From Leeuwenhoekiella sp. MAR_2009_132 (GTDB taxonomy: Bacteria > Bacteroidota > Bacteroidia > Flavobacteriales > Flavobacteriaceae), in assembly GCF_000687915.1 (NCBI RefSeq), contig NZ_JHZY01000002.1, forward strand, positions 1,841,001 through 1,905,000: 64,000 nt of DNA. Reading direction: 5' to 3'. The position numbers and the translations under genes were made by a program. The notes under the pieces are model-generated. The model saw only the letters and a list, made by a program, of their open reading frames with translations, was not told where the DNA came from and searched no databases. Shown in pieces: positions 1 to 64,000 of this stretch. How positions within the stretch are numbered: the first letter of the stretch is position 1; each line of letters opens with the position of its first letter.

Positions 1-544
1 AATTCGTTATAATATACGGTAAATTATAGGTTTCCCCATAGGCCCGTACAAAATGGTCTGAACCTGCTTTTGAAGCACTATAGGGTGAATTAGGATCGTA
101 GGCTGTAGTCTCTGTAAATAAGCCTTCTGCGCCTAAAGAACCATAAACCTCATCTGTACTAATATGATAAAATAGATTTTCAGTAAACGGAGCCTGCCAA
201 AACTTGAGACAGGTATTAAGCAAATTTACGGTGCCTATTATATTCGTTTTTACAAATATTAAAGGATCTTTAATAGAGCGATCTACGTGAGACTCTGCTG
301 CCAGATGAATTACCCTGTCAAATTTATAGGTTGCAAATAAAGCATCTAGATTTTCTAAATCATTAATATCTGCCTTAATAAAGGTGTAATTAGGAGCATT
401 TTCTATATCCCTCAAATTCTCAAGATTGCCCGCATAGGTAAGTGCATCAAGATTATAAATATGATCCTGAGGTCTATTATTTACAAAAAGTCTAACTACG
501 TGCGAGCCAATAAAACCTGCGCCTCCAGTGACTAAAATATTCAT
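1..544 (-). CDS. rfbB: dTDP-glucose 4,6-dehydratase, 3' end cut by window edge
   Basis: The reading frame starts at the ATG at 542-544 and stays open to the left edge, giving about 181 N-terminal residues. The N-terminus carries the NAD-binding glycine motif TGGAGFIGS. Further on come [11 protein letters not shown], the STDEVYG motif typical of RfbB, and the catalytic YSASK. The enzyme converts dTDP-glucose to dTDP-4-keto-6-deoxyglucose, the entry step to dTDP-rhamnose and related deoxysugars in the cytoplasm. The ATG overlaps the TGA of the upstream wecB gene by four bases (ATGA), so the two are translationally coupled in one surface-polysaccharide operon. The family call is firm. The length and downstream partners (rfbA, rfbC, rfbD would be expected) are outside the window. 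Confidence 0.93.
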
Positions 545-1668
545 AATCGCTCTTTTACTAATTGAAAAATTCGTTGTGCCGCCTTGCCATCTCCGTAAGG
601 ATTATGTGCCTGACTCATTTGGTTATAGACGGTCTTGTTGTTTAGCAAAGTTAGAATTCCTTCTTTTAATTTTTCAGGATCTGTACCTACTAACAATACG
701 GTGCCGGCTGTTACGGCTTCGGGACGCTCTGTCGTATCACGAGTTACTAAAACCGGCTTACCCAATCCCGGCGCTTCTTCCTGCACGCCGCCACTATCTG
801 TAACAATAAAATGAGCCTTATTCATAAGCCAAACAAAGTCAGGATAAGCTAAGGGGTTTATTAATGAAATATTAGCAATACCACTTAGGACTTCAGACAC
901 CACACTTTGTACATTAGGATTTAAATGTACCGGGTAAACCAGATGAATATCTGTCCTGCTTAATGCTATTTCTTTAAATACTTCGCAAATACTGCGCATT
1001 CCCGATCCAAAATTCTCGCGACGATGTCCTGTAATTACAATTAGTTTCTTGTCTAAAAACGGAATATCTTTTGCAAATGATGGCGTCTCTTGTTCTACTT
1101 TACGCACGGTAGTATGCAGAGCATCAATAACAGTATTACCGGTTACAAAGATGTTTTCTTCTTTTATATTTTCGGCTAGTAAATTTGATTTTGAAAGTTG
1201 CGTAGGTGCAAAATGAAAGTCGGTAAGTCTGCCGGTAATTTGGCGGTTCATTTCTTCGGGAAACGGAGAATGTTTATTAAACGTACGTAATCCCGCCTCA
1301 ATGTGTCCCACTTTTGCCCCCGCATAGAAAGCAGCCAGACTTGCCGCCATTGTAGTCGTAGTGTCACCGTGTACAAAAACAAGATTCGGTTTAAAATCTT
1401 CTAATGGGTTTTTAAGCGATTCTAAAACTCTGGAAGTTAAACTGTATAAATCCTGATTTTTTCGCATTAAATCCAAATCATAATCGGGTACAATTTCAAA
1501 AAAATCAAGAACCTGATCCAGCATTTCCCGATGCTGAGCGGTAATACACACTTTAGTTTTAAAAAACGCTGCATTCTTAAAAGCTGCAATTACCGGAGCC
1601 ATTTTTATAGCTTCGGGTCTGGTGCCAAAAACAAAAAGAACGCGTTTTTTATCCTTAGAGTCTTCCAT
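541..1668 (-). CDS. wecB: UDP-N-acetylglucosamine 2-epimerase (non-hydrolysing)
   Basis: At 375 residues this has the usual family length. It carries the N-terminal GTRPEAIK motif, [11 protein letters not shown] near residue 120, TGHRRENFG near 215 and [10 protein letters not shown] with TERPEA near 295-318. These are the hallmarks of the GT-B-fold enzyme that interconverts UDP-GlcNAc and UDP-ManNAc in the cytoplasm. Its start overlaps the end of the upstream dehydrogenase gene by 14 bases and its stop overlaps rfbB by four, so it is embedded in an operon. UDP-ManNAc can be oxidised to UDP-ManNAcA, and the neighbouring dehydrogenase could do that. However, the 4-epimerase further upstream argues that at least part of the set makes GalNAc-type uronates. 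Confidence 0.93.
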
Positions 1669-2926
1669 CTACTCCCTCTTTTAAAAAGCCTTTAACATCA
1701 TACACCACGGCGTTATCTGCTTTTAGGACTTCGATATCCAGACTTTCAAATTCGGTATGTCCTACCGCAAGAACAATAGCTTGAAAACGTTTATTTGGTA
1801 ACTCCTTTAAAAGTTCAAAACCGTATTCTTTTTTAACTAAATGCGCATCTGCCTGTGGGTCAAACACCGAAACATTTGCACCATATTCCTTTAAATCCTT
1901 TATAATATCTATTACGCGCGTATTGCGTACATCTGGGCAATTTTCTTTAAATGTAATTCCTAAAATAAGAATCTCGCTGTTTTTTAATTTGATATCCTTC
2001 TGAGCCATCAATTTGACAACCTGCGAAGCTACATAAGGCCCCATACTATCATTAAGCTTACGCCCCGCGAGTATAATTTCTGGGTGATACCCTACCTGCA
2101 TTGCTTTTTGAGCCAAATAATAGGGATCAACCCCTATACAATGACCACCTACAAGACCAGGCTTAAACGGAAGAAAATTCCATTTTGTACCGGCAGCTTC
2201 TAAAACCTCTTGCGTATCTATATTGAGAAGATTAAAAATTTTAGCAAGTTCATTTACAAATGCGATATTAATATCCCGTTGTGAGTTTTCAATAACCTTA
2301 GCAGCTTCTGCAACTTTAATAGAGGCTGCTTTAAAAGTACCTGCAGTAATGACCGAGGCATATAGCGCATCAATTTTACTGGCGATTTCTTCAGTAGAGC
2401 CCGAAGTTACCTTTCTTATTTTATCAACGGTATGAGTTTTATCACCGGGATTTATACGCTCTGGAGAATAACCTGCATAAAAATGCTCATTATATCTTAA
2501 GCCCGATATTTTCTCAAGTATTGGAATACAAATCTCTTCTGTTACACCAGGATAAACTGTAGATTCATAAATGACGATGTCATCTTCCTTTAAAAAAGTT
2601 GCGACAAGTTCGCTGGCTTTAATTAACGGGGTTAAATCTGGAGTGTTATTTTGATCAATTGGTGTAGGTACGGTAACTATAAATACAGAGACATTGGCAA
2701 GGTCATCTGGTGACGCGGTACAGTAAAGACCACATTCTTCAGTATTTGTTTGTTTTAAAACTGAAGTAAGCACGTACGCATCAAGTTCACCGGTATGATC
2801 ATAGCCGGTTTTTAAAGCTTCGATACGTGATGTGTTTATATCAAAACCCACTACAGAATAACGGGTCGCAAACAAACGAGCTAATGGAAGCCCTACATAC
2901 CCCAACCCAATAATACCAAGTCTCAT
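1655..2926 (-). CDS. UDP-N-acetylhexosamine 6-dehydrogenase (TviB/WbpA type)
   Basis: This 423-residue nucleotide-sugar dehydrogenase begins with the Rossmann motif [10 protein letters not shown] at residues 7-16. Near residue 260 it has the catalytic cysteine in the motif [12 protein letters not shown]. The C-terminal UDP-binding domain includes the conserved stretch [16 protein letters not shown]. Members oxidise C6 of UDP-GlcNAc, UDP-GalNAc or UDP-ManNAc with two NAD+ to give the uronic acid. The gene lies seven bases after the epimerase gene and overlaps wecB. The order epimerase-dehydrogenase recalls the Vi antigen pair TviC/TviB (UDP-GlcNAc to UDP-GalNAcA). The wecB neighbour also allows UDP-ManNAcA formation. 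The exact substrate cannot be settled from motifs. Confidence 0.88.
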
Positions 2927-2932
2927 TATTCT

Positions 2933-3934
2933 TTATGATTTCAAATTTTTTATATACCATTCAACCGTTATGTCTAAGCCTTGTGCCAGACTGTACTCGG
3001 GATTATAACCAAATAAGTTGCGCGCTTTTGTAATAGAAGCAAGTGAGTGAGGTACATCTCCTGCACGTTCTGGTCCAAAAACAGGCTGTAAATCCTGTAT
3101 TGTAGTATCGTAATTGAGCAATCTGTGTTTTAATAAATTTACCAGTTCTATAAGAGAAGTCTGTGCCGCACAAGCCACATTATAAATCTCATTTAAAACA
3201 CAGTCGCTGGTTGCTGCCAAAGCTAGCAAATTTGCCTGAACGACATTCTCTATAAAGGTATAATCACGAGAAAATGATCCGTCACCATTAATTACAGGAG
3301 CTTGATGATTAATTAAAGCCTGAAGAAATTTTGGAATTACTGCAGCATATGAACCGTTTATGTCCTGCTTCGGACCAAAAACATTAAAGTATCTTAACCC
3401 AATGCTATTAAAATCATAGGTTCTCTTATAAACTGCGGCATATTTTTCATTACCTAGTTTCGTCAAGGCGTAAGGAGAAAGCGGCTCTCCAAATTCACTT
3501 TCTATCTTAGGCAATGCATTTGAACTTCCGTAGGTTGAAGAGCTAGCTGCATAAACAAAGTTTTTTACTTTAGCTTTTCGTGCGGCATCAATAACATTTA
3601 AAAAACCTGTACTATTTACTGCGTGTGTAAGTAGAGGGTTTTCGATACTACGGGGAACAGATCCCAACGCAGCCTGATGGCTTACAAAATCACAATCTGC
3701 AGTTGCAGCAAGACACGTTTCATAATCTCTTATATCTCCTTCAATCAATTCAAACAATGGATTTTGTTTAAATTCTAAAATGTTTTCTAGCTTTCCTGTT
3801 GAAAAGTTATCGAGACACCGCACGCGTGCACCCAAATTGAGAAGGGTTTCTACTAAATGAGAACCAATAAATCCTGCACCGCCAGTTACCAGGACCAACT
3901 TATCTTCAAAATTAAAAACGTCTGAATAGATCAT
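2933..3934 (-). CDS. NAD-dependent UDP-sugar 4-epimerase (TviC/WbpP-like SDR)
   Basis: This extended short-chain dehydrogenase has the NAD motif TGGAGFIGS at the N-terminus, the substrate serines in AASSSTYGSS and the catalytic tyrosine/lysine in SPYALTK. It ends with a C-terminal substrate-binding domain. It most resembles the 4-epimerases acting on UDP-GlcNAc or UDP-GlcNAcA (TviC/WbpP/GalE relatives). The open frame extends upstream to 3997, but the ATG at 3932-3934 gives a 333-residue protein with the normal short lead into the first beta strand, so I prefer it. It is the first gene of the leftward operon epimerase-dehydrogenase-wecB-rfbB. The gap to the next gene is only six bases. The substrate is inferred from context. 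Confidence 0.82.
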   Translation of the reverse strand: MIYSDVFNFEDKLVLVTGGAGFIGSHLVETLLNLGARVRCLDNFSTGKLENILEFKQNPLFELIEGDIRDYETCLAATADCDFVSHQAALGSVPRSIENPLLTHAVNSTGFLNVIDAARKAKVKNFVYAASSSTYGSSNALPKIESEFGEPLSPYALTKLGNEKYAAVYKRTYDFNSIGLRYFNVFGPKQDINGSYAAVIPKFLQALINHQAPVINGDGSFSRDYTFIENVVQANLLALAATSDCVLNEIYNVACAAQTSLIELVNLLKHRLLNYDTTIQDLQPVFGPERAGDVPHSLASITKARNLFGYNPEYSLAQGLDITVEWYIKNLKS

Positions 3935-4146
3935 AAGGGGGATGATTTTGTCATCTACGAATATAGACTTTGTCCAGCCTATATTCAAACTTAACATTTA
4001 TTAACATAAGGTTGTAGTTACCAATTACTTGGGAAGATTTAACATATTTATCCTGACGTCGTTAAATTTATATTAAACGGTAACTACTGCTATTTTATAG
4101 GGGTTAACAATGGTAAATTTGACTGAAACAAAAAATACATAATACT

Positions 4147-4638
4147 ATGAATTATCTCAATCTAGATACAGCTAAAACGAAAAAAACCGTTAATGAGTTA
4201 AACATATTACTCGCTGATTATCACCTATATTACCAGAAATTAAGAAATTTTCATTGGAATATTATTGGTGAAAATTTCTTTGATCTGCATATTAAATTTG
4301 AAGAAATGTATAACGATACATTAATAAAAATTGATGAAGTTGCTGAGCGCATTCTTACGCTAAGATTTCAACCGGTAAGCAATTTGAGCGATTATATTAA
4401 AATGTCTGAAATTAAAGAATCGCCGAGTGAAATTAAGGATAGTGAAATGATTGAAGTTTTACTCGAAGACCACGGCACTTTACTTGTTCAAATGCGCAAA
4501 ACTGTCGAAACTGCAGATGCCGGCGGTGATGAAGGAACTATAGACTTGTTAGGCGCCTACATTAGAGAATTGGAAAAAACAAGCTGGATGTTAGATACTT
4601 GGAAAATGAACAAAACTTCAAACCACAAAAAATCGTAA
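4147..4638 (+). CDS. dps: Dps-family ferritin-like DNA-protection protein
   Basis: The 163-residue length is normal for Dps. The signature N-terminal half is present: FHWNIIGENFFDLHIKFEEMY at roughly residues 39-59, followed by DEVAERI. It contains the histidine, aspartate and glutamate ligands of the inter-subunit ferroxidase centre. Dps proteins form dodecamers that oxidise Fe(II) with hydrogen peroxide, store the ferric core and protect the nucleoid in starvation and oxidative stress. The upstream gap of about 210 bases to the divergent polysaccharide operon is AT-rich, and I could not assign a convincing promoter in it. An MscS-type channel gene follows 27 bases later, which suggests a small stress-related transcription unit. 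Confidence 0.9.
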   Translation: MNYLNLDTAKTKKTVNELNILLADYHLYYQKLRNFHWNIIGENFFDLHIKFEEMYNDTLIKIDEVAERILTLRFQPVSNLSDYIKMSEIKESPSEIKDSEMIEVLLEDHGTLLVQMRKTVETADAGGDEGTIDLLGAYIRELEKTSWMLDTWKMNKTSNHKKS

Positions 4639-4665
4639 ATTATTAAACAACACTAAAAACACTAT

Positions 4666-5613
4666 ATGTATATTTTACAAGAAGCAGGTGACAAGGATTG
4701 GGTATTTGCCGGATTTGATTTTCATAAACTAGTAGATAAATTACAGGGATGGGGTGAGAGCTTTATTTTAAGACTTCCTAATTTTGTAATAGCCGTTTTG
4801 GTTTTTATCGCCTTTTGGATTCTTGCTAAATATGTTTCAAAATTTGTGCGCAGAATCTTAATGCGCACAGTTAAGCAAGATTCTATACGCGTAATGGCGG
4901 GTAAAACTTCTTTTGCGGTTACTGTTCTTGTAGGCTTCTTTGTTGCATTAGGTATAATGGATCTGGATAAAGTTCTTACCTCTGTACTGGCCGGTGCCGG
5001 TGTTGTAGGTCTTGCCATAGGTCTAGCCTTACAGGGAACGCTTAACAATACATTTAGTGGTGTTATACTTAGCTTTATGCCCAGACTACAACTGGGTGAT
5101 TGGGTAGAATCTAACGATTATTCAGGATTCGTAGATGAGATTACCTTACGTAATGTCACACTAAAGCAGTCTGACAATAATTATGTTATTATACCTAACT
5201 CTAACATCGTTGATTCTCCTTTTAAAAACTGGAGTCAGACTGCACGATCACGTGTTTTTATAAATTGTGGTGTGGGTTATGAGTCTGATCTAGAGCAAGT
5301 AAAAAAATTAACCTTAGAGACGTTAGCAGCAGAATTTGAGCAATCTCCCGGCGAGGAAATAGAATTTTTCTATGAAGAGTTTGGAGACAGTTCTATAAAC
5401 TTTGTTGCGCGTTTTTGGTTTCCTGTTACTAAGCGTAGAGATATGCTGGTAGCACAGGATAGAGCTATTATTGCCATTAAAAAAGCGTTTGATGCTAATG
5501 ATATTAATATACCATTCCCAATACGTACATTAGATTTTGGTAAAAATAAATTTAGGTCTGAAACTATAAACATTTCAAACGCTAATGGTTCAGATTTTAG
5601 CCAGGAAAGCTAA
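4666..5613 (+). CDS. Small-conductance mechanosensitive channel, MscS family
   Basis: This 315-residue membrane protein has hydrophobic segments near residues 38-58 and 80-100. The third is the glycine/alanine-rich pore helix at about 105-130 (VLAGAGVVGLAIGLALQG), the defining feature of MscS. The cytoplasmic beta domain follows with GDWVE and the IPNS motif. MscS channels open under membrane tension and release solutes on hypo-osmotic shock. The stop codon shares a base with the ATG of the downstream lipoprotein gene (TAATG), so translation of the two is likely coupled. An N-terminal aromatic-rich stretch of about 35 residues precedes the first helix. Confidence 0.9.
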   Translation: MYILQEAGDKDWVFAGFDFHKLVDKLQGWGESFILRLPNFVIAVLVFIAFWILAKYVSKFVRRILMRTVKQDSIRVMAGKTSFAVTVLVGFFVALGIMDLDKVLTSVLAGAGVVGLAIGLALQGTLNNTFSGVILSFMPRLQLGDWVESNDYSGFVDEITLRNVTLKQSDNNYVIIPNSNIVDSPFKNWSQTARSRVFINCGVGYESDLEQVKKLTLETLAAEFEQSPGEEIEFFYEEFGDSSINFVARFWFPVTKRRDMLVAQDRAIIAIKKAFDANDINIPFPIRTLDFGKNKFRSETINISNANGSDFSQES

Positions 5614-6482
5614 TGATCAATATCAAGTATATACTCGTAACTTTATTATTGGTAAGCTTTACTAGTTGCCAAAATTATGGCGAGTTAACTAAAATAGGTA
5701 GTCTCACCCGAGATCTTGCTGAGGTTTCGGGTATTGCTACATTTAGCAATGATTCACTTATTTATGCTATCGCAGATCACGGAAATCCTAATAGTATTTA
5801 TGGCATTACTAAAACCGGTGAAATTAGACGTGAAATCGTAATTAAAAATGCACCTAATGAAGATTGGGAAGATTTAGCTACAGATTATGCTGGTAACCTC
5901 TATATCTCAGATACAGGCAATAATGAAAATGACCGTAAAGATCAATTCATTTACATTCTAGACAACTTTAAAAATTCAATAAAAAATTCTGATACACTTA
6001 GTGCATCTAAAATTGTTTTCACACTTTCTGATCAGAAAGAATACCCACCTAATTTAAGAGACCTTAATTTTGATATTGAAGCGCTTATTTATAAAGATGC
6101 TTATCTCTATATGTTCACCCGTAATAGAAGTCGCAATTTTGATGGTATTACTAAATTATATAAGTTACCGGCACGAGAAGGCGCCTATGAGGCTCAACTT
6201 ATAGCAAAATACACCGTTTGTGATAATTTAGAAACCTGCGCAATTACAGGAGCTGCTTTATCTCCTAATGGAAAAACCCTGATTCTTTTAACATCAAGTA
6301 AAGTGATTAAATTTTCAGGATTTAAGAATGATAATTTTTTCTCCGGCTACGTGGAATCTATTCCCTTCGGAAATACTTCAAGAAAAGAAGGTGTTACGTT
6401 TAAAAATGATTCTACGCTATATGTAGTTGATGAGATAAGAGCTCAAACGGGTGGAAATCTATATGAATTTAATTTATATTAG
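5613..6482 (+). CDS. Predicted lipoprotein, beta-propeller-like, function unknown
   Basis: This 289-residue protein has a signal peptide ending in the SPase II box FTSC with cysteine 19, so it should be lipid-anchored in the periplasm or outer membrane. The body has repeated short strands rich in D, G, N and Y, such as IYAIADHGNPNSIYGI and LYISDTGNNEND. This suggests a six- or seven-bladed propeller like those of SdiA-regulated or NHL-type proteins. I cannot name a substrate or reaction. The start overlaps the MscS stop by one base (TAATG), indicating translational coupling and possibly a shared role at the envelope. No catalytic motif was recognised. Confidence 0.65.
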   Translation: MINIKYILVTLLLVSFTSCQNYGELTKIGSLTRDLAEVSGIATFSNDSLIYAIADHGNPNSIYGITKTGEIRREIVIKNAPNEDWEDLATDYAGNLYISDTGNNENDRKDQFIYILDNFKNSIKNSDTLSASKIVFTLSDQKEYPPNLRDLNFDIEALIYKDAYLYMFTRNRSRNFDGITKLYKLPAREGAYEAQLIAKYTVCDNLETCAITGAALSPNGKTLILLTSSKVIKFSGFKNDNFFSGYVESIPFGNTSRKEGVTFKNDSTLYVVDEIRAQTGGNLYEFNLY

Positions 6483-6574
6483 ATTTCAAATTTCAGTTTA
6501 AGTTGAATTAGCACTTACAACAATCTTCTTTCAATTCCGTTTTATAGTATTTTAGCACAAAAGCATGCTATACT

Positions 6575-7717
6575 ATGACTCCTGAGCAAATAGAATCTTT
6601 AAAGGCTGAAAATGAAAAACTAAAATCCATACTTGGTGAGCAAGAGAAACGAAAGAAAAAACGCCGAAGTCTGGGCTGGAATTTTCTGAAAAGATCTTCC
6701 GGTTACGTACTGGGTTCCCAGCTTAAACAAAGTATAGAACGTTTTCTCGAGGAGATGGCAGAACAGCAACGCGTCTCTAGAGATACGCTTTCAGACTTAC
6801 TAACAAGCATAATAATACGGCTTACTCGTGTAGGTTTTTTGCTGGTAATTACAGCAATTCTCCCTTCTATTCTTCTTATTTTTCAAACTTATTACCTTGC
6901 CAAACAAAACACGCTAATTACAGGACAAAGCGAAATGTTTAGACAGCAAAATAACCGTCTTGATCAACAAACTTATTTACAGGAAGCAGACCGTCGTGGA
7001 CAAACGCTTTTGTTAATGGATAATATGCTGAAAGAAATTAATGATGAAGTTGCTCGTGACCCACAGAATAAGTTGAATGATGCCACGGCCGGCAGATTAA
7101 TTGCTTTGAGTAAAATATTAAAACCTTATCGCTATCTCGAAAATGACAGTTTAACCAAAAACATTGTAAGCCCAGAACGCGGCTATCTGTTAATCTCACT
7201 TCTCGAAACAGGAATAAATTTAAGAAATAGCGCCAGATCACGAGCTAATGGAATTCTACTTGAGCGACTCGATTTTACCTATTCTGAATTGCGTAATATC
7301 GCACTTAAGAAGGCAGATTTAATTGAAATAGACCTTTCTTTTGCAGATTTGAGAAACTCAAGTTTTAACGGTACAGATTTTGAAAAAGCAACGCTGCACA
7401 AGGCTGCAATGTCTGACACAGACTTAAGTTATGTAAGTTTTAAAAATGCAGATTTGAGTAATTCAGATTTACAAAATGCTATATTGGACCACGGCAATCT
7501 TCAAAAAGCAAATCTGGCCACAACAGATTTACGTAACGTAAGTCTTTCTAAAACCACTTTGAAAGGCGCCGATTTTACAAATGCACGTGTGCACAAAACA
7601 TTTGAAAGAGATGCGAAAATGCAATTGAATGAAGACCAAAGTTCCTGGCTTTTTAATACTTACAAGGTTGAAGAAGTAGATGATGACCATTATCAATTAC
7701 TTCCTATAAGAAACTAA
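6575..7717 (+). CDS. Pentapeptide-repeat membrane protein with coiled-coil segments
   Basis: The 380 residues fall into four parts. First comes a charged coiled coil at 3-30. Then a basic region leads to a transmembrane helix at about 90-112. A second helical stretch, rich in Q and N, spans about 113-230. Last is a run of pentapeptide repeats at about 235-345, matching A(D/N)LXX, for example ADLSNSDLQNAIL and GADFTNARV. Such repeats fold into a right-handed quadrilateral beta helix used for protein binding. With one helix the repeats and the N-terminus should lie on opposite sides of the inner membrane. No enzymatic motif is visible. It sits 92 bases after the lipoprotein gene and is followed by a terminator. 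Confidence 0.75.
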   Translation: MTPEQIESLKAENEKLKSILGEQEKRKKKRRSLGWNFLKRSSGYVLGSQLKQSIERFLEEMAEQQRVSRDTLSDLLTSIIIRLTRVGFLLVITAILPSILLIFQTYYLAKQNTLITGQSEMFRQQNNRLDQQTYLQEADRRGQTLLLMDNMLKEINDEVARDPQNKLNDATAGRLIALSKILKPYRYLENDSLTKNIVSPERGYLLISLLETGINLRNSARSRANGILLERLDFTYSELRNIALKKADLIEIDLSFADLRNSSFNGTDFEKATLHKAAMSDTDLSYVSFKNADLSNSDLQNAILDHGNLQKANLATTDLRNVSLSKTTLKGADFTNARVHKTFERDAKMQLNEDQSSWLFNTYKVEEVDDDHYQLLPIRN

Positions 7718-7751
7718 AAAAGAGCGTATTCTAGGGAATACACTCTTTTTT
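7716..7751. terminator. Bidirectional intrinsic terminator between convergent genes
   Basis: The inverted repeat AAAAAAGAGCGTATTC / GAATACACTCTTTTTT is separated by a four-base loop (TAGG) and has one mispaired position. It lies between the stop of the pentapeptide gene (+) and the stop of the GNAT-nitrilase gene (-). The A and T tracts on either side give a U-run for each transcript. Confidence 0.85.
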
Positions 7752-7769
7752 AAGTCTTGAATTTTAATA

Positions 7770-9332
7770 TTATTTTTTCTTTAAAAGTTTCAGCTGAAAT
7801 AAATCTTTACGACGGTCATTAAGATTGTGCACGCTTCCAAATTGATTCAATTCTTTTAGTAAATCTAGATCTACATCTGCAACAAGAATCATTTCTGCAT
7901 TAGGTGTAGCTTCTGCTTTTACCCCATTAGTAGGAAACTGAAAATCGCAAGGAGTAAGTACCATACTTTGTGCGAACTGCATATCCATATTATGTACTTT
8001 AGGTATATTACCTACGCTACCTGCAATCGCAACATAGCATTCGTTCTCAATCGCTCGTGCCTGTGCGCAATGACGTACCCGGCTGTATCCGTTTTGGGTA
8101 TCTGTAAGAAAAGGAACAAAAAGAATATCCATTCCTTCATCTGCAAGAATTCTACTCAATTCAGGGAACTCAACATCATAACAAATTAGTATTCCTATTT
8201 TACCACAGTCTGTATTAAATGTTTTTAAAGCATCACCACCAGTCATACCCCAAACTTTAGCCTCATCTGGTGTAACGTGGAGTTTGTAAAATTTCTCAAC
8301 AGTACCATCGCGCTTGCATAAGAAGCCTACATTGTATAGCGTACCATTTTCTATATACGGCATACTACCGGTAATAATATTTATGTTATAACTCACAGAA
8401 AGTTCAGAAAAACGATCGCGTATGCGCTCTGTGTACTTTGCCAACTCACGTATCGCATCGGGTTCAGAAAGATGGTTGTATGCGGCCATAAGCGGCGCAT
8501 TAAAAAACTCTGGGAACAATGCAAAATCTGAGCGATAACCCGAAATAGTATCTATAAAATACTCTGCCTGCTCAATAAGCTCTTCAAAGTTTTTATAGGT
8601 ACGCATTTGCCATTGCACCAGACCTAACCGCACTACTGTTTTAATAGCATTCGGTTTTTTTATGGGCTTTTGATAGTAAATATTATCCCATTCAAGCAAA
8701 GCTGCATAATCTTTAGACTGCCTGTCCCCTTCCAGGTAATTCGTAATTATTCGTTTTACGTGAAAATCATTACTCAATTGAAAATCAAGCACGGGATCAT
8801 TAATTTCCCGCGTGCGTACTTTTTCTATGTATTGTTTGGGGGTAAGGTCTTTTGCATACTGATGGTAATTAGGCAATCTACCTCCAAAAACGATACGTTC
8901 CAGATTCAGGTTTTCGCACAATTCTTTACGGTAATCATAAAGTCTGCGACCTATACGCATCCCTCTGTACTGGTGTGCAATAAATATGTCTATACCATAA
9001 AGTACATTTCCTTTAGGTGTGTGTGTACTAAAGGATTCGTTGCCTGTAATCTGGGCGTAGGTATGCGAGTCTTTAAACTTCTCATAATCAACAATAATTG
9101 ACAATGCACACCCGGCAATCTCGCCATTTACTTTAACTACAACCTGACCTTCCGGAAAAATGGATATTAGTTTTTGCAATTCTTTCTTCTTCCAGTAAGG
9201 GTCTGGTATATTAGGATATACCGCAATCATTATTTCCTTTAGTTCTTCAAAATCTTTCAATTTTAAATACTCAAGGTTAATCGTATCTACGCGATCTGGC
9301 TTATCCACGTTATCTATATCAATATTTTCCAT
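7770..9332 (-). CDS. GNAT acetyltransferase-carbon-nitrogen hydrolase (nitrilase) fusion
   Basis: This 520-residue protein has two domains. Residues about 18-170 form a GNAT domain with the acetyl-CoA loop in YRGMRIGRRLYDY. Residues about 230-510 form a nitrilase-superfamily domain with the complete Glu-Lys-Cys set: FPEFF, the lysine in YKLHVTPDEA, and CYDVEFPEL. Nitrilase-superfamily enzymes hydrolyse amides or nitriles, and the GNAT part should acylate or bind an amine. The same fusion is known in other bacteria, but its substrate is not established to my knowledge. There is no signal peptide, so it is cytoplasmic. It lies 33 bases after the phosphoesterase-barrel gene and may be cotranscribed with it. 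Confidence 0.87.
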   Translation of the reverse strand: MENIDIDNVDKPDRVDTINLEYLKLKDFEELKEIMIAVYPNIPDPYWKKKELQKLISIFPEGQVVVKVNGEIAGCALSIIVDYEKFKDSHTYAQITGNESFSTHTPKGNVLYGIDIFIAHQYRGMRIGRRLYDYRKELCENLNLERIVFGGRLPNYHQYAKDLTPKQYIEKVRTREINDPVLDFQLSNDFHVKRIITNYLEGDRQSKDYAALLEWDNIYYQKPIKKPNAIKTVVRLGLVQWQMRTYKNFEELIEQAEYFIDTISGYRSDFALFPEFFNAPLMAAYNHLSEPDAIRELAKYTERIRDRFSELSVSYNINIITGSMPYIENGTLYNVGFLCKRDGTVEKFYKLHVTPDEAKVWGMTGGDALKTFNTDCGKIGILICYDVEFPELSRILADEGMDILFVPFLTDTQNGYSRVRHCAQARAIENECYVAIAGSVGNIPKVHNMDMQFAQSMVLTPCDFQFPTNGVKAEATPNAEMILVADVDLDLLKELNQFGSVHNLNDRRKDLFQLKLLKKK

Positions 9333-9365
9333 AATTAGTTATATGCCTTTCGGCGAAATTTTCAA

Positions 9366-12300
9366 TTAAAAATTAAATCCAAATCCAAAAGAAACCCGGA
9401 AGCCTTCTTCAGATCTAAAAAGATTAAAGGTACCACTTAACGCATCTGCGCTGTTTACCCAAAATCCTATACCATAGGAATCGTGCCAAATCTTAGAATT
9501 CATATCATATTCTGACCACACTCTACCTACATCATATCCTGCAAAGATGCCTACCTGTAGAGGTAAGAAACCGGTTTTAAACGTATCAAACGCATATCTT
9601 AAATCACCCGAAGCAGAAAATGAACGCTCGCCATTAAATCGCTGAAAACGATACCCACGCAATCCTGTATTTTGACCTAAAACCGCTGCCTGATAAAACT
9701 CTGTATTATCACCAAATCTAAATTGACCCCGCGCCGTAGATTTTAAGACCAATTTTCTATTTGCGCTTATCGCATTATAAAAACCAAGACTTGGATTTAA
9801 ATATGCAAAACGTCTACCTGTTTCGGTTAGACTGTTTGTCAGACCACCATTCAAAATAAAATCCATACCACGGGAAGGCGCAAGTGCATTATCTTTACTA
9901 TGGTACTCATAACTTGCGTCTAAAGTCGCAAAAATTTTACGTTCATCTTTTATGACCTCATCTACCGTATCTACAAATCTTAGCTCATTATCTGCAATTT
10001 CAACACCTTGAAATAATGCACGTACTGAAAAAGTACTACCATAGTCTGAATTTTTAAGTAATCCTACCGAAGCTTCCACCTGACTTAAACGCACCCGATT
10101 ATAATCAAGACCGAGTTCGTCATCAAAATTTTCAGTCTGATTGCCATAACCGAAGAAATTCAAAGCAAAGTTAGGAGTGGTATAACGCCCTCCTAAAATT
10201 AAGTTCCAGTTGTTTAGTATACCTGCAAACTCTCCTTCATAGCTCAAATCAAACCCGCTGGTTGCAAAAAAATACCCAGCTTTAAAACGGTGTTGTTGTG
10301 AAAAAGGATTTTGGTTAAATCCCTGAACCGTATACACATCAGATAAACCAAGGCTTATCCCGTTATCAGGATTGTATCCAAAAGCCGGTGTGATGATGTT
10401 TGTGCGTAAAATTTGCTTTTTATAATTGTAGGTATTGTAATCGTAAACGTCTGTGAGTCTAAAATTAGCACCACCTTTTTCTTCGATGGTATTGGGTAGA
10501 CTCTCGTGGTCATAAACCTTTAAATGCTTACCATTTTTAATGTTATACACATCATTATTTTGACCGCCTATAATTCTCATAAAAATAGGATCTCTGCCTG
10601 TCCCTACTACTTCAAAAACATCATCATCGTCAAGACCGTAAATCCATAATTGTTTAGTTTCACTAGTTAAATACGTACGATTCTTAATCAATTCTTCTTT
10701 TTTCCCATCTATAATTCTCCACACCTTTACGGTTGTCTGGTCATTCTCTCGTGTAATTTCAAAATAGTCATCTTTATCTGTACCGGTAACCATTTGCAAT
10801 TCTGCAAGAAAATCATAAAATGTATTTGCTATATCAACCAGATTATCGCGGCGTCCTTTAAGACTGGTTTTTATTTGATCTATAGATTTTCCAGAACGCA
10901 CTTCTGCAGGAAGATCATTAAAAGCATCTTCTATCACTGCATCTGTAATATGTTCTTTAATATATGCTGCCTCTGCAACCCATTCTGCGCGGTCTGTCTG
11001 TTGTGCTAGTGCTCTATCTAGTTTAACCCCTGCATTATTAAACCATTTTATATCATTAAGATTCTCATCATAGACCTGAAACTGGCGTGCTGCACCAAAA
11101 AGAGTACGTGCAATATCTAAAATAGCTCCATCAAAATTTGTAAAAACCTGATCCCGATCACGAGGAATAGGCACATAAACGTCTTTACCATTTTTGTCTT
11201 TAAATTCTGCCCAGCGCCACTGATCGTTATGGCGGTCCCAGTCACCTATAAGCATATCAAACATACGCGCACGTACGTAAGCCGGCTCGTCGATAATATT
11301 ATCTTCGTCACTGCGTAGTTTATTAAGAATATCATCTGTGCTCTCTATATCATCAGGGTAATTAAAAACAGCACCATCAAATTCTTCTGTAGGTCGCTCA
11401 ACAATCATATAAAGCTGATCGCCGTAATCTTCGTTATATTCCTTTAAAGCAGGTTGCTTAGGCACGTAAAACAGCCTGGGGTTTGTATTTAAAACATTAA
11501 CTGCACTACTTAAACGTGGTATTGCAAAAGCTCCGTAAGGATGTGCCGCTGTATAAAAATCCTGTATTAAAGATTCTGGTAATGTATTTGCTAAATCTTC
11601 TTCTACATCTGCGTTTTGTTTTAAAACAACCTTTTGTAAGAATTGAACGGCACTTTTCCGCAAAGCGCGCATATTGTATTCTTTACCACTTTTATCCTGA
11701 AGTCTTAACGAAATTGTCTGGTGACCACCACCTTGTCGTACGACTTTAAGACCGCCATATAATGTATCTAAAAGCGCTACAGGCGCAGTAACTTTTTTAC
11801 CATACACATCTCGATAATGCTCTCCCCAGATTTTATCAAAAACATCAGACTTATCTGTATCCTCCACATTATAAACCGAAGCCTGCACAGTTTTAGGAAA
11901 TTGAGTTGTTAAACCTGAATAATCATTTATTTCTGTAGGTGGAAAAACTTCTTTCTGAAAAATTAGCTCCAACTTTCCTGTATCTGCATTTGGACCAAAA
12001 AACCGAACCCAGGATGAGCCATCCTTAAATACCGTAAATACGGAAAAACCTTCATAGTCTGAACTAAACAAACCGTCATTACCTAAATATGCGTAAGACG
12101 ATTTAGAACCAGATCCTGAAACTATTTGACGCACCTCCTCGTGTTCTATATATTGAAGTCCGTGCTCATGACCTGAAGCAAATAAGAGTTTAGGACTGCT
12201 TTGGCTCAATACCCGAATCCTTTTCATCAATTCATTATACTTCTCATTAAAACGATCTTGCTTAGAAACCCCGCCCTGTGTGCGTATTTGTGTTACCAGA

Positions 12301-13076
12301 GATGCTAATATAGGAAGTGGTATTTTTTGTTGTGAGGGGTATAAATGCTTGTCTAAAGCAAACTTACCTCCGTGCACCCCGTTAGTATACATAGGATGAT
12401 GCATTACTATAAGTGTCGTTTTCTGTTGGTTCTTTTTTATTTCACTTTCTAACTCAACAAAAAGCTTCTCACGATCTTTTATGTTATCACACTTCGTATT
12501 TATTTTAGGGTTTTTATCCCAATCCTCAAGATACCACTGCGTATCTAAAATGATCATATGCACCTTATCATTGAGATCGTAGCTCATTAAAGGGCATCCA
12601 TTTTTAGGTAAAAAAATATCTTCGTTATTTGTAATTTCCTTTAGATAATCTTCTTCTCTATTTAGGCCATTTAAACCATCATTATACCAGTCGTGATTTC
12701 CGGGAATAAAAATTGCCTTGCCCTCATACTCTGTTAATGATTCTACCTGAGCATCTAGTCTGTGTTGTGCAAGAGCTCTACCGGCATCAGACTTAGGTGG
12801 CATTCCTACAGGATAAATATTATCACCTAAAAAGATGGCAAAAGTTCCTTTAGTTTTTTCAGTCTTCAAATAATTTCTAAATAACTCCAGACCTACTGTA
12901 CTTTCTCCTAATTCTGCATCACCTGCATCGCCAATTAGATAGAAGGTATTTTCTATTTCTTTAGAAGAAGGAAAAAGACCCTGCTCAACATCTGCTTTAT
13001 ATCTTGTCGTATAAGTCGCACACGCTGATAAAACAAGGGATGCAAGAAGTGTTAGAACTATGTTATTTTTTGTCAT
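9366..13076 (-). CDS. Lipoprotein with metallophosphoesterase domain and BamA/TamA-like outer-membrane barrel
   Basis: This is a 1236-residue protein. A signal peptide with the lipobox LSAC (cysteine 19) leads to a calcineurin-like phosphoesterase domain at about 44-340. Its metal motifs are LIGDAGD, FLGDNIY, PGNHDWY, MHHPMY and SGHEHG. A middle region of about 450 residues contains the motif IGDWDRHNDQW. The C-terminal 350 or so residues form an outer-membrane barrel of the BamA/ShlB class, with LRGYRFQRFNGE as the probable L6-type motif and a terminal phenylalanine. The phosphoesterase should therefore sit tethered at the outer membrane. Which phosphoester it cleaves is unknown. Similar long proteins are annotated in other Bacteroidota as metallophosphoesterases. 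Confidence 0.85.
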   Translation of the reverse strand: MTKNNIVLTLLASLVLSACATYTTRYKADVEQGLFPSSKEIENTFYLIGDAGDAELGESTVGLELFRNYLKTEKTKGTFAIFLGDNIYPVGMPPKSDAGRALAQHRLDAQVESLTEYEGKAIFIPGNHDWYNDGLNGLNREEDYLKEITNNEDIFLPKNGCPLMSYDLNDKVHMIILDTQWYLEDWDKNPKINTKCDNIKDREKLFVELESEIKKNQQKTTLIVMHHPMYTNGVHGGKFALDKHLYPSQQKIPLPILASLVTQIRTQGGVSKQDRFNEKYNELMKRIRVLSQSSPKLLFASGHEHGLQYIEHEEVRQIVSGSGSKSSYAYLGNDGLFSSDYEGFSVFTVFKDGSSWVRFFGPNADTGKLELIFQKEVFPPTEINDYSGLTTQFPKTVQASVYNVEDTDKSDVFDKIWGEHYRDVYGKKVTAPVALLDTLYGGLKVVRQGGGHQTISLRLQDKSGKEYNMRALRKSAVQFLQKVVLKQNADVEEDLANTLPESLIQDFYTAAHPYGAFAIPRLSSAVNVLNTNPRLFYVPKQPALKEYNEDYGDQLYMIVERPTEEFDGAVFNYPDDIESTDDILNKLRSDEDNIIDEPAYVRARMFDMLIGDWDRHNDQWRWAEFKDKNGKDVYVPIPRDRDQVFTNFDGAILDIARTLFGAARQFQVYDENLNDIKWFNNAGVKLDRALAQQTDRAEWVAEAAYIKEHITDAVIEDAFNDLPAEVRSGKSIDQIKTSLKGRRDNLVDIANTFYDFLAELQMVTGTDKDDYFEITRENDQTTVKVWRIIDGKKEELIKNRTYLTSETKQLWIYGLDDDDVFEVVGTGRDPIFMRIIGGQNNDVYNIKNGKHLKVYDHESLPNTIEEKGGANFRLTDVYDYNTYNYKKQILRTNIITPAFGYNPDNGISLGLSDVYTVQGFNQNPFSQQHRFKAGYFFATSGFDLSYEGEFAGILNNWNLILGGRYTTPNFALNFFGYGNQTENFDDELGLDYNRVRLSQVEASVGLLKNSDYGSTFSVRALFQGVEIADNELRFVDTVDEVIKDERKIFATLDASYEYHSKDNALAPSRGMDFILNGGLTNSLTETGRRFAYLNPSLGFYNAISANRKLVLKSTARGQFRFGDNTEFYQAAVLGQNTGLRGYRFQRFNGERSFSASGDLRYAFDTFKTGFLPLQVGIFAGYDVGRVWSEYDMNSKIWHDSYGIGFWVNSADALSGTFNLFRSEEGFRVSFGFGFNF

Positions 13077-13123
13077 GAAAATATTATTGGAAATTCTTTT
13101 TTGTACTTTTCCTTCACTTTAAT

Positions 13124-14341
13124 ATGTATAAATATATGCCTGAATCTGAAGAAAATATTTCGAAATCTATCTCAAAAGCAGATCAATTTGTTTTAGAACT
13201 TTTTAAGGAAAAGCTTCCTAATAGCTACTTGTATCACAATTATAATCATACCGCAAGAGTTGTTAAAAGTACTAAAGAAATCGTCGAAAATTCTCAAATT
13301 AATGTTAAACAGAAAGAGGCATTATTACTAGCCGCATGGATGCATGATACTGGTTATGTTGAGAACAGAGAAAATCATGAAGATGCCAGTATTGAGATTG
13401 CAAAAAGGTTCATGACTTCAGAAGAGATCGACTCTGAGGTACAAACTATGGTAGTAGAATTAATTGCTTCTACAAAAATGGGTGTTGAACCTAAAAATGA
13501 CCTGGAGCGTATTCTAAAGGATGCAGATGCTTCTCATTTTGCTAAAGATTATTATGCACAAACCAGTGAATTTTTGAGACAAGAATTAATACTTACTAAT
13601 ACTCAAAAATTCTCTCCAGATGAATGGCGCGAAGAAAATATACAGATGTTTACAAACAAACATCGTTTTTATACAGATTATGCAGCACGCAACTGGAAAA
13701 GCCAAAAAGATGAAAACCTAATTGATCTTCTTAAAAAGGTTAAAAAGAAACGAAAGAAGTATAAAAAAGAAGAAATCAAAGCAAAGCTAAAAGCTAAATA
13801 TAAAGATGAAAGCCCAGATAGAGGTGTACAAACGCTTTATAGAACAACCTTACGGAACCATATAAAATTAAGTGACATTGCAGATACGAAGGCAAACATA
13901 CTACTTTCTGTAAATGCGATTATTATTTCGCTCGCACTGTCTAATATGATTCCTAAATTGGACGCACCAAGTAACCGTCATTTACTAATACCAACTTTAA
14001 TTCTTGTTGTTTTTAGTGTAGCATCTATAATAATGTCTATCCTTTCTACACGCCCTAATGTGACTAGCGGTGAATTTACACGTGAGCAGGTAAAGAAAAA
14101 ACAGGTAAATATTCTATTCTTTGGAAATTTTCATAAAATGAAGTACGATCAATACCAATGGGCGATTAATGAAATCATCTATGATAAAGACTACATCTAT
14201 GAGGCCCTTACTAAAGATTTATATCTATTAGGCGTCGTGCTTAATAAAAAATATATGCTTCTGAGAAAAACCTACACCGTGTTTATGGTAGGTATTATTG
14301 TATCTGTAATCAGTTTTATAATGGCGTTCTGGTTAATCTAG
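13124..14341 (+). CDS. HD-domain phosphohydrolase fused to Pycsar-effector-like (PycTM) membrane domain
   Basis: Residues about 20-190 form an HD domain with an intact metal set: H42 (YHNYNHTARVV), H74-D75 (AAWMHDTGY) and aspartate near 133-135 (LKDADASHF). A highly basic linker follows at about 204-232. The C-terminal half has the motif LSDIADTKANILLSVNAIII, which I associate with the DUF5706/PycTM membrane domain found in effectors of the Pycsar anti-phage system. Hydrophobic helices follow near 255-275, 285-305 and 382-404. No cyclase gene lies nearby, so the protein may be a housekeeping relative. It is read divergently from the phosphoesterase gene over a 47-base gap, and its end overlaps the convergent GAF gene by nine bases. 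Confidence 0.8.
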   Translation: MYKYMPESEENISKSISKADQFVLELFKEKLPNSYLYHNYNHTARVVKSTKEIVENSQINVKQKEALLLAAWMHDTGYVENRENHEDASIEIAKRFMTSEEIDSEVQTMVVELIASTKMGVEPKNDLERILKDADASHFAKDYYAQTSEFLRQELILTNTQKFSPDEWREENIQMFTNKHRFYTDYAARNWKSQKDENLIDLLKKVKKKRKKYKKEEIKAKLKAKYKDESPDRGVQTLYRTTLRNHIKLSDIADTKANILLSVNAIIISLALSNMIPKLDAPSNRHLLIPTLILVVFSVASIIMSILSTRPNVTSGEFTREQVKKKQVNILFFGNFHKMKYDQYQWAINEIIYDKDYIYEALTKDLYLLGVVLNKKYMLLRKTYTVFMVGIIVSVISFIMAFWLI

Positions 14342-16714
14342 AATTTCCATTAAATCTTCATACGTAATTGTCTCTTCAGCTCCCTTTCGAGGGAGCTTTG
14401 ACGTATATAAAACCTCAACACGTATCGCTTTTAATCCTACAACTCCCTGAACATCCTCTAGCTCTACATATTCTATTTGTGGGCCCAGATATTCTTTACG
14501 TTGCAGGTACTTAATATAACGCGTGTATTCTTCAGCATCAGAATCCTGAGAATAAATAATCGCAATCTGTCCCTTCTGAGTAACGCGTTGATTTGTACCT
14601 TTTACTAAAGCTTTATCAATACGTTTTTTGATAATTTCATAACGTGCATTGTACGTTCCGTCCACATCAAATTTCTTTTCATCCATTCTATATCTTATAG
14701 ACAGGGTCGTACTAAAAACCAGAATTAAAGATGCTGCATCAAGTTGCAACTCTGCTCCTTCCTGTTTGTGATAGAAATTGTTTTCCATCTCGCACATCGT
14801 GCACAATTGCCATAATCTCAAATTATACAAATAAACCTTATTAAACTTATTATTAGGTGTCATTGATGCACCTATGTAAATGTTATGATCTACACCGTCT
14901 GTCTTATAACGCTCAAAATAATGCGGAAAAATAAGCTGTGCTTCCTGTTGCCTGCGATCTAAGAAAGTTGCCATATTCTGGTTAATCAACTGTACCGTAT
15001 CATCGTAGTTTTTTCGGTTTCTATAAATCAAACCGGTTTCTGTATTTATAGCTTCTTTGTAGGTGTTAATTGCTTCTTTTAATTCGGGGATATTAGTATT
15101 TAAATGATTTAAGAGTGGATTTACTTCAGACTGAAGTAAAGTAAAAACCTCATTCTCTGCACTTGCGTTTAAAGACTTCTCTATATTAAGGGTAAACTCT
15201 TCTATTCTAAATTTTACCTGCTCATAAATAGGCATAGGCGCTACTTCTAAAGCAAGATTTAATATAGAATCTACCATATTAAGCTGAATCAAAATATCTT
15301 TCTGAATTGATTTATTGCGCTCATCTGAAGATCCTACAATATCTATTTGCCCGTATAAAGGATATACATCTTCAAAAGAAATATCTTTAAATGAAGCAAA
15401 TTTACCATCGTCTTGATTGGCTATAAAACGCTTAGCTTCTTCTTCAAAAACCCAGAGAACACTGGGGTGAATACTGGTGCACTCACTTTGAATTACAGCT
15501 TTTATTCTATTTTCTAAATCAAAACGCTTGCGCTCAAGAGTTGATACTATAAATGGCATTACCTCATCAAGCTTTGTTGCATTTAAACTGTGTAATTTAT
15601 TACGCTCGTCTGATGCTAATTCTAGAATACCCAGTAGTTTGTTTCCTTTAGCTATAGGAGCTAAAATACAGCTTTGAATATTTTGACTAAGCAGATTTTC
15701 AGCAAGTAAACTATGTTCACTTTTATCTGCATACTTTTCAGTATCTGGTATTACAAAGTATTTTTTATCACGTACTAAGGCATTATAAGACCCCTCACAC
15801 ATACAATTATTACACTTGCTATTAAGCTCATCATTCAAAATAAAACTTTCGGCAAGATTACCATCCATTTTGACAAAACTGTCATTTTCAGAATTGAATT
15901 CAGTAAAGCCTACCCGTAGGTTGGGAATATTAAAAATGGACTGAAATATTTCAGTAAAATGCTTTACACTACCTTCTTTAAAAGATTTATCAGAAAGCAA
16001 GGTGCTTTTTAAATCAGATATAGAATCATCTATAGTTACATCTGTAAGACTTAAAATTGCAATTCCCTTCATCTTCCAACTTTGCGGTGGAAAATACTTC
16101 TCCCACATCTCAAAATCATCTACATTGGTAATTAATTCTTCTGCTATTTCCTGAGTGATTTCAACAGCATTTTCGGTAGGTTCCAGATATATAAAATCTG
16201 CATTCATCGTCGCCCGGTAGCTTCTCCATATTCCATTTTTATCAGGAATATCATAATACATAGGCTTGATAAAATCTATATCATAATTATAGTATGTATT
16301 CAAAATGATTACACAACCCATTAGATATAACGACTCTTGATCTAGATTACGCAACTCAAAATTAAAATCTGGACCTGCATTTTTTAATATAGAAGAGAAT
16401 CGCTTTGTAGGATTGAACAAAACATTATGAAAAGGAATAGAGGCAGACTTAATTTCATTGCGCGTTAATACAGCAGGAAACAAATTATCGAGCAATATAG
16501 TCGTGGCTTCCTGATATTGATCAAGATTATCAAAATCATCAATACCTTCAATAAGTTCTGGGTAGGAAGCAGCGTAATCAATAATTGACTGCAGATAATT
16601 TTTTGTAATTGTGCTCTTAGATTGTTCCATACGTTTCTCGAGCATCTCTAAAACCTTAGAAAAACTCAATTCAACAATAAATGGAAAATTCTTTAAATCA
16701 TTCATGTTCAGCAC
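14333..16714 (-). CDS. Large GAF-domain protein, function unknown
   Basis: This 793-residue soluble protein has no signal peptide and no membrane segment. A GAF-like module lies at about 290-400. It includes the Cys-rich stretch CNNCMC, the core KYFVIPDTEKYADKSEH and the closing strands CILAPIAKGNKLLGILEL. Flanking regions are helical, with a likely coiled coil at about 400-560. The C-terminus has RNKKNYDDTV-like charged helices and a mixed alpha/beta end. No kinase, cyclase or DNA-binding motif was found. It is likely a sensor or scaffold. It converges on the HD-PycTM gene with a nine-base overlap of the coding ends, so the two mRNAs are complementary at their 3' ends. Confidence 0.65.
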   Translation of the reverse strand: MLNMNDLKNFPFIVELSFSKVLEMLEKRMEQSKSTITKNYLQSIIDYAASYPELIEGIDDFDNLDQYQEATTILLDNLFPAVLTRNEIKSASIPFHNVLFNPTKRFSSILKNAGPDFNFELRNLDQESLYLMGCVIILNTYYNYDIDFIKPMYYDIPDKNGIWRSYRATMNADFIYLEPTENAVEITQEIAEELITNVDDFEMWEKYFPPQSWKMKGIAILSLTDVTIDDSISDLKSTLLSDKSFKEGSVKHFTEIFQSIFNIPNLRVGFTEFNSENDSFVKMDGNLAESFILNDELNSKCNNCMCEGSYNALVRDKKYFVIPDTEKYADKSEHSLLAENLLSQNIQSCILAPIAKGNKLLGILELASDERNKLHSLNATKLDEVMPFIVSTLERKRFDLENRIKAVIQSECTSIHPSVLWVFEEEAKRFIANQDDGKFASFKDISFEDVYPLYGQIDIVGSSDERNKSIQKDILIQLNMVDSILNLALEVAPMPIYEQVKFRIEEFTLNIEKSLNASAENEVFTLLQSEVNPLLNHLNTNIPELKEAINTYKEAINTETGLIYRNRKNYDDTVQLINQNMATFLDRRQQEAQLIFPHYFERYKTDGVDHNIYIGASMTPNNKFNKVYLYNLRLWQLCTMCEMENNFYHKQEGAELQLDAASLILVFSTTLSIRYRMDEKKFDVDGTYNARYEIIKKRIDKALVKGTNQRVTQKGQIAIIYSQDSDAEEYTRYIKYLQRKEYLGPQIEYVELEDVQGVVGLKAIRVEVLYTSKLPRKGAEETITYEDLMEILD

Positions 16715-16900
16715 AATTTAGTATATAAAGTAGTCAAAAATCTAATGATAATGACTCTTGAGTTAGTCTTTAACAAACAATTAAACTTACAAATACTATC
16801 TTATTAATATTCAAAAGCTGTACGTATATGAAAACCCCGACAAGACCTCTATAAAATTACAAAATCCCGTATATTGCAGCCTAAATTAAAAAAATAACAA

Positions 16901-18043
16901 ATGAATAAATTTTGTTTAGTACTAGCAACTGCGCTTTTACTTATATCTTGTTCTAAAGAAGCTGATTTTAAGATTGTTGGCACAACTCCAGATATTAAAA
17001 ACGGCACCAATGTATTTCTTCAAAAAATAGATGAAAATAACAGACTTGCAAATGTTGATACCACTGTAGTTAAGGAAGGTAAATTCAGTTTTGATCCCGA
17101 TCAGGTAACTAGCCCAGAAATGCTAATTCTAAGTTTTGAAAACTTACAGGGTAATATTATTCTTATTGCTGAAAATTTAGAAATTACTGTTGATGCGTAT
17201 AAAGACAGTTTATATACGTCTAAAATTAAAGGTGGTGCAGAGAATGATTTTTTTAAAGTTTACTATGATGATGTAGTTAGCTCAAATAAAGAAAAGCAAA
17301 AACTACAACAAGAAGGATCTATGGCCATGCAAAGTGGGGACACCTCTAAAGTTGCAGTAATACGTAACGAATTTGAAGCTATAAACAATGCAGATAAACG
17401 CAGACGTATAAAATTAGTAGAAGAGCATCCTGGTGAGTTTGTAAGTGTAATTATCTTATCTGACCTGGTAGGCACACGTATCATTGAGGCTACTGAAGCT
17501 GAGCGCCTTTTTAACAGTCTTGATAAAGGGCTTCAGGAAGCAGACAAAGGTGTAAAATTAAGCGAAATGATTGCGCAGCTGAAGGCAGCAGAAACCGCAG
17601 CTGCTCAGGCAGAAGTAGGCAACAAAGCGCCAGATTTTACAGCTCCCACCCCAGAAGGTTCTCAATTATCTTTAACTGAAGCAATGGGTAAAAAATATAC
17701 AATTATAGATTTCTGGGCTAGCTGGTGTAAACCATGTCGCGAAGAAAATCCTAATGTTGTTGCAGTATATAACAAATACCACGATAAAGGATTAAATATT
17801 ATTAGCGTTTCTCTAGATCGCGCAGAAGCTAAAGAAAAATGGTTAACCGCTATTGAAAATGATCAAATGGATTGGTATCACGTTTCTAATTTAATGGAGT
17901 GGCAAGATCCTGTAGCTCGCAAATATGGAGTAAGTGCAATACCGGCAACTTATTTAATTGACGAGAACGGTATTATCATCGAAAAAAATCTTAGAGGAGA
18001 AGCACTTCAAACCAAAATGCAAGAGCTTTTGGGTCAAAGTTAA
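16901..18043 (+). CDS. TlpA-like thiol-disulfide oxidoreductase lipoprotein (DUF4369 plus thioredoxin fold)
   Basis: This 380-residue protein starts with a signal peptide and the lipobox LLISC (cysteine 17). An N-terminal all-beta DUF4369-like domain (FKIVGTTPDIKNGTNVFLQ) spans about 20-120. A helical linker rich in K, E and A follows. The C-terminal thioredoxin fold at about 235-380 carries the active site WASWCKPCREE and a cis-proline loop at SAIPATYLI. Such proteins reduce or isomerise disulfides in the periplasm, for example in cytochrome c maturation or on exported proteins. It is a single-gene unit with a strong terminator after it, and it converges on the orphan susD gene. Confidence 0.87.
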   Translation: MNKFCLVLATALLLISCSKEADFKIVGTTPDIKNGTNVFLQKIDENNRLANVDTTVVKEGKFSFDPDQVTSPEMLILSFENLQGNIILIAENLEITVDAYKDSLYTSKIKGGAENDFFKVYYDDVVSSNKEKQKLQQEGSMAMQSGDTSKVAVIRNEFEAINNADKRRRIKLVEEHPGEFVSVIILSDLVGTRIIEATEAERLFNSLDKGLQEADKGVKLSEMIAQLKAAETAAAQAEVGNKAPDFTAPTPEGSQLSLTEAMGKKYTIIDFWASWCKPCREENPNVVAVYNKYHDKGLNIISVSLDRAEAKEKWLTAIENDQMDWYHVSNLMEWQDPVARKYGVSAIPATYLIDENGIIIEKNLRGEALQTKMQELLGQS

Positions 18044-18064
18044 TAGCTTAATTTGTGATAAATA

Positions 18065-18095
18065 AAAACGCCTTAATCTATGATTAAGGCGTTTT
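18065..18095. terminator. Intrinsic terminator after the TlpA-like gene
   Basis: The perfect 14-bp stem AAAACGCCTTAATC / GATTAAGGCGTTTT has a three-base loop (TAT). It lies between the TlpA-like gene (+) and the susD-like gene (-). The flanking A and T runs let it serve both strands. Confidence 0.88.
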
Positions 18096-18131
18096 AGTTT
18101 TAAATATAATTGGCTAATAAAATTTCAATTT

Positions 18132-19700
18132 TTAATTGACATCCCACCAAAGTTTTGTTCCTCCAGTATCAGGACCTTTTAGCAAATTAACAGCTTCATT
18201 GACAGCCTCTCGATTTGAAGAAATCTCGTTAGTTACATAAATCACTCGTTTCATTAAATCTGTCCCTACACCAGCATCTTGATTGTCTGTATTTAATAAT
18301 GGGTAAATTACAGTCTCGTCTGTTCTTCTTAAATCTGCCCAGGATTCCCAAGATTCTGGAAATAATGCCAGGTATTTTTGAACTGCTATTTGTGTGCGTT
18401 GATTAGCTTCATTATCAGACCAGGCTACAGGTTGAGAAACAGGAGGTGTATCTAAGTCTAGATCAGGATACGTATTCTTAATAACAGGAACTACCGGAGT
18501 AGAAGTACCACTTATATAATCCTGAATAGCTTGAGCATCGTCAATATCCCACTGGTTCATAGATAAGCGAATACCTTCTTCATAAAGATCTTGCGCATTA
18601 CCATTCATATTCCAACCATTAAGCGCACCTTCTGCTCTATTAAAGTAAGATTCTGAGGCCATAATAATCTCAATATCTTTAGTCTCCTGGTAATCATTCC
18701 CCAATACAGCATCATTAAATTTTGAAAATGGTGTAGTACCAAACTGGTCGTTTAATCCACCTGCTGGCTGACCTCTATATTCACCATCTGTAGCAGGTAC
18801 AAACCATACTGATAGTCTTGGATCATTGTATCCCTTTAATAAACTTTCCATAGATGCTGTCATAACATAACCCCAGCTATTAACAATCATGTTTAAGTTA
18901 TTTGGAGTTATATTACTCACTTCAAAATAAGCACTCTCAGAATTGTTTAACATTACACCATTTGCAACTGCCAATTCTGCCTGAGTTTTTGCTTTATCTG
19001 GCTGTACATCAGATATTCTCAATGCTAGACGTAGTCGTAAACTATTTCCAAAGACATTCCACTTCTCAATATTACCATCATATATTCTATCTGAAACCTG
19101 AAATAAAGCAGCTGTTGAATTGGTAGAAGCACTTAGTGTTGCATTTGCCTCATCAAGAAGATTAAAGAAATCTTCATACATAGATTCTTGAGAATCGTAA
19201 GGAACAAACTCTTTACCCGATCCTGCTTCTGTATATGGAATAGGACCATAATGGTCTGTCATTTGATTAAACATAAACACTTTCCATATTTTTAAAATCG
19301 CCAGAGCCTCTTCATCACCTGCTGCAGCTTTAAATGCATTATTGAGTGCAGGAACTGCAACTGTGTAAAATCTTAACCATCCACGAGATTCAAAACCTCC
19401 AAAAGCATTACGATCTGTACTAAAACCTGCATTAAGGTACTGCACAAAGGTTGACGACATAATACCCGTAGCTATACCCCAGGTACCTTGATCATCTACT
19501 CCCGGTGAAGAATACGATCCATTATGAATTCCACTATATTGAGCAGCGGCAAAGGCTGCACCGGCAAGACTTGCGTCTAACTGATCTTCAGTTAGCGCAT
19601 TGTCGTTAGTATTAATTTCATCAAAATCTTCTGTACAACCATAAGCTACAGTGGCTAAAATGGCGACAGCAATTGCTTTAAATTTTATATATTTTCTCAT
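18132..19700 (-). CDS. SusD/RagB-family nutrient-binding lipoprotein (SusD_2 type)
   Basis: This 522-residue protein has a signal peptide ending in VAYGC (cysteine 22), so it is an outer-membrane surface lipoprotein. Features of the SusD_2 subgroup are seen in STFVQYLNAGFSTDRNAFGG, in the helical repeats around residues 85-230 and in the C-terminal WESWADLRRT. SusD proteins act as the lid on the SusC channel and capture ligand. The gene lies 12 bases after its susC partner in one operon. No glycoside hydrolase, lyase or peptidase gene is attached, so the substrate is unknown. SusD_2 pairs often serve non-glycan ligands such as peptides, but that is only a family tendency. Confidence 0.9.
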   Translation of the reverse strand: MRKYIKFKAIAVAILATVAYGCTEDFDEINTNDNALTEDQLDASLAGAAFAAAQYSGIHNGSYSSPGVDDQGTWGIATGIMSSTFVQYLNAGFSTDRNAFGGFESRGWLRFYTVAVPALNNAFKAAAGDEEALAILKIWKVFMFNQMTDHYGPIPYTEAGSGKEFVPYDSQESMYEDFFNLLDEANATLSASTNSTAALFQVSDRIYDGNIEKWNVFGNSLRLRLALRISDVQPDKAKTQAELAVANGVMLNNSESAYFEVSNITPNNLNMIVNSWGYVMTASMESLLKGYNDPRLSVWFVPATDGEYRGQPAGGLNDQFGTTPFSKFNDAVLGNDYQETKDIEIIMASESYFNRAEGALNGWNMNGNAQDLYEEGIRLSMNQWDIDDAQAIQDYISGTSTPVVPVIKNTYPDLDLDTPPVSQPVAWSDNEANQRTQIAVQKYLALFPESWESWADLRRTDETVIYPLLNTDNQDAGVGTDLMKRVIYVTNEISSNREAVNEAVNLLKGPDTGGTKLWWDVN

Positions 19701-19712
19701 CGTATATTTTTA

Positions 19713-22700
19713 TTAAAATCCAAATTTCACACTTACTCCATAATCCCTTGTAGATGGGATATTAAAGGATTCTATACCTTGTAAATTACCAGTACCTGCT
19801 CCTTGCTCTGGGTCAAAAAATTCTGCCTCATTAAGTAAGAAGAATAAATTTCTACCTACTAGAGAAAAGTTAACGCTCTTAAATGGAGAATTTTCTAACA
19901 TACGTTGTGGCATTGCATAACCAAGAACCAACTCTCTTAAACGAATGTTTGTAGCATCATATACAAAAGGCTCTGCAATAGGAGTTCTCTGACCTATAGC
20001 AGTCCAGTATTGCTCTGCGCTTATATTTGTTGTGTTTTCAGAAAAAGAACCATCATCATTTGCTACTACACCATCTACAACAAGACCATTCTCACGACCT
20101 GCTAGTGTAAGGCTATTTACTCCCAGACCTGCTTGTCTAGCTTGAGTATAAGAAATTACCTCACCACCTATTCTTAAATCAATAAGAAAGCTCAAAGAGA
20201 AATCTTTGTATCTAAAACTGTTCTTTAAACCACCCGTCCAGTCTGGATTAAAGTTACCAGCCAATACATCAAAACTGTTTGTTGCTAAAGGAATACCTGC
20301 AGAATTTACTATAATCTCTCCAGCGTCATTTCTTTGAAAACCTTTAATATATAAATCTCCATATTGGCCGCCTTTAACAACTTTACTTCTTACCAATCTA
20401 CCTTCTCCTAAAACCAGCTCTTCTCTATCTTCAAATATTGATATAATTTCAGAATTGTAAGAAGCATAATTTGCCAGTATATCCCAGGAGAAATTTTCTG
20501 TTTCTATAGGGGTTGCATTTAGCGTAATCTCTATACCACTATTTTGTATCTCACCTCCATTAACAACTGCTTTAGAATAACCTGAAGATTCTGGTGTGTT
20601 GATACTAAAAATTTGATTTTTGGTATTGGTTTTAAAGTAAGTAAAATCTAATCCCAATCGGTTACTTAAGAATCTAAAATCTGCACCAAATTCTACTGAA
20701 TTTGAAATTTCTGGTTTAAGATTAGGATTTGCAGCTGTAGTTTGCCCATAAAGCATACCACCATTTCCACCTATATACGATAATTGTGGACTTAATTGAT
20801 AAGGATCGGTATCATTACCTACTTCAGCATAAGAAGCTCTTACTTTTGCATAGGTAATAAATTCTGGCAACTCCACCATTTCAGAAATCACACCTGAAAG
20901 ACCTACAGAAGGATAAAAGAATGATCTGTTTGCTTCTGGTAGTGTAGACGACCAGTCGTTACGAGCTGTAACATCTAAGAATAATCGATTTCTATATCCT
21001 AGTTGAGCAAAACTATATAAAGAGTTGATTTGCTTTTCTCTTTTAGCAGAAGTCGCGTTTAAAGATTCTACATTAAGCAATGCAAAAAAGTTACGCTTAC
21101 TTAATACACCGCCAGAAGTTAAAGAAGTACTTTCTTGCTTTAATATGTTTGCACCTGCATTTAAACTTAAACTAAAATCTCCAAAATCTGTATTATACGA
21201 TAAAAGTGCATCAGAGTTTAACTCACGTACAGTCTCATAATATTCAGAGTAAGAGCCTAAATTATTATTAAATGCATTTGTAGCATATCTATTTCTAAAG
21301 GTTTTACCGGTAGACTGATCTATACCAGTACGCACTTGCAAACTTAATTTATCAGTAAAATCATACTTTAACGAAGTAAGACCTATAAATCTATTGGTTT
21401 TGTCTGTACGGTCGTCATCACGTAAAGCTGACCAATATGGATTTCCTCCCGGAGCACCTACCTCATCTAAAAAGTAATTGGTTTGCAATAGACCTGCAGC
21501 ATCAACATATTCAAAGTCTTTATATTGATCAAAAGGTAAACTACGTGGTAATAAATATGCTGAAGTACCTACAGACTCTTCACCTGTTCTTAATAAATTA
21601 TCTATATCCTGTATGATATAATTGGTTTTAACATCAAGTGAAAGCTTATCGGTAAGCTTACTGTTTAAACGTAAATTGGCATTATGTCTATTTAGTTTGT
21701 TTCCCCCTACAATTCCTTCGGCAGTAGTATTTGTATAAGAGAAATAAGCTTGAGTTTTTTCTGTACCCGTAGTTACAGATACTGTATTTGCAAGATTATA
21801 ACCAGTCTGAAAAAAATCTATAACATTATCTGGCTGCGGCCTGTAAGCATAGGTAGCAGGGCCATCATAATTAGGATTTCTAACAAGTTGCCAAGCTTCA
21901 ACCTGACTACCATCTAACCTACCACCCCAGCTAGAGCTTGAATTTGCAACATAAACACCATTGGTTCCCTGACCATATCCGTTTTGTAAATCAAGTAAGT
22001 TATATGCAGAAGAAGCCATAAAGTTAGAAGATACCGTAATACGTGTACCTTGAGATCCTGTACCAGATTTAGTTGTAATTACAATAACACCATTACTAGC
22101 TCTAGTACCATAAAGAGCAGCTGCAGAAGGACCTTTTAATACACTAATGCTTGCAATATCATCAGGATTAATATTTGCAATACCACTAGGCTGGGTGGTT
22201 CCACCTGTATCAATGTTAGGATCACGAGCATCTGCTCCACTACTTATAGGCACACCATCAACTACATACAATGGCTGATTATTTCCTGTAAGTGATCGGT
22301 TACCACGTAAAGTGATTCTCGAAGCACTACCTACACCATTAGAAGTAGTAGAAAAGTTAAGACCTGCAACTTTACCAGAAAGTGAGTTTGCAACGTTTAA
22401 TGATCTCGCTTCAGATACCTCATCTACTTCAATATTCTGAGCAGAGTAAGTTATAGCTTTCTTTTCTCTCTTAATCCCCAGCGCTGTTACTACCACCTCT
22501 CCCAGTTGTTGTGCATCTTCTTCCATCTGCACATTAATAGTCTGTTGACTATTCACTGTAATATCTTTTGATACAAAGCCTAAAGAAGAGAATGTTAGTA
22601 CGGCGTTCTCAGTTGTTAGGTTAATAGTGTAATTTCCATCAAAATCTGTAGAAGCACCATTACTTGTACCCTTCTCGATCACATTTGCACCCGGAAGCGG

Positions 22701-22805
22701 CATACCGGTATTGTCTGTTACCGTACCGGTAACGGTTTGTGCAACTACCCCTTGTATAAAGAGTAGCAAAACAAACCCAAGCATGTACTTTAGCTTTATA
22801 TTCAT
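19713..22805 (-). CDS. SusC/RagA-family TonB-dependent outer-membrane transporter (orphan pair)
   Basis: This 1030-residue protein has a signal peptide ending near AQ at 22-23. A CarboxypepD_reg-like beta sandwich follows at about 24-105, then a TonB plug with the SusC signature SISVLKGPSAAALYG and ASNGVIVITTK at about 215-245. The rest is a 22-strand barrel with a C-terminal FGF ending. It imports ligand captured by the adjacent SusD, powered by TonB/ExbBD. There is no regulator (ECF sigma/anti-sigma, HTCS, SusR) beside it. A Bacteroidota promoter about 340 bases upstream would give a long untranslated leader. The ligand is unknown. Confidence 0.92.
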   Translation of the reverse strand: MNIKLKYMLGFVLLLFIQGVVAQTVTGTVTDNTGMPLPGANVIEKGTSNGASTDFDGNYTINLTTENAVLTFSSLGFVSKDITVNSQQTINVQMEEDAQQLGEVVVTALGIKREKKAITYSAQNIEVDEVSEARSLNVANSLSGKVAGLNFSTTSNGVGSASRITLRGNRSLTGNNQPLYVVDGVPISSGADARDPNIDTGGTTQPSGIANINPDDIASISVLKGPSAAALYGTRASNGVIVITTKSGTGSQGTRITVSSNFMASSAYNLLDLQNGYGQGTNGVYVANSSSSWGGRLDGSQVEAWQLVRNPNYDGPATYAYRPQPDNVIDFFQTGYNLANTVSVTTGTEKTQAYFSYTNTTAEGIVGGNKLNRHNANLRLNSKLTDKLSLDVKTNYIIQDIDNLLRTGEESVGTSAYLLPRSLPFDQYKDFEYVDAAGLLQTNYFLDEVGAPGGNPYWSALRDDDRTDKTNRFIGLTSLKYDFTDKLSLQVRTGIDQSTGKTFRNRYATNAFNNNLGSYSEYYETVRELNSDALLSYNTDFGDFSLSLNAGANILKQESTSLTSGGVLSKRNFFALLNVESLNATSAKREKQINSLYSFAQLGYRNRLFLDVTARNDWSSTLPEANRSFFYPSVGLSGVISEMVELPEFITYAKVRASYAEVGNDTDPYQLSPQLSYIGGNGGMLYGQTTAANPNLKPEISNSVEFGADFRFLSNRLGLDFTYFKTNTKNQIFSINTPESSGYSKAVVNGGEIQNSGIEITLNATPIETENFSWDILANYASYNSEIISIFEDREELVLGEGRLVRSKVVKGGQYGDLYIKGFQRNDAGEIIVNSAGIPLATNSFDVLAGNFNPDWTGGLKNSFRYKDFSLSFLIDLRIGGEVISYTQARQAGLGVNSLTLAGRENGLVVDGVVANDDGSFSENTTNISAEQYWTAIGQRTPIAEPFVYDATNIRLRELVLGYAMPQRMLENSPFKSVNFSLVGRNLFFLLNEAEFFDPEQGAGTGNLQGIESFNIPSTRDYGVSVKFGF

Positions 22806-23147
22806 CTTGTTTAAGTTTGAGTTAATTAATTATTAAAATTTTAATTCACAATAAAGTTGTTTATAAATCAATGTTGAGAGAAAGAATTTCGACATATAAC
22901 ATCTGCGGATAGGCTAATGACGTGACAATTGAAATTAAAAGGGTTGAAAATGATAAAACGCTTAATAGACATAGCGTTAAAAGAGCTTTCTGAAGTTATT
23001 TATAGACTGAATTTGTTAAATAATTGATTTTTATTTAACAAATCGAGAAATATAGAAAGTAGTGTTTAAGTAATTGCTTCAATTGCTCTGAAGAAAATTT
23101 AGAGCTTCTATAATTATTTTAACAGGAATCTTACAAGCATAAGATGT

Positions 23148-23179
23148 CAAATTTAAATTCAGGTCTTGCTTTTCTCAAA
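23148..23179 (-). promoter_or_regulatory. Candidate Bacteroidota promoter for the orphan susC/susD operon
   Basis: Read on the minus strand, TTTG at 23179-23176 is followed after 20 bases by TAAATTTG at 23155-23148. This matches the Bacteroidota consensus TTTG-N19/20-TAnnTTTG. Transcription would begin near 23141 and run into susC after a leader of about 335 bases. Confidence 0.6.
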
Positions 23180-23284
23180 CTTGTTTTGAAAAGGTTTAAA
23201 TCTGATTTGTGTTTTGTGTCATTTTTAAAAGCAGAAGTAAAACAAAAAGAATTTAAAACGCATACGGTAAATTAATTCTTAAAT

Positions 23285-23317
23285 CTAAAAAAACCCGAGT
23301 CATTACTGAATCGGGTT
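23285..23317 (-). terminator. Intrinsic terminator of the capB gene
   Basis: On the minus strand AACCCGA and TCGGGTT form a 7-bp stem, extended by an inner TCA/TGA pairing around a GTAA loop. The stem is followed by a run of T. It lies 28 bases after the capB stop. Confidence 0.85.
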
Positions 23318-23344
23318 CTATATATTGTTTCTTACAGGAATTGT

Positions 23345-24604
23345 TTATGCTTCCATTGAAGCTTGTACTCCTGCAGATAACCTTTTGTATGTTCCATTCT
23401 CAAGACGCTCTCTAATAGCATCAAATGCAACTAAAGTTTCTTCAACATCCTCTAATGTATGAGAAGCTGTAGGTATTAATCTTAGTAAGATTAATCCTTT
23501 AGGTATAACAGGATAAACTACTATAGAACAAAAAATACCATGGTTTTCACGAAGATCTTTTACTAATGCCATTGCTTCAGGTATACTACCTTTTAAATAT
23601 ACAGGAGTCACACAACTTTGAGTAGTACCTATATCAAATCCGCGTTTTTTAAGACCGCTTTGTAAAGCATTTACATTCTCCCACAACTTACTGCGTAGTT
23701 CTGGCATAGAACGTAACATATCTAAACGTTTTAATGCACCCACAACTAACTGCATCTGCAATGATTTTGCAAACATCTGAGAACGTAAGTTGTACTTTAA
23801 ATAATCTATTATTTCTTTATCTGCAGCAATGAAGGCTCCAGTACTTGCCATAGACTTAGCAAATGTTGCAAAATAGACATCTATTTTATCCTGTATCCCT
23901 TGCTCTTCTCCTGCTCCGGCACCTGTTGCACCTAAAGTACCAAAACCGTGTGCATCGTCAACAAACAGTCTAAAATTGTATTTTTCTTTAAGCTCAACAA
24001 TTTCTTTTAAACGACCTTGTTCACCACGCATTCCAAAAACACCCTCTGAAATAAGAAGGATTCCTCCACCAGTTTGCTCAGCAAGTTTTGTTGCACGTTG
24101 TAAATTCTTTTCGATACTTTCAATATCGTTGTGCTTGTAGGTAAAACGTTTACCCATATGCAGGCGTACACCATCTATAATACAGGCGTGTGCATCAACA
24201 TCGTAAACGATAATATCATCTTTAGAAACTAAAGCATCTATGGTAGAAACCATACCCTGATAACCAAAATTTAAAAGGTAGGCCGCTTCCTTATTTACAA
24301 ATGCAGCAAGTTCTGTCTGCAATTGCTCGTGTAATGTAGTGTGACCGCTCATCATACGTGCTCCCATTGGATACGCCGAACCGTAATCTGCAGCTGCTTC
24401 AGCATCTACTTTACGTACTTCTGGATGGTTTGCAAGACCCAAGTAGTCATTAATACTCCAGGTAATCACATCTTTACCTCTAAATTTCATTCTGTTAGAA
24501 ATAGGCCCTTCTAATTTTGGGAACACAAAATATCCCTCTGCTTGCTCTGCCCATTTACCTAAAGGACCTTTGTCCTTATAAATTTTGTCAAATAAGTCTC
24601 TCAT
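23345..24604 (-). CDS. capB: Alpha-oxoamine synthase, probable cysteate C-fatty-acyltransferase (capnine synthesis)
   Basis: This 419-residue fold-type-I PLP enzyme belongs to the alpha-oxoamine synthase group (SPT, KBL, BioF relatives). It has the aspartate-histidine motif DDAHGFGTLG and the Schiff-base lysine in TFAKSMAST. In Bacteroidota, enzymes of this group condense L-cysteate with a fatty acyl thioester to 3-ketocapnine, the backbone of sulfonolipids needed for gliding in Flavobacterium. The adjacent upstream gene is a cysteine-synthase-like enzyme that fits cysteate synthase, which supports this over serine palmitoyltransferase or glycine acyltransferase. The ketoreductase step is not encoded nearby. 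Motifs alone do not separate cysteate from serine or glycine as the amino acid. Confidence 0.78.
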   Translation of the reverse strand: MRDLFDKIYKDKGPLGKWAEQAEGYFVFPKLEGPISNRMKFRGKDVITWSINDYLGLANHPEVRKVDAEAAADYGSAYPMGARMMSGHTTLHEQLQTELAAFVNKEAAYLLNFGYQGMVSTIDALVSKDDIIVYDVDAHACIIDGVRLHMGKRFTYKHNDIESIEKNLQRATKLAEQTGGGILLISEGVFGMRGEQGRLKEIVELKEKYNFRLFVDDAHGFGTLGATGAGAGEEQGIQDKIDVYFATFAKSMASTGAFIAADKEIIDYLKYNLRSQMFAKSLQMQLVVGALKRLDMLRSMPELRSKLWENVNALQSGLKKRGFDIGTTQSCVTPVYLKGSIPEAMALVKDLRENHGIFCSIVVYPVIPKGLILLRLIPTASHTLEDVEETLVAFDAIRERLENGTYKRLSAGVQASMEA

Positions 24605-24702
24605 ACATCAATATTCCTACAATAACACATTGCTATGCTTCTTGTAATTCATTCTAATTTCTTATCAATTTAAGGATTATGTATTTACAATGTCGCCTAA
24701 AA

Positions 24703-24710
24703 CAAACCTA
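24703..24710 (-). promoter_or_regulatory. Possible -7 box upstream of capB
   Basis: The minus strand reads TAGGTTTG here, matching TAnnTTTG. No TTTG/TTG element lies at 19-21 bases upstream, so this is a half match only. If used, capB has its own start about 93 bases ahead of the ATG in addition to readthrough from capA. Confidence 0.3.
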
Positions 24711-24731
24711 TAAATAATGTGCGAAAATACA

Positions 24732-25772
24732 CTATTTTACAAATTCAATCTTATCAACAGCAATTTCGTTTTGACTATCAAAAAAGCCCTGTTCATTCAT
24801 CCAATCGTCGCTATAAATTTTACTCATATAACTTCTACCATGATCAGGAAAAATAATAACTACTTTACTATTTTCATCAAATTCTCCTTGTTCTGCCATT
24901 TGTAGTGTTCCCTGCAAAGCAGCACCACTTGTATAACCTACAAATAACCCTTCAGTTCTTGCTATTCTACGTGCAGTATGTGCACTATCTTCATCAGAAA
25001 CTTTTTCAAAATAATCTATAGCATCAAAATCTGTAGCAGACGGAATTAGATTTTTACCCAGTCCTTCTATACGGTACGGGTAAATTTCATTTGTATCTAA
25101 CTCTTTAGTCTCGTGATATTTTTTAAGTACGCTTCCAAAAGCGTCAATCCCTAAAATGCGAATGTTTGGGTTTTGTTCTTTAAGGTAACGTGCTGTACCA
25201 GATATCGTTCCACCTGTACCACTGCACGCAACTAAATGTGTTATTTTACCCTCTGTTTGTTCCCAAATTTCGGGGCCGGAAGATTTATAATGTGCTTCGG
25301 CATTTAATTTATTAAAATACTGGTTTATATAGACTGAACCTTCGGTCTCACTATGTATACGTTTTGCTACCTGGTAATATGACCTGGGATCATCTGCTGC
25401 AACATTTGCAGGGCAAACGTATACTTTAGCTCCCATTGTACGCAATGCATCAATTTTGTCTTTTGAAGATTTTGAACTTACAGCCAGTATGCATTTATAT
25501 CCTTTAATGATACTTACCATTGCAATACTAAAGCCGGTGTTACCAGATGTAGTTTCTATAATTGTGTCTCCAGGTTTTAAAATACCTTTACGCTCTGCAT
25601 CTTCTATTATGTATAATGCTATACGATCTTTTGAAGAATTACCCGGATTGTATGCTTCTACCTTAGCAAAATAAGAACCCGGAAGGTCTTTAGTAATTCT
25701 GTTTAATCGTATTAGGGGAGTGTTCCCTATCAACTTCAAGACGTCATTATAAACGTTAAGGTGTTCTTTCAT
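24732..25772 (-). CDS. capA: Cysteine-synthase-like PLP enzyme, probable cysteate synthase
   Basis: This 346-residue fold-type-II PLP protein has the Schiff-base lysine in the motif [11 protein letters not shown]. It also has [10 protein letters not shown] and the phosphate-binding loop [16 protein letters not shown]. It resembles CysK/CBS but lacks regulatory CBS domains. Its position directly upstream of an alpha-oxoamine synthase matches the capnine pathway, in which this enzyme makes L-cysteate from O-phosphoserine and sulfite. Ordinary O-acetylserine sulfhydrylase is the main alternative, since the core motifs are shared. The gap to capB is 127 bases. A TAAATTTG box lies about 60 bases upstream of the ATG. 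Confidence 0.75.
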
Positions 25773-25832
25773 AGAAGAATAATCGTTTCGAGTGCTCTTT
25801 TAGTATTTCCTAAAACCGTTATTTAAACCTTG

Positions 25833-25840
25833 CAAATTTA
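25833..25840 (-). promoter_or_regulatory. Candidate -7 box of the capA promoter
   Basis: The minus strand reads TAAATTTG, a full match to TAnnTTTG. It would place the start site near 25826, about 54 bases ahead of the capA ATG. No clear TTTG was seen at the -33 position. Confidence 0.4.
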
Positions 25841-25855
25841 CAGGAAATATTTGAA

Positions 25856-27916
25856 TTACTTTGATTTTCCTGCTAAATCAATTAAAAATGCATAATCCTG
25901 CGCTGTCTCCTTCAAGGCTTCAAAACGTCCTGAGGCGCCACCGTGTCCTGCATCCATATTTGTATTGAAGTAAATTTTTGTATCTGCAGTGTTCTTATCC
26001 CGCAGACGAGCAACCCATTTTGCCGGTTCCCAATATTGTACCTGGCTATCGTGATAACCTGTCGTCACCAGGATATTAGGGTATTCCTGAACTTTAACCT
26101 GATCATACGGTGAATACGATTTCATATAATCATAATACTCCTTATCATTGGGATTTCCCCACTCATCATATTCTGATGTGGTAAGTGGTATACTATCATC
26201 AAGCATTGTAGTTACTACATCTACAAAAGGTACTGCTGCAATAATACCGTTGTATAAGTGCGGTGCCATATTTATTACAGCTCCCATAAGCAAACCTCCG
26301 GCAGAACCACCATAAGCATACAAATTGTCATTACTCGTATATCCTTCTGCTATTAGATATTCTGAGCACGCTATAAAATCTGTAAACGTGTTCATTTTAC
26401 GTAATAATTTACCATCTTCATACCAGTGCCTTCCCATATACTCTTCGCCGCGTATATGCGCAATTGCAAATATAAAACCAGCATCAAGCAAACTCAGACG
26501 TGATGTAGAAAATGAGGGATCTGTTGTGATACCATAACTTCCGTAGGCATATTGTAGAAGAGGATTCTTTCCATCTAACTGAATTCCTTTTTTATAAACT
26601 AACGAAATTGGCACTTTTACGCCATCTTTAGCTGTAGCCCATATTCGCTTAGACTCATAATTTTCTTTTTTAAACGTACCCCCTAAAACTTCAATTTCCT
26701 TTAAAACTTCTTTCTCTTTTGTAACCATATTAAAAGAGATTACTGATGGAGGCGTATCTAAAGAATTGAATGAGTAACGTAAAAAGTGCGTATCAAAATC
26801 TGGATTAATACCCGTGTAAGCAGTATAGGTCTCACTATCAAAAGGCAGATAATAATCTTCTTTACCATCCCAGCGCTTTATATTTATTTTATTCAACCCA
26901 TCGTTACGCTCTTCTACAACCAGAAAATCTTCAAAAATCTCAACATCTTCCAGTAAGGTATCTTCTCGATGTGGTATTACATCAACCCAATTCTCTTTTG
27001 AAGTTTGAGAAACGGGTGTTTTCATTAATTTAAAATTTGTCGCATTGTCTTTGTTAGTGACTAAATAAAAATAATCTTCAAAATGCGAGACACTATATTC
27101 TAATCCTCTAGTACGTTTTTGTAAAATTTTAAATTCAAAATTAGGACCTTTAGCTTCTGCATATAAATACTCTGTGGTAAGCGTACTTGAAGATCCTATA
27201 AACAAATATTCCCTAGATTTAGATTTAAATACACCTACATCAAAAGTTTCATCTTTTTCTTCAAAAACTAAAATATCTTCAGAAGCTTCTGTACCTAAAA
27301 CATGTTTAAATATCTGACTATTTCTCAAGGTTTGCGGATCTTTACGCGTATAAAAAATAGTTTTATTATCACCGGCCCATACCGCTCTTCCTGTAGTATT
27401 CTCAATACGTTCAGAATACAGTTCGCCGGTACTTAAATTTTTAAATTGAAGCGTGTATTGTCTTCGGCTCACAGTATCAATACCAAATACGGCGATTTCA
27501 TTATTTTCTGAAATTGAGTATCCTGCCTGATTAAAATATGAGAAGCCCTCAGCCATCTCGTTATTATCAAACATTATTTCCTCTGGCGCCAGCATCAATT
27601 CTTTTCTTCGGCAATAGAGTGGGTAGTTCTTCCCCTTTTCGTATTTCGTGTAATACCAATACCCATTATATTTAAAAGGCACACTCTCGTCATCCTCCTT
27701 AATACGGGCTTTCATTTCCTCAAACAACTTTTGCTGTAAAGGTTTTGTATGCGCCGTCATCTCTTCGTAATATTTATTTTCGGCTTCTAAATAGGCAATG
27801 ACTTCTGGGGCATCGCGCTCATTCATCCAGTAATATTCATCTATACGTATGTCACCATGCTTTTCTAATTCGTATGGAATTTGCTTAGCATCTGGTGGTA
27901 AAATGAGATTTTTCAA
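25856..27916 (-). CDS. Prolyl oligopeptidase family serine peptidase (oligopeptidase B type)
   Basis: This 686-residue S9 peptidase has an N-terminal seven-bladed propeller at about 1-400 and a C-terminal alpha/beta hydrolase. The catalytic set is visible: serine in YGGSAGGLL near 530, aspartate in TGYHDSQVQYWEP near 615 and histidine in MDAGHGG near 655. Oligopeptidase B cuts short peptides after basic residues. There is no signal peptide: the first residues MKNLILPPDAKQIPYELEKHG lead straight into the conserved N-terminal region, so it is cytoplasmic. A TACTTTTG box at 27944-27951 on the minus strand may be its promoter. It is divergent from the ybaB-like gene. Confidence 0.9.
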   Translation of the reverse strand: MKNLILPPDAKQIPYELEKHGDIRIDEYYWMNERDAPEVIAYLEAENKYYEEMTAHTKPLQQKLFEEMKARIKEDDESVPFKYNGYWYYTKYEKGKNYPLYCRRKELMLAPEEIMFDNNEMAEGFSYFNQAGYSISENNEIAVFGIDTVSRRQYTLQFKNLSTGELYSERIENTTGRAVWAGDNKTIFYTRKDPQTLRNSQIFKHVLGTEASEDILVFEEKDETFDVGVFKSKSREYLFIGSSSTLTTEYLYAEAKGPNFEFKILQKRTRGLEYSVSHFEDYFYLVTNKDNATNFKLMKTPVSQTSKENWVDVIPHREDTLLEDVEIFEDFLVVEERNDGLNKINIKRWDGKEDYYLPFDSETYTAYTGINPDFDTHFLRYSFNSLDTPPSVISFNMVTKEKEVLKEIEVLGGTFKKENYESKRIWATAKDGVKVPISLVYKKGIQLDGKNPLLQYAYGSYGITTDPSFSTSRLSLLDAGFIFAIAHIRGEEYMGRHWYEDGKLLRKMNTFTDFIACSEYLIAEGYTSNDNLYAYGGSAGGLLMGAVINMAPHLYNGIIAAVPFVDVVTTMLDDSIPLTTSEYDEWGNPNDKEYYDYMKSYSPYDQVKVQEYPNILVTTGYHDSQVQYWEPAKWVARLRDKNTADTKIYFNTNMDAGHGGASGRFEALKETAQDYAFLIDLAGKSK

Positions 27917-28010
27917 TGTTTTTTCTGTTTATTAGAGAGTTGGCAAAAGTAAAGGTAATCCTAGATATCTTATGCATATTTTAAATATTCTTACCTTCAA
28001 GTTAGCCTGC

Positions 28011-28026
28011 TAAATTTGTATTTTTG
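28011..28026 (+). promoter_or_regulatory. Two adjacent candidate -7 boxes ahead of the YbaB gene
   Basis: TAAATTTG (28011-28018) is followed directly by TATTTTTG (28019-28026). Both match TAnnTTTG, 24-32 bases before the ATG. A clear -33 TTTG is absent. Confidence 0.35.
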
Positions 28027-28049
28027 AAACTTAACTTTAAAAGAATATT

Positions 28050-28373
28050 ATGTTTGGAGATATGATGGGTATGATGGGCAAAATCAAAGAAGCTCAGCAA
28101 AAAGCCGAAGACACAAAAAAACGCTTAGAAACGGTTTATATTGATGAGAAAAGTAGTGATAACCTCATGGCAGTAACCGTAAGTGTTGCTGGAGCTGTCA
28201 AAAAAATAGATATAAATGATGAGCTTCTAAGCGATAAAGAACAATTAGAAGACTATCTGATTTTAACTCTAAATAAAGCTCTAGCACGTGCAAAATCTAG
28301 TTATGATCAAGAATTAGCTGCTGTTGCTAAAGAAGGAATGCCAGCTATTCCCGGTCTAGATATGTTTAAATAA
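28050..28373 (+). CDS. YbaB/EbfC family nucleoid-associated protein
   Basis: This 107-residue protein has the family's Met-rich start ([26 protein letters not shown]), then a central beta sheet and C-terminal helices ending IPGLDMF. YbaB/EbfC forms tweezer-like dimers that bind DNA without strong sequence preference. The usual recR/dnaX partners are not present. The gene is followed after three bases by a small DUF6122-like membrane-protein gene and then by a VOC protein gene, in a plus-strand unit of three genes. Confidence 0.9.
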
Positions 28374-28376
28374 GAA

Positions 28377-28685
28377 ATGCTGCAAACTGTAATACATTAC
28401 AGCTTACATTTTATAGCACCCGGGTTAATTGCCTGGGTGTTTTTTAGTAAAAACTGGAGAAAAGCCTGGCTGATTATGCTTTTAACAATGGCTGTAGATC
28501 TTGATCATCTATTAGCTAACCCTATCTTTGCCCCAGATCGCTGCAGTATTAATTTTCACCCCCTACATACCTACTGGGCCATTGCAATTTATCTGGTTCT
28601 CCTTATTCCCCCTAAAACCCGCGTGGTTGCCACAGGACTTCTATTTCATATGGTCACAGATTATCAGGACTGCCTGTGGCTTTAG
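28377..28685 (+). CDS. Small membrane protein, DUF6122-like
   Basis: This 102-residue protein has three to four predicted helices. Conserved-looking polar residues sit inside them: H7, H11, DLDHLLANP near 42-50, HPLHTYW near 62-68, and HMVTDYQD near the C-terminus. The His/Asp pattern in the membrane recalls metal-dependent hydrolases of the YdjM/LexA-induced type. The family as I remember it has no assigned function. It starts three bases after the ybaB stop. Confidence 0.7.
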   Translation: MLQTVIHYSLHFIAPGLIAWVFFSKNWRKAWLIMLLTMAVDLDHLLANPIFAPDRCSINFHPLHTYWAIAIYLVLLIPPKTRVVATGLLFHMVTDYQDCLWL

Positions 28686-28703
28686 CGTTATCTTCTTTAA
28701 ATT

Positions 28704-29087
28704 ATGATTAAAAACATACATCACACTGCCATAATTTGCTCAGACTATAAAAAGTCTAAACATTTTTATACTGAAGTTTTAAATCTTGAAATCATCAAAG
28801 AAACGTATCGCGCAGAGCGAAAATCTTACAAATTAGATCTCGCCCTTAACGGAAACTATATTATTGAATTATTTTCTTTTGAAAACACACCTAAACGCAT
28901 TTCAAGACCAGAAGCTTGCGGACTAAGACACCTCGCATTTTCAGTAGAAAATATTGAATCTGCAGTTGAAGAACTTCAAGCTAAGACAATACCTACTGAG
29001 CCTATACGTATAGACCCTATAACCGGAAAACGTTTTACCTTTTTCTCAGACCCAGATGATCTCCCTTTAGAATTATATGAGATTTAA
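28704..29087 (+). CDS. Glyoxalase/VOC superfamily protein (YaeR/GloA2 type)
   Basis: This 127-residue single VOC domain has two beta-alpha-beta-beta-beta repeats, starting [21 protein letters not shown]. Candidate metal ligands are H7, E55 (YIIELFSFE), H76 (LRHLAFSVE) and E124 near the end. YaeR-like proteins resemble lactoylglutathione lyase but their substrate is unsettled. The coding end overlaps that of the convergent luciferase-like gene by four bases, so the two transcripts overlap. Confidence 0.85.
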
Positions 29088-30115
29088 ACTGCTATTTCTT
29101 GTGTCTTGAATAATTCTCCAACCAGCTCATACGATTTTAATCGTGCTGCGTGATCATAGATATGGGAAATCACCATAATCTCGTCTATTTGAGTTTCTTT
29201 TTTAAACTGCTCAAGCTCCCTGGCTACCTTTTCTTGTGAACCTATAAAACTGTAATGCATCATTTGTTCAATTTGCATTTTTTCAAGTTCACTCCATTCT
29301 CCTTCCATGCTATCTACTGGTGGCGATAGTGGCTTTCTGGTATTTCTAATAACGCCCAGCATAAATCGTTTAGCACTGGTCGCTAAACGCTCTGCTTCTT
29401 CATCTGTATCTGCTGCAATTACATTAACGCAAGCCATCGTATAAGACTCATTTAATTGTGCTGAAGGCTCAAAATTTTGATGATATAACCGTAGTGCATC
29501 GTGTAAATGGGTAGGTGCAAAATGACTGGCAAAAGCATAAGGCAAACCCTTTTTACCTGCTAACTCTGCACTAAAGGTACTTGATCCTAAAAGATAGATT
29601 GGTATATCTAAACCCTCTCCAGGGGTAGCGCGCACCGGCGCTGTTGCATTCTCAATCGAGAAATAGGTTTGCAGTTCATTAATATTGTTAGGAAAATCCT
29701 GTACGGTTTCCTGTCTATACCTGCGTAGAGCCATTGCCGTACGTTGATCTGTTCCGGGAGCTCTTCCTAAACCCAAATCTATGCGTCCGGGATATATAGT
29801 CTCAAGTGTGCCAAATTGTTCAGCAACAACTAACGGAGCATGATTAGGAAGCATAACGCCTCCAGAACCAACTCTAATTTTCTTAGTGTTTCCTGCGATA
29901 TGCCCAATTAATAATGTGGGTGCAGAGCTTGCAAGACTCTCCATATTATGATGTTCTGAAATCCAAAAGCGAGTATAACCTAAATTTTCGGTATGTTGAG
30001 CAAGGTCAACACTACGATTTATAGCTTCAGATGTAGAGGCACCCTGTACTATAGGCACTAAATCTAAAACTGAAAATTTAGTATTTTCTAATATGTTGTG
30101 TGCATTATTTTTCAT
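29084..30115 (-). CDS. LLM-class flavin-dependent oxidoreductase (luciferase-like)
   Basis: This 343-residue TIM-barrel protein of the bacterial luciferase family has [12 protein letters not shown] near the start, [18 protein letters not shown] and [19 protein letters not shown]. The [11 protein letters not shown] loop follows. These are typical of the small MsnO8/YhbW-type subgroup, which binds FMN with no light production. It probably oxidises a small organic compound with reduced flavin and oxygen. The substrate is unknown. It stands alone on the minus strand. Confidence 0.87.
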
Positions 30116-30250
30116 TGCTAATGAGTCGGAATTACAAGAAATACCTTACTAGAATCAATACTTCATCGTCATATATTCACGTATAAAAAGTTAATTTAGT
30201 GGTCTCGCTAGCGTAGACTAGTTAAATTAATATTTTTTGAAACAGCCAAC

Positions 30251-30694
30251 ATGAAATCAGTGTATTTGCTAATAATCGTTTTGTTTTTTAATAATTGTAA
30301 ACAAAATGAGGTGTCTAATCAAAAGCATATAGAGGAATTAAAATTAGTAGCAGGATGTTATGGATATGATAGAGAAGGCACTACCATAACATTTAGAATT
30401 TTACGCGTAGATCCGCTGGTACAAGGAACACTAATTTATAACTGGGCTGAAAAAGACCGAAACTCTGGAAGTTTTGAAGGAACGCTAGATGATGACATCA
30501 TTTTAGGAACGTATACGTTTATTTCTGAAGGAATAGAAAGCACACGTGAAGTAGCATTTAAGATTGATGATAATGTTTTACTAGAAGGTTTTGGAGAAGT
30601 TACTAACGTAGGTACAACTACAGTTTTTAGGGATAAGGCAAGTTTAAAATTTATCGAAACGATTCCTCTTGAATTAGGAAAGTGTCTAAACTAA
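30251..30694 (+). CDS. Small predicted lipoprotein, function unknown
   Basis: This 147-residue protein has a short signal peptide whose box is FFNNC, with the cysteine near residue 16, so it is probably lipid-anchored. The mature part is mostly beta strands (AGCYGYDREGTTITFRI, VQGTLIYNWAEKDRNSGSF). The strands recur at about 30-residue intervals, suggesting a lipocalin-like or META-like small barrel. No family was recognised. It precedes the LacI-type regulator gene by 225 bases and is unlikely to be in its operon. Confidence 0.6.
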   Translation: MKSVYLLIIVLFFNNCKQNEVSNQKHIEELKLVAGCYGYDREGTTITFRILRVDPLVQGTLIYNWAEKDRNSGSFEGTLDDDIILGTYTFISEGIESTREVAFKIDDNVLLEGFGEVTNVGTTTVFRDKASLKFIETIPLELGKCLN

Positions 30695-30775
30695 AACCGA
30701 ATACTAAATAATTTACCAGCATATATCCATAAAATTAATTTGATGGACTTAATTTATACTAGTAAATTGTAATTG

Positions 30776-30785
30776 TAATCGATTA
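30776..30785. promoter_or_regulatory. Possible LacI-family operator
   Basis: The perfect 10-bp palindrome TAATCGATTA has the central CG step common in LacI-family operators. It lies about 135 bases ahead of the lacI-type gene. This is suggestive only, because no second copy was found. Confidence 0.3.
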
Positions 30786-30919
30786 ACGATATGAATTAGT
30801 CTTCAAAATACTAGTATTGGTTACAATTCTGAATTATTTTTACAGAAAAAAAGCGTTTAAAAATCAACACGTTAAACAAAATTTTATACCTAAGCCCAAC
30901 ACATATTCAAAAAAAATAA

Positions 30920-31960
30920 ATGAAAAAGAAGAGACCCTCTCTAAAAGATATTGCCGAAGTTTTACAAGTTTCAACAACGACTGTTTCTTTTGTGCTTAAC
31001 GGAAAAGGAGAAGAAAAAAAGATTTCTAAACAACTTATTGCCCGAGTAGAAAATTACCTTAAAGAAATAAATTACAAGCCTAATCTTGTTGCAAGAAGTT
31101 TACGTACAGGTAGCTCGAGAGTTATTGTTTTTATGGTTGAGGATATAAGTAATTACTTTTTCTCTAAAATAGGTAGAATTATTGAAGACATCGCATACAC
31201 TAATGATTATAGAGTTCTTTTCTGTAGCACCGAAAATGACACTAAACGTGCTCAGGATTTAATTCAATTATTCCAAGAACGACAGGTAGACGGCTTTATA
31301 ATTGTCCCTCCTACAGGTATTGAAACAGAAATACAAAATCTTATAGAAAATGATATTCCTGTTGTACTTTTTGATAGAAAAATAGACACTCTAGATGTTG
31401 ACTCTGTAACCTTAAATAACTATGAGGGTGCTACCCAAATTACAGAACACTTAATTGAAGAGGGCTATAATAACATTGCCTTTATCACCATAGATCTTGA
31501 TCTTATACAAATGGATGACAGGCGTAAAGGTTATTTATTTGCAATGGAAGAAAACAATCTAAAACCAAACATTTTAGAAATACCCTACGAAATGGCAAAT
31601 GCTGATAAATGTAATGTAGCAATTTCCCAATTTCTATCTGATAATCCGCAAATTGACAGTATCTTTTTTGCGACTAACTATCTTGCCCAGAATGGTCTAA
31701 AAACAATGTCAAGACTTGATGATAAGTTGATTAAAGCATTAGGTTTAGCTTGTTTTGATGACAATATCTTTTTTGAAATGTATTCGCCTTCAATAACAAC
31801 TTTCGCACAGCCCATTGAGCAAATGGGAGCTCAATTAATGAAGATTATGCTGGGACACTTAGAAGATAAAGAAAAAATCAAAACAAAGAAAGCCCATATA
31901 CTCGAAGGAAAACTTATAAAAAGAGAGTCTTCTTTAAGACGAGAAACTATTAAATTATAA
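30920..31960 (+). CDS. LacI-family transcriptional regulator
   Basis: This 346-residue protein has the N-terminal LacI helix-turn-helix at about 6-28 (SLKDIAEVLQVSTTTVSFVL) and the hinge helix KPNLVARSLRTG at about 53-64. A periplasmic-binding-protein-like sensor domain follows to the C-terminus (FFSKIGRIIEDIAYT, VDGFIIVPPTG, FDRKIDTLDVDSV). Members bind a sugar or related effector and release their operator. No sugar transport or hydrolase genes lie next to it, so the regulon is elsewhere or is the remote susC/susD pair. A candidate operator lies at 30776-30785. Confidence 0.88.
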   Translation: MKKKRPSLKDIAEVLQVSTTTVSFVLNGKGEEKKISKQLIARVENYLKEINYKPNLVARSLRTGSSRVIVFMVEDISNYFFSKIGRIIEDIAYTNDYRVLFCSTENDTKRAQDLIQLFQERQVDGFIIVPPTGIETEIQNLIENDIPVVLFDRKIDTLDVDSVTLNNYEGATQITEHLIEEGYNNIAFITIDLDLIQMDDRRKGYLFAMEENNLKPNILEIPYEMANADKCNVAISQFLSDNPQIDSIFFATNYLAQNGLKTMSRLDDKLIKALGLACFDDNIFFEMYSPSITTFAQPIEQMGAQLMKIMLGHLEDKEKIKTKKAHILEGKLIKRESSLRRETIKL

Positions 31961-31966
31961 GGTTAT

Positions 31967-33079
31967 TCAAATGCTTTTTTTTTGAAAGTTGGCTTTCTTT
32001 TGTTCATAAATCGTATTAAGACCCCTGGTGAAGGTGTCTAATTCAAGAGAAACTGTTTGTATATAATGGCTATACTCCCTTAATTTATAATCTGTTAAAC
32101 ATTCTTTTTCGTTTTCGATTAGATTAGCTAATCCCAATAAATTTGTAACCGGGCTTCTTAAAATATGTGATATATCAAAGCTTATTTGCTCCATCGCACG
32201 TTGATATTCTAATTGCTGCGTAATATTTTGAAAAGAGCCAAACCAGCCATTTTTTTGACCATTAAAATAACAAGGATTACCCTTAGCTAAATACCACTGA
32301 ATTTCACCCTTGTCATTTAAAATTCTGAACTCAAATTCAAACGATGATTGATTTAAACAAGCCTTTTTAAGCTCTGCCTGAAATAAAACACGATCTGAAG
32401 GATATACATACTTTAAAAAAGCTTCTGGCTTCTTAATTATTAATTCGGGCTCTATGTCTTTATGCAGATTTTTTATTCCCTTACTTACAAATTGAAAGTT
32501 AAATGTAGATCTACTTAATTCAAATTGAAATAACACTCCCGGTGCATAATCTGTAATTTGCCTTAGATATTTTGCGTCATAATTAATTTTACTCTGCTGC
32601 TCTATAAGCAATTTACGGGAGTTGAAATGATTCATCACTTTTCTAGAGAGAAGTTTTAAAGATTTAATTTTATCATCGTTGAGTTGCCCGGGTTTAGTAT
32701 CAAATACGCAAATAGTACCCAATACAAAACCTTTAGGAGTTATTAAGGGAGCGCCAGCATAAAAACGTATTTTGGGGCCACCTACAACCATTGGGTTCTC
32801 TTGAAATCTCGAATCTTTTGTCGTATCGTTAATCACTAAAACTTCATCGGGTTTTTCTAGGGTATATTGACAAAAAGAGATATCACGTGGAGAATCTACG
32901 ATATCGACTCCTACTTTGGCTTTAAACCAATTACGATCTTTATCTAACAAGCCTATTAACGCTATAGGCTTGTCACAAATTACAGAAGCTAAAAATGCCA
33001 AATCATCAAATACTTCTTCTTTAGGAGTATCTAAAATGTGGTAGTTTAAGAGCTCTTTTAATCTCTCTATCTCATTCAT
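31967..33079 (-). CDS. GAF-PAS sensor protein with a histidine-kinase dimerisation helix but no ATPase domain
   Basis: In this 370-residue protein, residues about 20-155 form a GAF domain typical of phytochrome-like sensors (NWFKAKVGVDIVDSPRDISFCQYTL, GTICVFDTKPG). Residues about 175-290 form a PAS domain. Residues about 292-355 form a DHp-like helical hairpin with the H box motif DISHILRSPVTNLLGL. The protein then ends at ANFQKKSI with no N, G1 or G2 box. It therefore cannot phosphorylate itself unless a partner kinase does so. There is no downstream fragment in any frame that would restore an ATPase domain. It is soluble and stands alone. Confidence 0.8.
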   Translation of the reverse strand: MNEIERLKELLNYHILDTPKEEVFDDLAFLASVICDKPIALIGLLDKDRNWFKAKVGVDIVDSPRDISFCQYTLEKPDEVLVINDTTKDSRFQENPMVVGGPKIRFYAGAPLITPKGFVLGTICVFDTKPGQLNDDKIKSLKLLSRKVMNHFNSRKLLIEQQSKINYDAKYLRQITDYAPGVLFQFELSRSTFNFQFVSKGIKNLHKDIEPELIIKKPEAFLKYVYPSDRVLFQAELKKACLNQSSFEFEFRILNDKGEIQWYLAKGNPCYFNGQKNGWFGSFQNITQQLEYQRAMEQISFDISHILRSPVTNLLGLANLIENEKECLTDYKLREYSHYIQTVSLELDTFTRGLNTIYEQKKANFQKKSI

Positions 33080-33342
33080 ACAATTACAATTTAAGGCTTC
33101 CTTAAAGTTATACTTAATAGGTACTTATACCAATTTTGATTAAGACTAAATGGATTTTATAGATGAAATAGAACTTAAAAAGTAAGATTTAACAAGTAAA
33201 TTTTATAACCCTCATTCAAGAACAGCAAGTATTAAAAATTCCGTGAAAAATGAAGTTTGTAGTTTAACATTACAATTATTTAACACAAGAAAATATCCCA
33301 TTTTGGGAGCTATAATTTTTACTTAAGACTTATTTTTGCAAC

Positions 33343-33708
33343 GTGAAAAATATAATCCTCTTATTTGCTTTCCTAATGGTACTGCGTCCTGCATTTCCAT
33401 TTATGGAGTATATTATTGATTATGATTATATAAGTACCATTCTTTGTGAAAACAAAGAAGTTCCCGAAATGAACTGTAATGGTAAGTGTTACTTAATGAA
33501 ATCTCTTGCTGAAGTTTCAGAAAAAGAATCTACTCAAAAAAAGAAAAATAATTCTGCTTCCGTAGAGCTTCTGCCATTTGTTGTTGCAGATTCTAGTTTT
33601 GATCTTTCAACAGATTATTTAGAGAATACATCTGTTCAATTTCCTGTTGTTTCAGAATTTTTAATGTCTCAAACCTCTACTTCCCTTTTTCGTCCTCCTA
33701 TCATTTAA
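33343..33708 (+). CDS. Small Cys-motif membrane protein A, copper-cluster associated
   Basis: This 121-residue protein starts with GTG. An N-terminal hydrophobic segment (residues 3-20) precedes DYDYISTILC. Cysteines 35, 45 and 49 then form the motif LC-x9-CNGKCYLMK, followed by a lysine-rich stretch and a less conserved tail. The protein at 34187-34561 is a clear paralogue with cysteines at the same three positions. Both align from their first residue, which supports the GTG start. I know no named family. The Cys pattern and the downstream MbnP/MbnH-like genes suggest a metal-linked role. It is first in a six-gene plus-strand cluster. Confidence 0.72.
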   Translation: MKNIILLFAFLMVLRPAFPFMEYIIDYDYISTILCENKEVPEMNCNGKCYLMKSLAEVSEKESTQKKKNNSASVELLPFVVADSSFDLSTDYLENTSVQFPVVSEFLMSQTSTSLFRPPII

Positions 33709-33748
33709 TTTGAAATACACGTTTTTTTCTAATTAAATAATATACTCC

Positions 33749-34177
33749 ATGAGCATTTTAAAAAAATCGCTTGTAGTCATATCTATTATTATTACAGCAA
33801 TATCTTGTAATAATAATACAGAACTGCAAGATCAATACAACTCCTTATTTAAAGAAGTTATTGCCGTGCATGATGAGATCATGCCAAAGATGAATGAGCT
33901 TACTCAGTTACAAGAACAAATTAAAAACGATACTACCGCTTCGCCAAAATTAAAAAATGAAGCCTTAAAAAAACTACAAGAATCTGATGACCGCATGATG
34001 TCCTGGATGCACAGTTTTACAGACTCATATGTAAAACAACGCATTCCTGTGTCAAAAATGTCTACTCAAGAGCTTGAAAGTGGTATTAAAGGCCTTCAAA
34101 CAGAACTTGAAGAAGTAACCAATCTTAAAGAGTTTACCTACGAGAGTTTAGAAACAGCAAAAAAACTAACTAACTAG
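33749..34177 (+). CDS. Met-rich helical lipoprotein in the copper-associated cluster
   Basis: This 142-residue protein has a signal peptide with the lipobox ITAISC (cysteine 20). The mature part is predicted all-helical, with heptad-like runs. It contains two Met/His patches, HDEIMPKMNEL at about 46-56 and DDRMMSWMHSF at about 90-100. Such clusters can bind Cu(I), which would fit the neighbouring MbnP/MbnH pair. That is inference from composition, not a recognised family. Bacteroidota genomes contain similar short helical lipoproteins sometimes labelled viral A-type inclusion protein. It lies between the two Cys-motif paralogues. Confidence 0.68.
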   Translation: MSILKKSLVVISIIITAISCNNNTELQDQYNSLFKEVIAVHDEIMPKMNELTQLQEQIKNDTTASPKLKNEALKKLQESDDRMMSWMHSFTDSYVKQRIPVSKMSTQELESGIKGLQTELEEVTNLKEFTYESLETAKKLTN

Positions 34178-34186
34178 TAAGTCCTC

Positions 34187-34561
34187 TTGAAATACATTTG
34201 GCCTCTTTTTGCTGCATTACTTATAATGCGGCCTGTCATACCTGTATTAAACTATATAGTCAATTATGATTATATAGTAGATGAGTTATGCGTTAATAGA
34301 GACAAACCAGAACTTAGTTGCAATGGTAGGTGCTACTTAATGCAAGCTCTTGCAGATGAAGCTTCAAAGAAAAAAGATGCTGAAGAGCGGGGCGCCAAAA
34401 ACAACCTAAATCTTATAATAACCTATTTTATTAATCAAACTTTAAATTGGGAGTTTGACCTAATAATCCGTGAAGCAAATAGTATAGCCATAGACACCTA
34501 TGTACTGCACTACTCTTCACAATTTAATAATAAACCCATCAAACCACCCATAACCTTCTAG
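34187..34561 (+). CDS. Small Cys-motif membrane protein B, paralogue of the gene at 33343
   Basis: This 124-residue protein starts with TTG at 34187, nine bases after the lipoprotein stop. The first 52 residues align without gaps to the paralogue: a hydrophobic segment, then NYDYIVDELC, and cysteines 35, 45 and 49 in LC-x9-CNGRCYLMQ. After the lysine-rich region the two sequences diverge. The shared unusual starts (GTG and TTG) at the same aligned residue argue that both are genuine. Function is unknown. A single membrane segment with a short Cys-bearing region facing the periplasm or cytoplasm is the simplest topology. Confidence 0.72.
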   Translation: MKYIWPLFAALLIMRPVIPVLNYIVNYDYIVDELCVNRDKPELSCNGRCYLMQALADEASKKKDAEERGAKNNLNLIITYFINQTLNWEFDLIIREANSIAIDTYVLHYSSQFNNKPIKPPITF

Positions 34562-34580
34562 ATTATATATAAATATTCAC

Positions 34581-34649
34581 CACTCAATTCTTTTTTAAAC
34601 TTAAAAACTTGAATAGAGTGATTTATCCATTTGAATTTAAAATCAAATG
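34581..34649 (+). other. Two consecutive hairpins in the leader of the MbnP-like gene
   Basis: The first hairpin (34581-34620) pairs CACTCAATTC with GAATAGAGTG around a 20-base loop, with one mismatch. The second (34628-34649) pairs CATTTGA with TCAAATG around an 8-base loop. They lie in the 129-base gap before the MbnP-like ATG. They could act in attenuation, RNA processing or stability. No U-run follows directly. Confidence 0.35.
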
Positions 34650-34690
34650 TGTCCTGTTATGGACACTATTTAATCCTATATAATTTTGGA

Positions 34691-35497
34691 ATGAAAACTA
34701 TAAACACATTTAAATTTCTGGTTTTAGCGCTGGGCCTTATTCTAACTTCCTGCGCATCTGACGATGATACTACAGAAAACCTTTCGGGTACAAACAACCT
34801 AATTATAGAATTTGATAATAGCGTAAGTGGAGATGATTTATTACTCAACTCTACGAGTTATACTAATAGTAACAGCGAAATAATAACTATTAACCGTTTT
34901 AATTATATCGTTAGCAACTTCGTACTTATTGATGCTGCCGGTAATGAATTTACCTATCCTAAAGATGAGAGCTATTTTATAGTGAGTGAAGAGATTAATC
35001 TTAATGAAATAGAGCTGAAAAATATACCTGCCGGAGCGTATGTCGCAATACGATTTGGTATAGGCGTTGATCAGGAAAAATATCTACAAGGAGCAGAAGG
35101 TCAGGGAGATTTTTTACAACTGGCAGAAACCACAAATATGATGTGGTCATGGCAGGCTGGTTATAAATTTTTAAATTTTGAAGGTACATTCACATCATCT
35201 ACAATTACTGAAGCGAAAGACTTTAAAATACATATGGGTAGTCATGGAAGCAGTCTTGACAACTATAGAGAACTTACTGTAAGCTTACCTACAAATGCTC
35301 TTGTAAGTAGTAATCTAAGCCCAATTATTCACCTTGAAGTAGATGCCAATCAAATTTTAGATGGTCAAAATAAAATCTCACTTTCAGAAAAATCTGTTGT
35401 GATGGTTGATGAAGTGAAGAGTCCGCAGATTGCCGTGAATGCTGCTACCATGTTTCGTGTAGATCACGTGCATAATGGTGAAAATCACGATCATTAA
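34691..35497 (+). CDS. MbnP-like copper-binding lipoprotein
   Basis: From the ATG at 34691 the protein has 268 residues with a clean signal peptide and lipobox LTSC (cysteine 21). The frame is open 20 codons further upstream, but that would bury the signal peptide. The beta-rich body has features of the MbnP family: INRFNYIVSNFVL, the block MMWSWQAGYKFLNFEG with the conserved tryptophans, and the closing region IIHLEVDANQIL. A His-rich tail, VDHVHNGENHDH, could bind metal. In methanotrophs MbnP binds copper after its partner MbnH converts a tryptophan to kynurenine. An MbnH-like gene follows after 49 bases, which supports the call. Confidence 0.8.
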   Translation: MKTINTFKFLVLALGLILTSCASDDDTTENLSGTNNLIIEFDNSVSGDDLLLNSTSYTNSNSEIITINRFNYIVSNFVLIDAAGNEFTYPKDESYFIVSEEINLNEIELKNIPAGAYVAIRFGIGVDQEKYLQGAEGQGDFLQLAETTNMMWSWQAGYKFLNFEGTFTSSTITEAKDFKIHMGSHGSSLDNYRELTVSLPTNALVSSNLSPIIHLEVDANQILDGQNKISLSEKSVVMVDEVKSPQIAVNAATMFRVDHVHNGENHDH

Positions 35498-35546
35498 TTA
35501 ATACTCTAAGTGCGGTGTGTAATGCACCGCACTTAATATATAAATT

Positions 35547-36602
35547 ATGAGAATATTAATTAAGTATACTTCAGTGTTGCTGGGCGTTTTACTTTTCATG
35601 TCCTGCACTGCAAATGACGATTCAGATTATAGTGCATTAGATGAAAACCTTAAAGTTACTATTCCTGCTAATTTTCCTGAAATGAGTTATAACCTTGCTT
35701 CAAATCCTCCAACTAAAAATGGATTTGAATTGGGTAAAAAATTATTCTATGACGGAAATTTATCTGCAAATGGTTTTATATCCTGTGGCTTTTGCCACGA
35801 GCAACGTTCTGCATTTACGCACCACGGTCATCAATTTAGCCACGGTATAAATGATCTTGAAGGTACGCGCAACGCTCCTGCAATTCAAAATATGGCTTTT
35901 CAAACTGAATTTGCCTGGGATGGTGCCACTTCACACTTAGACTTGTTTCCTATCATACCTATTACAAATGAAGTAGAAATGGGCGAAACGCTTTCTAATG
36001 TGTTGTTTAAAATAAGTAGTGATAGCGAGTACAAGCGTCTATTTGCTTCAGCTTTTGAAAATGGTGAAGTAAATAACGAGAATTTTCTCAAAGCACTATC
36101 GCAATTTATGGTTATGATGATTTCAGCAAATTCTAAATATGACAAGTTTGTGCGTAATGAAGAGGGCGGTGAATTTTCGGCATTAGAAAAAAAAGGTCTT
36201 GCTCTTTTTGAATCTAAATGTGCGCATTGTCATAAAACCGATTTATTTACAGACAATACCTTTAGAAATAATGGACTCCCACCCTACCCAGGTCTAAATG
36301 ATTTAGGACGTGCTGAAGTAAGTGGACGTATTTCTGACAATTACAAATTTAAAGTACCTAGTCTGCGTAATGTTGCTTTAACTGCTCCCTATATGCACGA
36401 TGGGCGTTTCGGAAGTTTGCAATCTGTTCTTAATTTTTACACAAACGGTGTAAAAGATTCTGAAACCTTAGATCTGGTTTTAAAACAAAATGGGAAACTA
36501 GGTATCGCTCTAAATGCAGATGATCAAGAGGCATTAATTGCTTTTTTGGAAACACTAACAGATACCGATTACATAAACGATAAGCGTTTTTCAGAATATT
36601 AA
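35547..36602 (+). CDS. Di-haem cytochrome c peroxidase family lipoprotein, MbnH/MauG-like
   Basis: This 351-residue protein has the lipobox LLFMSC (cysteine 20) and two haem c sites: CGFCH at 80-84 and CAHCH at 225-229. The C-terminal region PSLRNVALTAPYMHDGRF is the typical distal-ligand segment of the CCP/MauG superfamily. Next to an MbnP-like gene the best fit is MbnH, which forms a high-valent bis-Fe(IV) state and oxidises a tryptophan of MbnP. A conventional hydrogen peroxide-reducing peroxidase remains possible from motifs alone. It should be anchored to the periplasmic face. Cytochrome c maturation genes must be elsewhere. Confidence 0.85.
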   Translation: MRILIKYTSVLLGVLLFMSCTANDDSDYSALDENLKVTIPANFPEMSYNLASNPPTKNGFELGKKLFYDGNLSANGFISCGFCHEQRSAFTHHGHQFSHGINDLEGTRNAPAIQNMAFQTEFAWDGATSHLDLFPIIPITNEVEMGETLSNVLFKISSDSEYKRLFASAFENGEVNNENFLKALSQFMVMMISANSKYDKFVRNEEGGEFSALEKKGLALFESKCAHCHKTDLFTDNTFRNNGLPPYPGLNDLGRAEVSGRISDNYKFKVPSLRNVALTAPYMHDGRFGSLQSVLNFYTNGVKDSETLDLVLKQNGKLGIALNADDQEALIAFLETLTDTDYINDKRFSEY

Positions 36603-36611
36603 AAATACAAC

Positions 36612-37613
36612 ATGAACTTACATTTATATAAAATACTAGTACTGAGTTTACTCTTAATGATAACATCTTCCGCGATAGCAAAATCAACTATCACATTAGA
36701 TTCACTAAATATAGATACAAACCCGTTTTATACATACAACTTAGAAGAGTGTGACTTTTGCGGCTGCGGAAGTTCTGGTGGCGGTATGGGATACGGTACT
36801 GTGGGCAATGAAAATTTTATAGGCGTGAGATATATCTATCAACAGTATCAATCACGTGACGGAATTTTTAATAATTCGCCTTGGGTAGAAGAAAATTTTA
36901 ACACACTCCAATTATGGGGAAAAATCCCTATTACAAAAAAATTGAGTTTGACCGCAATTCTACCGTACCACTTTCATAACCGCAATTTTGCAGATAACAC
37001 ATCACAAAATATTGAAGGCTTAGGAGATTTAAGCATTTTGGGATTCTATTCATTAATATCCCCGGTACCCGATGGTTTATTTGAAAATCAACAGTCAAAA
37101 TACAAACACAGTCTAGAAGTGGGTGGTGGTATAAAATTACCTACAGGAGCGTATAATCGATCTAATAATGAAGGTAGTGTAAATCCAAGTTTCCAGGTAG
37201 GCACCGGAAGTTTTGATTACATCCTTGCAGCTAATTACTCGGTAGGATATAAAAATTGGGGATTAGGCTTAATGACGAATTATACTATAAAAACCGAAAA
37301 TAAAGAGGATTATCATTTTGGTGATCAATTTATTTATGGCTTAAATGTGTCTAAAGTGTACAACACTTTAAAGATTGATAAAATCATACCTTTTATAGGT
37401 CTGGCAGGTGAAGTATATTCTGAGAATAAAAGTTTTGGATTGAGAGTGCCAGATACCGAAGGATCTGTTCTATTTGGCAGAGTAGGCACTGAAGTGACTC
37501 TTAAAAAATTGAGTACAGGGATAAATGTAATGCTTCCGATGAGTCAGAATTTAAATGCAGGTAAAGTAGAAGCTGAATACAGGCTGGGAATTCACTTAAA
37601 TTACACATTATAA
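36612..37613 (+). CDS. Outer-membrane beta-barrel protein with N-terminal Cys motif, copper-cluster member
   Basis: This 333-residue protein has an N-terminal signal peptide (residues 1-23, ending AIA). The mature N-terminus carries a compact cysteine motif, ECDFCGCGSSGGGMGYG, with cysteines 47, 50 and 52. The remainder is a series of amphipathic strands ending in LGIHLNYTL, as expected of a 12- to 14-strand outer-membrane barrel. The gene starts nine bases after the MbnH-like gene. An obvious idea is metal capture at the Cys motif and passage through the barrel, but this is inference. It is the last gene before a terminator. Confidence 0.72.
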   Translation: MNLHLYKILVLSLLLMITSSAIAKSTITLDSLNIDTNPFYTYNLEECDFCGCGSSGGGMGYGTVGNENFIGVRYIYQQYQSRDGIFNNSPWVEENFNTLQLWGKIPITKKLSLTAILPYHFHNRNFADNTSQNIEGLGDLSILGFYSLISPVPDGLFENQQSKYKHSLEVGGGIKLPTGAYNRSNNEGSVNPSFQVGTGSFDYILAANYSVGYKNWGLGLMTNYTIKTENKEDYHFGDQFIYGLNVSKVYNTLKIDKIIPFIGLAGEVYSENKSFGLRVPDTEGSVLFGRVGTEVTLKKLSTGINVMLPMSQNLNAGKVEAEYRLGIHLNYTL

Positions 37614-37646
37614 TAGTCAAAAAACTTAGAAACTAATTAGAACTTT

Positions 37647-37690
37647 AAAAGCCTTGATACAGTTTTACAACCGAATTAAGGCTTTTTAAT
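37647..37690 (+). terminator. Intrinsic terminator of the copper-associated cluster
   Basis: A 9-bp stem AAAAGCCTT / AAGGCTTTT surrounds a 22-base loop and runs into TTAATAATT. It lies 34 bases after the last gene of the cluster. Confidence 0.65.
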
Positions 37691-38152
37691 AATTCTTAAA
37701 AATTCTAATACTGAATAAAGCTTATACAGAGTCATAAATTTATAGATACTGCTAAAGACTAATTTTGCATTAATAGGATGTAATTAAGTTGTCACGTTGG
37801 CATTAAAATCTTCATTCTTATTTTAAGGAGCTTTTTCCTTACCATTAAATTTATTTAGGACTAGTTTGGTAAAAATCGAAGTGATTCAACAAATTGAAAT
37901 ATAATGCCGACCCTTTTAAAATTGATATCCTCCCAATTCTCCTAGTACCAAAACGTTACTTATTTGGCAACAGATACTAAAATCTTGATGAAATAAAAAC
38001 ATTTTAAAGTTTGAGATGAACGCTTAAACAGTAAACCCTATTTCTCAAAGTAAAACCTGTTTAGGCAAAATTCGGAAAAACATATTGGGAGGAAATTGTT
38101 TTAGAAATACTTATTCAATAGAACGAGAGAATTTAAAAACCTTTTCAAGTTA
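37691..38152. other. Intergenic region without a recognisable gene
   Basis: This AT-rich stretch lies between the copper cluster (+) and the KDPG aldolase gene (-), whose 3' ends face each other. A 10-bp inverted repeat, TCCTCCCAAT (37928-37937) / ATTGGGAGGA (38084-38093), brackets about 146 bases. No coding remnant was recognised in six frames. Confidence 0.5.
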
Positions 38153-38821
38153 TTAAGATCGGATGGTTTTTAATAACGTAACAACGTCTTTCACATTAGC
38201 TTCAATCGCTTTATAATCATAGCTCCCGTCTGAAGATTTACCAATTAGTTGAGAGCCTAATCCAACACAGGTAACACCTGCATCAAACCAGGATTTTAAA
38301 TTCTCTTGAGTAGGAATTACACCACCAGTAGGCATAATTGACGTCCACGGTTGCGGACCTTTAACTGCTTTTACAAACTCAGGACCATAAATAGATCCCG
38401 GAAATAATTTTATAATCTCACAACCCAGTGCTTCGGCATCATTAATCTCTTTAACAGAACCACAGCCGGGTAGCCATAAAACTTTACGACGGTTACAAAC
38501 TTCTGCAATATCTTCTCGCAAAGCAGGGGTCACAATAAAATCTGCTCCCAATTGCATATATAAAGAAGCTGCAGCGGCATCTGTTATAGAACCCACACCC
38601 AGAAACATATCTGAATAATTAGTTTTTATAAATTTTGATACTTCATAAAAAACTTCGTGCGCAAAATCACCCCGAGCAGTAAATTCTAAAATGCGTGCTC
38701 CGCCGATGTAACAGGCTGTTACTAATTGCCTACAACGATTTATATCCTCATCATAAAATAAAGGAACAAAGCCATTAGATTGTAGGGCTAAAGCGACTTC
38801 TATACGGTTATGTTTACTCAT
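38153..38821 (-). CDS. eda: KDPG/KHG aldolase
   Basis: This 222-residue class I aldolase has the catalytic glutamate in the stretch ILEFTARGD near residue 41. The Schiff-base lysine lies in IIKLFPGS near residue 137, followed by MPTGGV. It splits 2-keto-3-deoxy-6-phosphogluconate into pyruvate and glyceraldehyde-3-phosphate, the last step of alginate and uronate breakdown in the cytoplasm. It is the last gene of the leftward unit regulator-MFS-SDR-kdgK-eda, 13 bases after kdgK. It is somewhat longer than E. coli Eda, as is common in Bacteroidota. Confidence 0.93.
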   Translation of the reverse strand: MSKHNRIEVALALQSNGFVPLFYDEDINRCRQLVTACYIGGARILEFTARGDFAHEVFYEVSKFIKTNYSDMFLGVGSITDAAAASLYMQLGADFIVTPALREDIAEVCNRRKVLWLPGCGSVKEINDAEALGCEIIKLFPGSIYGPEFVKAVKGPQPWTSIMPTGGVIPTQENLKSWFDAGVTCVGLGSQLIGKSSDGSYDYKAIEANVKDVVTLLKTIRS

Positions 38822-38834
38822 TTATTATACTAAT

Positions 38835-39845
38835 TTAGCGTTGTACATCGCCTCCACCAGCGATTAGCTGCTCAACTTCAGCAACACAAGCTCGATTTAA
38901 ATCTCCGGGAATTGTATGCTTTAAAACACAGGCTGCAGTAGCAAACTCTATGGCCTGTTGTAGTGGTAATTCATTTAAGCCATATATTAAACCTGCCATA
39001 AAAGCATCACCACTTCCCACGCGATCTACCACATAATTCACATCATAGTTATTTGCGGTGAGCAGTTGCTCCTTTGTACATAAAATACCTCCTATACGTT
39101 GATGTGATGTATTTATAGATTTACGTAAACTCGTTGCTATATATTCAAGATCGGGACAGGCTTTAAACAGAGGATGATATAGATTAGGTAAGATATCTGT
39201 TTTAGTGTAATCTGGATTTATACGATCTTGCCCCATCATAAAATAAGCCGTGTCAATATCACCCAAAATTACCTTGCTATAGGCTAACAATTGGGGCATA
39301 ACCTTACTCGGCGCTTTCCCGTATTTCCAAAGTTTAGAGCGATAATTAAGATCGCATGAGACGTTAACACCTTTACTTTTAGCTACTTTAAGCGCTTCTA
39401 AAGTTACGTCAGCAGCGTTTTGCGATAACCCAGGTGTCACACCACTCCAATGAAACCAGGTTGCGTTTTCAAAAATTGCATCCCAATCAAATGTACCTGG
39501 TGTAGCGGTTGCCAAAGAACTATTAGCCCGGTCATAAACAACACTGCTAGGTCGTAAACCCGCACCTTGTTCTAAAAAATACACACCCAATCTCTCACCT
39601 CCAATAACACTATAATCTGAGTTAACTTTAAACCGATTAACTTCTTCTAAAGCACTTTTTCCTAAATCGTTATCAGGAAATCGGGAAACAAATTGAGTAT
39701 GCATCCCATAATTAGATAGGGATACTGCAACATTAAATTCGCCTCCACCATAGGTTACTCCCAGTGAACGCGCCTGGCCAAATCGCTCATTATGTTGAGT
39801 AGCAAGGCGCATCATAAGTTCTCCAAAGGTTACAACCCTTTTCAT
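38835..39845 (-). CDS. kdgK: 2-keto-3-deoxygluconate kinase (PfkB family)
   Basis: This 336-residue ribokinase-like protein has the N-terminal GGGEFNVAVSLSNYG substrate loop and the C-terminal PfkB signature DRVGSGDAFMAGLIYGL with the catalytic aspartate. It phosphorylates 2-keto-3-deoxygluconate to KDPG with ATP. The product is the substrate of the aldolase encoded 13 bases downstream, and KDG itself comes from the SDR encoded upstream. That makes the assignment to KDG kinase stronger than family membership alone. Confidence 0.9.
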   Translation of the reverse strand: MKRVVTFGELMMRLATQHNERFGQARSLGVTYGGGEFNVAVSLSNYGMHTQFVSRFPDNDLGKSALEEVNRFKVNSDYSVIGGERLGVYFLEQGAGLRPSSVVYDRANSSLATATPGTFDWDAIFENATWFHWSGVTPGLSQNAADVTLEALKVAKSKGVNVSCDLNYRSKLWKYGKAPSKVMPQLLAYSKVILGDIDTAYFMMGQDRINPDYTKTDILPNLYHPLFKACPDLEYIATSLRKSINTSHQRIGGILCTKEQLLTANNYDVNYVVDRVGSGDAFMAGLIYGLNELPLQQAIEFATAACVLKHTIPGDLNRACVAEVEQLIAGGGDVQR

Positions 39846-39897
39846 AAAGTTTTTTTAATTGAATTGGTGTTAATGCAATTTTTTATAGCTATAAACT

Positions 39898-40659
39898 TTA
39901 GATTCCTAACGCCTGACCACCGCCTATCTGAATGGTTTCTGCTGTAATGAATGCAGCACCTTCACCTGCTAAAAAAGCAACTACTGAAGCCACATCTTCA
40001 GGCTGACCTAATCTTCCTAAAAGAATATTGTTTTTCCATGAAGCAAAAACTTCTGGCTTTGTAGATTTAATTTGAGAATGAAAAGGCGTATCTATCGTTC
40101 CCGGAGAAACAGCATTTACGCGTATACCATATTCCGCTAGATCTTTAGCAAGTGCGCGCGTAATAGCGTGAACTCCTGCTTTAGATGTGCCATACACTCC
40201 CGCGCCAGGCCCACCAGCATTCCAGGCGGCATTAGATGTGTAATTTATAATACTTGCATGCTCTCCTTTTTTAAGAAATGGTATTGCCGCGCGAGATGCA
40301 AAGAAAACTGAATCTAAATTCAGCGCCATGACTGATCTGTAAAACTCTGTAGTCATTTCTTCAAAACGAGATCTTCCGCCCAGGCCACCTGCATTATTTA
40401 CCAGGACATCAATCTTTCCGTATTTTTCTCCTACAGCCTTAATATTTGAAGTTACCTCATCTTCATTAGTAACATCAAAACCATAATATTCTGCTTCTAT
40501 ATTTTCGGCTTTAAGTTCTTGTACACGGGCTGCTCCAGCCTCATCATCAATACCATTTAAGATTATCGTAAAACCATTCTGGCCTAATTTTCTTGCGACT
40601 GCAAACCCGATGCCTCCTGTGGCACCTGTAATTACTGCAACTTTACTTTTTGTACTCAT
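39898..40659 (-). CDS. SDR oxidoreductase, probable DEH reductase of alginate catabolism
   Basis: This 253-residue classical short-chain dehydrogenase has the cofactor motif TGATGGIGFA, NNAGG, the catalytic tyrosine/lysine in YGTSKAG, and a PG motif after VNAVSPGTIDTP. In alginate loci of Flavobacteriia the SDR reduces 4-deoxy-L-erythro-5-hexoseulose uronate (DEH) to 2-keto-3-deoxygluconate with NADH or NADPH. Position between a uronate-type MFS transporter and kdgK fits this role. KduD-like activity on pectin products cannot be excluded from motifs, but no pectinase genes are present. Confidence 0.85.
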   Translation of the reverse strand: MSTKSKVAVITGATGGIGFAVARKLGQNGFTIILNGIDDEAGAARVQELKAENIEAEYYGFDVTNEDEVTSNIKAVGEKYGKIDVLVNNAGGLGGRSRFEEMTTEFYRSVMALNLDSVFFASRAAIPFLKKGEHASIINYTSNAAWNAGGPGAGVYGTSKAGVHAITRALAKDLAEYGIRVNAVSPGTIDTPFHSQIKSTKPEVFASWKNNILLGRLGQPEDVASVVAFLAGEGAAFITAETIQIGGGQALGI

Positions 40660-40683
40660 CCTTGTTATAATTTAATTATCGTA

Positions 40684-41961
40684 TTATTCTATTTCAACCG
40701 GCCTTACCTTTCGTATCAACACTAAAATTGATAAAACCGCCAGTGGTGCTAAAACAGCTATTAATATAAAAGCCGGGGTATAAGATTTTAGGGTTATCTG
40801 CGGAATTAGCCAGTTCATAATAATTACTGAAACTGCGCCTACGCTTCCTGCTAATCCTGCTAATGTACCTACTGAAGGCCCTCTAAATAGATCGCTTGAT
40901 AAGGTTTGGATATTTCCTATTGCAAACTGAAACCCAAACAAAACGATTCCTGTTATGTAGATAAATGACATAGGGCTATCTGGCTGAACAAAGAATATAA
41001 TTCCCAGAAGTCCTAAAAATATCAAAGCACCACCTATGGTTATAGTAATTTTGCGGGCAGCATCTGTGGTTTTAGTTTCCATAAGCTTGCCGCAATACCA
41101 TCCTCCCACAAGACTACCGGCCATACCGCCCAAGTACGAGATCCAGATTGTAGAACCTATTTGTTCAATACTAAAACCGTATTCAGAATGTAAATAAAGT
41201 GGCATCCATCCTACAAATAACCACCAGATAGGCTCAATAAAAAACCGTGCAGATAGCACTCCCCAAGATTCTTTATAGCTCAAGATTTTCATCAAGCTTA
41301 ATCCTTTTTCTCGCTTATCATCTTCATCAAAAACATTTTCCAGGCTTCCCTGAGAGATAAACTTTTTCTCTTCATCGGTAATCCACGGGTGCTTTCTAGG
41401 TTTTGCTTTATTGATGAATAACCAGGGAATAATCCAGATTAGACCCAAAAAACCTATAATTATAAATGTAGTTCTCCAACCAAATTTTCCATATAAAAAA
41501 GCAATTAAAACCGGCGCAATAACACTTCCTAAAGAAGCACCTGCATTAAATATACCTTGAGCTACCGCACGCTGTTTTACCGGAAACCACTCTCCATTAC
41601 TCTTTACCGCTCCTGGCCAATTGCCGGCTTCTCCAAGACCTAATAAAGCTCTAAAAAGTGTTAACGAAACCAGCCCTCGTGCTACCGCGTGAAATACAGA
41701 AGCGATAGACCATACTGCGATAGAAACTACAAATCCCATACGCGTACCTATAATATCGTACAATTTGCCCGAGAGAAATTTACCCGCAGCATACGTGATC
41801 ATAAACACATTTAGCATAATGGCATAATCTGCCTCATCCATCCCCAGGTCTTTCCCCATTTCGGGCCACATCACTCCAAAAGCTGTACGATCTATATAGT
41901 TAATAACTGTTGCTAAACAGATCAACCCAATAACCCACCACCGTAATCCTTTTACTTTCAT
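40684..41961 (-). CDS. MFS transporter, hexuronate/ACS type, probable uronate importer
   Basis: This 425-residue protein has 12 predicted membrane helices and a central charged loop. The family hallmark VINYIDRTAFGVMWPEM lies in the first helix, as in ExuT and other anion:cation symporters. In this locus the natural cargo is unsaturated monouronate or DEH released by the periplasmic PL17 lyase. The gene is 24 bases upstream of the SDR gene. A 151-base gap separates it from the regulator gene and contains a hairpin but no operator palindrome, so it probably depends on readthrough from the regulator promoter. Confidence 0.88.
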   Translation of the reverse strand: MKVKGLRWWVIGLICLATVINYIDRTAFGVMWPEMGKDLGMDEADYAIMLNVFMITYAAGKFLSGKLYDIIGTRMGFVVSIAVWSIASVFHAVARGLVSLTLFRALLGLGEAGNWPGAVKSNGEWFPVKQRAVAQGIFNAGASLGSVIAPVLIAFLYGKFGWRTTFIIIGFLGLIWIIPWLFINKAKPRKHPWITDEEKKFISQGSLENVFDEDDKREKGLSLMKILSYKESWGVLSARFFIEPIWWLFVGWMPLYLHSEYGFSIEQIGSTIWISYLGGMAGSLVGGWYCGKLMETKTTDAARKITITIGGALIFLGLLGIIFFVQPDSPMSFIYITGIVLFGFQFAIGNIQTLSSDLFRGPSVGTLAGLAGSVGAVSVIIMNWLIPQITLKSYTPAFILIAVLAPLAVLSILVLIRKVRPVEIE

Positions 41962-42016
41962 AGTTACTTGTTTCTATCTGATTATTTCACCTTAATTTTA
42001 GGCAAAATAATACCTG

Positions 42017-42046
42017 CTGAATTTTTAATGATTTTTAAAAATTCAG
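42017..42046. other. Hairpin between regulator and MFS genes
   Basis: A perfect 12-bp stem CTGAATTTTTAA / TTAAAAATTCAG surrounds a 6-base loop. There is no T-run after it on the minus strand, so it is more likely an RNA-processing or stability element than a terminator within the gntR-to-eda unit. Confidence 0.45.
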
Positions 42047-42112
42047 TATTAATTTCTAATAAATTAAGTGCTTAAAGCTGCAGCTAACCGGCTGCTTAAA
42101 ACTTAAAGACTC

Positions 42113-42820
42113 CTATAAATCTACATTATAGCAATACTTATACAGGCTTTTAAAATGTATTTTCATAAGCTCTTTACTCCCCTGAACATCTTTATTTTTA
42201 ATTGCTTCAAAAATTGCCTTATGTTCTTCTATACCTCTAAAAGTTTGATCATCATCACAAACGTGATATTTCTCAAAATTGGTTATAATTTCAGGCGTTA
42301 TTATTAGCATAAGTGTATTTAAACTTGAGTTGCCACTGGCTTTAGCTATCGCCAGATGAAAAAGTAAATCTTCCTGAACCGCATCCTCACCTAATAATGC
42401 TTTTTTTGTATATGCATCTAGCGCCTGTTTCATATGTACTAATTGCTCTTCAGTACGGCGCTGTGCTGCTAATCTTACCGTTTTTAACTCTAACAAAATA
42501 CGCGTTTCTACGAGTGACTTAAAATCTGGATCTTCTAGATTAAGTATTTCATTTATCATCCCATTTAACGCTGTTACACCTAGTTGCGCAACAAAGGTTC
42601 CGCTTTGCGGAATAGATTCTAATATACCATAAAACTCTAATGTCTGTATCGCCTCTCTAATCGTACTGCGGCTAACCTCAAATTTTTCTGAAAGCATACG
42701 CTCTGAAGGCAGCTTATCGCCAGGCTCTAAATTCTTATAATTTATATGATCCCGTATTTTTGAAATAATAGCATTACGCAACCCTTTATTATCTGTTTTT
42801 GTTAAAGCTTCTATCTTCAT
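42113..42820 (-). CDS. FadR-subfamily GntR transcriptional regulator of the alginate locus
   Basis: This 235-residue protein has a winged helix at about 15-80 (LEPGDKLPSERMLSEKF, VSRSTIREAIQTLEFYGIL) and a C-terminal FCD domain. The FCD metal/ligand residues are visible: DLLFHLAIAKASGN, and H in RGIEEHKAIFEAIKNKD. This is the UxuR/ExuR/LldR type, which binds sugar acids. Palindromes close to the family consensus TTGGTnnACCAA lie directly upstream of this gene, of susC and of the PL6 gene, so it very probably represses all three and itself. The inducer is likely KDG, DEH or another alginate product, not determined here. Confidence 0.88.
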   Translation of the reverse strand: MKIEALTKTDNKGLRNAIISKIRDHINYKNLEPGDKLPSERMLSEKFEVSRSTIREAIQTLEFYGILESIPQSGTFVAQLGVTALNGMINEILNLEDPDFKSLVETRILLELKTVRLAAQRRTEEQLVHMKQALDAYTKKALLGEDAVQEDLLFHLAIAKASGNSSLNTLMLIITPEIITNFEKYHVCDDDQTFRGIEEHKAIFEAIKNKDVQGSKELMKIHFKSLYKYCYNVDL

Positions 42821-42845
42821 AACACATTAAATGTTTCTGATTAAA

Positions 42846-42875
42846 CTGGTTTACCAGATTGGTTTATCAAATTTA
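42846..42875 (-). promoter_or_regulatory. Operator pair overlapping the promoter of the GntR-type regulator
   Basis: CTGGTTTACCAG (42846-42857) and TTGGTTTATCAA (42859-42870) have centres 13 bp apart. On the minus strand TAAATTTG (42875-42868) matches the -7 box TAnnTTTG and overlaps the outer palindrome by three bases. The expected start site near 42861 leaves a leader of about 40 bases. The -33 position reads TTTT. Confidence 0.8.
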
Positions 42876-42919
42876 AGGAATTTTATTTTAGTAAAAAAGT
42901 AAAACTTAATCCATTAACC

Positions 42920-42948
42920 TAGCCTCAACTATGCAGTAGATGAGGCTA
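42920..42948 (-). terminator. Hairpin after the PL7 gene, possible terminator
   Basis: TAGCCTCA / TGAGGCTA form an 8-bp stem with a 13-base loop, 58 bases after the PL7 stop. A strong T-run is missing on the minus strand. It may only weakly separate the susC-PL7 transcript from the regulator gene. Confidence 0.4.
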
Positions 42949-43005
42949 AGTACAGGACCTCGAAAACCTAACGAAACTTAAACAAACAATTGACTCTTAA
43001 TACTT

Positions 43006-43908
43006 TTAATGACTTACTTCTAGTTTATAAAACTTAACACTTGCATGTGCTCCCTTGTCACGAGTCTGAAAGTAATTTCCTGCTTTAAAATAATTTTCAA
43101 ACACACCCCATTTTTTAATATTTACGTCATCATAAACAGCAAATTCTGTATTATTTAAACTCACAATCATTTCCCCATCTGAAACTTTAACCTCAATATC
43201 AAACTTTTTAAAACCTACTTCCTGCTCAAAAGTGTGTCCCTCGTCATCTCCCCAGGCCTCTTCATGCAAAATACCTTCTTCTGAAACAGCGGTATTCTTT
43301 AGCACTTTTGTTTTTACCCTAATCTGCCCATTTTGCCAATAAATCTTCAAAATAGGTGGTGCATTATTATCATCCTGACCTATCAATTCTTTTTGAGAAT
43401 TTGTAAGTCTGCCGTGAATTTGAAGAATGATAACCCGATGGTATTTACCTTCATCATCTTTAGTAACATCTTCCATCGCAATACGGGCTTTTAATTTCCC
43501 TCCCTGAGCAAATGTCCAGTTTACATTATCATCGCCAGGTACCATCTGCTCCCGAAGTTCTGATCTGCTGTACTTCGTATTTGCCGTTGTAGCTTCTGAT
43601 GGATATGCGTGAAAAACCAATGCCCCTGCAGTAGAATCATTATACATAAATGGTTTTAAAACCGGATTTGTAGCGTATTTTAAAATGGCAGGTGGCTCAA
43701 CACTAATAGCTCCTCCTTTACCAGAACCTTCGGGGATTGTAACCTTCCAGTGCGATAAATCTATATTGGGTAATTTTACACGATCAACTTCAGCTTGCAC
43801 AACGGTCTCCGCTTCATCTTCAACCATGGGCCCATGTTCCTGAGAGCAGGCTGTAGAAGTAGCAAGTTGCAGCGCAATCGCTACTATACCTAGTTTATTT
43901 ATAAACAT
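43006..43908 (-). CDS. Alginate lyase, polysaccharide lyase family 7, lipoprotein
   Basis: This 300-residue protein has a lipobox-like TSTAC with cysteine 21, so it is probably lipid-anchored, perhaps on the cell surface. All three PL7 blocks are present: SRSELRE at 114-120, QIH at 163-165 and YFKAGNYFQ at 273-281. They hold the Arg, Gln, His and Tyr of the jelly-roll active site. Beta elimination yields unsaturated oligoalginates. The QIH variant is generally linked to activity on G-containing blocks, whereas QVH enzymes prefer M. It is the last gene of the susC-susD-PKD-PL7 transcript, 14 bases after the PKD gene. Confidence 0.93.
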   Translation of the reverse strand: MFINKLGIVAIALQLATSTACSQEHGPMVEDEAETVVQAEVDRVKLPNIDLSHWKVTIPEGSGKGGAISVEPPAILKYATNPVLKPFMYNDSTAGALVFHAYPSEATTANTKYSRSELREQMVPGDDNVNWTFAQGGKLKARIAMEDVTKDDEGKYHRVIILQIHGRLTNSQKELIGQDDNNAPPILKIYWQNGQIRVKTKVLKNTAVSEEGILHEEAWGDDEGHTFEQEVGFKKFDIEVKVSDGEMIVSLNNTEFAVYDDVNIKKWGVFENYFKAGNYFQTRDKGAHASVKFYKLEVSH

Positions 43909-43922
43909 TATTTTTATTTTTA

Positions 43923-44795
43923 TTATTCCGCAGGTATTATAGATACATCATCTAAATACGATTCACTTGCATTTGCACCTGAATCAAATAGAATAGAAAT
44001 ATTACCGTTTGCTCCAGTTTCAAATTCAACAATAAGTCGATTAAAATTACCCTTACCATCGTTAGTTGTCCCAGCTGTCTGTCCCAGTTGAGGAGCGTTA
44101 GCAAACTCACTAAAATTATTTAATTGACCATCTATTACGGTAGCTCGTACGCTATCACCGTCTGATTGAATAGCATAATACGCCGTTAAAATATATTTTG
44201 TATTTGCAGAAACAGTTACTGCCTGGTAAGAAACCCGTGGACTATTGGAACTTGCAGTTGTAAATTTTGCACCACGTGTACCATTACGCCCATCAGAGGT
44301 AGTTTGATGTATACTGCCACCACTAATTCTCCAGCAATCTCTACTGTCTCCAGTACCGCAAATACCGGCTGCATCTTGAAATTCTGCAGCACCTATTTCT
44401 GGAGTTATAGCTGTAGGAACTGGTGGTTCTACAATTGTAATTTCTGTCGTAAAAGTATCTGTTTTACCAAGCGCGTCTGAAGCGGTTAAAGACACCGTGT
44501 AAGTACCTTCATCTGGATAGGTATTTATAGCATCACGCGTATTAGCTGTATTACCATCCCCAAAGTCCCAGGCATAAGTAGTTGCGCTTCCTGAAAAATT
44601 TGCAAAACTATAGGTCAAAAAATCAGTATCACTTTGTGAGGCTGTAAAATTAGCCTCTGGTGGTGTAAGATCTTCTATAGAACCTTCTTCTGGCAAGTCA
44701 TATTCAAAATCGCAAGCAATTAAACTGAATATCATACAAGCTGAAAACAAGAACTTAAAAAAATGTAAACCGGCTATTTGTTTTATCGTGTTCAT
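43923..44795 (-). CDS. PKD-domain surface lipoprotein, probable alginate-binding protein
   Basis: This 290-residue protein has a signal peptide ending in SLIAC (cysteine 28). A PKD domain spans about 45-130, with the typical core YAWDFGDGNTANT and GTYTVSLTASD. A C-terminal jelly-roll domain at about 145-290 resembles carbohydrate-binding modules (SGGSIHQTTSDGRNGTRGAKF, ending SESYLDDVSIIPAE). It has the position and layout of a SusE/SusF-like surface glycan-binding protein, after susD and before the PL7 gene. The binding domain is inferred. No catalytic residues were seen. Confidence 0.82.
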   Translation of the reverse strand: MNTIKQIAGLHFFKFLFSACMIFSLIACDFEYDLPEEGSIEDLTPPEANFTASQSDTDFLTYSFANFSGSATTYAWDFGDGNTANTRDAINTYPDEGTYTVSLTASDALGKTDTFTTEITIVEPPVPTAITPEIGAAEFQDAAGICGTGDSRDCWRISGGSIHQTTSDGRNGTRGAKFTTASSNSPRVSYQAVTVSANTKYILTAYYAIQSDGDSVRATVIDGQLNNFSEFANAPQLGQTAGTTNDGKGNFNRLIVEFETGANGNISILFDSGANASESYLDDVSIIPAE

Positions 44796-44814
44796 CGTAA
44801 TTGTTTTTTAATTT

Positions 44815-46236
44815 TTAGTAACCCGGGTTTTGAGTCATCACACCATTACTTAGGTTAATTTCTCGTTGTGGTATAGGCAATAACAAATCTGTTGCATTAA
44901 AGCTGTATCCATTTACATCTGAAAAAGCAGATAGCACTTCTTGTGCTACGCCAAAACGTACCAGATCAAAAAAGCGCTGATTCTCAAATGCTAATTCTAC
45001 TCTTCGCTCTGCCAGCAAATCTTCTTTTGTAATTGTAGTTATAGGAGTTGTAAGTCCTGCTCTGTCTCTTACCTTTTGAAATGAATTTAACGCAGCTGTT
45101 GCTGAAGTTTGTTGACCTCCTGCCAAGATTGCTTCTACGTGCATAAGCAATACATCTGCGTAACGAATAACAATCCAGTCATTACCGGCAAGTTCAGGAT
45201 TACTTGCGGTAGCCGCAATGCCTAAATTTGCATCGCCGTTAGGGATATATTTTGCTACCTGATATTGTGTAGGCTGTGCAGCATCTTGTCTATAGGAGTA
45301 GAGCGTTCTGTTGCCTCCTAAATTGTCTAAAACTTCGCGAGCATCTGAAGTTACATAGTTGACCCCGCTGGTGCGTCCTACAGAATTTAACCATTCTGCA
45401 GAAATATTTTGACTGTCTGATGTAAGATCTGATGTATAACCTACAGCAAATATGACTTCATTATTATCTTCAGTATAAAAAACATCTTTAAAATTAGGCT
45501 CAAGACTAAAACTACCAGACATAACGCTCTCGAGTAAGGTTTGCGCTTCTGAGTAGTTAGAACCTTGTGTTAAGTAAACTTTTGCAAGTAAAGCCTGAGC
45601 CGCAGCTTTTGATGCTCTGTTTCTATAGGTATTATCTAAACCTGCAACAGCAGTCTGTAAATCTGTAACAATTAAATCATAAATACTGCTGGTTGCTACA
45701 CGTGTAAAAGCGATCTCACGCTCTAATGGTCCTGTAAGTCTATCTATTAGCGGAATATCGCCATACAAACGTACCAGGTTAAAATAAGCATACGCTCTTA
45801 CAAACTTTGCTTCAGCTTCAAAAGCAGGAGCTTTATCTGCTGATGCCGCTTCAAGACTAGATAACACCAGATTTGCTCTATAAATAATCTCGTAAAAGCT
45901 ATTGTAATAATTACTTACAATACCGTTACTGGGAGTTACCGTATAACTCTCAAACTGTGCTGCCTCACCTTCACTCGATTTAGTGCGGGTATTATCGCTG
46001 CGCATTTCAGTTAAGTAATATTCTCTTTGAATACTAAAGTTTTCATCAAGATCATTTGAATTGACACCTTGTATCGCATCATACATACCAATAACACCGG
46101 TTAGTATCTCATCGTCATTTTTAAAATAACCCTCTGAAGATACCGCAGATTCAGGTAAAGGCTCCAGAAAATCTTCTCCGCAGGAAACCATGATCCCGGT
46201 AAGAAGCAGTACAATAATTGGAAATACTTTTTTCAT
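44815..46236 (-). CDS. SusD-like alginate-oligosaccharide-binding lipoprotein
   Basis: I place the start at the ATG at 46234-46236. This gives 473 residues, a proper signal peptide and the lipobox GIMVSC (cysteine 19). The open frame reaches 46332, but that would overlap susC by 68 bases. SusD/RagB features are FEAEAKFVRAYAYFNLVRLYGDIPL near residues 125-150 and the C-terminal ELAFENQRFFDLVRFG. It captures alginate oligosaccharides at the cell surface and closes over the SusC channel. It starts 28 bases after the susC stop, in the same transcript as the PKD and PL7 genes. Confidence 0.92.
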   Translation of the reverse strand: MKKVFPIIVLLLTGIMVSCGEDFLEPLPESAVSSEGYFKNDDEILTGVIGMYDAIQGVNSNDLDENFSIQREYYLTEMRSDNTRTKSSEGEAAQFESYTVTPSNGIVSNYYNSFYEIIYRANLVLSSLEAASADKAPAFEAEAKFVRAYAYFNLVRLYGDIPLIDRLTGPLEREIAFTRVATSSIYDLIVTDLQTAVAGLDNTYRNRASKAAAQALLAKVYLTQGSNYSEAQTLLESVMSGSFSLEPNFKDVFYTEDNNEVIFAVGYTSDLTSDSQNISAEWLNSVGRTSGVNYVTSDAREVLDNLGGNRTLYSYRQDAAQPTQYQVAKYIPNGDANLGIAATASNPELAGNDWIVIRYADVLLMHVEAILAGGQQTSATAALNSFQKVRDRAGLTTPITTITKEDLLAERRVELAFENQRFFDLVRFGVAQEVLSAFSDVNGYSFNATDLLLPIPQREINLSNGVMTQNPGY

Positions 46237-46264
46237 AATTATGTTCGTTTTGCTTTTCATATTC

Positions 46265-49200
46265 TTAAAAATCAGCATTAATACCAAAAGATATAGTTCT
46301 GAATATAGGTGAACCACCACGCTGATAACCATAGGTTGTAGGTGATGTATCGTCTATTGATTCTGGATTAAAACCGGTATAATTATCTGCTGTCAAATAC
46401 ATAAGATTTTGTCCTGCAGCATACACTCTAAATCCTGTTAATCCTACTTTTGAAGTTAGTGTCTTGGGGAAGTTGTACCCAAGATTCACATTACGCAAAG
46501 CGATATAAGATGCATCCTGAACAATAGAATTAGTAAAGATTTTTTCTTTAATAAAGCCCTGATTAGGCGTAGTTTGTACATTAAAATCCTGACCGCTGTT
46601 AAAGTGGTTAAAAATGTATTGATCTCCCATATTACGCACTTCTGCACCGTGGCTTCCTTGAAATAAGAAACTTATATCTACATTTCCTATTTTAAAATCA
46701 TTAGAAATACTCCATACTAAATCTGGATACGGGCTACCTAATATCGTTTTATCATCATCATCAATTAAACCATCACCATTTAAATCTTTTACATACACGT
46801 CCTGCGCCTGCCCACCTATTGGAAAATATGGTTGTTGTAAGTTTTCTAAAGCAATCTCTTCATCTACCACCCAACCATAAAATGAAGATATAGGTTGACC
46901 TTCCAGGTTTATCCATTCTGAAGCCCGTTTGTCATCTGTTATCTGAATTTGACCATTAGAATCTGCAAAGTCAGTTAATTCATTATCATTCATTGAGGCT
47001 AAAATTGTAGTGCTCCACTGAAATTTTGGTGTTGAAATGTTGCGAGTACGCAGCTCAATCTCGATACCACTGTTTACAACCTCTCCTATATTTACAAGTG
47101 CATTTCTAAAACCTGTTGTTGAACTTACAGGATTAAATAATAGCAATTGATCACTAGTACGCTTGTAATAATCTACAGATCCAGTAATGCGATTGTTTAA
47201 AAAGCCAAAATCAACACCAGGATTGTATTCTCTAGAACGCTCCCATTGTAAATCTGGGTTAGCAATGTTAAGCGCAATATATGCTGCTTGCAAACTACCA
47301 TCTATAGTTGCCGAAGAAGGTCCTAATAAAGGTAATGATGGGTATAAATCTATAATATCACTCCCAGTATCTAAATCTTTGTTTCCGGTAAAACCATAAC
47401 TAAATCTAAACTTAAGGGTACTCAGTGTATTACTTTCTTTTAAGAAATCTTCCTGCGCAATATCCCAACCTACAGACACTGCAGGGAAATCACCGTATTT
47501 ATTATCTGAACCAAAAACTGAACTACCATCTCTACGGAAACTTAATGAAGCTAAATACTTGTTAGCATATGCATAATTTACTCTGGCAAAATAAGACTGA
47601 AAACGCTCAGCAAATTTATAGGAGTCAATATCTGTTAACACAGTTGCCGCTGTTAAGGTGCGTATTAAATCTGAAGTGTAACCCGTACCTAATGAACTTT
47701 CTCCTGAATAATCCCATTTTTCAAAAGCGATACCTGCAAGCACATCAAACTCGTGCTCTCCAATCTCTTTATTGTATGTTAAATAACTTTCTGAAGCGAT
47801 GTGAATTTGCGTTTCATTAGATACTTCATAACTCGCATCTGCAGCACCGTTTCTACTGGATAAAACACCTTGCCATCTGTCACGTTTTGTACTTTGATAA
47901 TCTCCAGAAAGTGTACTTCTCAATTTTAGATTGTCATAAATCTCATACTCTCCGTAAAAGTTTCCGTTAAGTTTAAATTTATAATCATTTCGGTCACGCT
48001 CGATAACTTTTGCTGCCGGGTTTGTATTTGAAGTATCACTAATGTCAATCAATGTTCCGTTACCAAATAAATCGTAATTATCAAAATGTCTTTGCACAGC
48101 ATAATCACCTATCTGAACATCAGGATAAACTGAACGATCTACGTATTGTATAGTATTTGCATCATGATATACAGGTAACCAGGCCGGCTGGCGTAATATA
48201 TCGTGAGTAGACCCATCAAACCTACGTGTATTTGTATATGAAGGTGCCAGGTTACCTCCTATTTTAAATTTATTGCTAACTTTAGAATCTAACTTTAGAC
48301 GTAAGTTATAACGCTTATAATCGTCTGTTAATAGCACACCCTCATCGTGTAAATATCCTAATGAGATGCTAAACTTTGTATTCTCGTTACCTCCACGGGC
48401 GCTAAGTGAATGGTTTTCGATCATACCACCATCAAATATGATGTCTTGCCAGTCTCTGTCTATACCTATTTGCTGTATGTACTGCGTTCTGTTAGACAAG
48501 CTTCCTGTAGCAGCTAATTCTGCCGCAGCAGTCTTTGCTACAGAAAAGTAATAGGCATCACTCTGTCTCGCTTCTTTAAACCCGGTATATCCCTGGTAAC
48601 TGAATACAGTTTTACCTTCTTTACCTTGTTTTGTAGTAATTAGAATTACACCATTACCTCCACGAGAACCATATATAGCAGCAGATGCAGCATCCTTTAA
48701 TACATCAAAAGATTCTACCTCGCTCATATCTAAACTCCCTAAAAAGTCATTATCTACAACTAGACCATCTACAACAATCAACGGGTCTGAACTCCCGGTA
48801 AGTGATCCTGTACCTCTAATACGTATTGTAGGCGCAGAACCAGCTTCTCCATTAGTCGCCTGTACGTTAACACCAGATATTTGACCTACTAATGCATCAT
48901 CTACACGTGAAACCGGCAATTGATCCAGATCTTCATTTACCACACTCGACACCGCACCGGTTAAGTGACTCTTTTTACGTGTACCATAACCTACCACAAC
49001 GACCTCGTCTAGGTTTTGAGCATCATCAGATAATGACACATTTAATTCTTCTTTTCCCGCAACCGATAACGTTTGCGTAACAAAGCCAACATAAGAAAAT
49101 ATAAGTTTTGAATCACTAGAAACCGTAATTTCATAATTACCATCAAAATCTGTCACTACGCCAGAGGTAGTTCCTAACACCAAAACATTTACTCCCGGTA

Positions 49201-49318
49201 TGGGACTATTGTCTGATGCAGCTGTTACTGTACCGCGTATTGTATAATTCTCCTGTGCAATTAATAGAAACTGACAGAGAAACATAATAAACACAGTCGT
49301 TATAGTTTTAACATTCAT
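46265..49318 (-). CDS. SusC-like TonB-dependent transporter for alginate oligosaccharides
   Basis: This 1017-residue protein has a signal peptide ending near LLIAQ at 22. A CarboxypepD_reg-like domain follows at about 25-105, then the plug with the SusC signature SFDVLKDAASAAIYGSRGGNGVILITTK at about 205-235. The rest is an outer-membrane barrel to the terminal GINADF. It imports oligoalginate made by the surface lyases into the periplasm. Its promoter carries three tandem operator palindromes (49385-49422) overlapping a TATATTTG box, so expression should be tightly controlled by the GntR-type regulator encoded 6 kb downstream. Confidence 0.94.
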   Translation of the reverse strand: MNVKTITTVFIMFLCQFLLIAQENYTIRGTVTAASDNSPIPGVNVLVLGTTSGVVTDFDGNYEITVSSDSKLIFSYVGFVTQTLSVAGKEELNVSLSDDAQNLDEVVVVGYGTRKKSHLTGAVSSVVNEDLDQLPVSRVDDALVGQISGVNVQATNGEAGSAPTIRIRGTGSLTGSSDPLIVVDGLVVDNDFLGSLDMSEVESFDVLKDAASAAIYGSRGGNGVILITTKQGKEGKTVFSYQGYTGFKEARQSDAYYFSVAKTAAAELAATGSLSNRTQYIQQIGIDRDWQDIIFDGGMIENHSLSARGGNENTKFSISLGYLHDEGVLLTDDYKRYNLRLKLDSKVSNKFKIGGNLAPSYTNTRRFDGSTHDILRQPAWLPVYHDANTIQYVDRSVYPDVQIGDYAVQRHFDNYDLFGNGTLIDISDTSNTNPAAKVIERDRNDYKFKLNGNFYGEYEIYDNLKLRSTLSGDYQSTKRDRWQGVLSSRNGAADASYEVSNETQIHIASESYLTYNKEIGEHEFDVLAGIAFEKWDYSGESSLGTGYTSDLIRTLTAATVLTDIDSYKFAERFQSYFARVNYAYANKYLASLSFRRDGSSVFGSDNKYGDFPAVSVGWDIAQEDFLKESNTLSTLKFRFSYGFTGNKDLDTGSDIIDLYPSLPLLGPSSATIDGSLQAAYIALNIANPDLQWERSREYNPGVDFGFLNNRITGSVDYYKRTSDQLLLFNPVSSTTGFRNALVNIGEVVNSGIEIELRTRNISTPKFQWSTTILASMNDNELTDFADSNGQIQITDDKRASEWINLEGQPISSFYGWVVDEEIALENLQQPYFPIGGQAQDVYVKDLNGDGLIDDDDKTILGSPYPDLVWSISNDFKIGNVDISFLFQGSHGAEVRNMGDQYIFNHFNSGQDFNVQTTPNQGFIKEKIFTNSIVQDASYIALRNVNLGYNFPKTLTSKVGLTGFRVYAAGQNLMYLTADNYTGFNPESIDDTSPTTYGYQRGGSPIFRTISFGINADF

Positions 49319-49384
49319 ACGAAAAAAGGTTTATTCTTTTAATTTATTACTACTTGAAAGTATGATGTAAATCTCACACTTATA

Positions 49385-49427
49385 TTGGTATTCCAAACTG
49401 GTTTACCAATTTGGTTTTCCAAATATA
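49385..49427 (-). promoter_or_regulatory. Triple operator array overlapping the alginate susC promoter
   Basis: Three 12-bp palindromes lie at exactly 13-bp spacing: TTGGTATTCCAA (49385-49396), CTGGTTTACCAA (49398-49409) and TTGGTTTTCCAA (49411-49422). On the minus strand TATATTTG (49427-49420) is the -7 box and overlaps the outermost palindrome by three bases. The start site near 49413 would lie inside the array and leave a leader of about 95 bases. The -33 position reads TTTT. Confidence 0.85.
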
Positions 49428-49512
49428 TACAATATAAAACCATAAAAAAAAATTAATAATGTTAAAATAGTTGTTGATTATTAATTTATTATACTGTGAA
49501 TTATTGATTCAT

Positions 49513-49549
49513 AATAAAAGTGGCTGTCTTTTAATAAGACAGCCACTTT
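49513..49549 (-). terminator. Intrinsic terminator after kdgF
   Basis: A perfect 14-bp stem, AAAGTGGCTGTCTT / AAGACAGCCACTTT, has a 5-base loop and is followed on the minus strand by TTTTATTATG. It separates the PL6-PL17-kdgF transcript from the susC promoter. Confidence 0.85.
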
Positions 49550-49607
49550 GAGCCAATTCTTTTTAGAGTCCAGATCTATAATTAATTTTGATATTTATAC
49601 TGAAATA

Positions 49608-49952
49608 TTACATAAAATCCTCACGTATGGGACTAAATACATCTATAAGCATACCATCTTCTGTACATAAAGCGCCGTGCAATACATGTGGTGGAATATA
49701 AAATGAATCTCCGCTTTTCAAAGTCTTTGTCTCCCCTCCTATCGTAACATCAAAACTCCCCTTCACGACATAAGTAACTTGTGCGTGATGATGCTCGTGC
49801 ATAGGACCAATACTTCCTTTTTTAAAATCTACCTGTACCATCATTATTGTGTCGTCGTATCCTTTAATTTTGCGTTTTACTCCATCGCCCACAGTTTCCC
49901 AGGCGATCTCATCTCCTAATAAAAATTCTTTACTTGCTCCAAATGTTTTCAT
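49608..49952 (-). CDS. kdgF: KdgF-like cupin, uronate-linearising enzyme
   Basis: From the ATG at 49950-49952 the protein has 114 residues. The frame is open to 49991, but that start would overlap the PL17 gene by 29 bases. A single cupin domain shows the metal-binding motif MHEHHHAQVTYVVKGSF and the second histidine in IPPHVLHGA, with IGGE between the strands. KdgF converts the cyclic unsaturated monouronate released by lyases to linear DEH. It follows the PL17 exolyase gene by 10 bases, the expected pairing. It is cytoplasmic, having no signal peptide. Confidence 0.9.
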   Translation of the reverse strand: MKTFGASKEFLLGDEIAWETVGDGVKRKIKGYDDTIMMVQVDFKKGSIGPMHEHHHAQVTYVVKGSFDVTIGGETKTLKSGDSFYIPPHVLHGALCTEDGMLIDVFSPIREDFM

Positions 49953-49962
49953 TGTATTCTTT

Positions 49963-52230
49963 TTATCGATTTGTAAAATAATACGGTCCATCCCAAGTAT
50001 ATGTGGTTCCGTTAAGTGTTAATTTGTGTTTTTCTTGAGTGCTAGACTTTAGATTTGCAATGATTAATATATACGATGAATCGTTAATCAAATCTACTTT
50101 TACAGCTGTATATGCTTCAGTATCTACTACTATATCAATATTTTTTACGGCAGATTCTGTATTTTCAGCTCTTTCATTTACCGTATTGTAAGTACCGTGT
50201 GATTCTAATATATTAACGAAGAGCGTGTTTTTGACTTTAGCTTTTCGAAACAAAATACCCGCTTCTCTTCTAAGATTAAATTCTGGATCGTTAGCACCCT
50301 GTCTTACAAATAATATGCTATCTCCTACAGTAGTTTTACTACTCAAAGTATAAAATAAATCTTTGTTAAGCCACGTAATCTGTGTGAACTCTGTATCTGC
50401 TTTTGCCGTGGCTTCTTTCCAAAGATGCTGATATCCATTTGAAAGACCTAGAGGTTCAAGGTTGTTCTCTGCACTGGGTTTTATTGAAATGTCTATAAGC
50501 TGACCCTTATAGTAAAAAGGTAAATCATATTGATTTTCTACATCAGCCTGTACTTTTAATATATCGAGAAGTAGTGGCTTTGAGTTATTTTTCTGTGGAA
50601 GCATTGCCAGTGTACGCTGCATTGCAGTTCCCGGGTATGCGTTATTTTCTTTAGCGCTTACAATTTGTAGATTGTCATTATTTATGTCTTGAAAATAAAG
50701 CTCAGAATGGTACTCACTACCGGTTTTGAAGTCACCGTTATAGTGAGAGACTTCATTTTGAACAAGCGTATTATGGGCGATAGTCTGTTTTGCCCAGGTG
50801 GTGTTCTCTTTTAAGTAACCACCGCCATTCTTTGCGTTTATATTTACAAAACGCGCTAATCCATAATCGGGTAAAACCTCATACCCATTCTCATAAACAG
50901 AATAGGAGAGTTTATCGTAATGCCCATGACTGTTACCTTGCGCGCTGTATTTAAATACCAGTTCTAGATCACTTCCTGGCTTAGAACGCAAAATAGTAAG
51001 GCCTCCCTGTTTTCCGTCAGGACCATCTGTTAAACTGAGTGATTTTTTCTTGAAAGGCTCAATCTCCTGTTCTTTTAAAGCAAAAGCAACTGCGAGTCCT
51101 GCGTCATCTAAGGTTACTTCGTTTTGTGTTTTTGCAAGGGCAAGTAGTTGCCTATCCTGATGCCCATAATGATATGCGATATCAACACTATTTATTAATG
51201 CTGAGTTGTAATAAGACATCCCTTTCTGGGCATCGTTTAGCGGAAAAAAATCACCGTTTGAGTCGGTTAAATTTAATAATGCATAAACCGCCTTAAGCTG
51301 CACATTATCTTTATACTGTAACACTTCTAGTTGCGGTAATGTATTTTCTAGAGCTGCTGAAAAGGCCAAAAAGGGATACATCGCATATCGCTGATAATAG
51401 GGACCTTCTGTATAATAACCATCTGGCGAAAAAGCTTCTTCAATATTTGCTAAAAACCCCGCATCCTGACCAGGCTTCTTTATTAGCCCACCATCATTAT
51501 CTACAGCATTTTCATCAATGCTGTCTTCGGGCAATCCATAAAGTGCATAATTAATTAATTCACTATCGCGCATTGCGAGTCCCATCATACCTACTGCGGC
51601 ATTTCCCCATGTACTGTGATTGTGTATGCGATTAAAAAATTGGGGATTTTCTACTGAAAGAAACATTGCAAAAGGTCTAAATAATTGACGCTCCAATTTC
51701 TTTCGATCTTTTGGAGATAACCAGTCGTAAATTGCATCATACGCCTGGCTCATATTTACAAGCCAATTTGCATCGTTAAGACATTGCCAAAATAATTTAC
51801 CTCTTGAGTACGATCGTGTTTCAGGATGTAAGGGTAATGTGGGATATATGCGTGCATATTCCATAAAAACCGCTTTGATATAATTAGCATACTTTTCATC
51901 ACCATAAATCTGAAATAAAACACCCGCTTTCTGCAACACTACATAATTCTCTTTGTGTTGCATATGCGTATAACCGCCGGCCATATCTTTAGGAACAGGA
52001 ACTTCTATTTTCTGGCTTAGTATAGAATCTATTTCTCTTTTTGTTTGTTCTAGCGTATTATCAAAAAGCGGTAAGCTCCCCAAATTAGCTTTTATTGCAG
52101 ACAGACCTTCTTTTGAAATTAGCAACCCGTGATGCTCTTTATCTTTAAAGGTATAAGATTGTTTATTCTGCTGACTAAAAGCGGTGCAAAAAAAACACAA
52201 TAGCAAAACGTGTAAAAATATTTTATTCAT
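49963..52230 (-). CDS. Oligoalginate lyase, polysaccharide lyase family 17
   Basis: This 755-residue protein has a signal peptide (MNKIFLHVLLLCFFCTAFSQ, cut near residue 19), so it is periplasmic or outer-membrane associated. An alpha/alpha toroid at about 30-390 is followed by a heparinase II/III-like beta sandwich. PL17 active-site elements are seen: RIHNHSTWG (Asn and His), GPYYQRYAMYPF (Tyr) and the metal-site region SAQGNSHGHYDKLS. PL17 enzymes are exolytic and release unsaturated monouronate from oligoalginate. The gene follows a decayed lyase-like gene and precedes kdgF. The region upstream holds no promoter, so it probably depends on the PL6 promoter. Confidence 0.93.
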   Translation of the reverse strand: MNKIFLHVLLLCFFCTAFSQQNKQSYTFKDKEHHGLLISKEGLSAIKANLGSLPLFDNTLEQTKREIDSILSQKIEVPVPKDMAGGYTHMQHKENYVVLQKAGVLFQIYGDEKYANYIKAVFMEYARIYPTLPLHPETRSYSRGKLFWQCLNDANWLVNMSQAYDAIYDWLSPKDRKKLERQLFRPFAMFLSVENPQFFNRIHNHSTWGNAAVGMMGLAMRDSELINYALYGLPEDSIDENAVDNDGGLIKKPGQDAGFLANIEEAFSPDGYYTEGPYYQRYAMYPFLAFSAALENTLPQLEVLQYKDNVQLKAVYALLNLTDSNGDFFPLNDAQKGMSYYNSALINSVDIAYHYGHQDRQLLALAKTQNEVTLDDAGLAVAFALKEQEIEPFKKKSLSLTDGPDGKQGGLTILRSKPGSDLELVFKYSAQGNSHGHYDKLSYSVYENGYEVLPDYGLARFVNINAKNGGGYLKENTTWAKQTIAHNTLVQNEVSHYNGDFKTGSEYHSELYFQDINNDNLQIVSAKENNAYPGTAMQRTLAMLPQKNNSKPLLLDILKVQADVENQYDLPFYYKGQLIDISIKPSAENNLEPLGLSNGYQHLWKEATAKADTEFTQITWLNKDLFYTLSSKTTVGDSILFVRQGANDPEFNLRREAGILFRKAKVKNTLFVNILESHGTYNTVNERAENTESAVKNIDIVVDTEAYTAVKVDLINDSSYILIIANLKSSTQEKHKLTLNGTTYTWDGPYYFTNR

Positions 52231-52234
52231 AATC

Positions 52235-52822
52235 TTAATATTGTTTTGTCAAATCAATGCTATAGGATGCTCCCATATCTAGCGTTTTGATTTGAGAAGC
52301 TTTGGTATCAGCTAAACTTTTGTGTATTTGCAACCCGTTTAACAAACGGTACCCAGTTTAAATTCTTTATAAGTGCCATTACCACTCTCTAGAGTTTTAA
52401 ATTCATTGTTAAACCATTTTATGCTGACGTCCTAAATGTCTTAAAGCATAAACATCTACTGCTTCTCCATTTTTATAATTAAAGGGTAATTTCCTCTTAG
52501 TCCTACTTTCATATTTACTTTGATGATCGAGAGCTCTAGCGTGGTGAGCAGCTTCCACATCATATAGAGAAGTATAGTTTGCAAAACGTTTATCATTATT
52601 ATGCCAGTCGTAAAAAAAATCTTTAGAAAACTGCACTCTGTAAAAGGCAGCTAGCTCTGCTACAGATATATTTTTAGAAGTATCGTCAAGCGTATCTCTA
52701 ATAGTGGTCTTTAAAAATTGCAGAAGTTCTTCAATATCAAGAACCCGATTTTCAGGAATATGCTGGCCTAAAATTTCCTGCGGAAAAGAACCAATTATTA
52801 AAAAGAGAAGTATATAACGCAT
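52235..52822 (-). pseudogene. Remnant of a secreted lyase-like protein (probable heparinase II/III type) with internal deletion
   Basis: Positions 52822-52409 encode a 137-residue N-terminus with a signal peptide (ending EILGQ) and a helical region (DFFYDWHNNDKRFANYTSL, LPFNYKNGEAVDVYALRHLG). It stops right after QHKMV. One base out of frame, the sequence continues as WFNNEFKTLESGNGTYKEFK and, in a third frame, as LQIHKSLADTKASQIKTLD ending at 52235. This reads as the beginning and end of a longer protein joined by a large deletion, plus small frameshifts. From memory the N-terminus resembles secreted heparinase II/III-superfamily lyases. That is a recollection, not a search. It sits between PL6 and PL17. 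Confidence 0.65.
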
Positions 52823-52831
52823 AGCCCCTAT

Positions 52832-55141
52832 TTAATACATTAATTTTTGCTCCAGATTTTCTACAATCTTAAAATCTCCAGAATTTATAACGGTATTATC
52901 TACCGGTTTTTGTCCTTTCTCGCCCCATAGAATCGCTATAAATTCTACCGAATTGTTTTTAAATACATTCTTAGATATTGTTACGTGTACAATACCCCTA
53001 TTTTTAATAAGCAGCTTTGCCTCATCAGATTTACCCGATTGTTTAATCGTATTTTTTGTAAAAATTAAGTTCCCGCCAATGGTTGACTCGTCGTACCCTC
53101 CTCTATAATAATCAATCACAGATTCAGAAATATTTTCAAAATTTGAATCTTCAATTATCACAAATTCTGCATTATACTCACCCGTATCATCTTTTTCCTG
53201 AGCGATTTGAATACCATTCTCAAAATTTAAAAAACTTGAATTATGTATTTGAATCGTGTCTGCAAATGAAGATTTTGATGTTTTTAAAATAGATTTAAAG
53301 TTCTCTAGTTTAGAATTTTTGATAAGTACATTATATGCACTAGACATATTTGTATCTAATGTACGTATCGCGTCCTGCTTATAAGTACCTGTAATAGACA
53401 ATCCATCAAGTATTAGGTTACCGTTAGGATGCATTCTAAATGCCGGATTCTCCCCTGAGTTAAAATTAAGTCGCACCAGACTTCCCGCCTTTTTCGCCTT
53501 AAAAGTTAATTTCTTATCAATGTCGAGCGATTCGGTACACGTGTAATCTCCTTTTTCTAAAAGAAATAATGAACCAGACTCTGCATCTTTTATTGCTTGT
53601 ATAAGATCTTTAGCATTAGAAATTGAAATAGGTTTTAAATTTTTATTCCCCTTTACCGGTTTAAACCAATCTGCCCCATATTGTGAATAATCAACTAATG
53701 GCACATCTGTTTCAGCTGAATTTATAACGGCACCAGCTTGTTTAAGATTTTCTCTAGAATTACCAAATAAATCTGTTTGTATAATTTCAAAATCAAAACC
53801 CTTATACACATCATCAAACTTTTCTTTGGGTGTATAGAAATAATCGCCTTTTTTTTCAATCGTTATCGTAGCAAGATCAATTCCGGAAGTTTTTAATGTG
53901 TTTTTAATATTTTCATTGAAATAGTTATTCTCAAATTTAACTCCGTCGATAGAATCATATAATTTTAAAATAGGTATTTGCTCCTCACTATAAATCAAAT
54001 TATTAGCCAGTAGCATACGTTCTGCTCGTGCAGACCTAATCTCAGAAGCAGGCAAAACCTCTCGCTGATCTATGTTTGAGCCTACTCCAAAATTCCACGG
54101 AGTACCACAATACATCCAGGTATTGTAAGCCACAACTACATCGGTCACTTGATTATAACGATTGAGTGGAGATTTAGGAATACCATTCATTACTGCGAGT
54201 GGAGCTCTAAACTCTTCTCCTTTTAATTTATAGAAATAATTATTAGTAATCCAATGCCCTGTATTTATAACGCGAATCCCGCCAATGTTTTCTGAATTAT
54301 CGTTACCTATAAAAACATTAGCATCTATTGTAGCATAGTTTCCGTGGCGCAAAACTAACGAACCTTCAGATTCAAAAAATACATTGTTTGAGAATGTATT
54401 AAAGTTAGATTTACTTGAAATAATTTCTACCTCCCCATTACATCGATCAAAAAGATTATTAGAGACATTTGTATACGATGGGGTCATTGAAGTATAACTA
54501 TCTCCTATTTGTAAGGTCTCTCCGTGAGGGCCACCCTTTCTGGGGCGCGGTCCAAAATGATTATTTACAATCTGATGTCTGTTCTTTATGTGTTCGTTTC
54601 CTTTTAGAAAAACTCGTATAGTAGGACCTGTGTTTGATTTACCAGCGATATAACATTGCTTTAAAGTATTATTACGACCCCAGAATTCTACCCAATGATC
54701 ATCTGCGTCTCTATCTGGCTGGGTAAAATTTTCAATAACACAGTTAATTACTTTAGAGTTATTGGCAATCAAATCATCAGAAATTTTAAACTGAATAACT
54801 GAATTTTTAGGAGTATACCCATCCTTAAAGTATAACCCATCAACTATTAAATAATTACCTCCTAATTTTAAATACGAAGTTCCCGTTATAAAAACCTCTC
54901 CTGCTTTTTCAGCTTTTAAAACGATAGGCTTATCTACTGTACCCTCTCCTTTAAATTCTAATTGCAAATTTTCCCACCTACCATTTTTCATCACAATGAC
55001 AGAGCCAGGCTGAGAATTATCTATAGCTGCCTGAAGTTCTTTTATATTAGAAACTAATGTTTCTTTCTGGTAAGCAGCAGCGTACTCAGAATTAAAAACT
55101 AGTGCAAGTAACAATATTAAAAAATAAAATAGTTTGCTCAT
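52832..55141 (-). CDS. Alginate lyase, polysaccharide lyase family 6 (chondroitinase-B fold)
   Basis: I choose the ATG at 55139-55141 (769 residues). The upstream ATG at 55171 lies before the predicted transcription start and inside the operator. The signal peptide ends near AAAYQ. The N-terminal right-handed beta helix spans about 25-420 and carries the PL6 catalytic pair: the lysine in EVEIISSKSNFNTFSNN and the arginine in SLVLRHGN. A second, smaller parallel beta helix follows at about 510-760, giving a two-domain layout known from larger PL6 enzymes. It is the first gene of the PL6-pseudogene-PL17-kdgF transcript and probably starts endolytic or exolytic cutting at the cell surface or periplasm. 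Confidence 0.92.
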   Translation of the reverse strand: MSKLFYFLILLLALVFNSEYAAAYQKETLVSNIKELQAAIDNSQPGSVIVMKNGRWENLQLEFKGEGTVDKPIVLKAEKAGEVFITGTSYLKLGGNYLIVDGLYFKDGYTPKNSVIQFKISDDLIANNSKVINCVIENFTQPDRDADDHWVEFWGRNNTLKQCYIAGKSNTGPTIRVFLKGNEHIKNRHQIVNNHFGPRPRKGGPHGETLQIGDSYTSMTPSYTNVSNNLFDRCNGEVEIISSKSNFNTFSNNVFFESEGSLVLRHGNYATIDANVFIGNDNSENIGGIRVINTGHWITNNYFYKLKGEEFRAPLAVMNGIPKSPLNRYNQVTDVVVAYNTWMYCGTPWNFGVGSNIDQREVLPASEIRSARAERMLLANNLIYSEEQIPILKLYDSIDGVKFENNYFNENIKNTLKTSGIDLATITIEKKGDYFYTPKEKFDDVYKGFDFEIIQTDLFGNSRENLKQAGAVINSAETDVPLVDYSQYGADWFKPVKGNKNLKPISISNAKDLIQAIKDAESGSLFLLEKGDYTCTESLDIDKKLTFKAKKAGSLVRLNFNSGENPAFRMHPNGNLILDGLSITGTYKQDAIRTLDTNMSSAYNVLIKNSKLENFKSILKTSKSSFADTIQIHNSSFLNFENGIQIAQEKDDTGEYNAEFVIIEDSNFENISESVIDYYRGGYDESTIGGNLIFTKNTIKQSGKSDEAKLLIKNRGIVHVTISKNVFKNNSVEFIAILWGEKGQKPVDNTVINSGDFKIVENLEQKLMY

Positions 55142-55146
55142 ATTTA

Positions 55147-55199
55147 TTGGTTTACCAAATTGGTTTACCAAATATATGTATATTTACGCATACCTCAAA
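55147..55199 (-). promoter_or_regulatory. Operator pair and consensus promoter of the PL6 operon, divergent control region
   Basis: Two identical palindromes TTGGTTTACCAA lie at 55147-55158 and 55160-55171, 13 bp apart. On the minus strand TTTG (55199-55196), 19 bases, then TATATTTG (55176-55169) is a full Bacteroidota consensus promoter. The -7 box overlaps the outer palindrome by three bases. The start site near 55162 leaves about 20 bases before the PL6 ATG. The same pair probably controls the divergent rraA-fbp genes, for which TATATTTA at 55179-55186 is a weak -7 candidate. Confidence 0.85.
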
Positions 55200-55244
55200 A
55201 GATTAGTGGTTAAACTCCTGTTTTCTTTTATAAATCCTCAGTTT

Positions 55245-55964
55245 ATGAGTAATCATTCAATAGATTATAGTAATGACTTTAAAGATATTAGTACAGCTAC
55301 ACTAGCGACTGCATTGTTTAAACGTGGTTTTAAAAATCAGTGTATTCAAAATATATCACCGTTACATACCTCTGGTAGAAAATTAATAGGTACGGCCTTT
55401 ACCTTGCGTTATATACCCGCTCGTGAAGATCTTAATACTATTGAAGTATTTAAAAATCCTGAGCACCCTCAGCGTGTGGCTATAGAAACCTGTCCAGAAA
55501 ATTCAGTATTAGTAATTGATAGTCGTAAGGATGCTCGAGCAGCTTCTGCAGGTTCTATACTCATTACGAGGTTACATATGCGCGGTTGTGCGGGTATTGT
55601 TACCGATGGTGGCTTTAGGGACAGTGCGGAAATCGCGGCTCTTGATTTTCCATCCTATCATAACAGACCTTCTGCGCCTACAAATCTTACGTTGCATCAG
55701 GCTATTGGAATTAACGAACCCATAAGCTGTGGAGATGTTGCAGTGTTTCCGGGAGATTTACTAGTGGGAGATGCAGATGGGGTTATTGTAATACCGCAAC
55801 ATCTTATAGCTGAACTTGCAATAGAATGTCTAGAAATGACCCACTTTGAAGATTTTGTAATGCAGGAAATGATAACTGGCGCAAGCACTCGCGGTCTTTA
55901 CCCTCCTACAAACCCAAAAACTTTAGAGCGTTTTAATAATTGGAAAAAACTCAGAACCACATAA
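55245..55964 (+). CDS. RraA-family protein (probable hydroxy-oxo-acid aldolase/decarboxylase)
   Basis: From the ATG at 55245 the protein has 239 residues. The open frame extends to 55134, but that would run through the operators. The RraA/HMG-aldolase fold is seen in [21 protein letters not shown], the metal/substrate motif TDGGFRDS and the [15 protein letters not shown] block. Related enzymes cleave or decarboxylate 4-hydroxy-2-oxo acids with a divalent metal. RNase E inhibition is limited to true RraA. Its place in an alginate locus suggests a step on a uronate-derived oxo acid, but none is known to me. It is the first gene of the rightward pair with fbp. Confidence 0.82.
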
Positions 55965-55965
55965 A

Positions 55966-56967
55966 ATGATGAACAGACACATAACATTAGGAGAATTTAT
56001 TGTTGAAAATCAAAAAGACTTTCCTTACGCAAAAGGAGAACTCAGTGCTTTATTGAGTTCAATACGTCTGGCAGGAAAAATGGTTAATCAAGCAATTAAC
56101 AAGGCAGGCCTCTCTGAAATTTTAGGTAAAATGGGCAATCAAAATATACAAGGCGAAGAGCAGGCTAAGCTTGATGTAATGGCAAACGATGTCTTTATAA
56201 GCACTCTCAAAAGTCGTGGAGAAATTTGCGGAATTGCCTCTGAAGAATTAGATGATTTTTTAGTTTTTGATGAGCCAAAACATCAAAATGCAAAATATGT
56301 TATACTCATAGACCCGCTAGACGGATCCTCAAATATTGATGTTGATATCACAGTAGGCACCATATTTAGTATATATAGACGTATTTCACCAGTAGGCACA
56401 CCAGCTACCTTTGAAGATTTTTTACAACCGGGTAACGCTCAGGTAGCTGCAGGATATCTTATCTATGGTACTTCTACCATACTCGTATATACATCGGGTA
56501 ATGGGGTTAACGGCTTTACTTTTGACCCTGGAATAGGTTCCTTTTTTCTCTCACATCCAGATATTAAAATTCCGAAAGTAGGTAAGATTTATTCTGTAAA
56601 TGAAGGTAATTACATTCACTTTCCAGGTGGTGTAAAAAAAATAATTAGGTGGATGCAGGAAATTGATCAAGCGGAGGGACGTCCTTTTACATCGCGTTAT
56701 ACGGGGTCTCTCGTGGCAGATTTTCATCGTAATATGCTTCTTGGTGGAATCTATTTTTATCCCGAAGGGACAACAGCTCCTAAAGGTAAATTACGACTTT
56801 TGTATGAGTGCAATCCCATCGCATTTATAACAGAACAAGCCGGTGGAATGTGTACAAATGGCACAGAAAGAATTTTGAATTTGAAACCAACCGAATTGCA
56901 TCAACGTGTACCCTTTTACTGCGGAAGTGAGAATTTAATGTTGCAGGCTCATTCTTTCTTAAACTAA
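55966..56967 (+). CDS. fbp: Fructose-1,6-bisphosphatase, class I
   Basis: This 333-residue protein has the family signature [21 protein letters not shown] with the metal ligands. An upstream EE motif lies in [10 protein letters not shown], and the substrate region [23 protein letters not shown] follows. It hydrolyses fructose-1,6-bisphosphate to fructose-6-phosphate in gluconeogenesis. The start codon is one base after the RraA stop. Alginate gives only pyruvate and glyceraldehyde-3-phosphate, so growth on it needs gluconeogenesis, which explains why fbp is read from the locus control region. ATG at 55969 is an equally possible start. Confidence 0.93.
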
Positions 56968-56970
56968 ATA

Positions 56971-57002
56971 GAAAACCCCTCATTTTTCAATCATGAGTTT
57001 TC
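56971..57002. terminator. Weak hairpin after fbp, possible terminator
   Basis: GAAAAC and CTCAT pair with ATGAG and GTTTTC across a short bulge, with a loop of about 9-10 bases. No strong T-run follows on either strand. Confidence 0.35.
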
Positions 57003-57009
57003 TGCTATA

Positions 57010-57405
57010 TTAAATTATTTAGCCCATTCAAAATTTCAAAAGCCTTATCAAGCGGAGTTGGAGCTATATGTTTTGTATGCTTATCACTTTTTGAGATAAT
57101 CCTAAAATGATATCGAGCAGAGTTTGTTGTGTATAACCGCCACTATATAATGCCTGTATTTCTTCTTCAGAAATAACCTCGAGATTACGGGTTAACGCTA
57201 ATGTTGTCTCGTGCAATACCTGTAGTATTTTTTAGTAGGTAATGAATTGCGATCTCTATGTTCATTTATAATAGCGCCATCAACCTTCATTACTTTTGCT
57301 ATACAAGTGTGTGCAGGTACACAATAATGGCACTCAAGCGCTACTTATTGGTTTGCCATAACACTGTAAGTTCGTTGATTTGAACCTCTTTAGCTTGATA
57401 TTATA
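57010..57405 (-). pseudogene. Decayed carboxymuconolactone decarboxylase/AhpD-family gene
   Basis: Translating the minus strand in several frames gives pieces of one protein. AKEVQINELTVLWQTN comes first, then after a stop codon ECHYCVPAHTCIAKVMKVDG. The next piece is LALTRNLEVISEEEIQALYS with GGYTQQTLLDIILGLSQKV, and last, in another frame, HIAPTPLDKAFEILNG. The CxxC-type motif ECHYC with the following histidine is the active-site signature of CMD/AhpD-like peroxidase-related proteins. At least one stop and two frameshifts break it, and the N-terminus is missing. It has no promoter or intact start and is most likely a dead gene. Confidence 0.82.
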
Positions 57406-57419
57406 GCATGTAAAACAAA

Positions 57420-57453
57420 AAAAACCTGTTAATCAATAGATTAACAGGTTTTT
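57420..57453. terminator. Intrinsic terminator, perfect 15-bp stem
   Basis: AAAAACCTGTTAATC / GATTAACAGGTTTTT with a 4-base loop (AATA). It lies downstream of the minus-strand tRNA pair and probably ends their transcript. It can also act on the plus strand. Confidence 0.85.
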
Positions 57454-57476
57454 GATACCCACTATAAAGTGGTTTG

Positions 57477-57551
57477 TCGGGGTGGCAGGATTCGAACCTG
57501 CGACCTCCTGCTCCCAAAGCAGGCGCGATGACCGGGCTACGCTACACCCCG
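57477..57551 (-). tRNA. tRNA-Pro (TGG anticodon)
   Basis: Read on the minus strand, acceptor arms CGGGGTG and CACCCCG pair over seven bases. The anticodon arm is CCTGC-TTTGGGA-GCAGG with anticodon TGG. The T arm contains GGTTCGAATCC. CCA is not encoded. Confidence 0.95.
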
Positions 57552-57574
57552 AGGTGTATATTTAAAAAGTTTTG

Positions 57575-57658
57575 CGGAGAGACAGGGACTCGAACCCTGG
57601 CGACAGTTACCCGTCGACAGATTAGCAATCTGCTCCATTACCACTCTGGCACCTCTCC
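57575..57658 (-). tRNA. tRNA-Ser (GCT anticodon)
   Basis: On the minus strand GGAGAGG pairs with TCTCTCC (one G-U). The anticodon arm is CAGAT-TGCTA-ATCTG with anticodon GCT. A long variable arm (GTCGACGGGTAACTGTCG) marks a class II tRNA. The T arm has GGTTCGAGTCC. CCA is not encoded. It lies 23 bases upstream of tRNA-Pro, probably in one transcript. Confidence 0.95.
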
Positions 57659-57799
57659 TTAAGAACGAAGCGTCTCTCTCAAAACGCGGGTGCAAATATA
57701 TATCTAACTTTTAAATCAACCAAAGGTTTTGAAAGAATTTATTGCTTTTTTTTTGACTCTTTTTTTAATAGCCTGAAAACAAGATTATCACCACAAATA

Positions 57800-59845
57800 T
57801 TATTCTGGATATTCTATACGCAGATGGTATATATTATTCAATTTTGACTTTAAAACCTTCTTTATCGTTTGTATTTCTTTAAACGTAATGTTGGCATTTA
57901 AAAACTGATTATCGTCCATCTGCTTATTAACAATTTTCTCTACAAAAGAATCTATTAATACTGATGTAGGATTTTTTAAACTCTTACTCGCAGCTTCAAC
58001 ACTATCTGCCATCATTAAAATAGCAGTTTCTTTACTAAATGGTAAAGGACCTGGATATCTAAAATCTTCAATCTTTACATCATCATCCTGTTCCTGCGCT
58101 TTCTTATAAAAATAATAAACGGTGCTGGTACCGTGGTGCGTACGTATAAAATCAATAACGCGATCTGGCAGGTTATTTTTACGAGCTATTTCAATACCAT
58201 TAATTACGTGATCTATAATAATGCGAGCACTTTCATAGGGAGATAAATCTTCATGGGTATTAATACCTGTAGATTGATTTTCTGTAAAATCTGTAGGATT
58301 AGCCATCTTGCCTATATCATGATATAACGCACCTACTCGCGTAAGCATTGAGTTAGCTCCTATTTCATTTGCAGCGGCTTCGGCAAGGTTTGCCACATTT
58401 AAACTGTGATGAAACGTTCCAGGGGCTTTATTTGCTAAATCCTTAAGTAATTTCGAGTTGGTATCTGTTAACTCAAGAAGAGAAAGATCACTTACCAGAC
58501 CGAATATCTTCTCATATGCATATATTAAAGGTTGCACAAAGAGTGTTGCAAGCCCTGTAATAATAAACATACTAAATGTCTCCCATTCGAGATTGTCTAC
58601 CGTTCCTTCATGAATAATGTGAAATGCAAAATAACCTAATATATAGATAAAGGTTATTTGTCCTACCGAAATGAATAAGTTAGCCCTCTTATACAATTCT
58701 GAAACGGTAAGAATAGTGACAATTCCGGCAATTACCTGCAGAAACATATATTCTGAAGTGTTAGGCACAATAAAGCCTAATAAAAGAATAGCTATTACGT
58801 GTGTAAACAAACCCAATCTAGCATCAAAGAATGCCTTTATAACCAGCGGAAGAATACAAAGTGGTACGACATAAACGTAATTTGCGTCATACTTTACAAT
58901 AATAGTGGTTAACAAAACCATTAAAATTATATTGAAAAATATGAAAGTCACTTTTGTATTGTTTTCAAAAACGGCTTCTCTGTAATTACGTATAAACAGC
59001 AATAGCATGGTAAGTGCTACCGAAACTAAAAGAACATACCCAAATACTACCCAATTGTACTTGCTCGCCGTCCAGGTCTGAGACTCATATTCTGCCTGTA
59101 GAGACTTCAAAATTTGATAGGTGTTTTGTTCTACAATCTCTCCCTTGGCAACAATGCGACTTCCTTTATTAACGACTCCTTTAGTAGGTGCTATTTTACT
59201 AAGTTCTGCGCTTAACTCCTTATTAGTAAGCTTTTCGTCATAAACAACATTAGGTTGTACTACATCAAAAAATAATTCTTTAAATCTATTTACAGCTTGT
59301 ACGTAAGGTCCGTTTACTAATCGCCTATTGATTAAAACAGTAATTTCTGCAGTAGTATTTAAATTCTCAATAGAAGTCTCTTCAATTTCATTACCACGTC
59401 GCAGATATACTTTTCTTCCATCTTCAAAAGAAGCAATGTCACTTATAACTCCGTATTTATAAATATCCTCCAGAATTTTAGAACCAAAAGCCTTTAACTC
59501 TTTCTGTCGGTCTCTAAATATTGAATCTGTAAACACAGATGCAAACTGGTTTTCATAAGCCGCTTTAGATTCATTTGCTATATCCTGATCATAAATAAAA
59601 TAAGGAATGATATTATTTTCAGCTTCAGAACGCTCACGCTCTAACTGATCTTCACTTTTTAAGATAGCAAAATCCACTGGTGCATATAAATTATCGTACT
59701 GCCAGGGTTTATTCTGTTGAAAATCAAACTGAAACTTTCCGCTCTTCGGAAAAAGATATACAATAAGAATAGTGCTCACAATACATAACAAAATCTTGTA
59801 TAGCGATCCTTGATTTTTGTAAAACCTATTTAAAATATCTTTCAT
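57800..59845 (-). CDS. 7TM-HD phosphohydrolase (PgpH-like)
   Basis: This 681-residue protein has an N-terminal membrane helix at about 15-32. An extracytoplasmic 7TMR-HDED domain follows at about 40-265, then seven membrane helices at about 265-455. The cytoplasmic HD domain at about 475-640 has the motif ALYHDIGKMANP and downstream histidines in THEDLSPYESARII and RTHHGTST. PgpH in Firmicutes hydrolyses c-di-AMP, and Bacteroidota proteins of this layout are probably c-di-AMP phosphodiesterases as well. The activity is inferred from family. It is a single-gene unit. Confidence 0.88.
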   Translation of the reverse strand: MKDILNRFYKNQGSLYKILLCIVSTILIVYLFPKSGKFQFDFQQNKPWQYDNLYAPVDFAILKSEDQLERERSEAENNIIPYFIYDQDIANESKAAYENQFASVFTDSIFRDRQKELKAFGSKILEDIYKYGVISDIASFEDGRKVYLRRGNEIEETSIENLNTTAEITVLINRRLVNGPYVQAVNRFKELFFDVVQPNVVYDEKLTNKELSAELSKIAPTKGVVNKGSRIVAKGEIVEQNTYQILKSLQAEYESQTWTASKYNWVVFGYVLLVSVALTMLLLFIRNYREAVFENNTKVTFIFFNIILMVLLTTIIVKYDANYVYVVPLCILPLVIKAFFDARLGLFTHVIAILLLGFIVPNTSEYMFLQVIAGIVTILTVSELYKRANLFISVGQITFIYILGYFAFHIIHEGTVDNLEWETFSMFIITGLATLFVQPLIYAYEKIFGLVSDLSLLELTDTNSKLLKDLANKAPGTFHHSLNVANLAEAAANEIGANSMLTRVGALYHDIGKMANPTDFTENQSTGINTHEDLSPYESARIIIDHVINGIEIARKNNLPDRVIDFIRTHHGTSTVYYFYKKAQEQDDDVKIEDFRYPGPLPFSKETAILMMADSVEAASKSLKNPTSVLIDSFVEKIVNKQMDDNQFLNANITFKEIQTIKKVLKSKLNNIYHLRIEYPE

Positions 59846-60099
59846 ATTATTAATGAAAACAATAGTATTTATAGTGTGAAGCTAGAAAAAACATTTTAAG
59901 CCAATCCATAAGTCAAAATGCTCTTTTTGAAAACTGCGAGCATTAAGATTAGGTACTTTTTCAACTCAAATTCAAGAGTAAAAGTACTAAAATTAAATGG
60001 TTGAGATTATATACAGGGCTGTTGTCCAATGATAACGTTTTCGTAATAAAATGCCTAAATTTACGCAGCTTAAAATTTTAAATAAAAAAATCAATTATT

Positions 60100-61275
60100 A
60101 TGCATAAAGAAGTTGTCATTGTATCTGCTGTTCGTACACCTATAGGGAGTTTTTTAGGAAGTTTATCATCCTTAACTGCTGTAAATTTAGGTGCAGCAGC
60201 AATTAAAGGTGCATTGTCTAGAATTAATTTAGACCCAACCCTGGTTACTGAAGTTTTTATGGGTAATGTGGTACAAGCTGGCGTAGGGCAAGCTCCTGCT
60301 CGACAGGCTGCCTTAAATGCAGGAATACCAGACACTGTCCCATGTACAACTATTAATAAAGTGTGTGCTTCTGGGATGAAAGCAGTAATCCTTGCAGCGC
60401 AATCAATTGCACTTGGAGATAATGAGATTGTTATTGCCGGTGGTATGGAGAGTATGAGTCAAATTCCTCATTATGTTCATATGCGCAACGGAAACAAATT
60501 TGGCCCGGCAACACTTATAGATGGAATGCAAAAAGATGGTCTTGTAGATGCTTATGATGGTAATGCAATGGGAGTATGTGCAGACCTATGCGCTAAAGAA
60601 TATAAATTTTCTAGAGAAGATCAAGATGCGTTTGCAATAGAAAGCTACAAGCGCTCTGCTGCCGCCTGGGAAGCCGGTAAATTTAAAGACGAGGTAATAC
60701 CTGTAGAAGTTCCGCAGCGTCGCGGCGAACCTATTATTGTTAATGAAGATGAAGAGTTTAAAAATGTAAGAATAGATAAAATTGCTGGTTTACGCCCCGC
60801 CTTTTCAAAAGATGGCACTGTAACTGCAGCTAACGCTTCTACCATAAATGATGGTGCCGGTGCGGTAGTTGTTATGAGCAAAGAAAAGGCAACTGAATTA
60901 GGCCTTGAAGTCTTGTGCACAATAAAAGGATATGCTGATGCAGCACACGAGCCAGAATGGTTTACAACGGCGCCTTCAAAAGCTTTACCTAAAGCTTTAG
61001 CTAAGGCAGGAGTTAATCAGGATGAGATTGATTTCTTTGAATTTAATGAGGCGTTTTCTGTTGTAGGTTTAGCGAATATGAAAATTTTAGGCTTAACTGC
61101 AGACAATGTAAATATTAATGGTGGCGCTGTATCACTTGGTCATCCTTTAGGTTGCAGTGGGGTGCGTATTTTAATTACACTAATTAATGTCTTAAAACAA
61201 AATAATGCTAAACTAGGTGCTGCAGCTATTTGTAATGGTGGTGGTGGTGCTTCGGCGATGGTAATTTCCAGGTAG
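60100..61275 (+). CDS. Thiolase (acetyl-CoA C-acetyltransferase)
   Basis: This 391-residue protein of normal thiolase length has the acyl-accepting cysteine 89 in NKVCASGMKA, the NEAF motif (FEFNEAFSVVG), the histidine in GGAVSLGHPLGCSG and the second cysteine in ICNGGGGASAMV. It catalyses reversible condensation of two acetyl-CoA, or thiolytic cleavage of short 3-ketoacyl-CoA. There is no fadB-type partner next to it, so a biosynthetic or ketone-body role cannot be told from a degradative one. It is cytoplasmic and followed by an NlpC/P60 peptidase gene after 88 bases. Confidence 0.93.
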   Translation: MHKEVVIVSAVRTPIGSFLGSLSSLTAVNLGAAAIKGALSRINLDPTLVTEVFMGNVVQAGVGQAPARQAALNAGIPDTVPCTTINKVCASGMKAVILAAQSIALGDNEIVIAGGMESMSQIPHYVHMRNGNKFGPATLIDGMQKDGLVDAYDGNAMGVCADLCAKEYKFSREDQDAFAIESYKRSAAAWEAGKFKDEVIPVEVPQRRGEPIIVNEDEEFKNVRIDKIAGLRPAFSKDGTVTAANASTINDGAGAVVVMSKEKATELGLEVLCTIKGYADAAHEPEWFTTAPSKALPKALAKAGVNQDEIDFFEFNEAFSVVGLANMKILGLTADNVNINGGAVSLGHPLGCSGVRILITLINVLKQNNAKLGAAAICNGGGGASAMVISR

Positions 61276-61363
61276 TAATTTACAATTTAGTTCAGATGTT
61301 AATAATCTCATTGGTGGGTAAAAAGCATTTGAATTACTTTTACAAAAATTTCAAAACCGCCTG

Positions 61364-62113
61364 ATGAATTACGGCATTTGCCCATTAAGTATTGTTCCTA
61401 TGCGTTTAGAGCCTGCAGACCAGGCTGAGATGATTAACCAAGTACTTTATGGTGAACATTTTAAAGTACTCGAAATTCGTAAAAAATGGAGTCGCATTCG
61501 CCTTGCTCACGATAAGTATGAAGGATGGATAGATAATAAGCAGTATAAAGAGATTTCTGAAGATAATTATGCTGCCGCGGAAGATAAACAGCCGGTACTT
61601 GCCAGCGATTTATTACAAATGGCAACATCTTCAGACTCTCATATTCTTAGCATTCCATTGGGAGCTCAATTAGCAAATCTTGATCTAACAGGAGATTTGT
61701 ATGAAGGTAATATGGCAGGTTCTGTAAATGATAAGTCGTCTTTCATAAATACAGCATTACTCTATCTAAAAAGCCCCTATCTGTGGGGAGGAAGAACTCC
61801 TTTTGGTTTAGACTGTAGCGGGTTTACACAAATGGTTTATAGACTTAATGGCCATGCATTATTACGAGATGCCTCTCAGCAAGCTGCACAGGGAGAAGCC
61901 TTAAGTTTTATTGAAGAAAGCGAGCCGGGCGATCTTGCTTTTTTTGATAATGATGAAGGCCGAATTGTGCATGTAGGTATAATGCTTCAAGATAATTACA
62001 TCATACATTGCCACGGGGAGGTACGCATAGATCGTATAGATCATACCGGTATTTATAATGCAGAAAAACGCACGCATACTCACAAACTGAGAGTTATTAA
62101 AAGGATAGTTTAA
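61364..62113 (+). CDS. NlpC/P60 (C40) peptidase with N-terminal SH3-like domain
   Basis: This 249-residue protein has one or two bacterial SH3-like units at about 10-110 (FKVLEIRKKWSRIRLAHDKYEGWID). An NlpC/P60 domain follows at about 125-248, with catalytic cysteine 151 in GLDCSGFTQMVYR and histidine in RIVHVGIML. The third polar residue is probably in IIHCHGEVRID. Such enzymes cut gamma-D-Glu-diaminopimelate bonds in muropeptides. No signal peptide is visible, which favours a cytoplasmic muropeptide-recycling endopeptidase such as YkfC. It is followed by a strong bidirectional terminator. Confidence 0.88.
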   Translation: MNYGICPLSIVPMRLEPADQAEMINQVLYGEHFKVLEIRKKWSRIRLAHDKYEGWIDNKQYKEISEDNYAAAEDKQPVLASDLLQMATSSDSHILSIPLGAQLANLDLTGDLYEGNMAGSVNDKSSFINTALLYLKSPYLWGGRTPFGLDCSGFTQMVYRLNGHALLRDASQQAAQGEALSFIEESEPGDLAFFDNDEGRIVHVGIMLQDNYIIHCHGEVRIDRIDHTGIYNAEKRTHTHKLRVIKRIV

Positions 62114-62117
62114 ACAT

Positions 62118-62156
62118 AAAAACGGGCAACTTATCAGTATTAAGTTGCCCGTTTTT
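62118..62156. terminator. Bidirectional intrinsic terminator
   Basis: A perfect 16-bp stem AAAAACGGGCAACTTA / TAAGTTGCCCGTTTTT with a 7-base loop lies between the convergent NlpC/P60 (+) and RlmL-like (-) genes. Confidence 0.92.
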
Positions 62157-62177
62157 ATATAAAGTGTATTCAGAGGA

Positions 62178-63344
62178 TTACTCTTCTTCTTTCTGAAATT
62201 TTGCCTTTTTTGATCCTGCATAAATATCATACTTTACTAATCGTGATTCTAGTGAACCATTGTAAAGTTTAATTTTACGTGAGGTACGTAAGCCTACATG
62301 TTTAAGAGATTCAAGATTAGAAGTAATAAACCAGGCTTCTGTATCTTTATAATTTTGTTTTAAGGTATCGCCTATACTTTTATAAAAGGGCTCCATATCA
62401 ATTTCAAGACGTTCACCATAAGGGGGATTAAATACCATATGTAAATGACGTTCCTTTTCTTTTTCAGTCTTAAAGAAATCTGCCTGTTTGATAGTAATAA
62501 ATTCGCTTAATTCAGCATTTCTTACGTTCTCAATAGCTTTTTCAACAGCTGAAGGCGCCTTGTCATATCCTGAGATGGTGAAATGAAATTCACGTATTTT
62601 CTTTAGGGCAGACTCTTCAATAACATCAAACAAATCTGGATCCCAATCGTGCCAATTTTCAAAACCAAATTGCTTTCTATTTAAATTAGGTGGAATATTA
62701 CAAGCGATCATTGCAGCCTCAATCAACATTGTTCCACTACCACACATAGGATCTAAGAAATCACTGTGTCCTTTCCAACCTGCAAGCATTAAACATCCTG
62801 CAGCAAGAACTTCGTTAATAGGTGCTATATTAGTGGCCAGACGATAACCTCGTTGATGTAGAGACACTCCACTACTATCAAGTGATATATTACAGGTATT
62901 GTTACGTATATGAATATCTATACTTAAACTAGGGAATTTTAGATCTACATCTGGACGCTCACCAGTGTTTTCTCTAAATTGATCTACAACTGCATCTTTT
63001 GCTTTTTGAGCAACAAATAAGGAGTGTGTAAACTCCTCGCCACTAATAGTAGCATTTATAGCAAACGTGTCATTAACACGCATATATTGACTCCAGTCTA
63101 TGCTTTTAACTGCATCATACAGGGCATTCTCATCCTTAATAGTAAATGTCTTAAGTGGTTTAAGAATTTTAATAGCTGTTCTGCAGCACAGGTTTGCCTT
63201 ATACATAAATCCCTTATCCCCACTAAAAGAAACACTTCTAGTACCTATTTCTACATCTCCTGCACCTAATTCTCGTAATTCTCGAGCTAGTAATTCTTCA
63301 AAACCAAACATTGTTTTGGCCAGCATTTTAAAGTTCCCTTCCAT
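62178..63344 (-). CDS. rlmL: THUMP-domain class I SAM-dependent RNA methyltransferase (RlmL-like)
   Basis: This 388-residue protein has an N-terminal ferredoxin-like and THUMP region at about 1-160. The Rossmann methyltransferase follows with the SAM motif DPMCGSGTMLIEAA near 200 and the catalytic NPPYGERL near 308. It matches the N-terminal (RlmL) half of the E. coli RlmKL fusion, which makes m2G at position 2445 of 23S rRNA. The RlmK half is absent, as is usual outside gammaproteobacteria. An alternative start at residue 7 (MLAKTMFGFE) is possible. Confidence 0.88.
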   Translation of the reverse strand: MEGNFKMLAKTMFGFEELLARELRELGAGDVEIGTRSVSFSGDKGFMYKANLCCRTAIKILKPLKTFTIKDENALYDAVKSIDWSQYMRVNDTFAINATISGEEFTHSLFVAQKAKDAVVDQFRENTGERPDVDLKFPSLSIDIHIRNNTCNISLDSSGVSLHQRGYRLATNIAPINEVLAAGCLMLAGWKGHSDFLDPMCGSGTMLIEAAMIACNIPPNLNRKQFGFENWHDWDPDLFDVIEESALKKIREFHFTISGYDKAPSAVEKAIENVRNAELSEFITIKQADFFKTEKEKERHLHMVFNPPYGERLEIDMEPFYKSIGDTLKQNYKDTEAWFITSNLESLKHVGLRTSRKIKLYNGSLESRLVKYDIYAGSKKAKFQKEEE

Positions 63345-63419
63345 TGTAAAAATTTAGATTGCAAAAATAGGTTAATTTTATCGGTCAATTACGACTAACG
63401 CAACCAAGCCAATAATTCT

Positions 63420-64000
63420 ATGATATTTATACTACCCGTTGCAGCAGTTTTGCTGGGATTTATACTTGCTTTACTCTTCAAACCTACCATTAATAACGCA
63501 GTTAAGTTGCTTTTAGCCTTTAGCGGAGCATTTTTACTTTCAATAACAATTTTTGAATTTCTTCCAGAATTATACGCCTCAGGTTCTAAAAATATAGGCT
63601 TATTTATAATGGCGGGATTACTACTTCAAATACTCCTTGAATTTTTATCTAGAGGTGCAGAACACGGTCATTTGCACTTAGAGGAAAATACAAAAACAAT
63701 TCCATGGCTACTTTTAGCAAGTTTATGTGTACATTCTGCCTTTGAAGGTTTTCCACTTTCTCAAAATCAAGATTTAGTTTACGGCATAGTAGTACATAAA
63801 ATACCTATAGCAATAATTATAAGTTCATTTTTACTGGCATCGAATATTAGCAGAATGCAAATTTTATTTTTTCTCTTATTATTTGCACTAATGACACCGT
63901 TGGGGAGTTACTTAGCAACCTTAGATTTTTGGTCAGAAAGTATTAGGAATGATATAAACGCGCTCGTAGTAGGCGTATTACTTCACGTCTCAACAACAAT
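63420..64000 (+). CDS. ZIP-family metal transporter, cut by right window edge
   Basis: The frame starts at ATG 63420-63422 and is open to the right edge, giving about 193 residues. There are about six hydrophobic helices. A short His-rich loop between helices 3 and 4 (EHGHLHLEE) and the metal-site motifs VHSAFEGFP and VHKIPIAI in helices 4 and 5 are characteristic of ZIP permeases. It should import Zn(II), or another divalent metal, into the cytoplasm. It is divergent from the RlmL-like gene over 75 bases. Confidence 0.85.
   Translation, partial: MIFILPVAAVLLGFILALLFKPTINNAVKLLLAFSGAFLLSITIFEFLPELYASGSKNIGLFIMAGLLLQILLEFLSRGAEHGHLHLEENTKTIPWLLLASLCVHSAFEGFPLSQNQDLVYGIVVHKIPIAIIISSFLLASNISRMQILFFLLLFALMTPLGSYLATLDFWSESIRNDINALVVGVLLHVSTT

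Follow-up and report, generated by a model that had tools for sequence, protein, structure and literature searches.

The closest described counterpart of the system analysed here is AusR of Zobellia galactanivorans, of which Dudek et al. 2020 is reportedly the primary paper. As summarised in the available text of PMC7874173, PMC8286568 and PMC8073546, AusR is a repressor of the GntR family that controls the alginate utilisation system, represses most alginate genes and is reported on single, double or triple operator copies; two of the review accounts word the effect of its effector differently, one describing the effector complex as "enhancing transcriptional inhibition", the other effectors as preventing AusR binding. 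E. coli NanR, an FCD-type GntR protein, occupies (GGTATA)3 as three dimers side by side near the promoter, with cooperativity attributed to a 32-residue N-terminal extension (PMC8012715, as excerpted). Within the FadR subfamily, UxuR and others recognise a TKGT/ACMA consensus with a 2-nt centre, and the set as given in the accessible part of PMC4494728 contains no Bacteroidetes regulator. Flavobacterium sp. UMI-01 has an alginate cluster of a similar kind, with GntR-like genes, in which promoters of the same consensus, with -33 (TTG) and -7 (TAnnTTTG) elements, are predicted, and the portion of the description available (PMC4306948) includes no operator that overlaps the box.

In the window, by which we mean the whole 64-kb stretch of DNA that was analysed, from a Leeuwenhoekiella, a marine bacterium that breaks down seaweed, a GntR regulator gene stands in an alginate locus beside lyase and SusC/D genes, as in Zobellia. 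The regulator (42113..42820, minus strand; Pfam) has 235 aa with GntR DNA-binding and FCD domains. A susC-like gene of 1017 aa (46265..49318, minus strand), which lies behind a three-copy array, is followed by a susD-like gene (44815-46332), a PKD protein gene (43923-44795) and a PL7-type lyase gene (43006-43908), all called from ORFs and Pfam and, judging from their order, probably one operon. A second likely operon starts with a PL6-type lyase gene of the Chondroitinase B family (52832..55141, minus strand; ORF and Pfam), whose ATG is 5 nt past a two-copy array, and continues with an unknown gene (52409-52822; ORF), a PL17-type lyase gene (49963-52230) and a cupin gene (49608-49991), the last two from ORFs and Pfam. 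After the regulator, and presumably co-transcribed with it, come genes for an MFS transporter, an SDR enzyme, a PfkB-type (KDG) kinase and a KDPG aldolase (38153..41961, minus strand; NCBIfam), among which the aldolase alone passes its NCBIfam equivalog cut-off. The sole PL7-type and sole PL6-type genes of the resident genome are at this locus, and the domain and family model matches agree with the sequence-only reading of a single alginate regulon that would be governed by a GntR/FCD regulator.

The regulator falls into the GntR family, FadR/FCD subfamily, with PF00392 at residues 15-77 and PF07729 at 103-224 both above the Pfam cut-off. Its best PDB relatives by sequence are GntR/FCD proteins, as are the best relatives returned by Foldseek for a model of the regulator (mean pLDDT 82.8, pTM 0.60; TM ~0.5). 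Its scores lie far under the NCBIfam model cut-offs for UxuR (73 vs 442 bits), ExuR (67.6 vs 396), LldR (113.3 vs 311) and NanR (111.9 vs 260), which separates it from UxuR-like proteins even though TKGT/ACMA boxes with a 2-nt centre are common to the operators. The likeness to NanR, as far as PMC8012715 was available, consists in FCD-type GntR dimers on closely set repeats near a promoter; in contrast to the GGTATA units of NanR, the repeats here are full 12-bp palindromes, and the 32-residue N-terminal extension of the NanR type is absent from the regulator, in which the GntR domain starts at residue 15 and profile position 12 aligns with NanR residue 30. Its family, the genes around it and the number of operator copies together suggest that the regulator is most likely the orthologue of AusR.

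Seven palindromes like TTGGTnnACCAA, deviating from TTGGTNNACCAA by 0-2 mismatches, are present at the positions given in the sequence-only reading, in groups of 2, 3 and 2 in the regulator, susC and PL6 promoters, and the 13-bp pitch it had claimed is exact for each step within all three groups. The remark that the FadR subfamily uses sites of this kind fits the TKGT/ACMA consensus with its 2-nt centre, as found in the accessible part of PMC4494728. Read on the plus strand, the regulator promoter has operator copy 2 at 42846..42857 (CTGGTTTACCAG) and copy 1 at 42859..42870 (TTGGTTTATCAA); the susC promoter has copies 3, 2 and 1 at 49385..49396 (TTGGTATTCCAA), 49398..49409 (CTGGTTTACCAA) and 49411..49422 (TTGGTTTTCCAA); and the PL6 promoter has copies 2 and 1 at 55147..55158 and 55160..55171 (both TTGGTTTACCAA). 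On the minus strand, which is the one transcribed, a TAnnTTTG box overlaps the outermost palindrome, copy 1, by the three bases that had been reported, in 3/3 groups, and the overlap is the TTG that ends the box: TAAATTTG at 42868..42875 (regulator), TATATTTG at 49420..49427 (susC) and TATATTTG at 55169..55176 (PL6).

By its consensus, the box is a putative -7 element. When the window promoters were compared with the flavobacterial -33/-7 pattern, TAnnTTTG was found at all three and TTG 19 nt upstream of the box TA at the PL6 promoter only, the susC and regulator promoters having TTT, not TTG, at that position. A TTG 19 nt before TA recurs in 32 of 95 related promoters (for the second most frequent spacing, n=2), which, together with the PL6 promoter, supports the box as a -7 element.

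It is the arrays alone, not the single sites, that exceed chance expectation. Four site pairs at 13-bp pitch occur in the window and 0 in 100 simulated 64-kb sequences from a first-order Markov model, and single sites are not enriched either in the window (271 at ≤3 mismatches, shuffle mean 294.8) or genome-wide (108 at ≤1 mismatch, 163 for the reversed control). A scan of the resident genome for 13-bp pairs at ≤1 mismatch finds these three promoters only; at 2 mismatches the pair pattern appears at 8 scattered places, the reversed control giving 5+5 matches. Single sites phased to the box proved unusable in this genome (41+49 matches vs 63+67 for the reversed control), and the sole perfect single site outside the locus, at C4:158536, was dropped as a further operator since it sits within a coding frame. 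Many unrelated genes with the same arrays, which the sequence-only reading held would speak against it, were found neither in the resident genome nor in the relatives.

The geometry was followed in 80 related loci (kept of 455), which carry 104 arrays and come from related organisms, so that they are not independent. At ≤1 mismatch and within 60 bp, 109 site pairs lie at a distance of 13 and 33 at 26, with 1 at 33, 1 at 39 and zero elsewhere, and the reversed motif gives no pairs; at ≤2 mismatches the reversed control gives 16 pairs at 13 bp, of which 13 are inside arrays, the junctions of these being similar to the reversed motif. TAnnTTTG stands at register -5 in 96 of the 104 arrays (2000 rounds of shuffling: mean 6.7, maximum 17), and four of the 8 arrays without it are PL17 promoters with the TA one base nearer. 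The "fixed geometry" of the earlier reading holds for pitch and register in related loci, with deviations in those 8 arrays and in 29 of 40 two-site regulator promoters, where the box is TAnnTTTA. No site was found at ≤2 mismatches within 90 nt in 16 of the 80 regulator promoters. Relatives of this locus's genes follow 95 of the 104 arrays.

Copy number varies with the gene behind the array. The related arrays have 2, 3 or 4 copies in 50, 49 and 5 cases, and the claim that susC has the most is matched by three or more copies in 52/71 susC arrays vs 2/33 others (Fisher 6e-11 over all 104 arrays, among relatives that are not independent), with exactly two copies in 31/33 non-susC arrays. An earlier count, which omitted 11 arrays without a unique box, had given 47/65 vs 4/28 (Fisher 2e-7).

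Regulator and arrays also occur together. Among 299 Flavobacteriaceae, the 13-bp array is present in 74/74 regulator-positive vs 3/225 regulator-negative genomes, and the reversed control motif forms arrays in 4 genomes; the box was seen at 0/10 regulator-negative matches, where just four of the ends seen start with TTG and could show it. In 295 genomes drawn from the class, the regulator (E≤1e-40) is found in 7, arrays in 11 and both in 3 (G000, G567 and G382). The other 8 genomes with arrays amount to background, the reversed control giving 6 genomes; four genomes have a 45-51% identical regulator and no array, and in G382, from another family, the box is missing from the arrays (0/2). The 10 first genes behind arrays found by motif include 2 SusC-like, 2 PL6-type and 2 PL7-type genes and 1 MFS transporter.

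From the sites, their pitch and register, their target genes and their co-occurrence with the regulator, all of which are observed, we infer that the arrays are very probably operators of an AusR-type alginate repressor, with slot 1 merged with the -7 element so that RNA polymerase would be blocked. One GntR/FCD dimer would sit on each 12-bp palindrome, and the half-site TTGGT of slot 1 would provide the TTG of TAnnTTTG; as these bases are common to operator and box, repressor and sigma factor could not occupy them together. Further slots, in 13-bp steps downstream over the start region, may extend or strengthen the block, in which case repression could be graded, with susC promoters usually having at least three slots and other promoters two. 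Alginate breakdown intermediates would free the repressor, as reported for Zobellia AusR. The regulator's own promoter often appears to be a weakened form with degraded shared bases, as if promoter and operator bases decay jointly.

Each array extends mainly downstream of the box, into the presumed transcribed region, and some regulator promoters retain just one site ~18-19 nt past the box start (17 boxes), as would be expected if the regulator, bound over the start region, halted a polymerase already in place and the overlap with the -7 box were incidental. We consider this unlikely: the box register is preserved in 96/104 arrays, and copy 1 begins with T in 103/104, whereas copy 2 begins with T in 62, C in 41 and G in 1. 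That copy 1 has lost the C tolerated in copy 2, with the register preserved, indicates that the overlap is constrained. The arrays are also palindromic and in or close to the presumed leader, where they might form RNA hairpins instead of DNA operators, but a 2-nt hairpin loop would be too tight. At dyad positions 5/8, 174 of 249 sites are consensus, 1 has a compensated change and 74 have uncompensated ones, and positions 1/12 show 10 compensated and 92 uncompensated changes; with changes mostly lacking compensation, we reject this reading, to which we give next to no chance.

Descent from one ancestral promoter, or repeat slippage, might have retained pitch and register with no functional constraint, and the non-independence of the 80 loci, with their related regulators, leaves some room for it. 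We hold it to be very unlikely, since the susC array-to-ATG distance takes 46 different values among 65, between 28 and 319 nt, at constant pitch, agreement at the four inner positions is no higher within an array than between arrays (2.90 vs 2.90), and the same geometry stands ahead of susC, PL6, PL7, PL17, MFS and regulator genes. That a different regulator uses these sites, the adjoining GntR gene not being the factor, is scarcely credible given the 74/74 vs 3/225 co-occurrence and the AusR literature (PMC7874173, PMC8286568 and PMC8073546, in their available parts).

Relative to AusR, then, the operator reading shares the GntR gene inside an alginate locus, the alginate targets and the multi-copy operators, here 2, 3 and 2 in the window promoters. 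The sequence-only reading had singled out the arrayed arrangement as unusual, which does not stand: Zobellia AusR is already reported on one to three copies, so the arrays themselves are not new. In contrast, pitch, -7 register and a family-wide count are lacking in the AusR accounts as available (PMC7874173, PMC8286568, PMC8073546), and none of the papers listed in literature searches dealt with the 13-bp/-5 geometry, which may still be published. What is added is generality: on the sequence evidence, spacing and position are conserved among many related bacteria, turning a one-species repressor model into a family-wide geometric rule of pitch 13, box register -5 and a slot number for each gene type. 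Such a rule is of help in locating alginate regulons by sequence, and it predicts spacing-mutant behaviour, repression strength and promoter-operator coupling at the shared bases. More tentatively, and with less than even confidence, we propose that repressors of the AusR type start from the -7 half-site and assemble cooperatively into a short stack along the 13-bp lattice without a NanR-type N-terminal arm, slot number being an evolved repression dial and slot 1 coupling promoter and operator strength.

On the 13-bp lattice, half-sites alternate at 7 and 6 bp, and adjacent dimers would be ~86 degrees apart on B-DNA.

Within the alginate locus, the regulator, susC and PL6 promoters all lie on the - strand and contain two, three and two palindromes near TTGGTTTACCAA, respectively, in steps of exactly 13 bp. 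Each promoter has a TAnnTTTG box (TAAATTTG, TATATTTG and TATATTTG, in the same order), assigned as the -7 element by consensus, whose final three bases, read on the transcribed strand, are also the start of the outermost palindrome (copy 1, or slot 1). The window sequence thus confirms what the sequence-only reading had described, namely seven palindromes in 2/3/2 groups at 13-bp pitch with a three-base box overlap. Four 13-bp pairs were observed in the window, compared with none in 100 simulations, and when the resident genome (4,281,274 bases, with the window at C2:1841001-1905000) was scanned for the pair pattern at no more than one mismatch, as that reading had proposed, the matches were confined to these three promoters.

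The regulator contains a GntR domain and an FCD domain and is 93% identical to its L. aequorea counterpart. Judging from gene order and strand, the three promoters would serve SusC, SusD, a PKD protein and a PL7-type lyase (susC promoter); a PL6-type lyase, a 137-aa protein, a PL17-type lyase and a cupin (PL6 promoter); and the regulator followed by MFS, SDR, PfkB-type kinase and KDPG aldolase genes. A Pfam search places the only PL7-type and the only PL6-type gene of the resident genome at this locus, and gave no match for the 137-aa frame (52409-52822) between the PL6-type and PL17-type genes. The stretch separating the cupin gene from the susC promoter contains a long perfect inverted repeat (49517-49549; AAAGTGGCTGTCTT plus its complement), which is absent from the terminator-scan output.

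The pitch is maintained among relatives. In 80 loci with regulators 71-93% identical to that of the window (the best 80 of 455 confirmed), site pairs with at most one mismatch and at most 60 bp apart number 109 at 13 bp, 33 at 26 bp, one at 33 bp, one at 39 bp and zero at any other distance; the reversed motif, used as a control, gave none under the same limits. Allowing two mismatches yields 159 pairs at 13 bp, 63 at 26 bp and 0-7 at each other distance, while the reversed motif yields 16 at 13 bp, 13 of which fall within the arrays themselves. At least one array is present in 75 of the 80 loci, for a total of 104 arrays, with two copies in 50, three in 49 and four in five.

The position of the box is similarly constant, as TAnnTTTG starts 5 nt ahead of the array on the regulator strand in 96 of the 104 arrays; shuffling the 80 upstream bases places it in this register in a mean of 6.7 arrays (maximum 17 in 2000 rounds). 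The eight box-less arrays stand before PL17-type genes (four), PL7-type genes (two), a susC and an unassigned gene. In a minor register variant, the arrays before PL17-type genes at L068:2031, L112:438, L113:340 and L126:1205 have the sequence TATATTGG and a TA that is closer by one base. Three of the 96 have a box at both ends (susC arrays L077:519, L098:4918 and L120:3101), as if they could be read in both directions. Among 95 promoters, selected for having the box, an upstream TTG occurs at 19 nt in 32, and T is found at the first two TTG places in 92.

The bases shared by box and operator vary less than their counterparts in copy 2. At its first position, copy 1 has T in 103 of 104 arrays, while copy 2 has T in 62, C in 41 and G in one; the copy that also serves as box is no longer free to vary there as copy 2 is. 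The regulator's own promoter has the two-site arrangement in 40 of the 80 loci, and TAnnTTT[A/G] is in register in 39 of these 40; the last base is A in 29, 25 of them with the half-site TTAAC, and in the promoters with A both promoter match and operator match are weakened together. A further 24 regulator promoters were scored as single-site, although two of these (L051 and L087) are truly two-copy; 17 boxes are followed by a single site at 18 or 19 nt, which is the slot 2 place. In the other 16, no site with up to two mismatches was found within 90 nt.

A scan of related Flavobacteriaceae, also proposed earlier, shows that the pattern tracks the regulator. Of 299 genomes, 77 have the exact pair pattern and 74 the regulator (counted at E<=1e-40), the pattern being present in 74/74 regulator-positive versus 3/225 regulator-negative genomes; the reversed pattern matches in four of the 299. 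With palindromic matches counted on both strands, the 74 genomes hold 502 matches at 13 bp versus 78 at all other 10-24 pitches combined. Both the array pattern and a regulator at E<=1e-40 are missing from genome G144, the only other member of the genus drawn, which points to loss or gain of the whole locus within the genus.

In regulator-positive family genomes, the box is present, on one strand only, in 25 of 28 motif-found loci (the first listed place per genome, from 30 given in all, many near the regulator). Two exceptions lie before lyase frames read from translations, L167 directly before a PL7-like and L168 before a PL6-like frame; L169 is the third. The box occurs in 0/10 matches from regulator-negative genomes, where only four of the visible ends start with TTG and could show it, and in 3/3 arrays of genome G567. 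It occurs in 0/2 arrays of G382, a genome of another family whose regulator is 54% identical, hinting that the 13-bp pitch is perhaps older than its merger with the box. Both of these arrays (L205 and L211) precede a SusC-like frame, and the 3' side of the regulator gene is 0.3 kb away.

On sequence grounds, the layout of box and array speaks for exclusion, as the sequence-only reading had suggested: occupation of slot 1 would keep sigma/RNA polymerase off the -7 element, and further dimers would cover the start region. A 13-bp step corresponds arithmetically to 1.24 turns of B-DNA, so that adjacent slots differ by about 86 degrees and slot 3 comes almost to the face opposite slot 1, with half-sites alternating 7 and 6 bp. 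According to PMC8012715, dimers of the FCD-type NanR can sit side by side on closely spaced repeats, with cooperative binding that depends on a 32-residue extension; the window regulator, in contrast, lacks this extension, and the first nine residues of its predicted structure have low confidence.

The alginate operator system belongs to a known kind. Passages on Zobellia galactanivorans describe AusR as a GntR repressor of most alginate genes (PMC8286568; PMC8073546) that recognises its promoters by one, two or three copies of the operator (PMC7874173) and no longer binds DNA once degradation products are present (PMC8286568; the wording of PMC7874173 is garbled here). Operator arrays are therefore not new in kind, and the view that the arrayed arrangement is the unusual part is not borne out; the array geometry is a family-wide rule that was not found in the passages on AusR and related systems.

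Relatives of window proteins follow 95 of the 104 arrays (SusC 71, AusR 9, PL17 6, PL6 5, PL7 3 and MFS 1). Among the other nine, the L096 target scans as Alginate_lyase2 (PL7-type), five more share its N-terminal motif, and three of the 104 arrays were left without an assigned target. Three or more copies occur in 52/71 susC arrays versus 2/33 others (Fisher 6e-11, with relatives that are not independent). Copy 1 of three-copy susC arrays is closest to consensus, averaging 0.45 mismatches compared with 1.11 and 1.09 in the other two copies (44 arrays, including the window's). The reverse holds for the nine regulator arrays with two copies, where copy 1 averages 1.33 and copy 2 1.00. Ten first genes, scanned of the 27 behind motif-found arrays, comprise two SusC-like, two PL6-type, two PL7-type, one MFS, one shikimate-kinase-like, one Nramp-like and one with a secretion tail only. 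At L150 (G099:C1:6755), the frame lying 287 nt beyond a two-copy array with box encodes an Nramp-like transporter, which would be an unexpected target of an alginate regulator. One Kriegella aquimaris genome has two regulator loci (L065 and L066), located at two contig ends; in both, a PL6-type gene is preceded by a two-copy array.
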